Positions 1-64,000 of a stretch of DNA of 64,000 bases are shown here, piece by piece. A program made the translations under genes and the position numbers. The stretch spans positions 6,365,989 through 6,429,988 of the forward strand of contig OZ020518.1 of assembly GCA_963971425.1 (NCBI GenBank), written 5' to 3'. Position 1 is the first letter of the stretch; each line of letters starts with the position of its first letter. Origin of the DNA: Bryoerythrophyllum caledonicum (Eukaryota > Streptophyta > Bryopsida > Pottiales > Pottiaceae). The notes below the pieces were generated by a model. The model did no database searches and was not told the DNA's origin. It saw only the letters and a list, made by a program, of their open reading frames with translations.

Positions 1-82
1 TACTTGAAAAACAAGGCGCCAACAACTCACATACCAATGCCCAATTCCAAAAGAGGATGTGGTGGCGTACTAGACGTTGGTG

Positions 83-441
83 TCAAGGTGCATGCACTAA
101 GCTCTTGACAGCTTTCCAATAGTGATGTGAAAAATCTTCAAGATATCTAGACCTCATTGCTTTAAATATGATCCACCATCCAAAAATAAAATAGGGACCG
201 GGATTTACCCCACCCCCACTCCTCCAAACGCTTGTAGCCCCAAAATATAGAGATCGACTAGCTTGCCCTGGTAGAAGCAACAAGACAGGAAGTCCCGGAT
301 CTGTGGACTCATGCGATACTGTTCAGAGAGGAGGATCGCAAGACAACCCGCTTGCTGCAACCGCTGGAATAAGCTTCGGCTGTATTTCATCGTGTCGGCA
401 GCGCGGCTGATCACTGTGGCGGGAATCTGTTGAGGGTCTTC
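83..441 (-). CDS. Superfamily 1 RNA/DNA helicase fragment (Sen1/Upf1-like)
   Basis: This is a piece of a helicase of the Sen1/Upf1 (MAGATAMA3-like) group, which unwinds RNA-DNA or RNA duplexes in the nucleus. Reading the minus strand from about 441, I see DPQQIPATVIS (motif III region; usual form GDPQQLPATV), then SLFQRLQQAG and SEQYRMSPQIRDF (the QYRMHP-I motif IV region), then FYQGKLVD. A later GPYFIF at about 180-200 resembles the FGPFCFFD stretch that follows in plant Sen1-like proteins. The residue pair before DPQQ is HE instead of the usual VG. No Walker A motif (GPPGTGKT) is visible in the 1.1 kb between this fragment and the kinesin gene, so the fragment lacks its expected upstream part. 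It may be a pseudogene piece, a divergent exon of a gene running off the left edge, or both. The family call is fairly firm; the gene structure is not. Confidence 0.55.
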
Positions 442-1321
442 GTGGTGAAGCTGACTGAGGTGCCGAGGACAAGCAATTTGAGACTGACTTTTGCAAGTTC
501 TTGGCTTTTAAGATCGTAATCGCAAGGTCCACGTACATGACTCTGACATTTCTGCTCAGGATTACTCACCGTGTTGAGTGACGCCCAGTATGTGCACATT
601 GGAATTCGTCTCCAAATTCGTGTATCATATGGTTTCAAGTTGAACTTTACAACGTCAATGGAGCAAGTCATTCAGGTCGAGGACAGAAAAGTGATACGGG
701 TTTTTCGAAAAAGGTTGGATAGTACGCGTTGTTGCGTTGTTGCGTTGCGCTCACCAAGGCTGGACTGGTTTAAGCTCTTCGCAATTGATCAAACGCGTGT
801 TTAACCTGAGTCAAAGAGTACTTCCAAAGTGAGCTGATAGGTGCAGTATTGGCTTCGCTGACGATGTTGAAAGGGCAATGGGTGGCCGATTCCTGGTTGT
901 CATGGATTCCACCGCGGACAGGAGACGTGATTGTTGGCCGGGTGAGCCAAAACCATTCAGAATCTGCAGCGGCTGTCTCCAAACCAGGTTCAATGTCATC
1001 AACTACCATTCTGCTACCTCAACATGTGCAAGCAAACAAAAACAAGAAAAACTCTTGGAGACTAAAACTACAACTGGGAGGACAGAAGAATATTTGGATG
1101 ATCACTGGACCCTAACATTTGTATGCTTCTTCACCAGGGTGGATTTAATTATAGACGCGCTCTCAATGACGATACGAACGGTTTTTAGAATCAAAGACTA
1201 CATAATAATCCCACAGGCACACAAGTCAGTCATTTCTCGATGTATATGCTAAAATCAAGTCAGGCTTGCTGATGACGAAGTGTTTGCCGATAATACGATT
1301 ACCTGACAATATTGGTCTGCC

Positions 1322-1412
1322 ATGCTCACCAAATTTCGATTGGTCGAGGAGAAGCCGAGCGCAGGCCGAAACCTCCATCTCCAGGCTCTTGATGTTTTGC
1401 AAAAGCTGCATT
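1322..1412 (-). other. Possible extra coding exon between kinesin and helicase fragment
   Basis: On the minus strand, an AG|GTA acceptor-like boundary is followed by an open stretch encoding VMQLLQNIKSLEMEV and ending at a possible GTAATC donor. It is helical and leucine-rich. It joins in phase to KLMDENDK in the last kinesin exon if that exon used a GTCCCT donor, so it could be an alternative kinesin tail exon. It could also belong to the neighbouring helicase fragment or be chance. Nothing recognisable was found in the rest of 442-1,538. Confidence 0.25.
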
Positions 1413-1538
1413 ACCTCGTACCCAGTAGATCAGTTTTGAGTCAATTAAAGAACAAACTGAAACTGGCAAAGCATGTCGGAAGACCTACACATGATCTAGT
1501 GTCTGTCATGTATCGTTACCACATTATGAAAACGCACG

Positions 1539-4500
1539 TCAACCATCATATGGAGAAGAACCGGAATTCGCATTTAGTTCAGGAGGGACCTTGTCGTTCT
1601 CATCCATGAGCTTCTCCAGAGAGTGTTGCAAGATTCTGATTGTCTTGGCAGAGTCGTCCTCTACGGACACTGACAGATTCTTTTCCTCATGATCCTGCTG
1701 AAGCTGCGTCTCCTCGGCGTTGGTACTCCCCTCATCACACTCACGACCACTTGCCTCTCCAGAATGTGCCTTGTCAGGGCTCTTCTCATCAAGGAGACCC
1801 TCTTCGACAAAGATCTCCGTAAGTAACGCAACCACACCGTCTGTTGATTGAGGAGCTTGCGCGGGAAAACATTGGAACAACTGTGCTTATAAGGCCAGGA
1901 GCACCGAGATTCAGTAACATATCCGGAAAATTGTGATAGTCCCAGTGCCAGTCTTTCTGACATGGAGCACATACCTTCTGCCGGAAGTCCGGTTGAATCT
2001 CTTCATGATGTAAATTGGCCTCGCCGTCGAAAGACATCCCTGATCAAAACCATGCCCACCTGTGAGTCACATCCAGTATCGTGCCTACTGTCGAAATGCA
2101 CACTTGCCTGGCAATTAGTTGGAGAAATTGGGATGACATTAGATGTGTACACAGAACCTTGGTTCAAGCACCGGAGTCTTGCGCTGGACATGAGGAGCTG
2201 TGCCCGCAGTTTTTCGCATTCTTGTTGTGACCTCTGCAGCAGGGACTCCAGTTCCAGGCGTCCTCTTTCAGAATTGATTTTAGGTTTGTTTCTAATCTGC
2301 TTCGCCCTGCGCAATGCGATGTCACCACAGACGTGAAACCATCGTCAACTTTCCACAAACATCCAGGAAGATCATCATAGAGGGAACAAGAGCCTCCTTC
2401 TCCCAGCAACAAGAAGGATAATCTATATCAACCACATTTGTTTTCCCTCTCGGTGTGGCTCAAGACAGTGCCTCAGGTTCCACACATTCTCAATATTTAA
2501 ATAATCCAGGAATGTGTGGAACAGAGTAAGACTACAAACTCCAGCGTTTTTCTCTTGGATTGATGCCAATTTCACGGGAACCATACCTGGTTCCAAACCG
2601 CAGCGTTGACAACGTCTCAGAAGCTTGTGAGACGCTCGGAGAGCAGCAACAAAGAAGAGTTGTCCTCGAATTTCCGCCCTATCTCAGGTTCCACACATTC
2701 TCAATATTGAAATAATCCAAGAATTCTCTGGACCTGACTGCGGAGTTCTGCTGTTCCAAATCCACTCAGCACTGGTGGACTCACATGTTGTCGAAACGAG
2801 TGCATCAACGTCCGATTACTTACAAATGAGTCTTGCAGGATTCGTGTCAGCTTTGAGTCACGGTAGGGTATGTGGCACGGCTTACCTGCATTTTCAAGCC
2901 CCTAACCCAGTCATTACCTACTTCCGCAATATAACCATATCCGAAATATCATCTACAGTGGTGACTAGCATGTCCTGGATACAGCAACGTTTCTAATCCT
3001 CCCTAAACAAACTGACGACCGTGCATCCACGTACCAGAAGTAAGCGCATTGATGACGTTGCCGAGAGCTGAAAGTGATTTGTTGATGGTCTTCGCCTCGC
3101 AGAGAAGTTTTCCTTCAGCCCCCGTCTTCTCCACTTTCTCCGATCCTGCCAGGTCTACCAGATAGATCTTCCCCGTCTTTACACTGCCACATGGCCACTC
3201 AGAAGATACATTTGGTCACATCGAAGGCATATGGTCACATCTGTCTTGACAAACCGTCAGCGCTAGAGTGGGAGTTCAACTGCATGATATCTTGATCCGA
3301 GGTACCTCTGATCCTCAATGCTTGTTTGCTGAATGGTCAGCAGAAAGACACAATGGCTTCTGCTGCTCTCGGAATTCATCGCTTGCGAATTAGGTCAGGA
3401 AAAAGCAGATCACGATACCAGGAAAACAATGCCTATATATCACAAATCAACCAGCAGTTCATCTGAGCAGCCAAGAAGAGTTGATGTGTACCGCGTGGTA
3501 GATGAGAGTAAATTGCAGGAATCAATTCAATGGCGACGTAAAATAAAGGATACAGGTTTGACCGACAGCTCGGTTTGCAACACCAGTCTGCAAAGCAGCA
3601 TTCCCACTCAGTAACGCTTCTCAAAGTTCACACGACAACTTGGTTACACCAGTTAGAACCGTAGACAATCAAATTGCCACCAATCGCGATTGAACCGACT
3701 AGCATATGGATAAGGTGTGGTCACCTGGAGAATCTGGAGCATTTCTTTCTCTGACTGCACATATTTCTGTCAATCATATCCCATCCAGTACGTCAGAACA
3801 GTCCCACAATCGCCTTCCAGTCCAAGCTAATAATTCCCAGTCCAAATAGGAAACGTACCTCCGTGACTCCCGACACAAATATCCCTTGTAACTTGTTCTC
3901 TTTCACCTGCAAGTTGTCCTTCTTGCCATCCAAAAGATCCCTGCACTAGACCTCGCAAGTCATGTACATTCTATTGAATATCGTGCATACAGCTAGTATT
4001 CTTAATAGTCAGCAGACCTTGCAGTTGATTTTCCAACATCGGCATGAACACATCGTACCTTATTTTCTCCATATATATCTCCACCTGTAAACACAACCGA
4101 TCACACCCACACACACTGCTACGGTGAGTATCACTGCAAATTGTTGACCGCAAGCTTTGTGAGGTGTACACTAAGGAAAATTCTACCACAACGATGTAGT
4201 TTGATCAAGAACTCTAACCATTGACAGCTTGATCAAAAACTCAACAGCCTCGTCAGCTTTCTCGACGAAATCAAAGATGCATTGCGTGACTCGAGGTAGA
4301 ATCCCTTTCAAACCAGGATCACTGGTCTGCATGCTCGGTCCCTACACGAAACATACACGCACCTGAGACATATCCATCATTGTTTTCATACCCAAAATCA
4401 CGCAACTACAGGTGTTGCCTGCTAACAGCCATTGTCAATTAATCTCCTTAATAGGTGATTATGTGTCTTTTGGAGCAAGACTCAGCTCAATTTTGCAGAA

Positions 4501-5483
4501 ATTACCTCCATGCTGTGTGTTTTTCCCGCTCCTGTCTGCAATCACAAGTGCGCAGTCAGGGCTGACGTCAAGACTAATGCTCTTCTTAGGTTAACTGCAC
4601 TGCAGTCATCCAGTGCCGACATCTATTCCTATCAACATAGTACATCAAAACGTCTACGGAGTCATTCGCACACGACAAAGCCGCCTATCAGCGGCATGAT
4701 AATCGAAAAATTCACCACATTACGAACCTGGCCGTACGCAAGAACAGTTCCGTTGATTGCATTCATCGCATCTACACAGCTCCGTTCACACGTTCAGCCA
4801 TTAATCTCAAACTAAAATTCCTCTTCCAACATTCCCTATTCAGCCGCCAACGAGGAAGGCCACGAAAGCAGCAACTGGCCATAGCTTCGGCATACATCAC
4901 TTTAATTAGCTGCCTCTTCCACAAAAACAACCGAGGAGCAACTTACAGAACAGAGCCTGATAATTATCTGCGCACCTCTTACGATTGGCAGCGCCACGAA
5001 GTCGAACACGTCCGCCTGAACTGACTCCTCGTAGAATATCCTATCAAACGTAAAGCTACTTTCCTCTTGATCCTTCTTGTCCTGCAGCCATGAAAACAAA
5101 AATTCACAAACTCACAGGCATGTCGTAAATTGTTCCCGGTTGCTTCACACGATAATGACACATTCAACAAAGTTCCTTCGCAGCAGCACTATCCGAAATC
5201 TATCTGCAGCTCCCGATCAGCAGCTGCGGATGATCGGAGACCTCGCCTAGAGCAGCAATCTCTCGTAATTAATTCCAAATGTAACACGAACAATTTCTCA
5301 CAAACAATCCTCAACGTCCTCTAAATTCTCACAAGATAACAGACGATGAAGCCGCGGAACGATTTCCACCTTAAACAGCACGCACGCGTCGTCGAAGCGC
5401 CGGATGCAAGGCGCGCCGGATTCAGCCTGCGCCTCCCGAGTGTTCATCGGCCGAAAGCGCACGCACACCGTCACATTCGACAT
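1539..5483 (-). CDS. KIN-1: Kinesin motor protein, kinesin-1 (KIN-1) type, 16 exons
   Basis: This is a microtubule plus-end ATPase motor with an N-terminal motor domain. Exons, 5' to 3': 5370-5483, 4976-5081, 4728-4771, 4506-4535, 4219-4341, 4059-4084, 3859-3940, 3725-3754, 3554-3587, 3306-3381, 3035-3183, 2824-2885, 2587-2678, 2158-2306, 1975-2039, 1539-1880. They have GT/AG borders, keep phase throughout, and total 1,524 nt (507 residues). The start [12 protein letters not shown] matches plant KIN-1. The ATP P-loop [12 protein letters not shown] is split by an intron. Switch I is [10 protein letters not shown], switch II is VDLAGSEK, and [17 protein letters not shown] and [14 protein letters not shown] follow. 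The motor ends [20 protein letters not shown], followed by a predicted coiled coil ([14 protein letters not shown]) and an acidic tail ending SSPYDG. All nucleotide-binding motifs are intact. Exon 14's donor and the tail exons are inferred from phase alone. The length is close to the roughly 470 residues I recall for Arabidopsis KIN-1. Confidence 0.9.
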
Positions 5484-5574
5484 CGCAACGCGATCACCTC
5501 CTCGCTTGCCGCAGACTGCTCGCGATCCGCAGCTCGTCCTGCTTCACAACACCATGAACCCGCCGCCATCGCCT

Positions 5575-5608
5575 CTCGAACGAACGAACGAACGAACGAA
5601 CGAACGAA
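5575..5608. repeat. (CGAA)n microsatellite upstream of KIN-1
   Basis: About eight uninterrupted copies of the tetramer CGAA lie roughly 90 bp upstream of the kinesin start codon, in what is probably its 5' untranslated region or core promoter. On the minus (gene) strand it reads TTCG repeats. Confidence 0.85.
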
Positions 5609-5934
5609 CATGCGATGGACGAGCGTGGTTCACACAAAACCAGCGAAAAGCAACATCATGAACGAAAAGTGACACATCAACTTTTCTTTTAGAGACTTGG
5701 ATTCTGTTCTGCATATTCTCAAAATTAGACCTCATTTTCTTAATTGAAGGTTTTCATAGATATTCTTCACTTTAAGAGGGCGAGATTCCATTTTCAAGTT
5801 TAATCTTTGATGCTAAGGAAATTGTAACAAAGACCCCAACATTTTCATTATAAAAATTTATCTTTAAAATAAGAGTTTTGAAAGTAAACAATCTCTTTAC
5901 AAAAGTGATCCTTTGTTAATCACTGAAGCTCCTT

Positions 5935-6265
5935 TACTATTTCACACCAAAACAATTCAAAATTGTTGATTCTAGTAGAAAGATCACACCAAAACAATTC
6001 AAAATTGTTGATTCTAGTAGAAAGAATGGAGAACGAAAACAAAAATGTCATTTTCAGTTTTATTGTAGGATCTTAATTTCAATTAGTGATATAACACGCT
6101 CACAAAATCTCATAAATCTTGACCATAGAAATTGAAAGATCATAGTGTTTGAAGTGTAAAAAAGGTTAATATTCTTGACAATCATGTTGAGAAGATCATC
6201 AAACTTTTACTTCACTTGGTGTCAAAATTTGCACTACCCAAGATTAAAAAATATTGTCTTCCATA
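5935..6265 (+). mobile_element. Truncated internal piece of the TTAA-flanked MITE family
   Basis: The sequence follows the interior of the 17.17-18.07 kb element closely: the AAAATTGTTGATTCTAGT word, then a TAGGATCTTAATT stretch, then GAAAGATCATAGTGTTTGAAG, and the TTTACTTCACTTGGTGTC block in the same order. Neither terminal CCCCTAAAGG is present. It contains an exact 42-bp tandem duplication at 5,942-5,983 and 5,984-6,025. Confidence 0.7.
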
Positions 6266-7400
6266 CCTTCAACTTGTGAAGGGGCTGTTACCTTCTGTAA
6301 TCCTTGTGATGCTTCTTCGATTATGGGATCGAAGCTGAGCTTCGTGGCTCCGGGACGCTTGAGAGTTCTAGGCCGCATAGGTCATTTTCCTGAACTGTGG
6401 TGGTTGCTGTGTCGGAGTGATGACTCCGGGGATTGTCGCCTCTGTCGATTGGGAGACGACCACCTCTACTCTCGCCCTGAAGCCTTGTAAAGGCTCGAAC
6501 AGGCGATTGTGGTAGGCAGGCAGAGGCTAGGCGGAACGAGACGAACTTCTTGCGATTTGGTGAACCCTGTACAATATAGTGATGAATTTAACGATATCGT
6601 CTTTCTGAAAGGAGAATGTTCACTTGTGGTATACTACTTCGTTTGCCAGGCTTCATCTAAACGAACTTTTTGTTTGGGGCAAACCCCTGTCATTTTAGAG
6701 ACTCCGATAATCCAAACGGTAGATGATGCCTGCAATCATTCAGAAGAAAAAGAATCCACTAATACAGAAAGAATATGCAGCCAGTTCAGAGTATTGTACT
6801 CGGCCGACAGTGTACATTCCAATGAGTGCTCCTAATCATGGCGCACTGATTTCACAACGGTCCCTAAATGCTTTTCATCGTATCGTTTTAGTCAAGATGC
6901 TGAACTGTGAGATACATACGGTGCCTCAAGATCAACCTACCCCGAAGCTTCCAAGGCAGAAGATTGACTACTATCTGCACTCCAAGAGCACATTCTCTTG
7001 AAAGAATGGATCGCGATCAAAATTTCTTCGACTCCGCTCACGTTTGTGAGACAGGAATTGGGTGGTCCAACTTCCAGGGCTACACTTTACTGATAATTAC
7101 ACTCAAGAAGAGGCTAGTGGTACACTTGTGGTTAATTCGACTCGAGCGCCGCCGCAGCATTATCCTCGATTTGCAGGCGTCGTACAGTGACGTAGCCAAG
7201 ATCGTTGCTTAAGTTCTTTGAGAGTGTCTCTAAAGGGCGCAAGTCGTTCACTCATCTGATGCGTTCTCCATTGACCTGCAAACCGGTGAGACAATATGGT
7301 GAGACCGTATCTTAGGAACTGTCGAAACTCTCCAGAAACTAGCATTGTGTGACAATCAGAGTGGATCAAAACACTGATATCAAAACGCTCCCCAATGACC
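6266..7400. other. Intergenic, no gene recognised
   Basis: A higher-GC patch at about 6,280-6,560 and several short open frames occur here, none with a recognisable domain. A possible small open stretch on the minus strand at about 7,163-7,280 follows a TTTGCAG acceptor-like site (QWRTHQMSERLAPFRD) and could be a downstream exon of the secreted-protein gene, but nothing confirms it. Confidence 0.4.
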
Positions 7401-7417
7401 CAGATCTGAAAATTTAA

Positions 7418-8405
7418 CTAATTAACCAACGGATCAACAAGCCTGTCTAAAACATGATTCTTTTTTGGCTGGCTCAAGTAAAGAGCTGTTGAATCCTGGA
7501 GCAAAGCAACGGGTTCATAACTCAATCCAGCCCGTACCTGTAGAGTTGTCCACTGATTAGGAAGGTCCAAGTTATTTCCCAAAATCAGGGATGTGTTGAA
7601 GCCAAGAGGCCCAATGGGGACTTTTCTTTTCTGGCAATTTCTTTTAATGAAGGAAGAATAGGAAGCCTTCTCTAAACGTTGTGAACACATTTCTAATCCT
7701 CCAACTCTAAGCGAAAAATCCGCCAACGTTATTAATATTTCCATCCCTCTGTGACCATCGTCTGACAAGATCCAACCATTGTGTCCGGTAATGTGCAAGC
7801 AGTCTTGGTTAAGACTATTTCTCATAATCACGGATGCATGCACATTGCCCAATAATCCACACAAGCTTTGGCCAGTGCCATTGAGCACATCTGTAAGTGA
7901 GACGCTATCAAATGAGGGAGGGGAGGAGATGGTTCTCTCACAGGACATTTTCAGAGACGGATTTACAGAATATTAGCCGAGATAGAACTCACCAGAGCAG
8001 CAAGTCGGCGGATTTCTCCATCTTGATCTGCTCGTCCTGCCCGTCGAGGAAATTCACGTACTGGTGGTGCGGCGTGTCGTCCAGCGAGAAGAACAGGAAC
8101 GTGTCGTTGATGTCCACGGAAACGGAGTGGCCCGAGTTGGGTGAGTTCGGCAGCACCTTGTCCACGGTCGCTGACGCGTGCTCGCCATCCGGGAGCGTCA
8201 CCACGCACGGCTGGTTGCTTCGTGTGAGTGGCACAGAGAACGTCTCCCCGGCCTCCATCCGGTGGTCCGCATGGTCCTCGCAACGGACCGTCGCCTGCAT
8301 TCCCGAGTAGTTGTAGAACGCCAGCACCGGCCCGGATTGCAGGCTGCTCGCTGTCAACGCCAACCACGACAGCCACACCACGGCCAGAAACAAAATCCTC
8401 GCCAT
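7418..8405 (-). CDS. Secreted protein of unknown function, two exons
   Basis: I do not recognise this protein securely. Exon 1 (7993-8405) starts at an ATG giving MARILFLAVVWLSWLALTAS, a clear secretory signal peptide, so the product should enter the ER. It ends at a strong GTGAGT donor. A TTTGATAG acceptor at 7,905 restores phase into a long open second exon (7418-7904); together they make 900 nt, 299 residues plus stop. Potential N-glycosylation sites include NYS (residue 32), NDT (100) and NGT in exon 2. The start region (a YNYSGM strand, then a V-R-C pair, then GETFSVPL, then a cysteine) has the spacing of plant self-incompatibility S1-like secreted proteins, but this is only a weak resemblance. 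A CAG|GTACGG donor inside exon 2 (7,537/7,538) may continue the gene further left. The ATG at 8,405 was preferred over an upstream one because the signal peptide begins there. Confidence 0.6.
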
Positions 8406-8519
8406 TTTTCTCCCTGGAAAATTCACTCCAGAAGCAGGAGAACCAACCTCTGTGCCAAAATTCTCTCGAATGGCACACAAGTCCGGAAGTCCCAATTCAA
8501 AAGACTGGTACAAGTTTGA

Positions 8520-9131
8520 TAAAGTGTGCCCAAAAGTTTGACGTCGTGACCAGTATCACGATCTTGGACTGCAAGCAACCATTCTCTATTCGAAATCACA
8601 AACGTAACAAACTGCAGTTACTCACTAGTAGGTTTAAAAACCCAGCTCCACAAAGGAGGCCAACAGTCTCTCTCAATGAACAAAACGCCTCTGAACGGCA
8701 GAAGCAGAAGAATCGACAGAGCTTTAACGGATCACGGTTTCAGGCCGGGGTATATGTCTAGAAATCTACTGGAACTAGTTCGGCAGACGAGGAAGAGAAA
8801 CTGAGGCGCAGAGAGCGTAGATGTGTGAGTGGCGATTGTTGACGCTACGTTTAACTTATGGAGAGGAGTAGAGGAACGGTAGGTGATGACAGTAGGGCTG
8901 CGCCTGTTAGCCAGGCTCGATCATCACAGCGTGGCATGACGTCGTGAGGAGATTTGGGGCCTGCCGACAAGTGAACTTAATCAGCGCGGTGCGGCCCACG
9001 CGCGGGACTCCCGCAATTCAGCGCCCGCTTAATCTTGCAGTGCTTCGGTCTCTGCACCGAATCCCGGTCCTCGCTCCCCAAAGCCATTGCTGTTCGCACA
9101 CTACACTGAAACTGACACCCTCAACTCCGGT
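8520..9131. other. Spacer upstream of the secreted-protein gene
   Basis: Probable promoter and 5' region of the minus-strand secreted-protein gene. No further gene, RNA or clear repeat was seen. Confidence 0.4.
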
Positions 9132-9381
9132 CCTCGCGAGGGGAATTTGCCTAAATACCCCGGTCCAGCGTTGCACCAAGGTGGGGAGGGTCGGGACAAA
9201 ACCGGCCCCTATTTTTACGTAGAAGGGGGGCCCTCTTGATCACAGGGGCCCTCTGAGGGGGAAAAAAATCAAAAAAAGTCTCTAAGGCCCCGAAAGTTAA
9301 AAGGGCAGAAAAGTGGACCCACCCAAGGCTGAGGCTTGGTGCAACGCTCAATCAAGGTAAATAGGGAGATCTCTCGCGAGG
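9132..9381. mobile_element. Foldback MITE, 250 bp
   Basis: Terminal inverted repeats of about 50 bp begin CCTCGCGAG on both sides. The left arm reads on through CCTAAATACCCCGGTC and AGCGTTGCACCAAG. The right arm is the reverse complement with a few differences. The interior is GC-rich and non-coding. The superfamily and target duplication could not be set. Confidence 0.75.
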
Positions 9382-9404
9382 GGGCCGGATTGAATAAAGT
9401 GTAC

Positions 9405-9600
9405 TATGTTTGTTCCACCACTAAACCATACTGAAAGTGATGTGTAGTATATCCACACTGTATGGTTCGGATGTGCTATAGTTTTTTTTACTTTCGATGA
9501 AGATTTTTGCTGAGAATACAACGAATATCTATACTTCTCAAAGAGGCGGGTCCTTGTAGACATAATTGGTATTTATATTGAGCAAGCGTAAAAAAATGTA
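9405..9600. repeat. Dispersed repeat fragments shared with 46.36-46.45 kb and 60 kb
   Basis: A TGTTTGTTCCACCACTAAA stretch at about 9,408 recurs near 59.23 kb (inverted) and 60.27 kb. The block at about 9,490-9,580 (ATCTATACTTCTCAAAGAG, then GTAGACATAATT) matches 46,395-46,440. These are probably remnants of inserted elements; no gene lies here. Confidence 0.5.
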
Positions 9601-9693
9601 TAAGTAATAGATTATATAGAACATCATTTACACAGCAGATACATTTCATCCCTACCCAACTTCCTGGAAATTACCATAGTTCTCTAATGTCTT

Positions 9694-9785
9694 GGAGATA
9701 AGGGAGATGCGTTGAAAAGTTGTTGTGGAGACTGCATCAATTGGAGATACGGGACATGCATTGAAAAGTTGTAGAGACTGCACGT
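9694..9785. repeat. 49-bp tandem duplication
   Basis: Two diverged copies with a 49-bp period, starting GGAGATAAGGGAGATGCGTT at 9,694 and GGAGATACGGGACATGCATT at 9,743, both running on through GAAAAGTTGT and AGACTGCA. Confidence 0.8.
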
Positions 9786-10300
9786 GCGTCCTGAAGACCA
9801 CCACGACAACGACTAATCCTAGGAAAAGTTGCATCATCCAGAGCACCAAAATCAACCCTCCCAAGGTCTTGTACGCGTTGCAAGGTTAAGTTAGTAGTAG
9901 AGTAGAGATGCGGAACATGGCTGTTGTTTCCATTCAGCTTCACAATCTTCTATAACGTCCTAAAGGCTGGTATCGAACGGGTATTTGCGGATATTTGGAG
10001 GATAAGGTGGTGTTTGCCGGGGTATGGTCTGGGTATCAGTTGAGGGGAACGGCCCTTTTGCTAAAAAAAAATACCACATATTATCTAAGTTAACTCTTTG
10101 TTGAATTTTTTAATTTTGTTTCTTGTTGTGTAACAGGTCTTGAGTCCACATTCAGCGCGGTAATTGAACACAGGTACAGTAAAATTAGTGTATCCCAGTG
10201 GCGTAATCCAAGTGGGTCTGAAAAGTCTCCATGGAATGTGGTATATTTACCTTACCTGGAAAATACTTTTCTAGTGGAACTTGGATTCACTATTACAGTG

Positions 10301-10622
10301 CCAGGGCGAATTCACCCCTGATTGGAGGAGCAGTGGATGGACGGAATTGGACTAGGACCATTCCCCTCCTTGTTCCCCCTATAACATAGTTTTAGGGTTT
10401 AGAGAATCCTCAGGAGGGTTTTAGGGTGCAGGGTTTAGGAGATAGGGTTCACCCTGTAGAGTTTAGGGTTTATAGGTGGTGTTTAGGGTTTAGAGTTTGA
10501 ACGAAGCTAGGGGAACGGGTAGGAGAATGGGGCTGTGGGAACGGGCAAGGGAACTGGGAGGGGATGACCTTGTCCACCTCCGTCCATCCACTGACCCCAA
10601 TGAGGGGGTCGATTCGCCCTGG
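10301..10622. mobile_element. Foldback MITE (hAT-like ends) carrying telomere-like repeats
   Basis: Inverted ends of about 45 bp: the left begins CCAGGGCGAATTCACCCC and includes CAGTGGATGGACGG, and the right is its reverse complement ending CGCCCTGG. The CAGGG terminus is hAT-like. The interior at about 10,384-10,500 holds degenerate copies of TTTAGGG, the plant-type telomere unit, mixed with TTTAGGGTGCAGGGTTTAGG. No coding capacity and no clear target duplication were seen. Confidence 0.7.
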
Positions 10623-12280
10623 CCGCATCTCAGATGGTTCGAAAGTGTGATTTTAAAATGTAAAAGTAGAACCAGTGTCAGGAGTCGATTAGAGGTCACT
10701 GCTGATCAGGTGATATTTTTTTTAAAAATTCACACTAATGCCTGCAGATTCTCTTTACTGTTTATTTTTTGGTTTAATATTCAATTGTTGTGTTGAAGGT
10801 GTACACCTGGACTCATATTTGAGCTTGGAAGGGTGTTTCTTTATCCTTGTTGGAGTGTGGAAACTATGCCGCATGGGGTTGCAAAAATGGGAGTGTTATC
10901 TTCTCTTCCGTGATACTCATGGGTGGTCACTTCTTTCCACCTAAAGGTACTTGTCATGTAATCGCAAGGTGCACGCATCGCAAAGTTAGTGTGAAATTTT
11001 TGACTTGTTTCTTGTCCTAGGGGACTTTATACACCAACATGCGCAAATGACAAACATGGAGATCAGTCCATGATGTCCACCCAAAGTTTGGGTACAACCA
11101 ATGGACATGTCAATCTGTTCTACAATATGTTGTACTATGAATAAGAGCAAATACAATATACCATATGATAAAGAGTAAACACAGAGATTGTTCTTTTGAT
11201 ATATTTATATTAGCCACAAATTAAGGAGAGATTCTAATGGTTTCCTTCTTGAACGATGAACCAGAGCTTCATTACGCTTATTCACAAATGAAACAACACT
11301 TTCTCTCCAGAATTGGAAAATAAAAAAAACCAAGGTTGCGTGGCATCTTTCTAATGACATGTACTTGGTCAAAAAAATGTTCATATCCTTTTGGTTTTCA
11401 ACAAAGGTTCAACCAACCTTTGGAGCATGCACAATGATGGGAACCAGCCCTGCTTCTTTCTTTTTTTTTTTGTTTTCGGAGCCAAATTGCGAAAAAAAAA
11501 TCCCAAAAAAAAGTGGAAAAGTTATGATATCATGTCGCCAAAACTTCATTGATGGCCGTTGCTATATCGTCATATTGCCGCTAATGAACAGCGGGGACTC
11601 CATCCTATCGCCAAAAAGGATGTACAATTCTATGTTTACGGAGATGAATTCTCAAAAATGGATATTTATGGAGAAAATTTGGTTTTGTGTGGTTTCAGAA
11701 GAAAGCCAAACGTGCTGCAGCTCCCTAGCACCTGTAGCCACTGCGTCTATCCCACTAAAACGAAAAAATAAGGGCTGATGGGAACAAAGACCACATGCTT
11801 AAAGCATTGAATGCAATTAGTTTGACAATTCCCATTTTTTGAACAGCAATAATATTTTTGCAAGACATAACATGACAAACACTCATTCAAAAATCAGCAG
11901 GAACTCATGGTGCACCAACAATGTGGTTTTGAAAGTGTCAGAGCTGACATGATATATTCGTTTCGTCTTACCGCCAGAAGAGAATGTATTAAAATACAGT
12001 TTCTGTAAGATTCCTATGCAATACACAACTATGTATAACTCAAGGCCATGATGTATCAGCCAACCCCACCCCCCCCCCTTCTTTCCTCAGAACAACAACC
12101 AGTCTTTCAACCTAATTTCAAAAAAGGGTAGCATGCGTTATATGGGTCCAGGTGGCCTACCCAACAAGGCTCTTTACTTCACCAGTTATAGGGCTTAGGG
12201 TTAATTTCATTCCAATAACATGAAGAAAAAAATAATTAAAGATAGGGATGCAAATGAAAGACCATTTCATTGTAGACAAG
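10623..12280. other. AT-rich intergenic DNA
   Basis: Only short open frames with no recognisable domain. Homopolymer runs occur at 11,460-11,480 and a C-run at 12,065-12,078. No RNA gene or repeat with clear borders was seen. Confidence 0.45.
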
Positions 12281-13465
12281 GGCCGCTTCACACTTGGCCA
12301 AGTCGAGCGACCGTCTATCAAAAATTTCAGCCTAAACGATGGCAAGAGGCCAAATTTTTTTGCTGTGAAAATACATTCAACTATACATATTGAAGCCTTT
12401 GGTCGGTCGTGGTGTGAAGCCCCCGAGGCCAAGTCAAAAGGCCAAACCCCATACCATTTGCAAAGATTTCAATCATTTCTTACTACCGTGAATGGATCAA
12501 GTTTCTGAAATTTTCCTCTCTCTCATTCTTTTACCATGGATTCTAGAAGGGAACGTATTCTTGTTCTACTCTCAGTTTTCATGGTAATGAAGTATGTTAT
12601 AGTGGGCATTTTGGCATTGCAAAAACTTGCACCATTTCAACGAAATCTTCAAATGATGATGATGGCTGTATTTATTGCTCAAGGACAAAGGGTGGATTTT
12701 GGAAGGTCTTTGTTGGCATTTTGAAAGGTATGGAGGATTTTTGGAGCATAGTCTTATGGGGGTCTTATTTGGAGAGAGAATTTCAAAAGAAAATGAGGGT
12801 AAGTCCATCTACTTTGAAGTATTTATGTAATCTTTTGGGGCCTCTTTTAAAAATAAAGGATATATTTCTTAGAAAAAGTAATACCGTTGAATGTAGGCTT
12901 GCTGTAACGCTACCTCAATAAGCAACTGTAAATACTTTAGCCATGATTGGTGATTTATTAGGATAGGGTTGAGTACTACTTTAGTGATTGTGAGGGAAGG
13001 TTTGCTAATTTGTCCTCTTTGTAGAAAGCAAAAACTTGAGTGAATTTCATGCGGTGCGGCTTTGCTTTATTTTAATAAAGGTGTGGCCGTGCGGTTGAAC
13101 TTTGGAAGTATTACAGCCATCCTTGCATGTAACCTCACCCATGAATTGATACCTACACTCAAGAGAACCAAAAATTGAGTCTAAATGCTAAAAAATGGGA
13201 GCAAAAGAACAATTACAGCACATGTTGGAAGCTAAAATAAAGACTGTAATTGCCATAAAAGAAGGGGAATTGCGTCCATGTACTGTACATCCAAGGAAGG
13301 AGGAAGGAAGGCTCTTCATTGATTACTTTATTATAAAAATTGACGGACTCTTGAAAGAAGTTTGGGTCAACTAAAACGAGCTACCCAAGTTTTGTTTGAG
13401 AGGCCGTCACCTTGGCGCCAAAACTCCTCATAAGTGTTGCCATGTAGGCACAATGAAGGACGACG
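12281..13465 (-). mobile_element. hAT-like element, interrupted copy
   Basis: The left end GGGCCGCTTCACACTTGGCC and the following ~180 bp are the reverse complement of 21,785-21,958, including GAAGCCCCCGAGGCCAAG. After a non-matching stretch at about 12,460-13,315, homology resumes at 13,320-13,465 with the reverse complement of 21,510-21,655 (TTTGGGTCAACTAAAACGAG, then GCCATGTAGG). The order and spacing show one element in inverted orientation to the 20.48-21.96 kb copy, with roughly 0.85 kb of other sequence inserted. No transposase was recognised. Confidence 0.6.
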
Positions 13466-13647
13466 ACCTTTGAACTTCGAAAACTATAATAAACTTTTGT
13501 GAATGTGTTACTTCCTAAGTCTATATTGAGATCCCATGGTTAAAACTAGTAATAAAATTTTTGGATTCCTTCCTTACTCATTGCATTAGAATCCAACAGT
13601 TTTGAAGTGTTTTTGGTGTTAAATTGTCACGGTATTTTAGGGGTAAA
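13466..13647. mobile_element. Right-end fragment of the TTAA-flanked MITE family
   Basis: It matches the inverted 18.5-19.33 kb copy: AATGTGTTACTTCCTAAGTC, then GAGATCCCATGGTT, then TTACTCATTGCATTAGAATC, ending in TTTTAGGGGTAAA. The left half is missing. Confidence 0.6.
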
Positions 13648-14966
13648 GAAATCAAGTGTAATCCAACTTCTAACAAGGTAGGGTGTTGTAAAAGCATTGT
13701 CACCATCTCACATGTTCAACCGTGTTAACATTGTAGCAAACCGGAGAACATGATCACAACTCCCCTACCAACGCCTTTAAACACTACACGTTTTGTGGCT
13801 CCCTGGGAAAATAAAGGTGCACTCTACAAAGAGGCTTTTGTAGCTTGCCCTCATATTTACGCTCATTGTCATTGTTCACTGGTTCTTGTCATTCATCGGC
13901 CCAAAAGAACCATAGGGCGGAATTTCAAGGACCGGTGGGCCGAGCAATTGCAACTCCCTCCAATGGCTAAAAAATAACCCCTCTAAAAGCCCCATTTGGG
14001 GGCCTCGAATCCACAACTACCGGGCATGCTCAAAAATGGAATGCGGCTAAGATGTACCAATTCCGAGCAGGAATCTAGCTGCGTAGTACATGATTGATTT
14101 TCTGTGACCTAAAACGTAAGCCATGGAATGTAACCGGTTTTGGTGTGGACCCGTTTTAGTGTGATTCGATTATAATGAAAGAAAGTAAGCATAAATTCTG
14201 GCACCATGTAGTGATTATTATTCCCACTTGCTTAAACTGTGTAAAGCATGGAGAGAAGTATGCCAAATCTGAGACATTTTCCGTGCTATACAGTGGCACC
14301 GAAAAACAAACTCCTCCCTTTCCCAGATTCAAAAATGAAATGGTATACAGTTACCGGAATAAATTAACTATAAAAGTCACCACTGGTTGGTTGGCAAAAT
14401 TAGTGCTAGATTGTTTAGATAGAAAACTGAGCCAATTTATTTGGTTAGTATGTTATTGTGGACACGTAAAATCGGTGAGGTGTTAACATTAGCACTTCTC
14501 AGCGTTTAATTTTAGGGTTGGCTTTTGCTTGCATACGAGGATGGTACTGTACCCATCAGTACAGTGCATCAAGTTGTTACTGGAATAGCTATTGCTGGAG
14601 GCTTGACTTACACTTACCTGAAATGGTACAATTATGAGATAACATTTTCTAATCATAACATTTCTATTTTTTTTACTGTTTATGTGTTTATTTTTTGTTT
14701 ATTTTTTGTTTATTTTTTGTTTTTTGGTTTTCTAATTTTTGACGCGTCATGGGAGTTGACACCTTTTAGAGCAAGAGTTTCATGAGTTTGAAGTTATAAT
14801 CTCCGGCCTCGGAAACCAAGCATTTTTGGAAACTTTCTTGGTATACTTTGAAAATACTAGAGTTTCCCTGAAAGTGCTTCCTGAAAGTGCTTTCCGAAAG
14901 GGCAAGTCAGGAGGAATATGGTGCCAGAGAGTTTGAGATGTATAAACGGAAAAAAAGAGAGTACAG
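13648..14966. other. AT-rich intergenic DNA with a short tandem array
   Basis: No gene recognised. At about 14,688-14,730 there are three copies of an 11-bp TTTATTTTTTG unit. Confidence 0.5.
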
Positions 14967-15253
14967 TAAGGTAGAGACACCCATAACCGACATGTGACCA
15001 ATAACCGATACATCCTAATTCCTAGATTGTGCAAGAACAGATGTACCTCATTTGTATATATCGGTTGTGGGTTCTGAAGTACTTTTCACTTTGAAAAATT
15101 GTACAAATTTCAATATTGGGAGATAATTCATGGAAAAATGCTCATTCTTCATGAACCTTATTTTCCTACGAACCAAAATTATCTCCTTATCGATAACCCA
15201 AGCTTTGATATGCTGAAATGCTTAAGTTGTCGGTTATAGGTGTCTGTACCTTA
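14967..15253. mobile_element. Foldback MITE, 287 bp
   Basis: The inverted termini are TAAGGTAGAGACACCCATAA on the left and the reverse complement of TAAGGTACAGACACCTATAA on the right, with ACCGACA continuing both. Both ends sit at TA, so a TA target duplication (Tc1/mariner style) is possible but unproven. The interior is non-coding. Confidence 0.7.
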
Positions 15254-15273
15254 TGAGGAAATTTCATATCGCC

Positions 15274-15460
15274 TTTCTCTCCACCAATGAAATGCTTTGC
15301 AATCAATGTTCTTGGGCCCTACCCGATGCAAGCTAAAGCTCCCCCATAGTATCCTACGTTCTCACAGGGTTGACCAATAGTTCCCCCAAACCTTTCCCAA
15401 GGCAAGACACCATGTACATGTGGTCCAGGTTACTATCATAAGACCCTAAGATTTGGGGTA
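15274..15460. repeat. Dispersed repeat, copy 1 (second copy at 56.97-57.16 kb)
   Basis: About 190 bp is shared in direct orientation with 56,968-57,160, including CAATGTTCTTGGGCCCTAC, GCAAGCTAAAGCTC, CCTTTCCCAAG and CACCATGTACATG. There is no coding content and no clear end structure. Confidence 0.7.
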
Positions 15461-15772
15461 CCTATCTAGTGTATTTTGGTGACTTTCAGGAGAACTCAAC
15501 TAAATACCTTGAGATATAACTCATATATTATGATTCATATATGTTTTGGGGATAACTCAGAATTTACAAAATATTTCTACAACATTAAGTGTAGACCCCA
15601 ACATGCCCGACGGGGTAAGGGTAGTCCTAGAAGACCCTGTCTTGGCATGATACCATATTTCGAAGTCACCATGTCTACTATGTTGTCTTCAATGAATTAT
15701 CAAACCCTAAATTCAAAACCTATCCTCAAATTGCGATGTACCGAGGATCAGAGATATTCCAATTTAGTTTGG

Positions 15773-16571
15773 TTAACCCTTTACCGCCCAGGGATGTTTA
15801 TGGAAAAACCAAGATTTCTGTTGTTTTTTTTCTTTGAACCGTATTTGATGGAAATACAACATCTAATATTAATATCTAACCTTACAAAATTGAACTTAAC
15901 ATATGACGTGATCTTTGGGGAAATTTTGCACAACATCCAACGGTTGATGGAATAGATTATAGTGTTTAAAGTTACCATATATTGGTAGTGAAAACTCTCG
16001 AATTTGGAGGGTGTACAACTTTAACCATCAATATATTCTTGCAAGAATTTTTTTAACTTTGAATTAGAGCGGTTCACATGTGCACTAGGTTGATAGCTTT
16101 GCATTGACATATCATATGTGAAGAAAATATTTATACACAATTATTGGTGATTTTTTTTGTTTTTTTCTACTTGATTGTATACAAAAATGTTCCAACCTTA
16201 TACAAATCAAAACAAAGTTTCGTATGTGAGGAGAGAGGTCAACAATCACAAAACAATGAAGAATGTCTTAAAGATGAAGTTCAATCAAAATTTAAGATCA
16301 AAATCAATGTGCATGTGTGTGAAATACAACATAGTATGTGGCATCGTATTCACTGTATTTCAGTGTATTTGATGTATTTTGTGTTGTATTCCTAGCTTTT
16401 CCAGAGTTCTGTAAATCCAAATCATGATCTGATTGTTGGAGAGTGTTCATGTAATGTGTGCGCAAATCTGAACCTCATATCTCAAAGCCTAATTCCTCAT
16501 GGATTTCATGCAAACTGAGTTTTAGCACCTCCGGAGTCCCATTTGGGGCTTCCTGGGCGCTAAAGGGTTAA
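15773..16571. mobile_element. TTAA-flanked MITE, 0.8 kb
   Basis: The left end TTAACCCTTTACCGCCCAGG and the right end CCTGGGCGCTAAAGGGTTAA are inverted repeats, with TTAA on both sides. This is the structure expected of piggyBac-superfamily elements (TTAA duplication, C-rich tips). An open frame on the plus strand (15,476-15,955) crosses the left border and is not thought real. No transposase. Confidence 0.7.
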
Positions 16572-17168
16572 TGCTTGTACTTTATTACAACAACTTCTTC
16601 TCAATGGGGAGAACATGCAGAAGTGAGTCCCAAGCTCATGATAGGATCCATTCAAGGTATTTGATACTCTACGAGGTTTTGGACTTACTCACATAATTTT
16701 TGCAAATCATTGCTGAAGAAAATGATTGGCCTGAGATAGTCAAGGCACCTTTGAGTGGAATTCAAATGCATAATTCATGAATTTGATGTGTATAAGTTCA
16801 CTATAATTGCATGTCTGCATGCACGAATTGAGACACTGTGCACTTGAGTTCTGCAAAAGGAAATGCAAAGAAATTGTAAATTATAGTAGAGGTATATGTG
16901 TGGACTTATTACGTGTATGTTGGCAAATGATTGTGCGTGTAATGATCACGTTAACATTGGACATGACTCTAGGATAGCTTATTATTCCAAATTTTGAGGT
17001 GGTTTATTATACAAGGAATCAAGGAAAATTTATATGACTCCCCATGCTTGTAGTTTCAAAGTTTGTTCATCCAAAGTGAGCGTCTTTGAAGCCATAGCCA
17101 TCGGGTATAATGTGTGTAACAAATTTAGCAATATTTTAATTGAAATTATACAATTACCCAATCATTTA
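16572..17168. other. AT-rich spacer
   Basis: Nothing recognisable on either strand between two TTAA-flanked elements. Confidence 0.5.
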
Positions 17169-18073
17169 TTAACCCCTAAAGGACTGTGACAATTTCAAAA
17201 TTGTTGATTCTAGTGCGATGAGTAAGGAAGGAAACAAAACTTTATTTTCATAGTTTTGACCGTAGGATCTCAATTAAGACTTAATAAGTATCATACCCAC
17301 AAAATTTCAAAAACTTTGACCGCACCGATTGAAAGATTACAGTGTTTGAAGTCAAAAAAATGATTCATTTTTCTTCCCTGCGTTCAATGGATTAGCAGAC
17401 TTTGACTTCACTTGATATTAGATTTTTGTACTACATAAGACCTAAATCTTTTACCATTGTGTTAAGCATGGTGTTGGCTCCCTATACACCAATTTTTAGA
17501 GGTAGAGAAGGGGTGTAGCATATTCAAAACAAGGTGTGGAGGTTCAAAAAAATTCAATTTACATTTTATTTTTCTGTGAACTTAATGTGTTTTAGAATGA
17601 TAATCCAAACGGCCATTAAAAATATTCTTCCGCATATTGTTGTTGAAAAAATTAAAAGTGAAAAATATGAAAATCTCTAGGTTTTATGTAGAAAAGATGA
17701 AGTTTTCTTCCTCGCTTGCCCAAGATGTATTAAAATGTTTGACTTGAATTAAGATGTTTTTTTCCACTATAGAGAAGAATTTATCTTTTACACCTTCAAA
17801 GAAGGTAGTATTCTCTATGTGTATGAAAAATCTCAATGTCAATAGAAACTTCTAGCAAAATTTTGGAGTTGCCCGCAGTCCCCATTTCTAACTTTGAGTG
17901 GTACTAACTTTCAAATCATGAATCCAAAAGAAAATCTAAAAATACCTCCATGAAGCTCTTATTAGGGACAACCTAGTGTAATTTTTTTAAAGAAAAAATA
18001 TATTTTGAATTTTAGAAACCTGTCCAAAATCAAAATCGTCCCCCCAAAGGACACGTGGTCCTTTGCGGGTTAA
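17169..18073 (+). mobile_element. TTAA-flanked MITE (family reference copy)
   Basis: TTAA at 17,169-17,172 is followed by CCCCTAAAGGACTGTGAC; the right end reads GTGGTCCTTTGCGGG then TTAA at 18,070-18,073. Length between the TTAA sites is 897 bp. The interior is AT-rich and non-coding, and fragments recur at 5.9, 13.5, 18.6-19.3 and 20.5-21.4 kb. The tips and target site are those of piggyBac-type elements, but only family ends are seen, with no transposase. Confidence 0.75.
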
Positions 18074-18559
18074 CAATTATTTGAAGAAGTATCATTAGAA
18101 ATGATTGACTTACTTTTCTTCGATGAACTTGACCACTGATTTTGAATATGTGAAAGTTTTTGGATATTTTTCTATGTTTTTTTTTTCACATATGAGAGTT
18201 AGAAATTGCTAGAACATGGTAGACTTGGTGAATTTTGAGGCTACCTATTGCTAAACCCATTAATGCCTATGAGGCGCTTGGAGGGTTGATTTTGGTGCTT
18301 TTGTTGATTTAACTCTTTCCATAATTGGTCATTGTCTCTCTCATCTTCATAATGCACTTCGAGCTACTCTTAAGCTTTAAACCCTAATTGAAAAAAGTCC
18401 CGAGTTGGGCTTTTGCATATCCTAGGCATGTTCCCTATTGTTGCAAATTATATTCAAAATTCTTGAAATTTTGTACAAAGATACAAGAAGACAAGAGGCA
18501 CATGGGAATGTAATTTTTATTCTCATCGGACCTCAAGAAAAATAAAATTATGCCATCTC

Positions 18560-19325
18560 AAAGAGAAACTTCTTGAGTGCGGGCACGTCCGGCAACTCCA
18601 AAAACTTTTGCTAGGACACTCTATCGAATGTCAGATTTTCAATACTAGCAACTAATATTATAACTTTCTATATTGTCAATTTTTTTGTTTTAAGTAAAAA
18701 AATAGCATTTTATCCCAAGTCATACATTTTCGCACATTGTCACACATTTTTGGGTAAGGTACCAAAAAACTTTTCATATCCACATAAAACTTAGAGATCT
18801 TCATATTTTAAATTTTTTATTTTTTATACTACAAGATGTGGTGCAAACCTAATTATTGACCGTTTGGATTCTCATTCTAAAACATATCAAATTCACAACA
18901 AAAAAACAACTTAATTTGGCACTTATAGAACCTTCACTTATTGCACAATTTTATTAAATATGCTACACCCTTCTTCTACCTCTAAAAATTGGTGTACAAG
19001 GAACTGATATCATGTTTGACATGATGGTAATGAATTAAGACCTTGTGTAGTGCAAAAATTTGACAACAAGTCAAGTCAAAGTATGCTCATCCACTCAACA
19101 TAGGGAAAAAAATGATCACATTTTCAACATCAAACACTATAATCTTTCAATCGGTGCGGTTAAAGTTTATGAAAGTATGTGAGTATGTCACTTCGTAAGT
19201 CTTAATTGAGATCTTACGGTTGAAACTTGAAACAAAACTTTTTTTCCCTTCCTTACTCATTGCACTAGAATCAACAATTTCAAAGTATTGTTGGTGGAAT
19301 ATTGTCAAGGAAATTTAGGGGTTAT
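18560..19325 (-). mobile_element. TTAA-flanked MITE, inverted copy
   Basis: This region is the reverse complement of most of the 17.17-18.07 kb element, from GTGCGGGCACGTCCGGCAAC through TTACTCATTGCACTAGAATC to the tip ATTTAGGGG. The right flank is TTAT instead of TTAA. The left end is not clear; the match fades to the left of about 18,560. Together with the previous element it forms a loose inverted pair about 0.5 kb apart. Confidence 0.65.
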
Positions 19326-20482
19326 AATGGATCTCTTTGATCTCCAATCAAGGCTGGCATTGGTGAACTGCAGTGATTTCTGTCAAGTGGGGTTGCAATG
19401 AAATGTATCCAATGTGCAAATGATGTTTTGCATAATATGTTACGCTTGTAGATTTTCCGAGGCCCTCGTGGTCTACTTAGGTGGTATAGAGCTAAACAAA
19501 ATAGCACCACTGGGGAGTATCTCCTTTATGACAATTACTTCTCTTTCCAAAAAATAAGATTCACCAAGCCTCAAAAATAGTGATAGATTGTGATGGTAAA
19601 GGATGGGAACTTTGCATAATGCAAATGTTTAATTCTATCAGAAAATAAAGTATGTTGACCATGTAAATTTAGAATTTAGAATTACTTAACTACCCTCATA
19701 TGCTATAATCTTTCAATCTATACATCAAAAAAGCTATAAGTAAAAAAATATCATAATTTGAAATTTTTGTACCTGTTTTGAAAAAAAGTCATGTTGAGAA
19801 GCATAGTCATGGACCTTTAGGAGTTTATGATGGCTAAATCTCTATCATGATGTCACTTATTAGTGACATGTAGTGTCATATTGGGAAATCTAGGCAACTA
19901 AGTAGTTGAGGTTTACAAGTGCTTTCAATATCAAATGCAAAAGAAATACTACACTCACCTACAACAACCTTGTTTGTTTTACCAAATCTGCCTATTGTAA
20001 AGAGTCCCTATTATAGTGGACAAGATTGATTGTGGTTGTTACACGAAATGGATGTCATGAGGTGTGACTTTCTGCTTGATGGATGTTAGTTTTAGAAATA
20101 GATTGTTATTTGTTAAAAATAGATATTTGTTATGGATCCAATCGGACTATTATAATGAAATGGTTGTTCTAAAATGTGCTCTTGAAAAAGGAGCTTCCTA
20201 TAAAACTAAGATGCACCCACATGCAAATGAAACCGTAGAAGCACTAGAATGCCTCAATCACTATTGTCATATTGGGAATTTTGGCAACATTTCACAAACT
20301 TCAGAAATATGAGAAATTATGCATGATAGACAATGTTGTCTGCTGCCAAAGTTCCACATATCTCAGTAATGGTAGAATCACATGCACAAACTGCAATCAA
20401 ATTACAAGTGAAATGCACATGATTTTCCTCATCAATGACGATAATCAAGTTGAGGCTCGGAAAAAGCAAGTTCTTGGATTTC
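19326..20482. other. AT-rich spacer
   Basis: No gene recognised. The stretch at about 19,360-19,410 (CTGCAGTGATTTCTGTCAAG, then ATGAAATGTATCC) resembles the last 60 bp of the window, so it is probably part of another dispersed repeat. Confidence 0.45.
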
Positions 20483-21958
20483 AGGGCTGCTTCACACTTG
20501 GTGGCCAAGTTAACCCCTAAAGGACCACGACCTATTTCGCTCTAAAACGAGTCCAAAACTGCCACTGTCAAAAAGAGACATGAAAATCACATTTTAAAGT
20601 GAATTTTGGATTTTCAACCGTAAGATCTTAAAATAGACTTCCATATAAACATGCCATCAAATTTTGGTTGCGATCCATCGCACGGATTGATAGATTTTAG
20701 TGTTTAAAGTCAAAACAATGGTTCATTTTCATCCCTGCGTTGAGTAGATCAGCTGACTTTGACTTCATTTTGTATCAAATTTTTGCATTGTACAAGGTCT
20801 AAATCTTTTACCATTGTCTTAAGCATGATGTTATTTCCCAACACACCAATTTTTAGAGGTAAAAAAGAGGTGTAGCATATTCAAAACAAGTGTGCAAGGA
20901 GTGGAGGTTCAAAAATTTCCATTTCACGTTTTATTTTTTTGTGAACTACGTATGTATTTAAATGATAATCCAAACGGTCAGTAAGAAGTTTTTTACCACA
21001 TATTGTTGTTGAAAAAATAAAAAGTGAAAAATATGAAGATCTCTAGGTTTTATGTAGAAAAGATGAAATTTTTTTCCCCCGTTGCCCGACTATGTGTGAA
21101 AATGTTTGACTTGGAATAAAATGCCTTTTTACACTAAAGACAAGATTTTTTTTGGAAAATTTCTAAAGAAGGAAATATTCTTTATATGTGTGAAAAATCT
21201 CAATGTCAATAGAAACTTTTGCCAAAAATTTTGGAGGTGCCCGGAGTCCCCACTTTGGCTTTAAGCGGTACTAACTTTCAAACCACAAATCCAAAAAAAA
21301 GTTTTAAAAAATCCCCACAAAGCTCTTATCAGATCCTATCTTGAAAAAAAAAATCAACTACAAAGGATTTTTTTCGAATTGTAGGTACATGCCCAAATCC
21401 AAAATGACCCCGGGGGGACGTTTGGTCCTTTAGGGGTTAAGTGGCTGTCGATTTCGACTAATGAGATTGCTAGAATGGCCAAAGTCCGGACTTTGGGCCT
21501 TCACACTTGTGCCCAAACTCCAAAGGCCGTCGTCCTACATGGCAACACTTTTGGGTTGTTTTGGTGCCAAAGCGACACCCTCTTGAGCAAAACTTGGGTC
21601 GTCCATTTTAGTCGACCCAAACTACAATCGAGAGTCCATCGAATTTTTTAATTAAAAAAATAAAAAACTGACAAGATCTAGGCCATTTGATGAAAGAGGC
21701 TGAATTTTTTGGTTAATTTTTTTGGCTAATTTTTTTTGGCTTATTTTTTTGGGCTAATTTTATTGGCTGATTTTTTTTGGCGTAATGATATGGGGTTCGG
21801 ACTTTGGACTTGGCCTTGGGGGCTTCACACCACGACCGGCCAAACCTTCAATCTATATTATTTAATGTATTTTTTTGGCAAAAAAGTTTGGCCTCTCGCC
21901 ATAGTTTGGCCACTCATTTTGACGGTCACTCAACTTGGGCATAGTGTGAAGCGGCCCT
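20483..21958 (+). mobile_element. hAT-like element containing a nested TTAA-flanked MITE
   Basis: The left end CAGGGCTGCTTCACACTTGG and the right end, read in reverse as AGGGCCGCTTCACACTATGC, form imperfect inverted repeats. An independent TTAA element sits inside at 20,510-21,440; without it the host element is about 0.55 kb. Internal phrases (GGCCGTCGTCCTACATGGCA and GACCCAAACTACAATC) recur inverted at 13.3-13.5 kb. No transposase. The superfamily call rests on the CAGGGC tip only. Confidence 0.6.
20510..21440 (+). mobile_element. TTAA-flanked MITE nested in hAT-like element
   Basis: TTAACCCCTAAAGGACCACG at the left and TGGTCCTTTAGGGGTTAA at the right give near-perfect tips and intact TTAA on both sides. 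The interior is about 75-80% similar by eye to the 17.17 kb copy, in the same orientation. The clean ends and nesting make it one of the younger copies here. Confidence 0.8.
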
Positions 21959-22347
21959 CAGACTTCATTGACAATGTACAAACTCTGATGAGAGGAAAGT
22001 TACATTCAACGTGATTTTGGAGGTGCAAGGCCACCATTGGCAAAACTTCCTACGTGCAAATTCTAAACATGTTAGGATTCTTTCTATTTTATTTTTTTGT
22101 ATTTGGAACATGCTGTAACTTGTAGACGTACAAGTAGTGGCATGTTGGACATATTACATGGGTAGAGAAAAATATACAGTTATTTTTTTAAAACAGAGAC
22201 AACATTATGGGTAACGTGAAACCTGCCAATATAATTATTGGCCATTGTGGCATGTTCAGATTGGTATATCAAAGACACTTCAAAACTCAAGCTCAACCTC
22301 CTACTTTTTGCAGATTGTCAGCATGGTAGTAAGAAGGTGTTCTAGTA
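21959..22347. other. Spacer
   Basis: No feature seen. Confidence 0.5.
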
Positions 22348-22719
22348 CACCAAACACTCCGTATAGTGTGGACCAAACTATTTCAAAGTACCTACACTAA
22401 TTCGAGTGCATGCAAGTTACAGTTGTACCTCACTTCACAATCCACATCAAAATCATGTTCTTCAAAAAATAGTGTGGGATGTTTTAGAATGATTGACACA
22501 AAATTAATGTAGATTATGGAGAGGTGGCGGCCAGCGGCGGTGAGGTGGTGGCAAGCAACAAGGAGTGGAAGATGTGGGTGGCGATGAGGTGGCAATAAAT
22601 GGCATGACACATGTTGAAATGTATCCACATCAAATATGTTCCAAAACCAAAATTGATGTGGTCCACATCATTTTTCACCCACATTACCAATGAATCCACA
22701 CTATACTCAATATTTGGTG
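22348..22719. mobile_element. Foldback MITE, 372 bp
   Basis: The ends are CACCAAACACTCCGTATAGT and the reverse complement of CACCAAATATTGAGTATAGT, both continuing GTGGA. The inner region repeats the pairing (CCACATCAAAATC against TGATGTGG). A short GGTGGCGG-type purine-rich patch lies at 22,520-22,590. No coding content. Confidence 0.7.
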
Positions 22720-24298
22720 AAATAATAATGATGTGCTCATTTCATTTCAACAAAGCACAACACCTAGTACATGCTAACAAACATGTGATTCATTATTAAT
22801 GTGCAATAACCATGATTTAGTACTTCTCTCATTAGAAGTGTGTTCTCTAAGTTTGTAATTGGGTTCTTCAAAGCAACTACTGTGACGAACTTCATGGTCT
22901 AACCTTTTATGACCATGCATGCTTTAGTTTACATCAATGGCTCAAAAGTTCAAGTACTCTCAGATCAACGGCGCATCTTGGTTACTTTGAGAATATGTGT
23001 AGTAATGCAAAATCAATCAAGATCATGGGATAGAACTACACGTCAGCCCCACGTGCCCTTATGGTGGCCTGGTGATCCTAGCCTACATTAATATCCCAAA
23101 TCTTGCCAAGTCTAATAGTATAGTCAGCTCCCTTTACACAAGCATTTGATACAACAACAATTTCATTATAATTGACACCGTGGGTCAAAACAACTCTTCT
23201 CTCTTTACAACAACACTTGATGTAACACTCATCACCCACCATTTCCATTATAACAATCGCTCAATTAGTGGGCGCATATGATGACCATATGGGATTTCAT
23301 CTCCCACATATGGTCCCTAAAAGTCCGGGTTGGGCTCCTCATGCCCACACGAGTTTCATGGTAAAATCTGATATGATTCCTAACCAAACCATTCAATTAT
23401 CCTCTTCTGATTTACCTTTTAAACCATATTATTACCACAACGTGCCCATTGCGTTCCCAATGAGTTTCCACGTTGTTCCCCAAAGTTCCCCACCGTGTTC
23501 CCAACATTACTCCTATTCCCAATGCGTCCCCCTGTTCCCAAAGAGTTCCCAATCTGTTTACACTAGGAGCCAATTTATACTTTTTTGAATTTTATCCAAA
23601 TTTACCTTTCATTTAGTGGGGCCCACCACCAATCGATGGGGCTCCAATGCAGGCTCATTCGCACACATGTGCGTGAGCTTAATATAACAACCTCTATATA
23701 AGGTAAGCCTCTCCATAACCAACAAAAGCCATAGCCAACACTTATAAAGTTGGGATATATCCAACCCTCTTCCATCCCATTACCACCAACTGAGCTTTGA
23801 ATGGAGGTTTGCTATTAAGGTAGAGGCACCCAATTCTGATCATTTCAGCCAGTTCGGGACTCAAATGACATTGTATGTCGAAAACATTTATGTAGAAAGA
23901 TGCGGAATTAGAAATGAAACTGAACAAATATTTTTTCAAATTTAATCACAAAGATTTGGAATTGATATAGAATTTAAAAGCCTAAAAACCATTGGAGTCC
24001 ATAATCAAACTTTAGAGTAGGAGAGATTTGGTGCCCTCCTTCACCCAATGCCAATAAGTGAGAGTGAGTAAAAGAGAGAAGACATGCCATGGATAACCAA
24101 CTCATGGAGGGTACCCAATACCGATTGGCCTTGTTCAACTTTCGAGGCAATGCCACCAATGAGAGCTCAATTGAGGGTGGAGCAACCCAAAATTGCACAC
24201 ATCATGACCCAATGCTGAGAATGACTGGTGTTTTCAGATTTTGAGTTATCAGTTTTGGGTCACTTCATGCACCATTTCAAGCATTTGCCATTTTCATG
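22720..24298. other. Intergenic; short degenerate GTTCCC repeats
   Basis: At about 23,450-23,560 a phrase of the form GTTCCCAA plus 4-8 other bases is repeated about eight times. Otherwise nothing was recognised. Confidence 0.5.
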
Positions 24299-25130
24299 CA
24301 CCATGCCATGCATACTCTACTGATCGGAATTGGGTGGCCGATCGGAATTGGGTCCTCTACCTTATAGCAGGCAAAACAATCGCCATTTCTCGGGCAGCCA
24401 TGGCCCCGACCTGCCCAACCTGGACGGTCGAAGTCCCCCTGCGAAGTCTTCCTTGCGAAGACCGCTTATAGCCCGCCCCGTCGGTCGGCCTAGCCTCGCC
24501 TCCCCACCGCCGCCCTCGAAGAAGCACTCTCACCTCTCCAGTGCAGCCCGCACGACGACGTGAAGCTCAATACGAATACTCTCTGTTGTTTGGACGCATT
24601 TTCTGTGAGGTTGAACCACTGCAAAAGAGGAGCTTCACTGGGTTTCACCACCGAACGCCATGGCTCCCTTTTGTGCTTGTTGCCGGAAGCTCTTACTACA
24701 CTGAGGTTCTAGTTGTGCAGAGCGACGATCTTAGTTCGGTTCAGAGAATCTGGTTCGAGATGAAACCCTATCTCTGCGCTTTTGGTCGGAGGGAGCTTGT
24801 TTAGCAACAAGGCTGTTGAGTTTGTTGTCAGTGTGGCTGATTGTATGGAGGCTTGCTTTTTGGGTTGTTGTTGACACAGTTTTTACTGGACATCCTGTAG
24901 CTGGTGTCGGCACAACCTATTTGATTTGATGATTTTTATTTTTGCAGTAGTTTCGTTGGGCCTTGCTCTGTTGCGTATGGCTTTGGGATCCTCTAAATTT
25001 GTTGGACCAGAAATTTTGTTGAGTTTTTCTTTTCTGCAGGAAGATGATGGTGATGGTATTGTTAACTCCTGGAACTTGCGAAATTGCAGTGCTGTATGGG
25101 GGCAAAAAAAGCAATCTCCATCCTCAAGAC
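24299..25130 (+). other. GC-richer patch, possibly transcribed, no protein recognised
   Basis: Compared with its AT-rich surroundings this patch is GC-richer, begins with a direct repeat (GATCGGAATTGGGT twice at 24,321 and 24,340) and has plant-like acceptor sites (TATTTTTGCAG at about 24,946; TTTTCTGCAG at about 25,040). The longest frame (24,541-24,804, 87 codons) shows no known domain, and an ATG in good context at 24,659 gives only 14 codons. It may be a non-coding first exon or a gene remnant. Confidence 0.25.
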
Positions 25131-27620
25131 ATAACTGAATATATATTTGTAAAAATGGTTAAAAACTGTGCAAGTTACTGACCATCCATAAGAAGAGCAG
25201 CCATCTGTTAATATTGTTTCCTCCGCTGGCTAGTACAATCCCAGCATACAGCATCTGGTGTAAGAAACAGAGTGAACAACACTCAAAGTAAGAGAGTGTG
25301 TAAGGTTGTACAGTTAAAGCGCACACAAGACGTGGAGATGTTGAGATACTCTACTGCCTTTTCAAGAAAGAAAGAAAAAGCAACCTTGGAAAAGAAAACG
25401 AGCGTAACTTATTGACTGCTGGCTATGGTTTGCCACCAAAAAACCATCATAGACATGATGAATTTTCCGCCACTACGTCCCCCTCACACTCATCTCCCAC
25501 CTCATCGTCACCTTTGACTGAACATACACACTCATCTAAGTTGGTCCCACTAGAGGTACACTCTGATTACAGTTTGCCATCCTTAAATCATCCTAGGTGT
25601 ACTAAATGAATTTTCTGCCACCTCAAGAACTAGCACTTGAGTTTGCCATCTTAGATAGCACATCAAATTAGATTATCATAAGCACCACTAGACGGACCGT
25701 CTAATTGAATGCACATCTCTTGTACATGTTCATGAGTGAAATGAGATGTTAGACTCTCAAATTTATGGCCCCTCAATATGCCATCTTACATTCACACTGA
25801 AGTTTAGAATATGCAACAATGAACAAGTCTGTCTAACGTATGACTCCAGAACATGATGGAAGCTGTGTTGAAAATTGAATGAGCTCTTTCCAGAGCTCCT
25901 GGCACAATCCTGCAACAAAATAGTCGTTTCACCTCGTGTGCGGGGAGCCGCCATATCGGCTTGCATTTTCACCCCGAGAAACGCTCGATTCTAAACTTTG
26001 AAAAATAAAAATAAAAATAAAAATACGGTGATCCCAAACAATGTTGTTGAAAAGGGAGCTGACTTTACCTAGTTTGAAACAATACTTCTGCGCTAAATGC
26101 ACCCATTGCTTTAACATCAACATTGATGACAGCTTTGCTGAAGTGTGGCCAAATGAGGGATGCATATGCTTGTAACTTTTGCCTAGAAAGTTTGTGCACA
26201 TCTCAAGTTTGCGCACATTAATGACAAAGGTGATTACCTGGTGTGGAAGTATTCTCGCCAGACTGATTTTGGTATTTAGTGTTTGAAACACTAATTACAA
26301 ACTCTAATTTTCTAGAGAAACATAATTAGAGTTGTGTGGTGAAGAGAGGTTACAACATTAAATGTGGTGTAACACTAGATACCAAAATCAGTGTAGTATT
26401 TACAAATGGGGCCATTACAAAAGTAGTGTAGTATATACAAGTGGGTCAAAAACCTTGGCTGGAACAGTTTTGGAGTTTCTGAGAATATAACGTGCAAGGA
26501 GCCTCTGATTGTGAGATAATAACCAGCTTGTAGAGCCAGCATAATTCCAAAATCAGGAATTGTTTGCTAGCACATTACTAGATATAATGTTCATCCAATG
26601 ATTGGATCTTATCAATTTATATGAGACAAGTTTTGGTACCCGTCGTTCCGACCGGGGAATTTTTTTTATTAGTGCTCCTCAGAATAAATTGACGTATTAT
26701 ATTTTAGATTGCATCCCTCGGAGTTCAACATTTTACATCACAGGATCCATCACATGATCTTTTTTCTTACCTTATCGTTACTCATCCATATATTCATTCA
26801 CTCTCCAATTCACTCTCCAATTGAGGCAGTCAATAAGCTGCACACCCAACCATCAATCAACTTTATACTAATAAACTGGAAAAAGAAATTGCAGCAACTC
26901 AGGAGTGTAATGACCCAAATCTTCACCTTCCTGGCATAAACAAAATAAAAACGTTCATCATGTAAGCAACATTGCGATAAAAATGCACACATTAAATACG
27001 ACTGATTGATTTTTCAAATTCATCATGATCCAGATTCCAGACACCCAACTAAAATGAACAATGTTATTCAAAATTTTAAAAACCATGCAAGCTGTTGATG
27101 TACTATTAAGTAATCATAATCTCTTGCACACAAATCAGAATTATTTGTTCCAACCAATTAACCCTAATCATAAGCAGCATGATCTCCTCTTACCATGTAA
27201 ACGAAACCTACACACGCAAATGCATGTTAATAAACCATGAAGAGATTATGTTATATTTTCCCTATCAAACATACAAACATAAATGGACAATCACAGTTGT
27301 TGAAAAACACGGGTTTTCATACCTGCATTCTAGTTGATGTGAGACTGTTGGTATGATTCATACCTGCATTCCAATTGGAGTGTGCTACAAAACGTGCCAA
27401 CGCCCCAGGCCTCCTTCACTGCAACCGACTCGTGCGATCCCTCTCCAGCTTCGTCCCAGCGTCTCCCGCGGTCACGTCCACTTGGTTTCCACCCGCTGCT
27501 GTAGAGATGAGAATTCAGGGTCGATCACGAAGCCCAAATGGGACGGAGCTGTCTCCAACAACGACGGGTACCGAGATAGAGACGGAGGTTAAGGATCTTG
27601 ATCATAGAATCTAGAAGCAT
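25131..27620 (-). other. Possible multi-exon host locus, minus strand, unrecognised
   Basis: A 72-nt exon-like segment at 25,838-25,909 has TTGCAG and GTTAGA borders and an open frame (DCARSSGKSSFNFQHSF). Other open pieces occur near 25,185-25,255 and 26,900-26,930. A GC-rich block at 27,362-27,600 ends in GAATGCAG|GTATGA, and a second GAATGCAG|GTATGA lies 40 bp further left. These could be small exons of a host gene whose first, untranslated exon is the GC-rich block. No family can be named. Confidence 0.2.
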
Positions 27621-28199
27621 GAATAAGAATGAGGCTTCAACAGAGAAAGAAAAAAAACTCACATGGATTCACATCAAATCAGACTTAGGGGGGAGAATTA
27701 ACCACTATGATCAAATAGACAAATTTCCCCTCCTTCGTCTGGACGACATCTCAAGACGCTCCCAGACCCCCAAGGACGTCGGATTGGTAACCCTGACCAA
27801 TTCTAATCCCACGAGCCACCTGCAGCTACGTTAAGGCTTAGATATGACCCCAACATTGATCATTTAAGCACAAAAGACTTAGAAAAACAGAGGCTCCAAG
27901 GCAACCCCAAGAATTTCAAGAATAGGTTCCAAGGCAGCCTCAAGAATTTCAAGAATTTTGCAAGAAATGTTCAAATATGAAGAATCCGACATGAAGAACA
28001 CGCGGCCGAACAATCCAACATGAAGGATGTGGGAATACGTTCCCACAAGGTTCCGGAAGTTAACCTTAAAGTCTGGCAAAAACAAAAAAATTAGTACTAG
28101 AACGTTAGAAAGATAGAATAATACAGAAGGAAAGTAGAATCAGCAAATAAGACATATAGGGGGCAGTAAAAATTCTTAAAAGCTCTAACAAAATGCTAA

Positions 28200-31100
28200 A
28201 TCCGGAGGTCCAGATACGACCGGATCCGATAATGACCGGAACTCACGGGAAGAACCTAGAGCCGGGAGCAATCCCGGATGAGACCCGGAAAACGGAACCG
28301 TCTTGATGGCGTCTTTGAAAGTGACGTTAGAGTCGTTAGGAGATCCCGTACATCGTGACCGTTACAAGAAGAGGCAAACAACAGGAATCCTCCACAGTTG
28401 TCTTTTCCCTTTCTCTTCTTCTTCTTCTCTCTCTCTTTCTTGTTTTCTGCCATCCTTGCCGGTTGCTTTCCAGCATCCGGTAGTAGTTCGAGTGTTTTGG
28501 TGAGGTCAGTGCGTGCAAGTACGACCGGACGAACGGAAGAGTGACAGCCATGGCCGGAGGAGAGCGAGCCGGGAAACCGAGGCGGGTAAAGAGCACCACC
28601 GCCGGAGCGCCGCCTATCCTGAAGGTGGTGCCGGAGTATCCGACAAAGGACAAGGCCCTCCTTGTCTTGTTTTACTTCTTGAACAAGATGGGTTGTTCCG
28701 GTCTGATGGAGGCGGCGTGGGGAATGAAGGACGAAAGGATGGTGACGGAGCTGATCGGGACAACCAAAAACCAATACAACGGGAGCTTTAGAGCGCACCC
28801 GAAGAAGTAGACCCGGTCAGAGTGGAAGTGGACATACGGCCTCCAGGACGGAGACGTCAAAATGGCGGAGCGAAGAGACAACCTCGTGGACGGGGAGTTC
28901 CACGGTCATGCCGACCCGAAGGACGGCTTCACAACAAGCGACCTCACCAACCCTCGAGCGAGGATCGTGATAGGGTTTATAAACCCTATCTTCCATCCGG
29001 AAAAGCCCAAGTGATTGGTGCTCAAGTGAGCGAGCATCTTCTTGGGAGCAATGCGGGGGAAAATCACTGTCGATTGGTTGTCGCTCATGCAAGACCCGGT
29101 GGAGAGGTTGGTCAAGAGCCTCCACCGGAACATGAAGGTTGGGTCACCACTTTCGGCCTATATGACGCACCTTTACTTCCGGCACAAATTGCTGAAACCG
29201 GAGGAGCACGACGAGTACTAGGAACTTCTGACCATTCAGAAGTACGGCGTGATGAAGACCGACTCAGAGGAGGAGATAAAAGATGCGGAGCCACCTCCAA
29301 CTGAAACCCCTCGGACTCGGAAGCGAAGTCGATCGGTGCAACCGGAACCGGCACTAGTGGAATCTCCACCAACACGGATGGACACAGCCACTGAAGACCC
29401 GAATGCTGCAGGCCCCTTCAGACGACCGGAACGATGTCCGACCCCCAAACCTCCAGAGCTCATCGGAAAGCACGTAGAGGACATCATGGAGTTACTCCAG
29501 CAAGCAACTTGGAGGGCCACGCGGATCAATCAGCACCTTGCCGACAACACCGCGATGATATACAAAATCATGGGTGAGCTCCGGGTCGATGATATAACGG
29601 AGATCATGCCCCGGTTGAAGAATCTTCGGGATGTCTACTTCCGGCTACAAGTGATGGAGGAGCATCAACTGCCAATAGTCCAAGCTCGGGCGAAGCTGCA
29701 ACAAGACCCGACAGTCGCAAATGCCGCGTTGATAGAGGCACAAGCAGCCCGGAAGGAAGCGGAGGTCACGGCTACCGCATCGGCTCAAGCCCTCGGGTAA
29801 GTACGGAAGGCACTGAGTTTTCCGGTTGACACAGTCAATTGGAGCCTCTTCTTCAACGAGCGCCTAGAGAAGGAAGGTAAGGTGAACCGTGGATAGATCA
29901 TTCGGTTCCTTATGGACCACACTCGGAAGATGGAGAAGACATGGGAGCAAATGCAGCTGCTGGCCAACAACGCTGCAAGCATCGTGGTCTGGGAGGAACC
30001 GACGGCATTAAATTCCTCCATTAACCTCGACTCATCTCCAGATGTAGCCGAGTCATCAAGAAAGGCGCGGGAATCTGCCGGAAAAGGTAAGCGGCCGATG
30101 GATGAGCCCTTGGGCACACCTGATGCGGCTTCACCCGGACCGTGGAGCAAGGCTCTTTACAACAGTCCGGAGACAGCCAAGAAGAACCTCCTTCCGGCAG
30201 CTCTGTTGCAGAGGAATCCTCCAGCCTTCTGGATACCTCTTTCCTCCCCTTCCTCTACCCGCCGGAAGACGACTTCCCCACTATCTAGGGGTCATCCGAA
30301 AAAAACCTCCAGCCCCAAGACCGTTGTGGGGACGACAACCGGCACGGTAGAGAAGGCCACTCAGGCGGCACCCTCATCCGATGAGCTGGAGCCAGAAACC
30401 CCAGCTTTCGGAAGCAGACAAATACCAGATCCAACTCCGGAGAAGACCGACAGGACAACGGAGACAGTGTAGGCATCTCTGGTGCGTAGGAGCGGCCGGA
30501 ACAAGAAGACCCCGTAGTTAGGGATATGGTTGAAGTTAGGAATTTCCGGTTGCTTAGATTTTGTAGTGACTAAACAATGGGGCTCATGATTGTACCTGGC
30601 TACCAACCCTTAGGTTAACTAAATTCGTGAACTTCTTTGACTGGCGGAAAATCCGGATATGAGATCCATAATTTTCGGATCTTAGATTTGAATTTCCGGA
30701 TCTTTAGAAATAAGATTTTCTTTAGGATAAGATTTTCTGGATTACTCGCAAATTGGATAATACTAAGATTAGGAAACTTAGTTAGTACATAGTAAATAAT
30801 TTTTTTGCAAACTCATTATCTTGTTTTCTTACACAAAATATATTTCGAATCTATTACTAGATTTGCTTCCTAGTTCTACTGGCAAAGAGTGTTGTCTGTG
30901 TGAGGAAATGGATCCATTGTGGTAAGAGTTGTTGTGGAGAAGATCTTTGGTAGTAAGTGATATCTTGTTTTATTTAAGAGGGAGCATTGGGACTTGCATT
31001 GGGAGAACGCCCGGAAGAGCTGGAGGTGTATTGCAGAGGTGTTCCTAGTAGTCTCCAGGGTCCGGAAGAAGCGAGGAGGGGAAGAGGTGAACTGCAGAGG

Positions 31101-31804
31101 TGTTCTTGGTAATCTCTAGGGCGCGGAAGATTCCGTGTGAACCCGGATTCCGGTTGAGGCCGGAGTTTACTCCCACAATATGGAAAAGCCTAATGTGTAA
31201 GTCTAGAAGGAGTCCTCTTGGTAAATTATATCACTTGCTCCGAAGAATTCCAACAGTAATTACTGGAATGTCGTTGTAGTTTGGACTTGTCTCTGTGTGA
31301 ATGTGTCCGGAAGGCCATCCGGATGTCGTGAGAGCATAGGTCTAGTAGCATCAATCAATCACCGGTTAGCGGAGTAGGGAGAGTGGGTATCCAACCACTA
31401 TAAGTTCCGGGGCAGTGGGTGTCTAGCCATCTAAAGTCACAAGGTAGTGGGGAATCTGGCCACTGACACAAAATAGGATCAGTGGCCTTCCGGTCACTCG
31501 TTTAAACCTTCCGGAAGACTCTCTGAGGAGGAATAGAGATAAATCAAACTACCCTCCGGTTGTCCAGAAACTAGTTTCGGAAGCCATTGTATGAAATTCC
31601 GGAATCCGGAAGGATCCGAATCTGTAGTAAGCGTATGAAGAGAATAGCTAGCCTATGAACGATTTATTGGTAGTTTAGTTTTGTTGGATATTCTGAAAAG
31701 AATAATAGATCTCTATTGAAACAAAATCGGAGCGGTTTATTTTGGAAGCATTTAGTGACTATTAAGTGCATTCCGGAGGAATACTGATCCTACGAAGTGC
31801 AACA
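28200..31804 (+). mobile_element. Element A: unclassified gag-like mobile element (fossil)
   Basis: A repeat-family member that encodes one gag-like or 'plant transposon protein'-like product on the plus strand. The coding part runs from the ATG at 28,549 to about 30,520. Recognisable stretches include FLNKMGCSGLMEAAWGMKDE, a PIFHPEKPK block, a VDW-LMQDPVERLVKSL helix, a proline/serine-rich middle and a helical part near 29,470-29,940. The 3' non-coding part (30.5-31.8 kb) contains about four phrases of the type GTGGGTATCTAGCCACT and ends in TGCAACA. No reverse transcriptase, integrase, long terminal repeat or inverted repeat was seen. It looks broken, with several breaks, and is moderately old. 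The left border is approximate. The whole element is saturated with CCGGA/TCCGG words. Confidence 0.6.
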
Positions 31805-33174
31805 TCGGTCGTGGGATCCCTCAATCAAAGGATTTCAATGACATTGTCCCCTCATCAATGTTGTAATTATTTTGTTTATTTTCTTTTGATACTTTCGTAA
31901 CCTTTTAGGATGGTCCATTCCTTTTCAAGATGACCACGATTTACATCTCTGTGTTTTTATTTCTTAACAACCCCCCTTTAATCATTGCATTCACATGTCC
32001 GTATTTGTCAATCTTTGTTTTCTTGGATGATCGAAGGATCCATCGATATTATTTATAACCCCTGATTGTTTGTCATGTTCACAACAACTAGACGGCCAAA
32101 AGAAAGTTATTGTTTTGTTTCTCAAGGGGGTCTTTTGTTTTGAGCAATACGATTACTATACCCAATGTCCCTTCAATTGAGATAATATTGTAATTCGTCT
32201 TGGTCTCCTAGAATTCTTCGAAATCCTTTTGAGGTCCTTTCATGTTGGTGTTTGGTCTTCCATGATTCCGTTGCGCCTCAAGAAGGTTCTTGATGTTATC
32301 CTCCCCAAAGATATAAGGTCAAGACTTCTTTTTGTCTATGGCCGAAACAAGTGCTCAAGGCCTCGACAGTATCCTTTCTGCAACAAGGTCGTTGGGATAC
32401 TATCAACTCATTGGAACGCTAAGATATTTTGCCTCCCTGATAGAGTACTGATGGTTGATGACTAGCCAATGCGGCATGTCTTCAACGGAGACCTCGCTTG
32501 CTACTTTCCAAAGCCATGGCGTAATGAAATGGCCTTGCCAAATGCCCGCAATGTTATTCCTAACATTGGAACAATATTTCTTCCATTTATTTTTCCCCTG
32601 CGAGCATCTCGCTCGTTGAAGGCATATCTTTGTGCACATGAAATGGATGGAAAGTTTAGACAAAGATTGCTTGAACCATGGCACATCAAGAGCGAGTATT
32701 GTAGACTTTATAAATGGTTCCTGGATACTATAGGTACTCCCTCCATTTTCCTTATCCAATACTTGTCATTGAATTATTTATTTGAATAAAGAATCAAATG
32801 ATTTTCATCACATTCTTCCTATCTACTTGAGTGCATAACAGTCGGAAGATCCCTTGATGTGACTTGTATTACTCCAAACGATTCTTTGAAGACATAGCTT
32901 CTCATTGACCTTCAATTACAATTAATTGTCAAATGATTCTTATTGCCTACTTGACTGTCGCGGTTCATGCTTACTTGAATGTTGCATTTTGTACTTATCA
33001 ATAGCTTTGACCCTACATTACATGATTTCTTCGATACTACTCTATACAAATATTATATCACAGTGGTAACATCGGAGGAACTTCTGGTCCAACCACTTCT
33101 TCATATAAAATGTGCTAGAGTCCAAAATTCATCCTAAAGTACAGATTTTCTTAAATATGGCATTTGATCGTAAG
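31805..33174. other. Spacer between elements A and B
   Basis: AT-rich DNA separating the tail ends of A and B. A reading frame on the plus strand (about 32,229-32,789; phrases LPKDIRSRLLFVYGR, ACYFPKPWRNEMALPN and KSEYCRLYKWFLDTIG) is longer than chance would suggest and may be a remnant gene, but its family was not recognised. Confidence 0.35.
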
Positions 33175-36100
33175 GATCGTAGTAATTGTTGCAGTTTGTA
33201 GAGTAGGTATTCTTCCGGATAGCACTTAGTTGTAGCTAAACGTACCGAAAGTATCCGCTCTAAGTTCGTTCCCACAGAGACCTATTGTTCCTTTCCTAAC
33301 TAATAGGTAAAAACTAACTAACTACCAAACACTACTCCACTCGTTAGCTTTCCTATTCATCCCTTGATCTACCATCCGGATCCTTCTGGATTCCGGAGTT
33401 CTTACAATCAGCTTCCGGATCCTTCCGAGTCCCGGATAACTTCAGACCGAGTTCCTTCCGGAGTTTTTAAACGAGTGGCCAGGTACCACTGATCATGTTT
33501 TGTGTAAGTGGCCGGATTCCCCACTGTCTTGTGACTTAATGTGGCTTGACACCCACTACCTCGTAACTTACAGTGGCTAGATACCCACTCTCCTACTCAG
33601 CTAATCGGTGAATAGTTGTTACAGCTTGACCCACACTCTCACATCATCTAGATGGCCATCCGGATGCGGTCACGTAGAGGTCGATCGGACTACAATGACA
33701 TTCCGGCTGGTACTGTGGTGGCTCTACTGAGTGAGTGTTGCAGTTTGTAAGTAACTTCCTTCTAGACATATACACCGGGCTTTTTCCTATCGTAAGGGGA
33801 AATTCCGGCTGCAACCGAAATCCGGGTTTATACGGCTATTCCATGCCCTAGGGACTACCAGGCCCACCCCTGCAGTACATCCCTTCTTCTTCCTGGCTCC
33901 TTCCGGTCCCTGTAGAATGTCAGGTCTCCACGTAATCTCTCTTCCAGCTCTTCCGGGCGCTCTCCCAATGTAAGAACCAACCGGTTGTTCTAAGTACAAC
34001 TCTTATAACCCTCAGCTCATAAGAACTACAAATCACAGTAACCCAACCCAAATGGATCCATTTCCTCGCAGGAAAGACACCTTAGTCACCACAATGTTCA
34101 AGAAGAGAAATGTGATAGACAAAAAACACTCTTCATGAGAGAAAACAAGATGATGAGTTGGCTAAAACTCATCTATTAAGTACTAACTAAACTCCTAAAT
34201 CTAAAGTCTACCTTATCTGCTCGAAATCCAGGAAATCATATCCTAGAAGTAAAAAGATCTTATCCCTAAGAATCTGGATTTCAAATCTCAGATCCGAAAT
34301 TTATGGATCTGAGATCCAATTTTTCCGCTCCTAACTAATACCAATTTAGGGTATTATTTTAGCCTAGGATTTGGTAGCCGGGTGCAACCTTGAGCCCCAT
34401 CGTTAATTGCTACTAAACCTAGCTGGCTGAAAATCCTAATTAGGGAGAATAGTGGTTCTTCTTCCTAAGGCTCCTACGCCTTGGGGTTACCTCTTCTGTG
34501 ACTGCATTGGCCCATGGTTTCTCCGAAGTGGATGCTGGCGGCTCCGACATACACTCGGGCTCTTTCTCCTTCTGTCCGGAAGGAGTTTCCGGATCTTCCG
34601 CTGTTGGGGTGCCGGTCTTTGGTGAGGGTGACCAGACTCGAGGGTTGGGTAGGTCTCGGAAACTTCCGCTGGGGTTGACATCCATGTCAGTCGTTGCTTG
34701 GCTGCGAAGTGGAGGGGTCGCCCGCAGTTGCTGAACCGGAGAGGGAGACTCCGACGGAATCCAGAAGGGCAGAGGGGTTCCTACGAGAGGCCCTCCGGCA
34801 TGACACTCTGCCACTACTGGAGGGTCTCCGTACTTGGGAAGGGCACCTTGCTCCAGCTCATCGGAGAGGCCAAATCCGGAGTCCTAATGAGGTCATTGAA
34901 TCCTCCGGATGGTGTGTGCGGCGTTCCGGTAGCAGGTCCGGGTGGAGTTCCGGAGGGCCCGGCTCTGGCCAGTGTCATAATTGCTGCCTCCGGAACTGGG
35001 ACCTAGGGTGCCTTTGGAGTTGCGGGGGTCAGGTTCTTCACCAACTCCCACATCTTGCTCTAGGTTTTTTCCATCTTCTGGCTGTGGTCTAGGAGAAACC
35101 AGATGATTTGCCTTCTGTTGAGCTTCTCGTCTTTCTCTAGACTCTCACTGTAGAGGAGAGCACGGTTGACAGTGTCTACCGGAAAGTGGAGGGTTGTGCG
35201 AACCTCCGTCAAGGCTTGGGTGGTGGACTGGACCTTTGCCTCTGCCTCGGCTGTCGCTTCTTGGGCCTTCTCTTGAGCAGCTTCCGCCTGCTCCACTTAC
35301 TTCCAGAGTCGGACATTGGTCTGAGTGAGGGTGGTTTGCTGCTGCTCTAGTTGCTGGACCAAACCTTCCTTGGTCTTCAGTTCTTGGAGTGGTGGGAGGA
35401 GATCCACGAAGTCGTTCGACCCTACCTCTTCCATGATAGCCATGATCATGGTTGTCCGCTCCGTGATCTCACCTTCCTAGATCCTTGCCCACCAGACCAC
35501 ATGCTCGCAGAGCTCCGCAACATCTTCTGGAATGCGCCGGTCATTGTCGGGGCAAAAGTCGGTCCCGGCTTACTGCGGAGCTACAGGGTTCAGTGAGCGG
35601 TGCTCTGGAAGGTGGTAACTCGGTCTGGGTCTGCGTCTGTCTCTCCTCCGGAGGTTGGCTTGGACCTACGAGTTCCAGAGTCTTCAAGACTAACCTATTT
35701 CGCTTCCGGGATCTCCTAGTGATGAGCGAGGATGATGATGTTTGCGACTCCGAGTCTTTCGAGACCTCCTTCTTGTCGTCCGTCTCCCATCCACCGTAAG
35801 ACTCAATGCTCAGCAGTTTATCAGACTTGTCATGTTCCTCCGAACTCAACATCTTCTTCTTGGCGTATATGTGCGCCACGTAGGTTGAGAGAGGTGTTGC
35901 TGTCTTCTGGGCCTTGGAAAGGTCCTTGACGATCCGGTCGACGTGGTCTTCCATCAGGGCCGCCCAGTTTACCGTATGCTTTCCTCTCATCGCTTCCAAG
36001 ATTAGACTAGCTAACTTCGCCACTACCCTCTTCGGTTTCTCCGGATGGAAGATAGGGTTTAGAAAGACAATGACTAACTTGGTGTCCAGATCCGTTAGGT

Positions 36101-36690
36101 CGCCAAAGACATACCCGTCCTTAGGGTTGGCCTTCTGCAGGAACTCTCCCTTCAGAAGGTCGACGTTGCGCTCCGCCACCTTGACTACCCCCTATCGGAA
36201 GCCGTAGGTGTCCCTCTAGACCGCGACAATCCATTCTTCCGGATGCGCCCGGAGACGTCCTTCGTATTGGTTCGGCGGCTTTCCCACGAGCTCTGTCCCC
36301 ACCGCCTCGCTCTGGAATGCCCATGGCGCTCCGAGAAGTCCATTGCAGCCCATCAGTTCTAGGTAACTCTTTAAAACCCTAAACTCTTCCTCCGAAGTCG
36401 GCAGCTCCGACGCCACCTTCTAGAGCAGTAGGTGTCGTAGTACGTGTTGGCAAGTATTCACATCTTAACACAAAAGATATCCTAAGGTATTCGTTTCTAC
36501 AGAGAATCCTCGAGAACTACAACGACTAACAACAAGCCTAGATCTATACAATGCTAAATGTACCTTAATAGATATAATAAAAGAAAGAAAAGAAAGGTTT
36601 AAACCACAAGGTTTGAGCTCTAATTACACCAACCACCCCGCTCTCCATACAAGTGCTTGCCCTGGGTAGGAGCCTACTTCGCCAAACGGA

Positions 36691-36801
36691 AAGGATCCTC
36701 GGGTAGGATCCTACTTGGCCCGGGTGGGAGAAGGATCCTTGGGTAGGATCTCACTTGGCCCGGGTGGGAGAAGGATCCTTGGGTAGGATCCCACTTGGCC
36801 C
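36691..36801. repeat. 40-bp tandem repeat in element C
   Basis: Nearly three copies of a 40-bp unit beginning AAGGATCCTTGGGTAGGATC and running on through ACTTGGCCCGGGTGGGAG, at 36,691, 36,731 and 36,771, in the 3' non-coding part of element C. Confidence 0.9.
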
Positions 36802-37161
36802 GGTTTTAGTTAGTCTAATCTTATAGCTTTATATATATGTACACTATAGACGCCCGATGTACGTTAGCACCCGGATAGGATATATCACCACGACTGATGG
36901 TTCGTGGACTCACAAAGATTTTAGTGTTGACACAAGTAACGACTATCATTCCTCACATTTTTCCCACCTACTACTACTCACTCATTGGGGATGGTTGTGA
37001 TTTAACTGTATTTTCTCCCTCATAAGGAAGATAAGGCCCTTGGCCCTTAGGACTAGTGTAACCCTCGCGGTAGGCATGTGGTTTACCTACCTACCATCCG
37101 AGCTGTTAGTCCTCCCTTTACCTCGAGACAGTTAAAAGAGTTTTATCTAGTTGGTCTGCAT

Positions 37162-37415
37162 AGACATCCGCACAAGGGACCACCGACGCTACTCCTTTCC
37201 TTCAGAGAACAAAGTCCTTCTTTTTGTACCTCCAATAGACATCCGCACAAAGGGGGTTAATTAGATCTCCTTCCTTCTCTCAAGGTAACCCGAGCTGTTA
37301 GAGTACTTCCTAGTTATAACAACATAGACATCCGCACAAGGGATCAAACGAGGTCCTACTCAATCCTTAACACATAGTATGGGATTCAATCCTTGCCAAT
37401 AGACATCCGCACAAA
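37162..37415. repeat. Dispersed AGACATCCGCACAA phrase in element C
   Basis: The 14-mer AGACATCCGCACAA occurs four times, at 37,162, 37,237, 37,326 and 37,401, each followed by A/G-rich AGGG. The spacing is irregular (75, 89 and 75 bp). It is probably an RNA- or protein-binding phrase of the element's 3' region, comparable to the repeated phrases of A and B. Confidence 0.85.
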
Positions 37416-40289
37416 GGGAAAGACTGAAACTTAGACTTGACGCTTAAGGTAAGGTAATTCTTCTACGAATCAACCGTCTGACCAAAGGATAGTGTATCCA
37501 GAATCTGAACACGCCTTCACAATCGGCTACATCCGCCACCGATACGTCACACAAGGCGTACCAAGACTCCTTCCTCACTCGTCATTCCCCCCTCTTCCTC
37601 CTTTAAACATTTGTTGTCTCACCTGTTATTCCCACCCTACCTTAACTAGTTCTATGTGATGGCACAAGAAAACAACAACAAATATTCAACTTCAGATTCA
37701 CGCCTCTCCAACCCTCTCGCTATCTCACCTGTTATTCCCACCCTATCTAACTATGCTAATTGATGGAGCAAGGAAACAGCAACGAGAAGGTTAGAACGAA
37801 CTGAGGAGCGGACTACTTGAAATCGCACTCACAATCATGTATAGAATTTAAGCTCTCCAACCATAGAAGGCTTTGAGAGCGTAGGTTTAGAATTAAACTG
37901 AAAGCAAATACACATCAAGCAGTGAAGAGAAGTGCCAAGAGGCTCCTCACTTATACTGCCAAGAACTCACACAAACGCCAAAAACAAACGATACCTTCTA
38001 ACAGCGGCCTTAACTACCCTTGACGGCGGTGGCCGTCATTCCCCACTAACTTCTTGTGTCTAGTCAGAAGGTATCTTATTACACAAATCCCAAGGCAAAA
38101 TCAAGTCAAACCGGGGGCCAAATCTCGGAATGAACAGTGACCTACGAATCAAGAATCTGACCCTACTTCCGGGCCAATTCCTCTAGTCTCTTCCTCTCTT
38201 CCCTCCTCCTGCGCTTCTTGGAGCTCTGGCTCATAGTTGGGGTGGGCGCAGCCGTCGCAAGCACTACCAAAGGCGCTAACATATCCACAGAAGGCTCTGA
38301 TTGAGTAGCAATTGTCCTAAGCAAGGTTTCCCTAGAAGGCAAAGAGGTATCCGGGCCATCCGGGGTGAGTGGCGCGGTAGTCATGCCCGGATGAAGCCCG
38401 GATTGTGTCAAGAGGACCGATACCTGACTCCGAGTTCCCATGATGACATCTTGTTTGGATGTCTGTCCTAGAATATGTAAGTAAGCGGAACTCTCACTTG
38501 CGGTCTTCCCGAGATGAAGCACGCTCTGCAAAGGAACTACAGCCGGTGTAGTGCAAGCGGGGTCAGTGAGTGGCAGTTGGCGAGGATGGACTCAGAGTGG
38601 AGGCTCCATGGCAATATCTGAGCTTTCCTTCCAACCGTTCTGCGTCTGTGTGGTGACTTCCGAAGGAGATGGTCCTGCAAAAAGTCTCAAGCTCGGGAGC
38701 TGAGAGGGCAGATCCGGGCTGTCAAGATTCACTACTTCCTTCTCCTTCCGTGGGCCGTGGTCCCCTGAGCCACGCTCCTCCGGATCGGTCTCAGAGCCGG
38801 AATCTCCATCTTTATCGGAGCTGTCGGAGTCTTCCACAAACTTGGATAGGATGTGAGTGAGATTTCTCACCAACAATCTCATGTTGGCATAAGCCGCCTT
38901 AACCTTCACTATGTGTTCCATCATGAAGGCAATCACCCTCTTGCTGGAAATGTGGTCATCCCTCTCCAATCCGGCATCAAACATCTTGGCCTTTAGTACC
39001 ACATTTGCGGATAAGTGCAATGCCTCCTCTACATGCTATAATGCTGCCGCTGAGGCGTTGGCTTGGAAAAGAGCCTCCTTGCAACTCCTCCGCCTCCAAT
39101 GCCCGACTCTTCATCTTTGTCATATCAAGCGTGAAAAGGTTGACCTTCTGCTCCATGATGCGGAGATCACCAGCTCCTCCAATCTTCTCTTTGATTGCAG
39201 TAATCAGTCCTTCGCGCGGAGGAAAGTCCACCAAGCTGTTCATTTGTCCCAAAGTCCTATCCACGTCTTCCACAAACACACAAAGAGCTTCTATCAGCTC
39301 GTAGGCCGTGTAAGTCTTCCCTCCGAGTTGCGCCGGTCCGATCACCGTTGGCTGCGGCACGGACTGCTGCGCGGGTATGGGTGGAGGATGCTCCTCCCTG
39401 TCTCTACCTCTGGCCCTTGGGAGGTGGTAGAGCCTCCTCCTCGGAGTGTGATGAGCTGCTCCCTCCCTCAGATCCTCGCTCGGGCTCTGATTCCATCCCC
39501 TCGAACTTCTTCATCATGAATTGCGTTCCATACGCCATGTCCTCCTCGGGAGTAGTCTCTTTGAAGTGGTGATATAGGTGAATAAAAAATGGGCGGAGGG
39601 GTGAGCGCTTGACATTGTGGACACTCCTCATCAATCTGATCACCATGTCCTTCACAATGATGGCCCAATTCACCACCCTTTCCCCAAGATAGGAACCATA
39701 CTCGGTGTTAGCAATAGTGACTGTGACTCGGGTGGGTTTCTTAGGGTGTAAGATCGGCACGAGGAATGAGAAGATCCACCTCGCGCGGGGGTCCAGGAAA
39801 TCCTGTACCTCAAAACCATTCTTGGCGTCCTTGGTGCAAAATCGTCCCTTGGCATACTCTTCCCTCTTCAAACTTGTCCATCTTGCCCCTTGTCGTGGAA
39901 AGCCATACACTTCTTGCCATCTTCCCATGGTCCACCTATCTGGGCAAGCCCGGATGCTATCTCCTTCTGGTTCCGGTAAGGGGTCCTGACGCATCTCGTA
40001 TACGGTGGACTCAACACAGAAGCTCCAACAGAAATCAATAAGGGAGAGGCAACCCATCCGTAGAAGATCCTCCTTGAGTTTGGTGAGCTCAAGGGGGTCT
40101 TTGGGGATGACGGGCGCAATATCCTTCTTCATTAAGGTGATTAGATTCAAAGAGGGTCCCACCGCCATTTGGTCATGGTAGGGATGCCTTGCCTTCTTCT
40201 TCACAAAATGTGCGCTGCCTCCATATTTCCAAGCTTGCTTCCCCTTTGCTAGTGTTGGTCCTCCCTCTCTTGTTCCTCTCGTTTTGGGT

Positions 40290-40770
40290 TCAAGGCTTTC
40301 CTTGCTCTCCGAGCTCTCGCTTCTTACCGACAGTTGCCCCCGGCTTTGCCTTCGGGCTCCTCAACTGGTCTCCTTCCTTATTCAGAGCTCCTCCTTCGGG
40401 CTCCGCAGTTGGTCGCCTCCGTGGTTCAACGCTCCGCCTTCGGCTCCGTTGCTGGTCGACTCCTTGGTTCAAGACACCGTCCTCCGCGTTCAGGGCTCCG
40501 GCTTCCTCGTTCCGGGCTGCCCTTACTCGCCCTCCTCACCGATAGCTGCCTTTGGGCTCTACCTTCCGAGCCTCGCGGGTTGACTTCAGGGCTCCAGCTT
40601 CCGCGTTCCGGGCTGCCCTTGCTCGGGCTCCTCACCGATAGCTGCCTCCGGGCTCCACCTTCCGGGCTTACAGCTAATCTTCTTCCTCCTTCAGAGCTTT
40701 GCCTTCTGGGCTCCACCTCCCGGGCTCACAGTTGATCTCCTTCCTAGTTCAGGGCTTGATGGCTCCTTCC
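40290..40770. repeat. Imperfect tandem repeats in the 5' part of element C
   Basis: A phrase of the type CTTCGGGCTCC...CAGTTGGTCTCCTTCC is repeated many times with variation over about 480 bp, giving proline/serine/arginine-rich frames on all strands. These frames are by-products of the repeat. Confidence 0.75.
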
Positions 40771-41469
40771 CCTTGCTGGTTGCCTCTATGTGGTTTGGGG
40801 TCGAGGGTGGGGTCCTACGCTTAGGTCTAGGCTCGGGCCATAGGTCCTTCCTTGTTCCTCTTAAGGCTTTTATAATAGCCCCTTATTCCTCCTACCTTAA
40901 TCTTTCCTAAAGGTTAATCCCAGATTAGGCTAATCCTCAAACTTAGCTATTTTGCTTAACTTTAACACCCGTAACTATCTAACTAAAAAAATTTAAAAAT
41001 TCGTGGTACGAGACTAGGGTTCCGGCAGCCGGAGTCTTGCCCATCTTCCCCGCCATCCGGCCCCACCTCTCGATGTGCTTGCGCCTCGCAATCGTTCCCG
41101 AAACCCTGCACGCACTGACCTCACAAAGACCCTCGTTTTTAGACTACTTCTGTACTAGAGAGTCAGAAGACAAAAGGCGCAGAGAAGCAGAAGAGAGTAG
41201 AGAGCGCAAGAAACGACAAACGAGAATGATGGCGCCGTCCACTGGCAGACGTGTTATAAATCTCGCACAATGTACGAATACCGTTGGGGGTCATGACGAT
41301 GGTTCCGGATCCGGATATCGTCCGGTCCAGAACAACCGGTTCCGGACTCCATTGTACTCCGGTTTCTGGACTTCCGGAAAAGCACCGGAACTGTCATGTT
41401 TAAGGATGCTGGTTTAGCAGCGAAACCTTAATCCTTCCTAGGACCTATTTATGCTATAAAAACAAAGCG

Positions 41470-42870
41470 TACTACCTAATTTTTTTAATTTTCTTCCATT
41501 TCTTTTTGGATTTAGTGCTACTGTCCGGAAGCGAGTAGGAACGCCTTCCCACAGTAATACTATCGATAATAATACTTGTCATTGATGGAACCATCAAACA
41601 CTTATGTGGAGTATGCATATTGGTTACCTCTAGGTGCAGTTGTTTGAGAGTGATGAAAATTTCTTGTAATATAAATTCAAGTCTTACTGCAACTTTAACA
41701 GATAACTGGAGCTCGATATGCCTTTGGGATAAGTTGTCCAGGTCATCATGGCTGGCCGTAGCCCAGGGTGTAGATTTGGCCATGTGGCCGTCTTGGTGGT
41801 CCTCGCCTCCACATTTGAGCCCCTGGCATGCACCACTAGGGGGCTCCCCTGCCCGAGCGCCGTGTCCCCTTCCTTGACTTGATGACTTCTGAGTTGATAT
41901 ACCAAGTGAAGCTTGCTTGTTGAAATTTGCTAACAACGCTTTATCCTTGCCAGACAATTGTATCCTATGCTCGCATCTATTGTGCTCAGAGGACGTTCAA
42001 AGGACATTGAGGGATCGAGGTGAGTTAGTGGCTGTACATTGCTCTTGTGCAACGGTCACGAACTCTTCAGTACGATTTGGTTGAAGTTGCGGTCGTTCAC
42101 CTAATTATCCATGTTGCTAAGGTGGTTTCTTAGTTCGTGAGCCTTATTGACATACTCCTCTACTAAGCCACCTTCTGCCATCTTCAACATTTGCAGCTGT
42201 GACATCAGCGTTGGGATTTGGGATTGATCGCCTACTAAAAATTGATCTTTGAGCGCCTTCCATGTTGCCGCCGGTTCTCTGTGTTATGCGATCAAATCCA
42301 TGAGGTTATCACAGATAGATAAAAGTATTAGCCTACATGCTATGGTCTTTCTTTTTTGTAGCTCTATCTCCATAAGGCTTTCTCCATCAAGAATAGCTAA
42401 GTATGCGGCATACGTCCTTGCTTGCTCTCATGGACCACAATTTTTACGCTCACAAGCTCTACACATAGTAGTTGTCTAGACCTCTTAACATATTTCCTTC
42501 TCTCAGGCTTGTATTCTTTGTCATTGTATTCAATGATGTAAGGATCTATTTGCTTGGAAATGTGCACCAATGCTCAAAGCGGTGCTCTATTGTTGGGAGC
42601 AACGCTCTACTAAGACCCCTCTTTTAGTTTGTATCCTATTTTTTACGTTAGACTACTATTCTAACTCTCAGCTCGTCTGTCATGCTCCAATACCATATTA
42701 AAACTAATAGAACAACATAATGGAACAACAAAAGAGTTGCGCAAGTGCTCACTAAGATTATGACTCGATAGATGTCGACTATATATGCAAGGGCGACATT
42801 GAACAAATAAGCCTGATGAATGATAAAAGCTAAAGTAGATGAATGTACAAATAGAACTCACCGTCATTCG
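41470..42870 (-). mobile_element. Ty1/copia-type gag remnant (fossil)
   Basis: The minus strand carries a gag region of the UBN2/copia type: the words ALKDQFLVGDQSQ and MAEGGLVEEYVNKAHELRN match the usual W-x-L-x-x-F and S-V-x-E-Y-L blocks, and a cysteine/histidine cluster near 41,780-41,830 recalls the zinc knuckle. No protease, integrase or reverse transcriptase was seen, and no terminal repeats were recognised. It looks clearly broken and old, with several breaks. It abuts the 5' side of element B. Confidence 0.55.
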
Positions 42871-45800
42871 TCAAGAGCGCATATTTTCCAACAGATAATA
42901 CATCAATTTGCAACACCAAAATATTGAAATAATGGTTTAAGGCTCATCCTATTAGTTTGTTGCAGTGGTTAGCTCAATCAACTTAATTGAATCCAATTGA
43001 ACATTCGTAGGCATTGGTAATTTAGATGCAATCAAATCAATATGAAAGTGCATTATCTCGTATAATGGAATTGTCGGATCATGGAGAAGAAGTTTGGTGC
43101 TCAATTTTTAGTTGAGAAGTGCAGACGGCTCTATGAAAGCATGCCTACTAGTTGTGTTGTAACTATTCTTGCCTCAAAAGGAAGGTGGACTCAGTACTAA
43201 ATATAAGCTTCATATTGTACATGCAAAATAGAGTGAATAGACTTAAATTTAAATTTCTCTCTCATCATTTGTTTGTGGTGCTTGAAACTTTGCCACAATG
43301 TCAATTACCATGTGTAGTTTCTCAATTAGGTTATGAATTCTCAAGGTCGTGCTTCAACAATATTGTACACATTGGTCAATTTCCGGCACCTCCCTGCCAC
43401 AAAATTATATTTCCATATCACAGTGGTTCGGACACTATGGATATCACGTAGCCATAACATGGGTATCACCTTAGAATTACATGCGTATCACCCAAGTCCT
43501 AGAAAAATCTCTTGAATTTCCAAAAAAATTTGGACATTCTCCGTTGTGAATTTATTATGTATGAACTGACCGACGCATAGCGTATGCTCTGCGAATCAAA
43601 GTTACAGGACATGCACTCAAGGATCACTGGATTGTGTGACAATAATTTGAACCTTACAAGGACTTTCCACTCAATCATTTATACATATACTTGCTAATCA
43701 TGCTTTTGTTCCTGTTAAATCTGGTCAAATTGTTGTCTGTTGTAGCATGAGGACAGTGAAAAAGACAAGATAATCAACATGAACACAGACACGAATATTA
43801 TTGAAGCCTCTGAGTTCTTGCACATGGAGGACTGCAAAGGATCAGCACTTATTGATCCTCACTCATAATTGCGCTGCACTACATGTCTTTGACGACAAGA
43901 AATTTCTCACTTGCTCGAAGGTAGCATCTCGTTACTTACTTCTCTCAAGATTCTCAAGATTCTTCAACAGCACGCAATTTTATGGGGTATAACTGTATAA
44001 TTAGCTATGGTAATGGCGAGCGATTGTTTGCTATATCTTCACCTACTTTTAAATTACATTACTAGACATAGTCTGAATGCAAACCACTTTAACCCTTTGA
44101 AGCCGATGAGCTCACAAGGCCTAGGAGAATCCATAAGTGTAATAAACTATCGAACATCATTACACACAGGGCACATGCAACCCTGCTTCACGGAAATCAC
44201 TGTATTTCACAAGCGTGTATCCATTTTGGTGCCGGTCCCGGTAGATGCTCATCTTGCTCCACCTCTAAATTTTCCTTGGAGGTGGCATGAAGTGCTTGCT
44301 ATAGGAGTTAAACACTCCAAAACAATGATCCAAAAATGGTCACTCATCCTTACAGGATTAAGTCATTAGATCGTAAGATGAGTGATAGAAAAGTCAAGTC
44401 AAGGACATGTAGAGTCCAATGAGTGAGCCAAACTTTGCTACTTGATGGAGAAATTGATACTACCCATTGAAAAGTTAATACTCTCTAGCATGATTAGTTT
44501 TAGCCCCTCTTCTAATCCAATGATCTCTTGGCACAATGGCAAGAAGTGGTTGCATTGAGATTATGGTCCTCGTAATGCAAGGTAGGGCCAATTGAGTTGT
44601 GGTTGTTGTGAGGGAGGTATTGGCTTGCATATGTTACGTAATTTATTTGCATGTTTAATGTGTTGAATTTATTGGCGTGCAATGTTTACCACAGAATCAT
44701 TTAGTCGTGAAAACATACAGGTTATAATATGACGTTACTGTCGACATTAACAGTTTGGGAAGCTCGCTCTAGACATAACAATGTTGTGTATTTCAAGACC
44801 CAAAACATCATCATATTGGAAAGCATGAAGCATCCGGGTGGAAACAAGACAACTCACAAATCCCTTATCCGGTATTTTGCTTGGAGACTAGCTGATCCCA
44901 AATTCTATGTCATAGTACACACATTTACTCAATGTCAAGTACTAGTATTCAAATAGCACTCTTTAGCACAGTAAAACCACATTAGATTACTAAAAGAGCA
45001 AAAGGTGACAGATAATTCCTCTCTTCACGTATGAAGAAGGTCCTTATGTTTGAAAGAAAAAAACAGTCTCAAATACATTGAGCAATCATGTGTGACTAAA
45101 CAGAGCAGGAGATCTCAAGTACTAGTAATCAAGTAGAATAAAAAAGTTTCCTTCTCTACAAATCTATGCACCTCATCCCATTAAATGCAATTGCCAGTCG
45201 TCGAAAGTTGTCGCAAAACTAGATCATTCGTCTGCCAAAATGACCAGTCACAACCAAGAAATTCAGACTCTCCAATGACAGAACTGATCTCTCCAGACAA
45301 AGTGAAGTTATTCACAATCTCTCTCGAAACAGGAATATAACCTTCAATGTAGATTCTCAGCAGGCTCCTCATGTGGACACTGGAGTACAAAGCGAAACTG
45401 TATACAATCCTCTAGACACAGACGTGATCACACCGACTCAAGGAAAGGATCGTATACAGTTTTGCAATGAACTCCAGCAACCACACGCACAGTTTGATCA
45501 GATAGAGTCTCTGGGATGGAAAGGCCCGCATATATAACAGGTACAACGGCGGAATCAGTGCTGCCATAGCACTAAGGGGGGCAAGCACTGCTCACGGCTT
45601 GACCCAGTTAGCTTGTGGCGCGCTCTGCAGCGGGGGACACTCGCATTTATGTGTTGGTATGTGGACCGGACATGGCTCGCATGATGGTTTGTCTGAGGTG
45701 GTGAATCTCGGCGCATGTCACGGCCGGGCTTGTTTTAGCAGCTGCTGCCTTGACATTCTGAGGAGAGTTTATGCCTGAGGTGCTGCTTGCGAAGCGGGAG

Positions 45801-46107
45801 TGTGATTGCCGTGCCGCCTGTGCAAGCGGCGCGAGCAGCCTGTGATGGCAGTTACTCGGGTGATACTGGGATCATGCCCTGGGTATCCTCGGGTGGTACC
45901 CTCCAGCTGCTCGGGTGATACTGATTTGATACCCTCTTGATCCTCCGGGTATACTGTCGACACCCGCTTCATCCGCCTGACCCGGTTTGCAGAATGTCGT
46001 TGATTTCCTGGATCTGGTCGAACTGATTCTATTTGATTCAGCACAGAATCCTGCACAACAAGTGTCCGTTTGGGGGACTTTGACTGCAATTATCTTGTCA
46101 AAATTCA
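42871..46107. other. Intergenic DNA, no gene recognised
   Basis: Only short frames of no known family. A TTTAACCCTTTGAAGCC at 44,088 resembles a piggyBac-type left tip, but no matching right tip was found. At 45,850-45,960 a phrase GGGTATCCTCGGGTGATAC is repeated about four times with variation. Confidence 0.45.
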
Positions 46108-46697
46108 CAAAGTTTTTAACACATCATCTCATATAAGTTTAGAAGAAGATCCTATGGTTACATTTTCAAGAAGTTCATCTTGGCAGTTTTAAATCAATGG
46201 AGTAGTGATTCTTCTATAACATCTTGGTTGTTTAGGGGCTAACCCCCTAAAAGACCAAAGCATTTTTAGAGGGATCTTTACTTTATTGATTACAAACTAC
46301 ACTAAAGATCACATTTAGTGTATGTCACACTAAGGTATTTATAAATGCTATAACTTTTTACTCTTGATGAATATTTTTACTAAAAGCACAATTATCTATA
46401 CTACTCAAAGAGATGCATCATTATAGACATAGTCAATAATAATATTCATCAAGAGTAAAAAGTTATAGCATTAATAAATTAATTAGTGTGACATACACTA
46501 AATGTGATCATTAGTGTACCGAGATGAATTTCTTGAGAATGTAACCATAGGATCTTCTTCTAAACTTATATGAGATGATACGGCAAAAAATTTGGGAATT
46601 TTGACCATATGGATTGAAAGAATACGAATTGCATACGAGTTGCAGTCAAAGTGAATTTTTTTGTCCCTAAACAGGCACTTGGTCCTTTTAGGGTAAA
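46108..46697. mobile_element. Foldback complex of TTAA-type MITEs
   Basis: Two sets of inverted arms are present. AACATCATCTCATATAAGTT-type sequence at 46,112-46,180 pairs with 46,518-46,585. ATCACATTTAGTGTATGTCA and the following ~50 bp at 46,310-46,375 pair with 46,440-46,512 around a 60-base loop. The tips AACCCCCTAAAAGACCAAAG (46,241) and CTTGGTCCTTTTAGGG (46,678-46,693) belong to the CCCCTAAAGGACC family. It is probably one element inserted into, or rearranged with, another. Confidence 0.6.
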
Positions 46698-46780
46698 CCA
46701 TGGAAACTTGCGGCAGCAACCTACTTTACTGATGAACTTTTATAATTAGGATTCAATGGAGAAAGTGAATTGGTTTTGGG

Positions 46781-47535
46781 CCCGGTCACTACAGTCAATC
46801 CGGGTTCGCGGTGTCAGGGCCCGGTTTTAGCCCTGACACCGCGAAGAGCGGCCCTTCTCCCCAAGCGCCTTTTCGCCTTCTTCGCACGATAACGTCCACT
46901 TTCGCCCTCAATTTTTTCGCGCGGCCCGTATCCCTTCTCAGCATTCTCGCCGATAGCCCCTTCTCCCCCCGCCTTCTTCAGATCACCGAAACCCCCTTCT
47001 CGCCGCGCCACGTGTACTCCAGAATGACCCGCCCTTCTCGGCGGATGCCGGCGCGAAGTGTCATCCACATCGTTTTGTACTACGCCGTCTTTCGCACGAT
47101 CTATTGTACCGTGTAGCACCCTGCTGGAAGGGAAGTGCTTGTCTCCGCGTGAATGGAGTTCCTCGATCTCAATCTCCCCATCCAAGACAGGCCGAATGGG
47201 AATTCTGGCGAGACGGCAGCACCAACTGTTGCCAATAACGGGGCAACAAGGAGGAAATGGAGGCATCTAGGGAGAAAGAAACCGGCTGGCGTGCGTGAGA
47301 AGGGGGTGGAGGACCTTGATGCCGCGTTCCGGGAAGGCCCGCATGCAGACTACCTGAAGAAACACGGTCACAAGGTTCTTCGGATGCGCGATTCATTACA
47401 GAACCCTCCTCCAGGAATTTTGAGGTGGAAATGTTTTAGGTGGAACATGGAGGCCGAGAATGATACGAGGTTTGTAGAAGATCCGCAATCATCGAAGAGG
47501 AAGCAGTCCAAGCTTATCGCCTACATTCTCTCGGA
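46781..47535 (+). repeat. MULE left terminal inverted repeat
   Basis: It pairs with about 56,150-56,791. It includes a palindromic GGTGTCAGGGC...GCCCTGACACC near the tip, an ATG at 47,153 and the start of the transposase reading frame, so the repeat contains promoter, leader and first coding exon. The left copy has about 100 bp (roughly 47,395-47,490) that the right copy lacks. Confidence 0.85.
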
Positions 47536-50031
47536 TAGGATCTCGGATTTCGTGGAGGGTGAGCAGTCTGGCCGAAAGGATGTAGAGACTACCTTCGTTC
47601 GCGACAAGAACGACCCCACAAACGTCGACGAGAAGACGCACTATCGGTGGAACTGCCACATGGAGTACCAATGGTAAGTAAATCGCGACCTCTGATATCA
47701 CGATATGCACGGTAGATCTGCTTATCGGTTGTGCCGTTACATCTCTTCAGTACCGCATGTATCTCTAATGGTCAACGCGGATAAGCAGATGGCGTTGTCA
47801 ATACGGTCCCGTAGACAACACGGACAAGATCCAAGCTATCACGCCCGAAATGACACCAACGCCATCGAAATACAATCACAAAGGGAAACAACTTACGTCC
47901 GGCACTGGCCAGAAAGGCCCTCGTGCCACTGATGCGAAGGAGGGGGGCTCTATGAAAGTGGGCTGCCAATGTCGATTCTACGTAAAGAGGTACTATTTTC
48001 TGCCATATATCGCCGAGATAGGGTACTTTTGCTCGGAACATGTCGGCACACAAGGCCTCATCGTCCACGATAAGGACAATGTGCAGAGGGGAAAGCTCCA
48101 CTTTCGGAAGTACATATCGGAGGAAGTAAGGCTTTGGGTTCTGAGGCAATTTGAAGAGCAAGTTCCGATGGCAGCTATAATGCAGAAGCACCAGAAGCTG
48201 GTACTGAAGGCACGGGATGAGGGCACTCTTACGCCTTCTCGGGATTGTTTCCTTAGCATGGAGGACATCCGCAACATATGCGGAGTCCGTGCGCAAGAAC
48301 TATACAAGTAACACGACAACGACGCTGAGAGTGTGAGAATGTAGGTCCGAGAAAACCGAGGTACGGTTTTTTACTACCAAGACCCGGGCAGCAAGGTCGA
48401 CGGAGTGTTGAATGCCGATAACGTACCCTTCGTAATTGGGATTCAAACCCCATTTCAGACGCACATGATGCTGAAATACAGTCACGATAACATTATTGCT
48501 ATAGACGGGACATTCGCAACGAACAACAAAAAGGTACACATACCTTTACCGTGCTCCATGTAGGGTCCGTAAAAAAATTAGGAGCACTCATTCTCATACC
48601 GCTTAATTTCTTGCTTGCGTGTCCAGTATCCGCTCTTCACGATGATGGAATTCGACGAGTGGAGAAACGGTGTTCCACTGGCTTTCGTGATCACTGCGAA
48701 ATCCAAACAAGCAGATCTCGTGCCTTGGATGCGCGCTCTGAAGCAGAAGTTGGTGCAGATAAGGCCGGACTAGAGATCCACTGCCTTTGTACTTGACGAC
48801 GCCGATAATGAGATCAACTCTCTTCGGTAAGCAATTTAGCATTCTTAAGTTATCGGGTGACGGGCTTCAGCGAGTTGTACTTATCGGCTTGTCGGGTTAT
48901 CGCAGGGAGGTTTGGCCGCACTCGCATCTATTTCTATGTCTCTGGCATGTTCGTCGAGCGTGGCAGAAGAATGCATGTGCTAAGTTGAAAGACATGGAGA
49001 CGAGGGCCGGAGCCTTGCAAATTGTGGGTTCACTTATGTACGTATCGGAGACACCTAGTGACTTCCAAGACCCTTCGGCGCGAGCTCCCGGCGATAAGGT
49101 GTGGAATTTGGTAGAGTGGGTGCGACACATTTACGGCGAAGCTAAGGCTCTCTTGCGAGACGCTGATGCATACTGGAAGTACTTCGACAAGGAATGGCTC
49201 CCGAAAATCAAAATGTGGGTTGTGGGAGACCGGAAAATCCCCCATGCTCGCCAGGACACCATTGCAGCGATCGAATCATACCATTCTAACATGAAAGCAG
49301 TGCTCCGGCAATCCAAAAGGAAGCTTATCGGCCGAAGGATGGACTCGCTTATTTATGAGCTCACTGGAAATGTCATCGAGAAGTATGATTATAGTCACTG
49401 GTGTAAGCTAAACGGTTTTATAAAGAACAAGAGGCAGCGGCAGATCATGGTCAATGCAATCAACCAAGCAAATACAATTCCCGATAATATGGTCACCTTG
49501 CCCGAGTCGTCGGGAGGTCCTGCATACGTTAAATCCTCGAATAAGAGACACATTACGTATGCGGTATACAATCCATGCACCGAATGGGCCATCTGCCAAT
49601 GTGTTCATTCCCAGAAAGGTAACATCTGTAAGCACCAGGTTAAGGTCCTGAAAATGACAAGACCTGACCTGGCCGAGGGAAAAATTGCTAGATATCTAGG
49701 CTCCCTTCACGGCACAATCCAAGGAGGAATGACGAATCTTCTCCGCCAAGACAATGGTCGACACCCGAATACCGAGGGCTTCCCCGATAATGATGTCCCC
49801 TCCGATACCGGAGCCGGAGATGTAACCCCAGTGGCTTCCAACCTTCGAGAATTAGGCGAGACATGGGCATGCGACTTTGATCGTATGCATCAGCTTGTCC
49901 TGAAGCTACTCGAGAAGGCTTATCGCCAACCGTTGCTAGCAAGGCACTTGGATGCAGCTTTGCGTTACACCGATGCCACCCTCTCAAGGTTGGAGGCCGA
50001 AATCGAAGCCGGAATGCTTCATCCACTCTAG
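47153..50031 (+). pseudogene. MULE transposase (DDE, SWIM zinc finger), disrupted
   Basis: Catalyses cut-and-paste transposition of the element. The order is: MEFLDLNLPIQ start (47,153); a basic linker; an N-terminal Cys/His module KVGCQCRFYVKR...YFCSEHV (about 47,955-48,050) of the FAR1/WRKY-GCM1 kind; AIDGTFATNN with catalytic D at 48,504; a GT-AG intron 48,534-48,626; VLDDADNEINSLR with the second D near 48,795; an intron 48,827-48,905; WPHSHLFLCLWHVRRAW; AIESYHSNMK with catalytic E at 49,273; and the SWIM motif CQCVHSQKGNICKH near 49,597-49,638. The C-terminus ends GMLHPL at 50,031. Damage: TAA at 48,309, TAG at 48,342 and TAG at 48,771, plus a frame change before about 47,850. The catalytic residues survive, so the loss is recent. 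A 414-codon frame remains open from 48,787. Confidence 0.88.
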
Positions 50032-50547
50032 GATATAGCTGCACCGCTCCCCACAAATAAAGACGGCCTTGGAATGAGGCTCCGAAGGTTGCATGACTTC
50101 TTGGATTCCAGAGGTTTTCGGGTGAGGTCCGTTCCAGCTAGCAAAAGACTACTTCAAGAAACGACTTAGGTTATCGGCTCCGATGTGGATGAGTATAAAG
50201 GGCAGAGGATTTCAGCTGCAAACCTGCGTTGATAACCATTAGTAATCTTATCGGTGGAATACTGCCGATAAGATGCTCTTAGATTAAGTTCCATGCATCG
50301 GCTGAAATTTCCACTGAAGTGATATTTCTTTAGTTTGAAAGTTAAAACTCAACATTCAACATAATCAGCAAAGACTGGATTTTAAGTTTCGCTTACAAGC
50401 CTCTGTAAGGGGGTCCCAAAATCCGTTTACGTACGCTATTGAAAAAATTGTCATTTACAATGAATGAAATGTACAACATCGGCATCCTATTAATCTGTAC
50501 AAATTCCTGGAGTCTATCGGCTGTGTACAACACCCCCCCCTTATCGC
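50032..50547. terminator. Convergent 3' spacer of the MULE with a perfect hairpin
   Basis: It lies between the 3' ends of the transposase (+) and protease (-) genes. ATCTTATCGG (50,245-50,254) and CCGATAAGAT (50,265-50,274) form a perfect 10-bp stem with a 10-base loop, built from the element's own dispersed word. A role in 3'-end formation or protein binding is inferred from position only. Confidence 0.45.
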
Positions 50548-53489
50548 CTACTTCTTCGTCTTGGTGGTGCCCTTCGGTTTTCTCGGTTTTTTCGGGCTTT
50601 TCGGCTCGGTTGACTTCTTCCGCCTTCTGAGATGAACTGGTGGGTTTGTGAGCACGTTGAATCCCTGAAGTGCACGATCCCCCACTGTCTCCGAAATACC
50701 GAGAACTGGGACTTCCTTCTTCTTCGCCATCTCTGTATCGGCTTCCACGACAACTACGTCCGGACTTCCGCTTCCGAACTCCACCGTATCCTGACCACAT
50801 AGATTAAGGGCATCGTGGAACGGAAGCGGTGCGACAATCTCCGTGTAGAGCGCTTGTATGAACCATCGGTACGACTTCTTCCCGTCCCAGTCCAAATATT
50901 TTGTCCCCATTGTCACTGTCTTCTCCTCCGCCTCTTTGCGCCCACCACGTGCGATAAGGTACTGCCAGAAGGCCAAGCCTGCCATGAAACCACACTCCCA
51001 GCTTTCTTTTTGATTAGGCAGTGGCAACCTTATTGGCGATCGACTCTGCCATTCAGTCCAACTTCAAAATCCGATCCTCACGCCCTTCGCGTTTGTCCAT
51101 CCCATGTGTACAAGGAAGATGAAGTTCTCCACTTCTTGACCCTTGTGCATGCCTTTCGCTGGGTCCAGGTGATACGTTCGCCTTTGCTCCACGACAAATA
51201 CGCTCCAGTGACCCTTATCGTGGTAAGGGACGATAAGGGTATTCGGCGTCTTGGTGGTGCTACGAAACGAGCGGCTGGGAAAGCTCACGATGTCATCCTA
51301 GTCCTTCCCTTCATCCGCCAGATAGCACTGCAAGGTCGCCGATAACCAGTTGTGCGTGTTATGATACTGGATTCGAACATGCTCCTTCGCCCTGTAGACG
51401 ACATGCCTATGGGGGAAATCTAGAAATGTGCCTTCCATTTCCCGCTTGTCCTTTAGCACGCAATGCCAGCCCTGTAGTGCAAGCGAGACATCCACGGCTT
51501 GCCGAAGGTCTGGACCGAAAAACCTCATACCTCCAGTCAGGTCCTTTGGGTGAATAAAACCAGGCCTGCAATTCAGAAGAAAGGGGATGTTTGACAACAG
51601 GTGCCGATAAACAACATGTGTCGGAGAACACGATAACATAAACGACGACACTCACCTTCGTTTTAGGACCTCCACAAAAATTCCGAGGTTCTTCTCTATC
51701 GTGGATGCGTCATGCTCCTCGGCTTTGCAGCAGAGCGAGGGCTCTTTGTCCCAGGAAACACCGTCTGAAGTACATACTCCGCGATTCTTCTCCAACATGC
51801 ACGTATTCGCCGCCTTCTGTTCTCCTCTAAAACCGTTTTGAACACGCTCTTCGAGTCCAGGATAAACCCAAATACTGGTCAACTGCGATTCCTATGCTTC
51901 CTTGATAAAGCACAATGCCAGTCTGATCTCCTCAGGGTCCATCTCCTTTGGAGAAGGTTTATCGGGCTCTAGCGGAGGAGCAGCCTGAACGGGTCCTAGC
52001 GGAGGAGCAGGCATATCGAGCTCTGGCGAAGGAGCAGGCTTATCGGGCTCAGATATCAGAACAGGGCTATCAGGATCTGGCGCTGAAGCAAGCTCAACGG
52101 GTTCTGGCGGACTGGCATGGTTGTGGGACTCTAGCGGGCTAGCAGGATTCTCAGGAATTTGGCAGGTTAGCAGGGTTCTCGGGATCTGGCGGACTAGCAA
52201 GGTTCTCGGGCTCTGGCGGAGGAGCAGGGTTATCGGGCCTTGGTGGAGAAGCATAATCGGAGTCCGGAGAGGGAGCCTTCTCTGGGATTGGATGACTTTC
52301 CAAGGGTGTCACGCAAGGCTCCTCGGAAACCACCGGGGGTCTGTCAGTAGAGTCCAGGTTTTCAATACCTTGACTCGACAGAGGGAACGATAGACGTTGG
52401 GGTTGCATGCTATGTTCCGTCTCCCCCGTAGCCCCGTGTACAACATCAAGACGAGGGGTGTCGAATTGAGATAACCCCACCGGTGTTTGTGAAGACTCCG
52501 GAATGCTGAGGGTATGGTCATTCATTGCTTGAGTCCACGAAAACTCCGTGTGAGGTGGGTTATCGGCGGGACTCACCGGTGACTTCATAGCTGTAGTAGC
52601 GGGCTCTTCATGGAGTGTATCGGGAACACCTCCCTGAAGTATTTCATCCCTAGGGTGCTCTTGTGCTTCCTCCAGACCCTTATCGGAGAATCCTTCATCC
52701 AGCGACTTATCGGAGAATCCTTCGTCATCGTTACTCCTCGGGTACTGATTCTGGATGCGGAATTCATTTGAGGTTCCCTCGTCCATGTGAAGAAGGGTGG
52801 CTGCACCCTCGAGGTCCCTTGTTCGGGTAGATGTCTCCCGCTGAACTTTGTCATGTGAAGTCACTGGATGCCCTTCTTGTCGATCCCACTCTGTCGTCAC
52901 CAGACGCGACACAACGTTCTTGCAATCTGCCTCTGCAAGTTCCCTTTCGCGTGCCCAGGTAGGGTCTACAGTGCCTACAAAAGGAATATCGTTTAGACAC
53001 GGGGTTATAACGGAAAAACCAAGAATGAAGAAGAAAACAGTAAGATGAATGACGGGGTTATCGGATAATCTTACGTGGAACGAAGCCGGCATACATGAAG
53101 TCCTGATCCTCCCTCGCCAAGCAGTTCTCGTCCAGGGTATTCCAGTGTTCGTAGGTACCTTTATCGGCAGCACACCACTGTCGAACGAAGTCCTCTGGGT
53201 GACTCCTTGCTATGTCCATGACAGTGCGAGCGTGGACCATTGCGATGAAGCGTATCACAGAATCTCATCCGCCGTGCTTATTGTCGCGGAGCCGCGAGAA
53301 CGCCTGCATTATCGGGAGGTGCTGTTCGGATGCATCCCTTCCGAAGAGGAAGGGACTCAGGACTTCGTACATTTGAGACGGCCCATCCCAATTTGTCTCT
53401 GGAGCGTCCACGTACATTGCAATGCTGGCAGGCCGGGGGATAACGCTAGGGTTGCACATATTCCGGCCCCTGAAAAACAACGGAGTCAC
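50548..53489 (-). pseudogene. MULE-encoded Ulp1/SENP-like (C48) cysteine protease, disrupted
   Basis: The family cleaves SUMO or related ubiquitin-like tags in the nucleus. Catalytic order H-D-Q-C is complete: KGHWSVFVV (H), TYHLDPAKG (D), PLPNQKESWECGF (Q and C), all within 50,930-51,250. Upstream, KDLTGGMRFFGPDLRQAVDV begins the protease exon after an acceptor at about 51,576; its donor partner is GTGAGT at about 51,655. Before it come a helical/acidic part (WARERELAEADCKNVVSR), a proline-rich linker of PAPPPEP/DPENPA-type repeats (51,950-52,260), and a first part with RGRNMCNPSVIPRP (53,460). The tail is Lys/Pro-rich and ends GTTKTKK. Damage seen: in-frame stops at 51,064, 51,298, 51,892 and 53,265 and a frame change in the linker at about 52,150. 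An intron at about 52,980-53,070 contains CGATAA words. It may begin further upstream with the 196-residue frame. Confidence 0.75.
51950..52260 (-). repeat. Proline-rich coding repeat in the protease linker
   Basis: About eight imperfect units of 30-36 bp of the form GGTTATCGGGCTCTGGCGGAG encode PEPDKPAPP-type phrases on the minus strand. Units containing TTATCGGG show how the dispersed word has spread within coding repeats. Confidence 0.75.
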
Positions 53490-53507
53490 GTTAGCCGATA
53501 AGGGACG

Positions 53508-53600
53508 GAAAGAGACGATAAGGGACGATAAGGGACGATAATGGACGATAATGGACGATAAGGGACGATAAGGGACGATAAGGGACGATAAGAGATGATA
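53508..53600. repeat. 10-bp minisatellite ACGATAAGGG
   Basis: About nine tandem units of ACGATAAGGG with rare G-to-T changes, between the 196-residue frame and the protease gene, probably in an intron or leader. Each unit contains the element-wide CGATAA word. Confidence 0.92.
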
Positions 53601-53630
53601 GGGGACAAGTCTGTGGGGAGAAGGGAAAAC

Positions 53631-54221
53631 TTAAACCCAAGAGAGCCCGTTGCAAACAAAGTAAGACTTCAATAGCATAGCTGGAGCCGGCGTCGGGAAA
53701 CGATCGATTCTGATCCGCGCTAGACGGTGCACGACCTCTCGAGCCTGATCAATGTTGTGCGTCCACGGCAGTGGGTGCACGAATGGTTGAAGAAATTCGT
53801 TCATCGCACAATACCCGAAGAGGTTGTTGAAGTCCCACCGAATAGCCTCTCTCTCCACCGACCTTTTGGCATCAAATTTCCGAATCTCGTTGGAGACTAA
53901 CTTCTCCCTTAACCACTTTGTGGTCTCCGCCTCGGTTGTATGCCTAGCTACATACTCGTCGCACTCCTTTTCGTGCGTCATGTATGCCCACGTTCCCATC
54001 ACTGCCTCTTTCCGAAGCTCTTCCGACGCACCGCTTACGTGATTCTTTGCCAGGTTGCAAAGGGTTGTCAGCTGTGGAAGCGAAACCTCGTTATCGGCGA
54101 AGCCGACCCCTTCGGAAATGCAGGCACCGAGAGCCTGGTAGAACTTGCCCTGGTGGCCTCCAGACTCCACCATATCCAAGACGTATTTGAACAGGTCATC
54201 TTCGTTCGATAAACTATCCAT
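53631..54221 (-). CDS. MULE accessory protein, 196 residues, unknown
   Basis: An uninterrupted frame with an ATG at 54,221 (MDSLSNEDDLFKYVLDMV) and a stop at 53,631. It is mostly helical, with acidic and aromatic residues (ESGGHQGKFYQALGACISEG, WDFNNLFGYCAMNEF, PFVHPLPWTHN). No domain is recognised. It ends just before the minisatellite and may be the first exon of the protease gene, or a separate protein. It starts 63 bp beyond the end of the upstream accessory frame. Codon use and the presence of TTATCGG match the rest of the element, so it belongs to it. Confidence 0.55.
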   Translation of the reverse strand: MDSLSNEDDLFKYVLDMVESGGHQGKFYQALGACISEGVGFADNEVSLPQLTTLCNLAKNHVSGASEELRKEAVMGTWAYMTHEKECDEYVARHTTEAETTKWLREKLVSNEIRKFDAKRSVEREAIRWDFNNLFGYCAMNEFLQPFVHPLPWTHNIDQAREVVHRLARIRIDRFPTPAPAMLLKSYFVCNGLSWV

Positions 54222-54283
54222 CGTGATCTTTCATTCTATTTCCTTATTCTATTTTTTGATTCCACTTCATTCTATTCAATCTT

Positions 54284-55657
54284 TCATTCTATACTATCGA
54301 GCAGACCATGCTTGAGGAGTAGGTACAGCGGCGTTATCGGTATCTTCCTTTCGAAGGAGAGGACCCTCCGAAGCGGGAAAATGCGCTCAGCGTCCTCCTG
54401 CGCCTGCCGTATCATTTCGGCCCTCTCCAACTCCAAATCTTGCTCCCTTCTACCTTTGATCGGCAGATTGAGGCGCTTATCGGGATTCACACCTTCTTTT
54501 TCGCCTGCCCAAAATATCGTGGCCATTGTCAGCGGCTATCGAAATTCCACCTGGGCCGAGGTTATCGGCCAGCCAATGTCAGAGTCGGAAGGTCTCTCGG
54601 CAATACTGGTCTCTATCAACCTCTATGCAGCCTCCGGGGCTCAAGGCCTTATCGCCGCAGCAGTCTCGTCTACAGACATTCCCGTCAGCCTTTTCGCCAC
54701 TGCTGGAGGTTTGACAGCTTTTGTCTTCTTCGTGGACTCTTCAAATCTTGCCTTCTTCGTGGCTTCTTCAGCTTTTGCCACCTTCTTCTTCGGTACAGCT
54801 TGTTTTGCACGCTCAGACTTCCGGTGCACGATGGATAAATCGCTCTCTCTCTTAGGCGCGAGTGCGGGCTTCCGGACCCTCGATACCGGGTTAACGGCAT
54901 CAGAACTCCTCGAGGCATCATCTCCGGACCGAAGAACGTCCTTATCGTCGTAAACAGCTTGAGTGCCTACGTTATCGGCCTCGTGATCTGTGTTGAGATC
55001 TCCTCCCGACTCTACCGACGAAGAAGTATCGTCACTGGAAACCGCTTTCGGGGGCGGAGGCCTTTTCCGTGAAGGCGCCGCGGTACGTTTCTGTGGACGG
55101 TTCTCCTCTGCCGCCTGTGCAACCCTCTTGCCGCGCTTATTTGGGACTCGACTCTTCTCCTCCTCCTCATTATCGGCAGCCTTCCGAGGCCTCCTCTTTG
55201 TGGCTATCGGCTCTATGGTGGCAAAAACCTCAATGGCTTCTTCCTCCGACCCGCAATCCCGAAGTCGTGCCACAAAGTTTGTCACATCCCTGACTCCCAA
55301 ATTGGGATACGACGGCATCTTCACGCCTTTCTTCCCCTTCCCTTCGCACAATGCATGGATGCGGTGGAGGTTGAACATGTGCTTCTGGTGCGTCGTGTTG
55401 CAATGTATGCACAGTATCTGCTTGGGGCCGGTTTGTCCAGCCGGTACGATGGGCGAGTCCGGAAGATGCAGCTCCAGGATAAGGTCCCTCGCCTCCATCA
55501 CCTCCCAACTATTGCGCCAAATGTGGTCATTCTCAATGACAAATAGCTACTCGATCCTCCCCGTTTCCTCGTTGTAGGTGGGCGGAATCCCTTTCCTAAT
55601 CTCCACCGGGATCTCATCAAATAATGGCTTGCAGAAACACACCGCCCGCTTTGGCAT
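54284..55657 (-). pseudogene. MULE accessory protein with CxxC-H-C finger and basic region
   Basis: The ATG at 55,657 gives MPKRAVCFCKPLFDEIP. Then follow ENDHIWRNSWEVMEARDL, a metal-binding-like CIHCNTTHQKHMFNLHRIHALC, then NLGVRDVTNFVARLRDCGSE. A long Lys/Arg/Glu-rich stretch with several nuclear-localisation-like clusters (KRGKRVAQ, RKRPPPPK) runs to 54,641. A further helical frame at 54,284-54,526 (REQDLELERAEMIRQAQEDA) is probably the last exon. The finger resembles BED-like or zinc-ribbon DNA-binding modules, so DNA or chromatin binding is plausible, but the function is unknown. One in-frame TAG (55,547) lies upstream of the finger; translation could still begin at a later ATG (55,501). 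Confidence 0.55.
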
Positions 55658-55724
55658 TTTTACGGTCCTGCAAGGTAGGACATTGCCGAACATGAAACCT
55701 TATCGCCCGAAACGATTATCGGAA

Positions 55725-55757
55725 ACCCTAAAACCCTAAAACCCTAAAACCTGGACG
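55725..55757. repeat. Short CCCTAAAA tract in MULE leader
   Basis: Three or four tandem copies of CCCTAAAA, an 8-mer variant of the plant telomere unit, in the leader upstream of the accessory gene. Such 'telo boxes' are known in plant promoters. Too short to be a former telomere. Confidence 0.6.
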
Positions 55758-56082
55758 GTTTGCAAAATATCCTACATCTTCACACAGCTTACTTTCCAAC
55801 GCCCCACATTTGAAATGGAATGGAAGAAGGACCGTGTGCATCACCGAAAAGAAATGGAAAGAAAGAATGACAGAGAACTTACCGAAATGGAATGAAATGA
55901 AAAGCATGAAAGGCAGGGAACTTACCGAAAAGTTCAGCCGGCGAATTCAAGGTTTTGAAGTAGCGATCGCAGAGCTTGGACTTCCTGGATATGTCGTTAG
56001 ACGGCAAAAAACACAGTTCAAAAGTGTTGAAAACGGTGCCGCCACACAAAATTTTGCCATGCCTGGTTTAGGGTTTCACGTT

Positions 56083-56125
56083 GATGGTGATGGTGATGGT
56101 GATGGTGATGATGATTATTTCCTAC
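56083..56125. repeat. (GATGGT)n microsatellite
   Basis: Four tandem GATGGT hexamers followed by GATGATGAT. On the minus strand, within the TIR-borne frame, it encodes a run of ten histidines. Confidence 0.85.
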
Positions 56126-56149
56126 GCCGCCTAAACTGAGTAGCCAGGA

Positions 56150-56791
56150 CCTACAATCTGAGGGAATGTAGGCGATAAGCTTGGATTGCTTCCTCTTTGA
56201 ATGGCGCACCCGAAGAACCTTGTGACCGTGTTTCTTCAGGTAGTTTGCAGGCGGGCCAAATCTAAACGCGGCATCAAGGTCCTCCACCCCCTTCTCACGC
56301 ACGCTAGCCGATTTCTTTCTCCCTTGACGCCTCCATTTCCTCCCTGCTCCCCCGTTATCCGCAACGGTTGGTGGCGCCGTCTCGCTAGATTTTCCATCAG
56401 ACCTGACCTGTATGGGGAGATTGAGATCAAGAAATTCCATTCACGCGCAGACAAGCACTTCCCTTCTCTTCACAATGATGGTGCGAAAGACGGCGTAATA
56501 CGAAACAATGTGGATGGCACTTCGCATCCGCCGAGAAGGGCGGGTCATTCTGGAGTATACGTGGCGCGGCGAGAAGGGGGTTTCGGTGATCCGAAGAAGG
56601 CGGGGGGAGAAGGGGCTATCGGCGAGAATGCCGATAAGGGATACGGGCAGCACGAAAAAATTGAGGGCGAAAGTGGACGTTATCGTGCAAAGAAGGCGAA
56701 AAGGTGCTTGGGGAGAAGGGCCACTCTTCGCGGTGTCAGGGCTAAAACCGGGCCTTGACACCGCGAACCCGGATTGACTGTAGTGACCGGG
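56150..56791 (-). repeat. MULE right terminal inverted repeat with duplicated first exon
   Basis: Reverse complement of the left terminal repeat with scattered differences and a ~100-bp deletion. It carries its own ATG (56,440) and the same start MEFLDLNLPIQ, then VREKGVEDLDAAFR and KKHGHKVLRVR, ending near SKRKQSKLIAYI. It therefore probably supplies the promoter for the minus-strand genes, and could express a short free N-terminal peptide. Confidence 0.8.
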
Positions 56792-56967
56792 AGTTTTGGG
56801 CATCAGCATGACCTATTGATTAGATTTACTTTATATGTTTGCCTTTATTTTTTCTTCAGTTAACAATGTTTTTCTAAAAATGCTTCCCTAAGAGGAAAGA
56901 GAGGAGATAGAAGTTGATATTTTTCTTTGCAGTGAAGTAGATCACTAGAAATTTCATACTTCCTTTT

Positions 56968-57160
56968 TGTGCACCAATGAAATACATGAGTAGTAATGAC
57001 AATCAATGCTCTTGGGCCCTACTCCATGCAAGCTAAAGCTCACCTGTAGTGCTCCAAATTTCCAAAATATTGATGGATGGTTCCCCCACACCTTTCCCAA
57101 GCCAAATCACCATGTGCATGTCGTCCCAATTACTAACATAAGACCATTAGATTTGAGATG
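56968..57160. repeat. Dispersed repeat, copy 2 (copy 1 at 15.27-15.46 kb)
   Basis: Direct-orientation match to 15,274-15,460, starting at a CACCAATGAAAT phrase and running through CTCTTGGGCCCTACTCCATG. It lies in the right flank of the MULE. The rest of 56,792-57,670 shows nothing recognisable. Confidence 0.65.
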
Positions 57161-57670
57161 ATATGCCAGTCACCTCCCTTTCATAAAAACTCAAACAAAT
57201 TATATGATGTTGTGGTAAACATTGCACGAACTTTGAGACATTCTAAAAAGATGCCTTTTAAGATGCAAAATTTCTTTATAATCGAACATTTTTTTTAAAA
57301 ATCATACCATTCATATATTAAAAAAAACATGCCTTATTATCTAGAGTAGTAGAATACAATAAATTCAACACATTTAAAATACAATTAAGCAATTTTTCCC
57401 TAACCATTAAAATATGCACTTCTTTACGACTATGGCTATTGCGCACAAAAATGTTAAGATTGTGGATTATTGAAGAGTTTGTCCTCAAATAAAGGTGGGT
57501 GCATAGTCAATGGTACAATTTAGCTTGTAGATTTTTGAGGCTATTTCAATGCATTTTCAACATTTCTAGGTAGAACTTGGTAATTACTTGGTCGATTAGA
57601 GAATGAAAATCTTCCTAACAAAGAGATGCAAGTGTGCTTCCTCTCCATGTCCTTCATCGTTGGTTTGTTC

Positions 57671-58786
57671 TTAACCCCTAAAGGCCCATGACATTTTAGC
57701 ACCCAAACTCACTAATAACTGCCAATTACAATGCATTCAACACAAAATGCAAATAAATATAGTTTTTACATATCTAACCATAGGATCTTGTAGTAGGATT
57801 GTACAAGTGCGTGTAGTAAAAAAATTGTTCAGTTTGACCGCACGGATGGAAAATTATTAACCTTTGAAGTGAGACATAAACTCTTCTTGAGGTCATACTA
57901 AACACCTTCCACAAACTTCGACCACCTTCTATGGTATTTTTTTGCACTACGGTCCATGATTTTCTAATTTTAACTTATGAAGGATCATGTGAGGCACATG
58001 TTCACCAAATTTCAGAAGTAGAAGAGGAGTAGAAGATGTCTTTAAAAATCCTACAATGCAACTATGTGTTGAGAATTAACAATACACTTCAAGTTTTGCA
58101 TATATCATATCCTTGTCATATTTTTGAAATAAAAAAATATGTACAATAGATGCAAGGATTTCCATATTTTTTTCCAAGAGGAAGTTTTTATTTTTTTAAA
58201 TGGACAAAAATTCAAATTTTTATTGAATTTAGAATCAACTAAAGTACTGCTATCCTAGTTGTATGTCAAGAAGAAGAAGAACGCCGGTTCCCGGTAGGGG
58301 GCCCGACGTGAATGAAGTGTCTGTTCACTCCATTCCTAAGACCATGCCCACCAGGCAAGGAATTAGTAGTATGGAACTACTTCTCCCTCTCGAGGGTAGA
58401 CACTATGTGGCAAGTAACAGAACACTCGAGAAACCGACTGCAACAAAGACGGGCCTAGGCATAGAGAGGCGATTGGAAGAGGAGAGAGAGAGGAAGACGA
58501 GAGTAATTTTCAAATGTAAACATTTTAAGAGGTAAGAGGTGGTCTAAGGCGGGAAGTGTGTGGGTTGTTATATGTCACACTAAATTGCTGCACTATTTGT
58601 ATATGTTACCGAAAAAAAATTATAACTTTTGAACCATAATTTGGATTTCTACAAAAAATTATGTCTACGGGAAGCTAATAGAAAGTTGTCCATTCAAACA
58701 AAAAATCTTAGAACATCATGCCTAAATTTGAAATTGTGGAACCTTACCTAAACTCAAAATGAGCCCAATGGGCCTTTAGGGGTCAA
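57671..58786. mobile_element. TTAA-flanked MITE with an internal insertion, 1.1 kb
   Basis: The left tip is TTAACCCCTAAAGGCCCATG and the right tip GGGCCTTTAGGGG followed by TCAA (one base off TTAA). The interior is nearly the reverse complement of the 61.48-62.30 kb copy. A 0.15-0.3 kb sequence at about 58,266-58,550, absent from that copy, is an inserted repeat of the 58/59/60-kb family. Confidence 0.75.
58266..58420 (+). repeat. 58/59/60-kb repeat family, copy 1
   Basis: It starts AAGAAGAAGAACGCCGG, passes ATTAGTAGTATGGAACTACT and ends near GTAGACACTATGTGGCA. It is shared with 59,103-59,300 (inverted) and 60,205-60,345 (direct). It has the size of a SINE or short element end. No A-tail or clear pol III boxes were seen, so the class is open. 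Confidence 0.6.
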
Positions 58787-59102
58787 TATGCCTCTTGCAA
58801 TACCAAGGCATATTTTGGTGTTTCATAGTCTTTCCTATGTATTTGTACTATCAAGTAGCAAGGTAATATAATATGATGTGCATGTAAGAAACTTTTTGTG
58901 AAACAAAATTAAAGTTATTCAAAAGATATAAACTTCATGCCTTGAACGTCACCAAGGCTTGGGGTGCCAATAAAAGGTTAAAAACTTTGAAAACAACCAA
59001 TCCATTCCAAACATGCTAGACCTATCATGAAAACTCACTAAACACTTCATCTCATACACCTCTTTTTTGCATTATTGGTTCTCTGTGCTTGATTACTTGT
59101 TA

Positions 59103-59300
59103 TGTGGTATCATAGTGTCTACCCTCCAGAGGGGGAAGTAGTTCCATACTACAAACCCATGTCCAATGGAATTTATAATCAATGGAAATTTATAACCAAT
59201 ATCCAAATTGAAAGATAATCTGATACTTAGTGGTGGAACAAACAAACACTTTATTCACGCCAGCCCCCCTCCGAGGACCGGAGTTCTTCTTCTTCTTAAA
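59103..59300 (-). repeat. 58/59/60-kb repeat family, copy 2
   Basis: Inverted copy: ATAGTGTCTACCCTCCAGAG, AGTAGTTCCATACTAC, then GTGGTGGAACAAACAAACAC and finally GGAGTTCTTCTTCTTCTT. The outer sequence includes the tract TGTTTGTTCCACCACTA that is also found at 9.4 kb. Confidence 0.65.
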
Positions 59301-59340
59301 AACTTTGAGGTTAAGCAAGATGGAGGAGGAATACCATAGG

Positions 59341-59421
59341 TTAACCTCTAAAGGCCCAAAAGTCCCCTTAGGAGACTGTAAGAGAGTCACCTCGGGGGAC
59401 TCTAGGGCCATTAGGAGATAA
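59341..59421. mobile_element. Very short TTAA-type foldback, 80 bp
   Basis: TTAACCTCTAAAGGCCC on the left pairs with GGGCCATTAGGAGATAA on the right, and the middle (CCTTAGGAGACTGTAAG, then CACCTCGGGGGACTC) folds back further. Probably a shortened member of the TTAA family. Confidence 0.5.
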
Positions 59422-60204
59422 GGTCGGATTTGGCTTTAATTAATTCCAAAAATGAATGCCAAATTATTTGAAAATTTATTAAGTGAGAATGTCCGTAAAG
59501 TAGATTTTGATTGATTATCTTTCAGTTTGTGGATTGCCGACTCCGGTATACCACTTGTCCATGGACACAGATCATTGTCATCATTGTGAATTCAATGCCT
59601 TGTATTGGAGTGTGGCTGGCTGGTCTTGTGCCTATTCTCCAATGGCCGCATCATGTAAGTCAAGTGTGAAATTACTTTGCAAAGGAGGCGCCTTCAGTAG
59701 GTTGGTTGGATTTATTAGACCTATTTTCACCATTCAATTGAACTTCCATTCTAAATTTGAATTTGGAGGTGTTCAATTCCATACAATGGTATTTTCCCAT
59801 TTGCAAAATGACCAAAATTGGATATGACTCAAGTCTACCAATGAAGTCAAGTTGATCCGAATTCAATGTGGCAAATGGGCATATAAGCAACTGAGCCATG
59901 TTCATTTGCCCCCATGTCTTCCAATGGAGGTACAGTCTTGAAAATATATGTACTCCAATGGCATCGATTGGTGAGTAATCCACCACTAGAAGAGCCTCAA
60001 CAAATCCACCAAGAGTTCCCTCTGGGAATCATCCAATCCATGCTCCTTGCCCATACATGAATGACCTTGGCAAGGATATTTTGCTATGACCAAATCTACG
60101 TTGTCCAACTTCCATCAATTGTCGTCATTGATCAGAATCACATCCCATGGCACCTTGCCATAACAATCGTGAATTGCTGATGGTGCTAGCTGCTTTCCAT
60201 ATAA
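59422..60204. other. Spacer, no gene recognised
   Basis: A 106-codon plus-strand frame (59,507-59,827) and an antisense partner show no known domain and are treated as chance. Confidence 0.4.
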
Positions 60205-60345
60205 AAGAAGAAGGAAAAGAAGAACTTTGGTTCTTGACGTGGGCTGGTGTAAATAAAGTGTTTGTTTGTTCCACCGCTAAATCAATGTCCACCAGACATA
60301 GGTTTAGTAGTATGGAACTACTCCCCCCCTCTTGAAAGAAGACGC
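60205..60345 (+). repeat. 58/59/60-kb repeat family, copy 3
   Basis: GAAGAACTTTGGTTCTTGAC, then GTAAATAAAGTGTTTGTTTG, TTTAGTAGTATGGAACTACT and GAAGACGCTATG follow the order of copy 2 read in reverse. Confidence 0.65.
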
Positions 60346-61478
60346 TATGTAACCAATAATCAATAACCAGGAACCAAGAACCAATGACCAACTAGAGCCT
60401 AAGGGCTCAATTCCAAGAGATCATCTATAAAACTTAAATGTGTGTTTTTGAGAGGTTTTAAGGGGTATCATATACTTTGGAAGAGGTTGGTTATTTTCAA
60501 ATTTTTGTTTGTATAGAAGTATGGACATTGCATGTTGGATAGCAATGGTATTAATTTTTGTGAATATATTTTTAATTGAGTTAATGGAGATATTGAATGC
60601 ATTTATGAGACTATCATAGAGGAGATATATGTAGTAGCTCTAGCTCGAGTGGCAATGACGATAAGGGAGTCACCTATTTAATTAAAATTTTAATTTAATT
60701 TTAATTTAAACCACATTGAAGAGTTGTAATGTCATTAATAAGTGATTGGTATTTATTAATTTTGTTTTTGATTACTTCTCGGAATTATTTGTCATTACAA
60801 TATTTGAATTCAATAAATTAGATAGTTCGGTTTGAATATATGTGATCCAATGGGGGGTCTTTATTATGGAGTAGTCCTTTGACACATAATATGTATGGTT
60901 TAAATTAGGCATTACAATGAAATCTTTGGATTCCACATGTACAGTACATGGAAGTAGCCATGGAGGGACCGTGTTTTCTTGTGGGTTGTTGTTGAAGGTT
61001 TCAAACCAAGATTTGTTTAAGGATACAATAGAATTTTTCTAAAAGTACCCAATATCGCAATACCTCGGATTAGATCCTGTATCCTTAGTTTATTAGTTGG
61101 CCTGAATGTGGCCTCTAAAAATGTAGAACGCAAAAAGATTGGATGACCACGTGATGCTCTAGCCGGATTTATGGTGCAGTCATGAATGGAGGAGGCTACA
61201 TAAGGATGGATAAATCATGCACATGTGCATGTAGAATCTAGGTTTAGGAGCTTAGGTGGAGCTAAGTAACTATTAGATATTAGAGCTGCGAATAGTTATT
61301 ATGGTATCATAAATAGTTGAGGAGGCCAATGCCTTTCGTTTGCGCCATAGATTTGTGACAATGTTGAGACTATCCTTAATTTTAATTGACTCACTCCTAA
61401 TAGATATTAGCTGTGGAAAAGGTAGGTAGTTTCTCAACTATAATCCTTAACATCAAGTATTGAAGAGCTTGGTGATCT
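60346..61478. other. AT-rich spacer, no gene recognised
   Basis: Nothing recognised on either strand. Confidence 0.5.
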
Positions 61479-62295
61479 TTAACCGCTAAAGGCCCAATGT
61501 CCTCTCTGGGAACAATTTGAGTTTTAATGGAGTCCCACAATCTCAAATTTAGGCATGATCTTCTGAGATGTTTTGTAGAATTATCATATTTTTAATTGCT
61601 TTCCGTTGACATAATTTTTGTAGAAATCCGACTTACGGTCCAAAAGTTACAAACATATTTCAGTAACATATACAAATAGTGCAACGGTTTAGTGTGGTAT
61701 ATAACAAATATTGTAGCAAAACTTTAGTCGATTCTAGATTCTATAGAAATTCGATTCTTTATCCATTTAGAAAAAACAAAAAAACTTCTTGGAAAGGGAA
61801 TGGAAATCTTTCCATCTACCGTACGGATTTTTGAATTTCAAAAATATGAGAAGGATATGATATATGCAAAACTTGTTATTGTATTATCTATTCTTAGCAC
61901 ATACTTGCATTGTAGGATTTTTAAAGACATCTTCTCCCCCTCTTCTATAGTTTCTAAAATTTGGTGAACATGTGCCTAACATGATCCTTTTTAAGTTAAA
62001 ATTAGAAAGTCACGGCCGGTAGTAGAAAAGTTTGCCATAGAAGGTGGTCAAAGTTTGTTGAAGGTGTTTAGTATGACCTCAAGAAGAATCTATGTCTCAC
62101 TTCCAAGGCTAATATCTTTCAATACGTGCGGTCAAACTGACCAAAATTTTTACCACACACTCGTACAATCCTAGTACAAGATCCTACACTTACAATGTAA
62201 AAAATGTGTTTATTTGCATTTTGTGTTGAATGCACTGAAATTGGCAATTTTTAGTGAGTTTGGGTGCTAAAATGTCACAGTCCTTTAGGAATTAA
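61479..62295 (-). mobile_element. TTAA-flanked MITE, 0.8 kb
   Basis: TTAACCGCTAAAGGCCCAAT at the left and CACAGTCCTTTAGGAATTAA at the right. It is inverted relative to the 57.67-58.79 kb copy, with shared blocks such as TTGGTGAACATGTGCCTAAC and TCCTAGTACAAGATCC. Non-coding. Confidence 0.75.
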
Positions 62296-62579
62296 ATTTT
62301 AGTTGAAGTGGTTTTAGTCACCTTTGAGAATGAAGTAGAGATCATATTGTACCATGAATCTTAGCCATCTTTTTCCTTAATTTACAAGTTACTTCAATAC
62401 TACAGGAGAATGCACTTTGAACAAGAGATACATGGATAATCAATTTTTGGTTTATATTGGTGCTAAAGTAACATGAAAGTCATATTGGAAATGGTTTCCG
62501 CATTTTCTTCAAAATGTACGTATGTACATATTCCACTGCATGCTCCAGAATGATTTGGTATGTACGTAGTTGAAGATTG

Positions 62580-63573
62580 AGGGCCGGTTTACATTAGGCG
62601 TGGGGTCGGATGGAAGGCCGGCCGGATTTGCCTTCAATCTAGCCTTCAATCCGGCCCCAATTCTTCCATCCGGCCCCAAATAATGTAAAGCATTGAGGCC
62701 GGATTCTAGGGCCGGATTTTAAATTCACCATCTTGGCCCTAGTCAATGTTAAGTATTGGGGCCGGATTCTAGGGGCTAAATTTCCAATTTTTAAGTGTCT
62801 TAGATTTTCATAAGACTCAACTAAAAATTGTAGAAGCACATGTGTCAAGCTTTTGTCTTTGTTTCTTTCCTAGTTTAAAGAAAAATAGGTTTCATATATT
62901 TATTTTATATGTTTTCTTTCCTTATTACATTTAAAATATAAAATAAATAAGAGTATTTTTTCTATTTTCATTTTTTTCCCCCTTTTCTCTTATTTTTGAT
63001 AGGTCTAAAATAAAAGAGAGTTTTTTTTTCCATATACATGCAACTTCTAATTCCTCTTCCTATTTTGACTATTGGAAAAAGAGTTTTATTTACTTTATTT
63101 GGCCAAATCCCTTTTTTGGATGCATATCCAAATGGAAGGAGTATTTTTACTTATAATTTAAAAATAATAATAATAATGATTTTAAAAAAAATCGAAATAA
63201 AAAAATATTTTTTATAAAAAAAAAATATTTTTTCAAAATAAAAAAATAAAATTTCAAAATATAAGAGAAAAAATAAAATAATTTTTTTACTGATTGACGG
63301 GAGCGATTTGAAGGATCCAACGGAGGAACCGAATCCGGCCCTAGATGGGAGTTTGGGCCACCTCAAACCTCGTCCCAATTGCTCCCTTGGGGCCGCATGG
63401 TTTGGCGCCAAAACCATGCCACCTTAGGCAACACGTAGGATGAAATGTGGTTCCGGCCGGCCCCAAGTATAAAGCTCTTGGGTTGGATTTTGAGAGATTG
63501 AAAGATCCTATTGGTTGAAACTTGGAGAGTTCTGGCCAAGCCTACAATCCGGCCCCAAGTATAAACTGGCCCT
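62580..63573. mobile_element. hAT-like element, 1.0 kb
   Basis: The inverted tips are AGGGCCGGTTTACATTAGGC and AGGGCCAGTTTATACTTGGG (the latter read from the right end). GGCCGGAT words recur in both subterminal regions. The interior is very AT-rich, with long A/T runs at 62,940-63,290. The phrase GGTTTGGCGCCAAAACCATG near 63,400 resembles the 12-13 and 21 kb hAT-like copies. No transposase. Confidence 0.65.
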
Positions 63574-63781
63574 GAGTAGGAAATTTGTTAGTACGGTCTC
63601 TCTAAAGCTGCATGAAATGTGAAGTATGTAATGTATTCGAGGTTTTAAACATTACCTTATCAAATTGATTAACTATGCATTGATCACAAGTAGAGTCACC
63701 TAAACATTTGCAAACAATTTTGTAGCGACCACGTAAAAAGAACTATATATTCATATTTTAAGTTTAAATTACAATTTTAGT

Positions 63782-64000
63782 TTAACCCTCTAAGGTCCAA
63801 TGACCATTTTGGGGTTGTCTTGGACACATTAATCTATGTAGCAAGCGGTGCAAGCCACCTTTGAGGAAAATTGGAAGAAGTTTAGAGGTGAAACAAGATA
63901 AGCATCTAGTAAGACCACCGCCACCAAAATCGATGCAAGCATTGACAAACTACAGTGATTTTCATGAAATGGGGTCAAAACAGAATGTACCCTTTGTGTA
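63782..64000 (+). mobile_element. TTAA-type element, cut by the window edge
   Basis: The tip TTAACCCTCTAAGGTCCAAT followed by GACCATTTTGGGG fits the TTAA family. The last 60 bp resemble 19,360-19,420. The right end lies outside the window. Confidence 0.45.

Follow-up and report, generated by a model that had tools for sequence, protein, structure and literature searches.

Results

The Element and Its Word

The hexamer CGATAA (TTATCG on the opposite strand) is strongly enriched along the whole length of one MULE in Bryoerythrophyllum caledonicum, and the cause of this enrichment lies at the level of the DNA rather than of the encoded proteins. The excess is confined to the element, its copies are mostly of independent origin, and the TIRs carry a separate word of their own. 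We propose, as a reading whose chances we consider about even, that CGATAA may provide distributed sites for an element-encoded anti-silencing protein of the VANC type. The features that bear on this proposal are given below by their positions in the window (the whole 64,000-nucleotide stretch analyzed); exon limits were set by hand rather than from RNA.

46781–56791, no strand: MULE with scattered CGATAA/TTATCG, recognized by word count (57 words), long TIRs, and a MULE transposase domain
46781–47395, plus strand: left TIR, with words at 46887 and, further inward, 47514, and six copies of GAGAAGGG/CCCTTCTC (46852–47297)
47153–50031, plus strand: transposase gene of several exons, with a MULE domain and a SWIM-like CxC...CxH motif (by eye)
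48829–48903, plus strand: probable short transposase intron, placed from reading frames, with three words (48850, 48881, and 48897)
50241–50275, no strand: inverted word pair (50248/50266) between convergent genes, with perfect 10-bp arms ATCTTATCGG/CCGATAAGAT
50548–51651, minus strand: tentative Ulp1/C48-peptidase-like ORF segments (PF02902, E 0.079, under the Pfam cut-off, two joined pieces)
51950–52253, minus strand: 27-bp coding tandem repeat of 11.2 copies, three of which hold words (51959, 52040, and 52230)
53496–53606, plus strand: 10-bp minisatellite CGATAAGGGA of 11.1 copies, with nine intact words
53631–54221, minus strand: accessory ORF with no Pfam match
54641–55546, minus strand: accessory ORF bearing a finger-like motif, CxxC...H...C (by eye), and a basic tail with an acidic patch
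56156–56791, minus strand: right TIR, with words at 56173, 56632, and 56680 and six copies of GAGAAGGG/CCCTTCTC (56289–56713)

A preliminary description of this DNA had called the element a MULE, and the PF10551 transposase domain bears this out (E 4.4e-10; 40.3 bits against a cut-off of 27.6, on hand-joined exons). The element also has the ~9-bp target-site duplication and TIRs found in MULEs: an 8–9-bp direct repeat, GTTTTGGG(C), lies at 46773–46781 and 56793–56801 (by eye; the right end has a single base that is unmatched), and the TIR arms, ~0.5–0.6 kb long, stand at 96% and 87%. In the present copy, the conserved region of the transposase contains at least one in-frame stop. CpG observed/expected is 0.97 in the MULE (0.91 with the words removed) versus 0.39–0.93 in 4-kb bins entirely outside it, as would be expected if the element were young or hypomethylated. 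Deamination has struck 13 of the 61 TIR CpGs in one arm, which shows that the element had been methylated in the past. Searches for relatives, by the transposase and Ulp1-like proteins and by TIR word and pattern, returned none from contigs that were viral and prokaryotic, an absence that says little.

Enrichment of CGATAA

The MULE contains 57 sites (26 CGATAA and 31 TTATCG), close to the roughly 56 reported in the preliminary description, although the minisatellite holds nine words and not the eight given there. CGATAA is the top-ranking hexamer of the element by count. With the minisatellite excluded, 48 sites remain, against 4.1 expected under an order-1 and 3.9 under an order-2 Markov model. 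Dinucleotide bias, raised beforehand as a possible explanation, does not remove the excess: 300 dinucleotide shuffles, array likewise excluded, gave a mean of 4.06 and a maximum of 10, and across 100 shuffles the peak count of any hexamer was at most 23. Order-3 and order-4 models predict 13.7 and 36.7 sites, but these were trained on the MULE itself, where CGATAA contributes many of its own tetramers and pentamers. In the remaining 54 kb of the window there are 12 sites, at or below expectation (17.6 at order 1; ~11 at orders 3–4), in keeping with the earlier remark that the word is rare in the flanks. This 54 kb was also the extent of the comparison with genome-wide frequency that had been proposed as a refuting test. 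These counts confirm that the enrichment is real. A literature search found no description of CGATAA in transposons among the titles of the matches listed.

DNA-Level Rather than Protein-Level Cause

The preliminary description placed the word in exons, introns, spacers, and TIRs alike, and its density is indeed similar in exons (4.77 per kb) and outside them (5.29 per kb; 18 words beyond the modeled exons). One word, at 48897, adjoins the 3' splice site of the probable transposase intron. Codon bias, likewise raised at the outset, was assessed by synonymous-codon shuffling under the hand-made exon model (n = 2000): the exons hold 31 words, whereas the shuffles gave 6.1 ± 2.2 with a maximum of 16. 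A further codon test used ATG-to-stop ORFs, including words 48850, 48881, and 48897, now placed in the intron, and there too the excess of CGATAA survived. Among slots where the protein permits CGATAA, 30 of 58 are filled; filled slots count as permitted, which is circular, and this fraction is therefore best compared with those of the 1596 other hexamers, scored in like manner. CGATAA and CCGATA rank as the top two of all 1597.

An explanation through selection for D[K/N] dipeptides, or through codon usage, draws on a sense-strand frame bias, 18 of 30 exon words encoding xD[K/N]. The dominance of this one sense frame means that some protein-level contribution is not nil. However, exon words occupy five stop-free frame and strand combinations, antisense and other frames among them, and the synonymous shuffles together with the equal density beyond exons reject codon or protein bias as the sole cause. 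This explanation is largely refuted, and we regard it as extremely improbable.

Flanks, Spacing, and the Origin of Copies

Around the 48 nonarray words, flanking base preferences are weak (preceding C in 30/48, following G or C in 38/48), and information content is near zero more than 2 bp away, which argues against copying of a longer unit as the source of most sites. The preliminary description had most words extending to CCGATAAG or CTTATCGG; this is too strong, as exact CCGATAAG occurs 11 times and the common core is CGATAA. Word-to-word flank identity averages 10.67 of 40 positions, slightly above the random 10.00 ± 0.08, a surplus that stems from the mild base preferences beside the word and from a small number of duplicated word pairs. 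The flanks are otherwise mostly unrelated to one another.

CGATAA might also have been scattered without selection, through some process of copying or mutation such as seeding from a minisatellite, template switching, or context-biased mutation. Some words do lie in repeats, nine in the minisatellite, three in the 27-bp coding repeat, and two in a second 27-bp repeat, and some word pairs share flanks. Against such a process stand the unrelated flanks of most words and the mildness of the near-word excess, the 18 one-mismatch neighbors of CGATAA totaling 98 against ~80 expected (order 1); moreover, no mutational mechanism known to us makes a product six bases long. We consider it distinctly unlikely. 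Instead, CGATAA itself looks selected, many times independently, because synonymous shuffling fails to reproduce its count, exon and nonexon densities are alike, and the flanks are mostly unrelated.

The words are not preferentially spaced or paired (gaps of ≤30 bp number 7, with 6.6 expected), and their spacing is weakly even (CV 0.77 versus 0.97, P 0.046, n = 49). Orientation is 7:7 in the plus-strand gene and 21:7 in the minus-strand genes. The decay products TGATAA and CAATAA together number 6, with 6–8 expected; set beside the 13 of 61 deaminated TIR CpGs, this absence of a decay excess is suggestive of CpG maintenance within the word, but the numbers are too small to rest on.

Candidate Readers

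Host GATA factors had also been put forward as readers of the word. On this account a host factor, for example of the GATA or I-box type, would recognize CGATAA, and the element would exploit it for expression or replication timing. GATAAG is a plant promoter element, and AGATAA and TGATAA are canonical WGATAR-type GATA forms. These two neighbors, however, occur only 2 times each in the MULE against ~4 expected, the words are not gathered at gene starts, and the flanks have no CGATAA enrichment. The neighbor-word counts lead us to reject host GATA factors as the driver, and a host reader of any kind seems improbable.

The transposase is another possible reader: CGATAA could be its binding site, spread inward from the ends over the whole element, where it would aid synapsis or excision and play no part in anti-silencing. 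Ac and En/Spm have short, repeated subterminal transposase-binding sites confined to their ends, and here the TIR word GAGAAGGG is one base from the internal GATAAGGG. In addition, the right-arm word at 56632 has no left-arm counterpart; the left arm reads CCCTTCTCAGC at the matching position, the arms differing there by two substitutions and no indel. The two words are nevertheless distributed differently. Within the element, 12 of 13 copies of GAGAAGGG are inside the TIRs, as in Ac and En/Spm, whereas CGATAA covers the whole element and is mainly internal (52 of 57 in 47537–56155). GAGAAGGG thus looks like an ordinary terminal site, separate from CGATAA, and seems to have taken the end-binding job. 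Nor do we know of any help to excision from binding along a 10-kb element interior. We judge a transposase-binding role for CGATAA unlikely.

For an accessory protein as reader, the ORF at 54641–55546 is the first candidate. It returned no informative Pfam or PDB match, and its single-sequence fold prediction was unusable (pLDDT 36.7). A BED finger in this ORF finds no support, there being no zf-BED match at E up to 10. Pfam scans of pieces of the ORFs, whose genes are interrupted, gave no match to the VANC domains DUF1985/DUF287.

Discussion

In the mechanism we propose, the transposon family would encode a DNA-binding protein that recognizes CGATAA at sites distributed along the element, and copies of the word would have been selected over the whole element, exons and noncoding DNA alike. 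The putative reader would coat the element end to end and so shield it from silencing by the host through DNA methylation and associated chromatin marks. The logic would be that of VANC21 and VANDAL21 in Arabidopsis, which we regard as a strong precedent, extended into exons. The CpG ratio of the element also counts in favor, as does word 56632, where the TIR arms differ by substitutions and not by an indel.

VANC21 binds YAGTATTAY, a motif dense across the MULE VANDAL21 (Hiun), where it occupies introns as well as noncoding DNA between genes and at the termini (PMC5735166); the statement in the preliminary description that known transposons cluster their motifs near the ends overlooks this case. 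The same study describes VANC motifs as chiefly noncoding, in a single orientation, and in tandem repeats, gives VANC6 a motif different from that of VANC21 (AGTTGTCC/AGTTGTAC), and assigns VANC proteins the domains DUF1985/DUF287 (PMC5735166). Like VANDAL21, the present element is a MULE with a dense, family-specific short word that is rare elsewhere (57 versus 12 in 54 kb) and partly multiplied by tandem repeats, and it has accessory genes beside the transposase. Unlike the 9-base, mostly noncoding, singly oriented VANDAL21 motif, CGATAA is a 6-base, CpG-containing word, equally dense in exons and present on both strands. The long TIRs also differ from the missing or short, degenerate ones of VANDALs, although some VANDAL-clade members carry TIRs (PMC6446971).

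The equal exon density, the mixed orientation, and the lack of a VANC-typical Pfam domain in the ORFs tested weaken the VANC-like reading. The protein-level contribution, the slight surplus of flank identity, past methylation of the element, and the in-frame transposase stop also count against the proposal.

Two other systems invite comparison. Neisseria and Pasteurellaceae have DNA uptake sequences, short words in coding and noncoding DNA that serve as a self label; these are bacterial and genome-wide, at ~1 per kb or less, whereas CGATAA occurs once per 200 bp within a single transposon. The insect insulator protein BEAF-32B binds clusters of CGATA, five of the six bases of CGATAA, without fixed spacing or orientation and acts in chromatin insulation, and BED fingers also occur in transposases (PMC5021357, the latter from a reference cited there). 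The link is merely a lead, as the protein is from an insect and the finger-like ORF has no zf-BED match.

If an element protein does read CGATAA, selection for a DNA word would override codon choice inside the element's own genes, and protection of a transposon over its whole length would become testable. Arabidopsis VANDALs are the only case known to us in which a transposon protein counters silencing in a sequence-specific manner; the present element would be an independent one, in a long-TIR MULE. Regional word enrichment combined with synonymous shuffling would allow any genome to be screened for comparable systems from sequence alone.

A Second Scattered Word in the Window

An unsupervised scan of the window detected an unrelated repeat family at 28–41.6 kb in which a different word, CCGGA, is scattered. 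A second family of this kind counts for the self-recognition reading. More speculatively, and with considerable doubt, transposons of this genome may carry private words that penetrate exons, CGATAA for the MULE and CCGGA for the unrelated family at a distance of 20 kb. Each word would mark the whole of an element's own DNA for a cognate element-encoded reader, and protein-coding sequence would have been bent to accommodate it. If so, plant transposons beyond the VANDAL clade would have a general code for self-marking and anti-silencing. The presence of the CCGGA family in the same window suggests that a word screen would pay off.

A word enriched throughout the MULE

The Mutator-like transposon (MULE) at 46781-56791 carries 57 copies of the hexamer CGATAA/TTATCG (26 + 31 on the two strands) versus 12 in the other 54 kb of the window, bearing out the preliminary description of a word scattered more than 50 times through the element and scarce in its flanks. 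Copies spread along the whole element, with minimum density near the terminal inverted repeats (TIRs); nine, rather than the eight first counted, lie in the 10-bp minisatellite at 53496-53606. Outside that array 48 copies remain, where dinucleotide composition predicts 4.1 and trinucleotide composition 3.9, and dinucleotide bias does not remove the excess: 300 dinucleotide shuffles of the element gave a mean of 4.06 words and a maximum of 10. Flank words stand at or below expectation (12 versus 17.6 at order 1 and ~11 at orders 3–4).

The target of selection is the exact hexamer CGATAA. Its 18 single-mismatch neighbours sum to 98 observed versus ~80 expected, and beyond the six bases there is merely a weak C/G preference within 2 bp either side. 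A host GATA factor, earlier put forward as a reader of the word, is disfavoured because AGATAA and TGATAA occur only twice each in the element.

Selection at the DNA level

We shuffled synonymous codons 2,000 times within a hand-made 6.5-kb exon model, whose limits we drew ourselves, preserving proteins and codon usage. Codon bias, previously raised as a possible explanation, leaves the excess standing: 31 exon words versus 6.1 ± 2.2 in shuffles (maximum 16). In this model 30 of 58 protein-permitted slots are filled, a share that ranks CGATAA first and the overlapping CCGATA second among 1597 hexamers, with the next independent hexamer at 0.40. Exon words use five frame/strand combinations—the sixth would introduce an in-frame stop codon—and most often read as sense xD[K/N] (18/30). 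Density is 4.77 words per kb in exons and 5.29 in non-exon sequence. The enrichment is a DNA-level signal, and the word is under selection as DNA.

Terminal and interior words

A second word, GAGAAGGG/CCCTTCTC, has 13 copies within the element and one in the rest of the window.

46852-47304: six copies, left TIR region
56289-56720: six copies, right TIR region
53618: one copy, immediately behind the minisatellite

CGATAA has 52 of its 57 copies within 47537-56155. The TIR and interior words are related, GAGAAGGG being one base away from GATAAGGG. GAGAAGGG/CCCTTCTC in the TIRs is a probable terminal binding site, and the simplest reading of this layout would assign the TIR word to the transposase and the interior word to something else.

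Most words have flanking sequence unrelated between copies. The exceptions are two TIR pairs, the inverted pair 50248/50266, the pair 51215/51231, and words in 27-bp repeats (51959/52040/52230 and 52680/52707). On average, flanks agree at 10.67 of 40 positions, slightly more than the 10.00 of random expectation. Judged from these flanks, local duplication supplied some words and most must be independent gains. Word 56632 is present in the right TIR only; two substitutions separate the left arm from it.

Element structure and candidate readers

TIR arms are 96% identical across their outermost 268 nt and 87% identical deeper inside, and an 8–9 bp direct repeat, read by eye, flanks the element. 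The transposase has a MULE domain (PF10551, E 4.4e-10) and an in-frame stop within its conserved region; our MULE results describe a single copy with a damaged transposase. No relatives were found in viral and prokaryotic contig collections, in which absence is weak evidence. Accessory ORFs lie on the strand opposite the transposase.

53631-54221: accessory ORF without family assignment
54641-55546: accessory ORF with a CxxC...H...C motif
Further ORF: Ulp1/C48 peptidase, a tentative assignment (E 0.079, short of the cut-off)

The ORF at 54641-55546 has no informative match in Pfam or PDB, and folding its first 110 residues as a single sequence gave no usable model (pLDDT 36.7). A telomere-like AAACCCTA repeat (3.6 copies, 55723-55751), possibly a promoter element of the plant telo-box type, lies immediately upstream of the MULE's minus-strand genes.

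The closest known system is Arabidopsis VANDAL21, whose protein VANC21 binds a 9-base word repeated in noncoding parts of that MULE and strips methylation along its entire length; in a related element the word is a different one (PMC5735166). Methylation loss there spreads into coding regions (PMC10398659). Unlike VANDAL21, the present element has words in the coding regions themselves. From this precedent and this difference, we propose an element-encoded reader that would coat the entire MULE via CGATAA and would counter host silencing. The BED-finger insulator protein BEAF-32B recognises clusters of CGATA whatever their spacing or orientation (PMC5021357); the likeness may serve as a lead for the finger-like ORF at 54641-55546, not as evidence of membership.

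CpG observed/expected is 0.97 in the element (0.91 minus words), compared with 0.39–0.93 in 4-kb bins lying entirely beyond it; such values would be in keeping with an element that is young or protected. Full protection is disfavoured because 13 of 61 CpGs in the TIRs show deamination in one of the arms.

Other repeats in the window

In an unsupervised hexamer scan of 3-kb windows, the strongest signals apart from low-complexity sequence came from the MULE, CCGGAA/TCCGGA (27–36 and 40.5 kb), a CATCCG/CGCACA repeat (~36–38 kb) and CCGGCC (60–63.6 kb). CCGGA is a second scattered-word case, weaker in effect than CGATAA. In the repeat family at 28000-41600 it occurs 139 times versus 30.2 expected (dinucleotides); CCGGAA alone occurs 60 times versus 8.5 (dinucleotides) or 22.3 (trinucleotides). 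The pooled synonymous shuffle was passed (25 versus 10.2 ± 2.9, 0/1000), whereas ORF by ORF just 2 of 5 reach P < 0.02. CCGGA is absent from 31.83–33.2 kb and occurs once in 36.44–38.1 kb; these stretches (31830-33200, 36440-38100) look foreign to the family. Inverted repeat arms of ~1.2 kb (30573-31804 and 33187-34404, roughly 72% over the longest match) enclose a 1.4-kb spacer resembling a disrupted fragment of a host gene.

In contrast to scattered CCGGA, CCGGCC copies crowd into ~1 kb (62582-63549) and resemble the usual subterminal repeats found in small elements. A ~1-kb AT-rich element at 62582-63570, which has the look of an ordinary small DNA transposon, bears GGGGCCGGATT-like, CCGGCC-containing repeats near both ends. 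Nested imperfect inverted repeats at 57671-62295 (for example, 57811-58036 with 61933-62158, 84%) belong to a further large inverted-repeat element.
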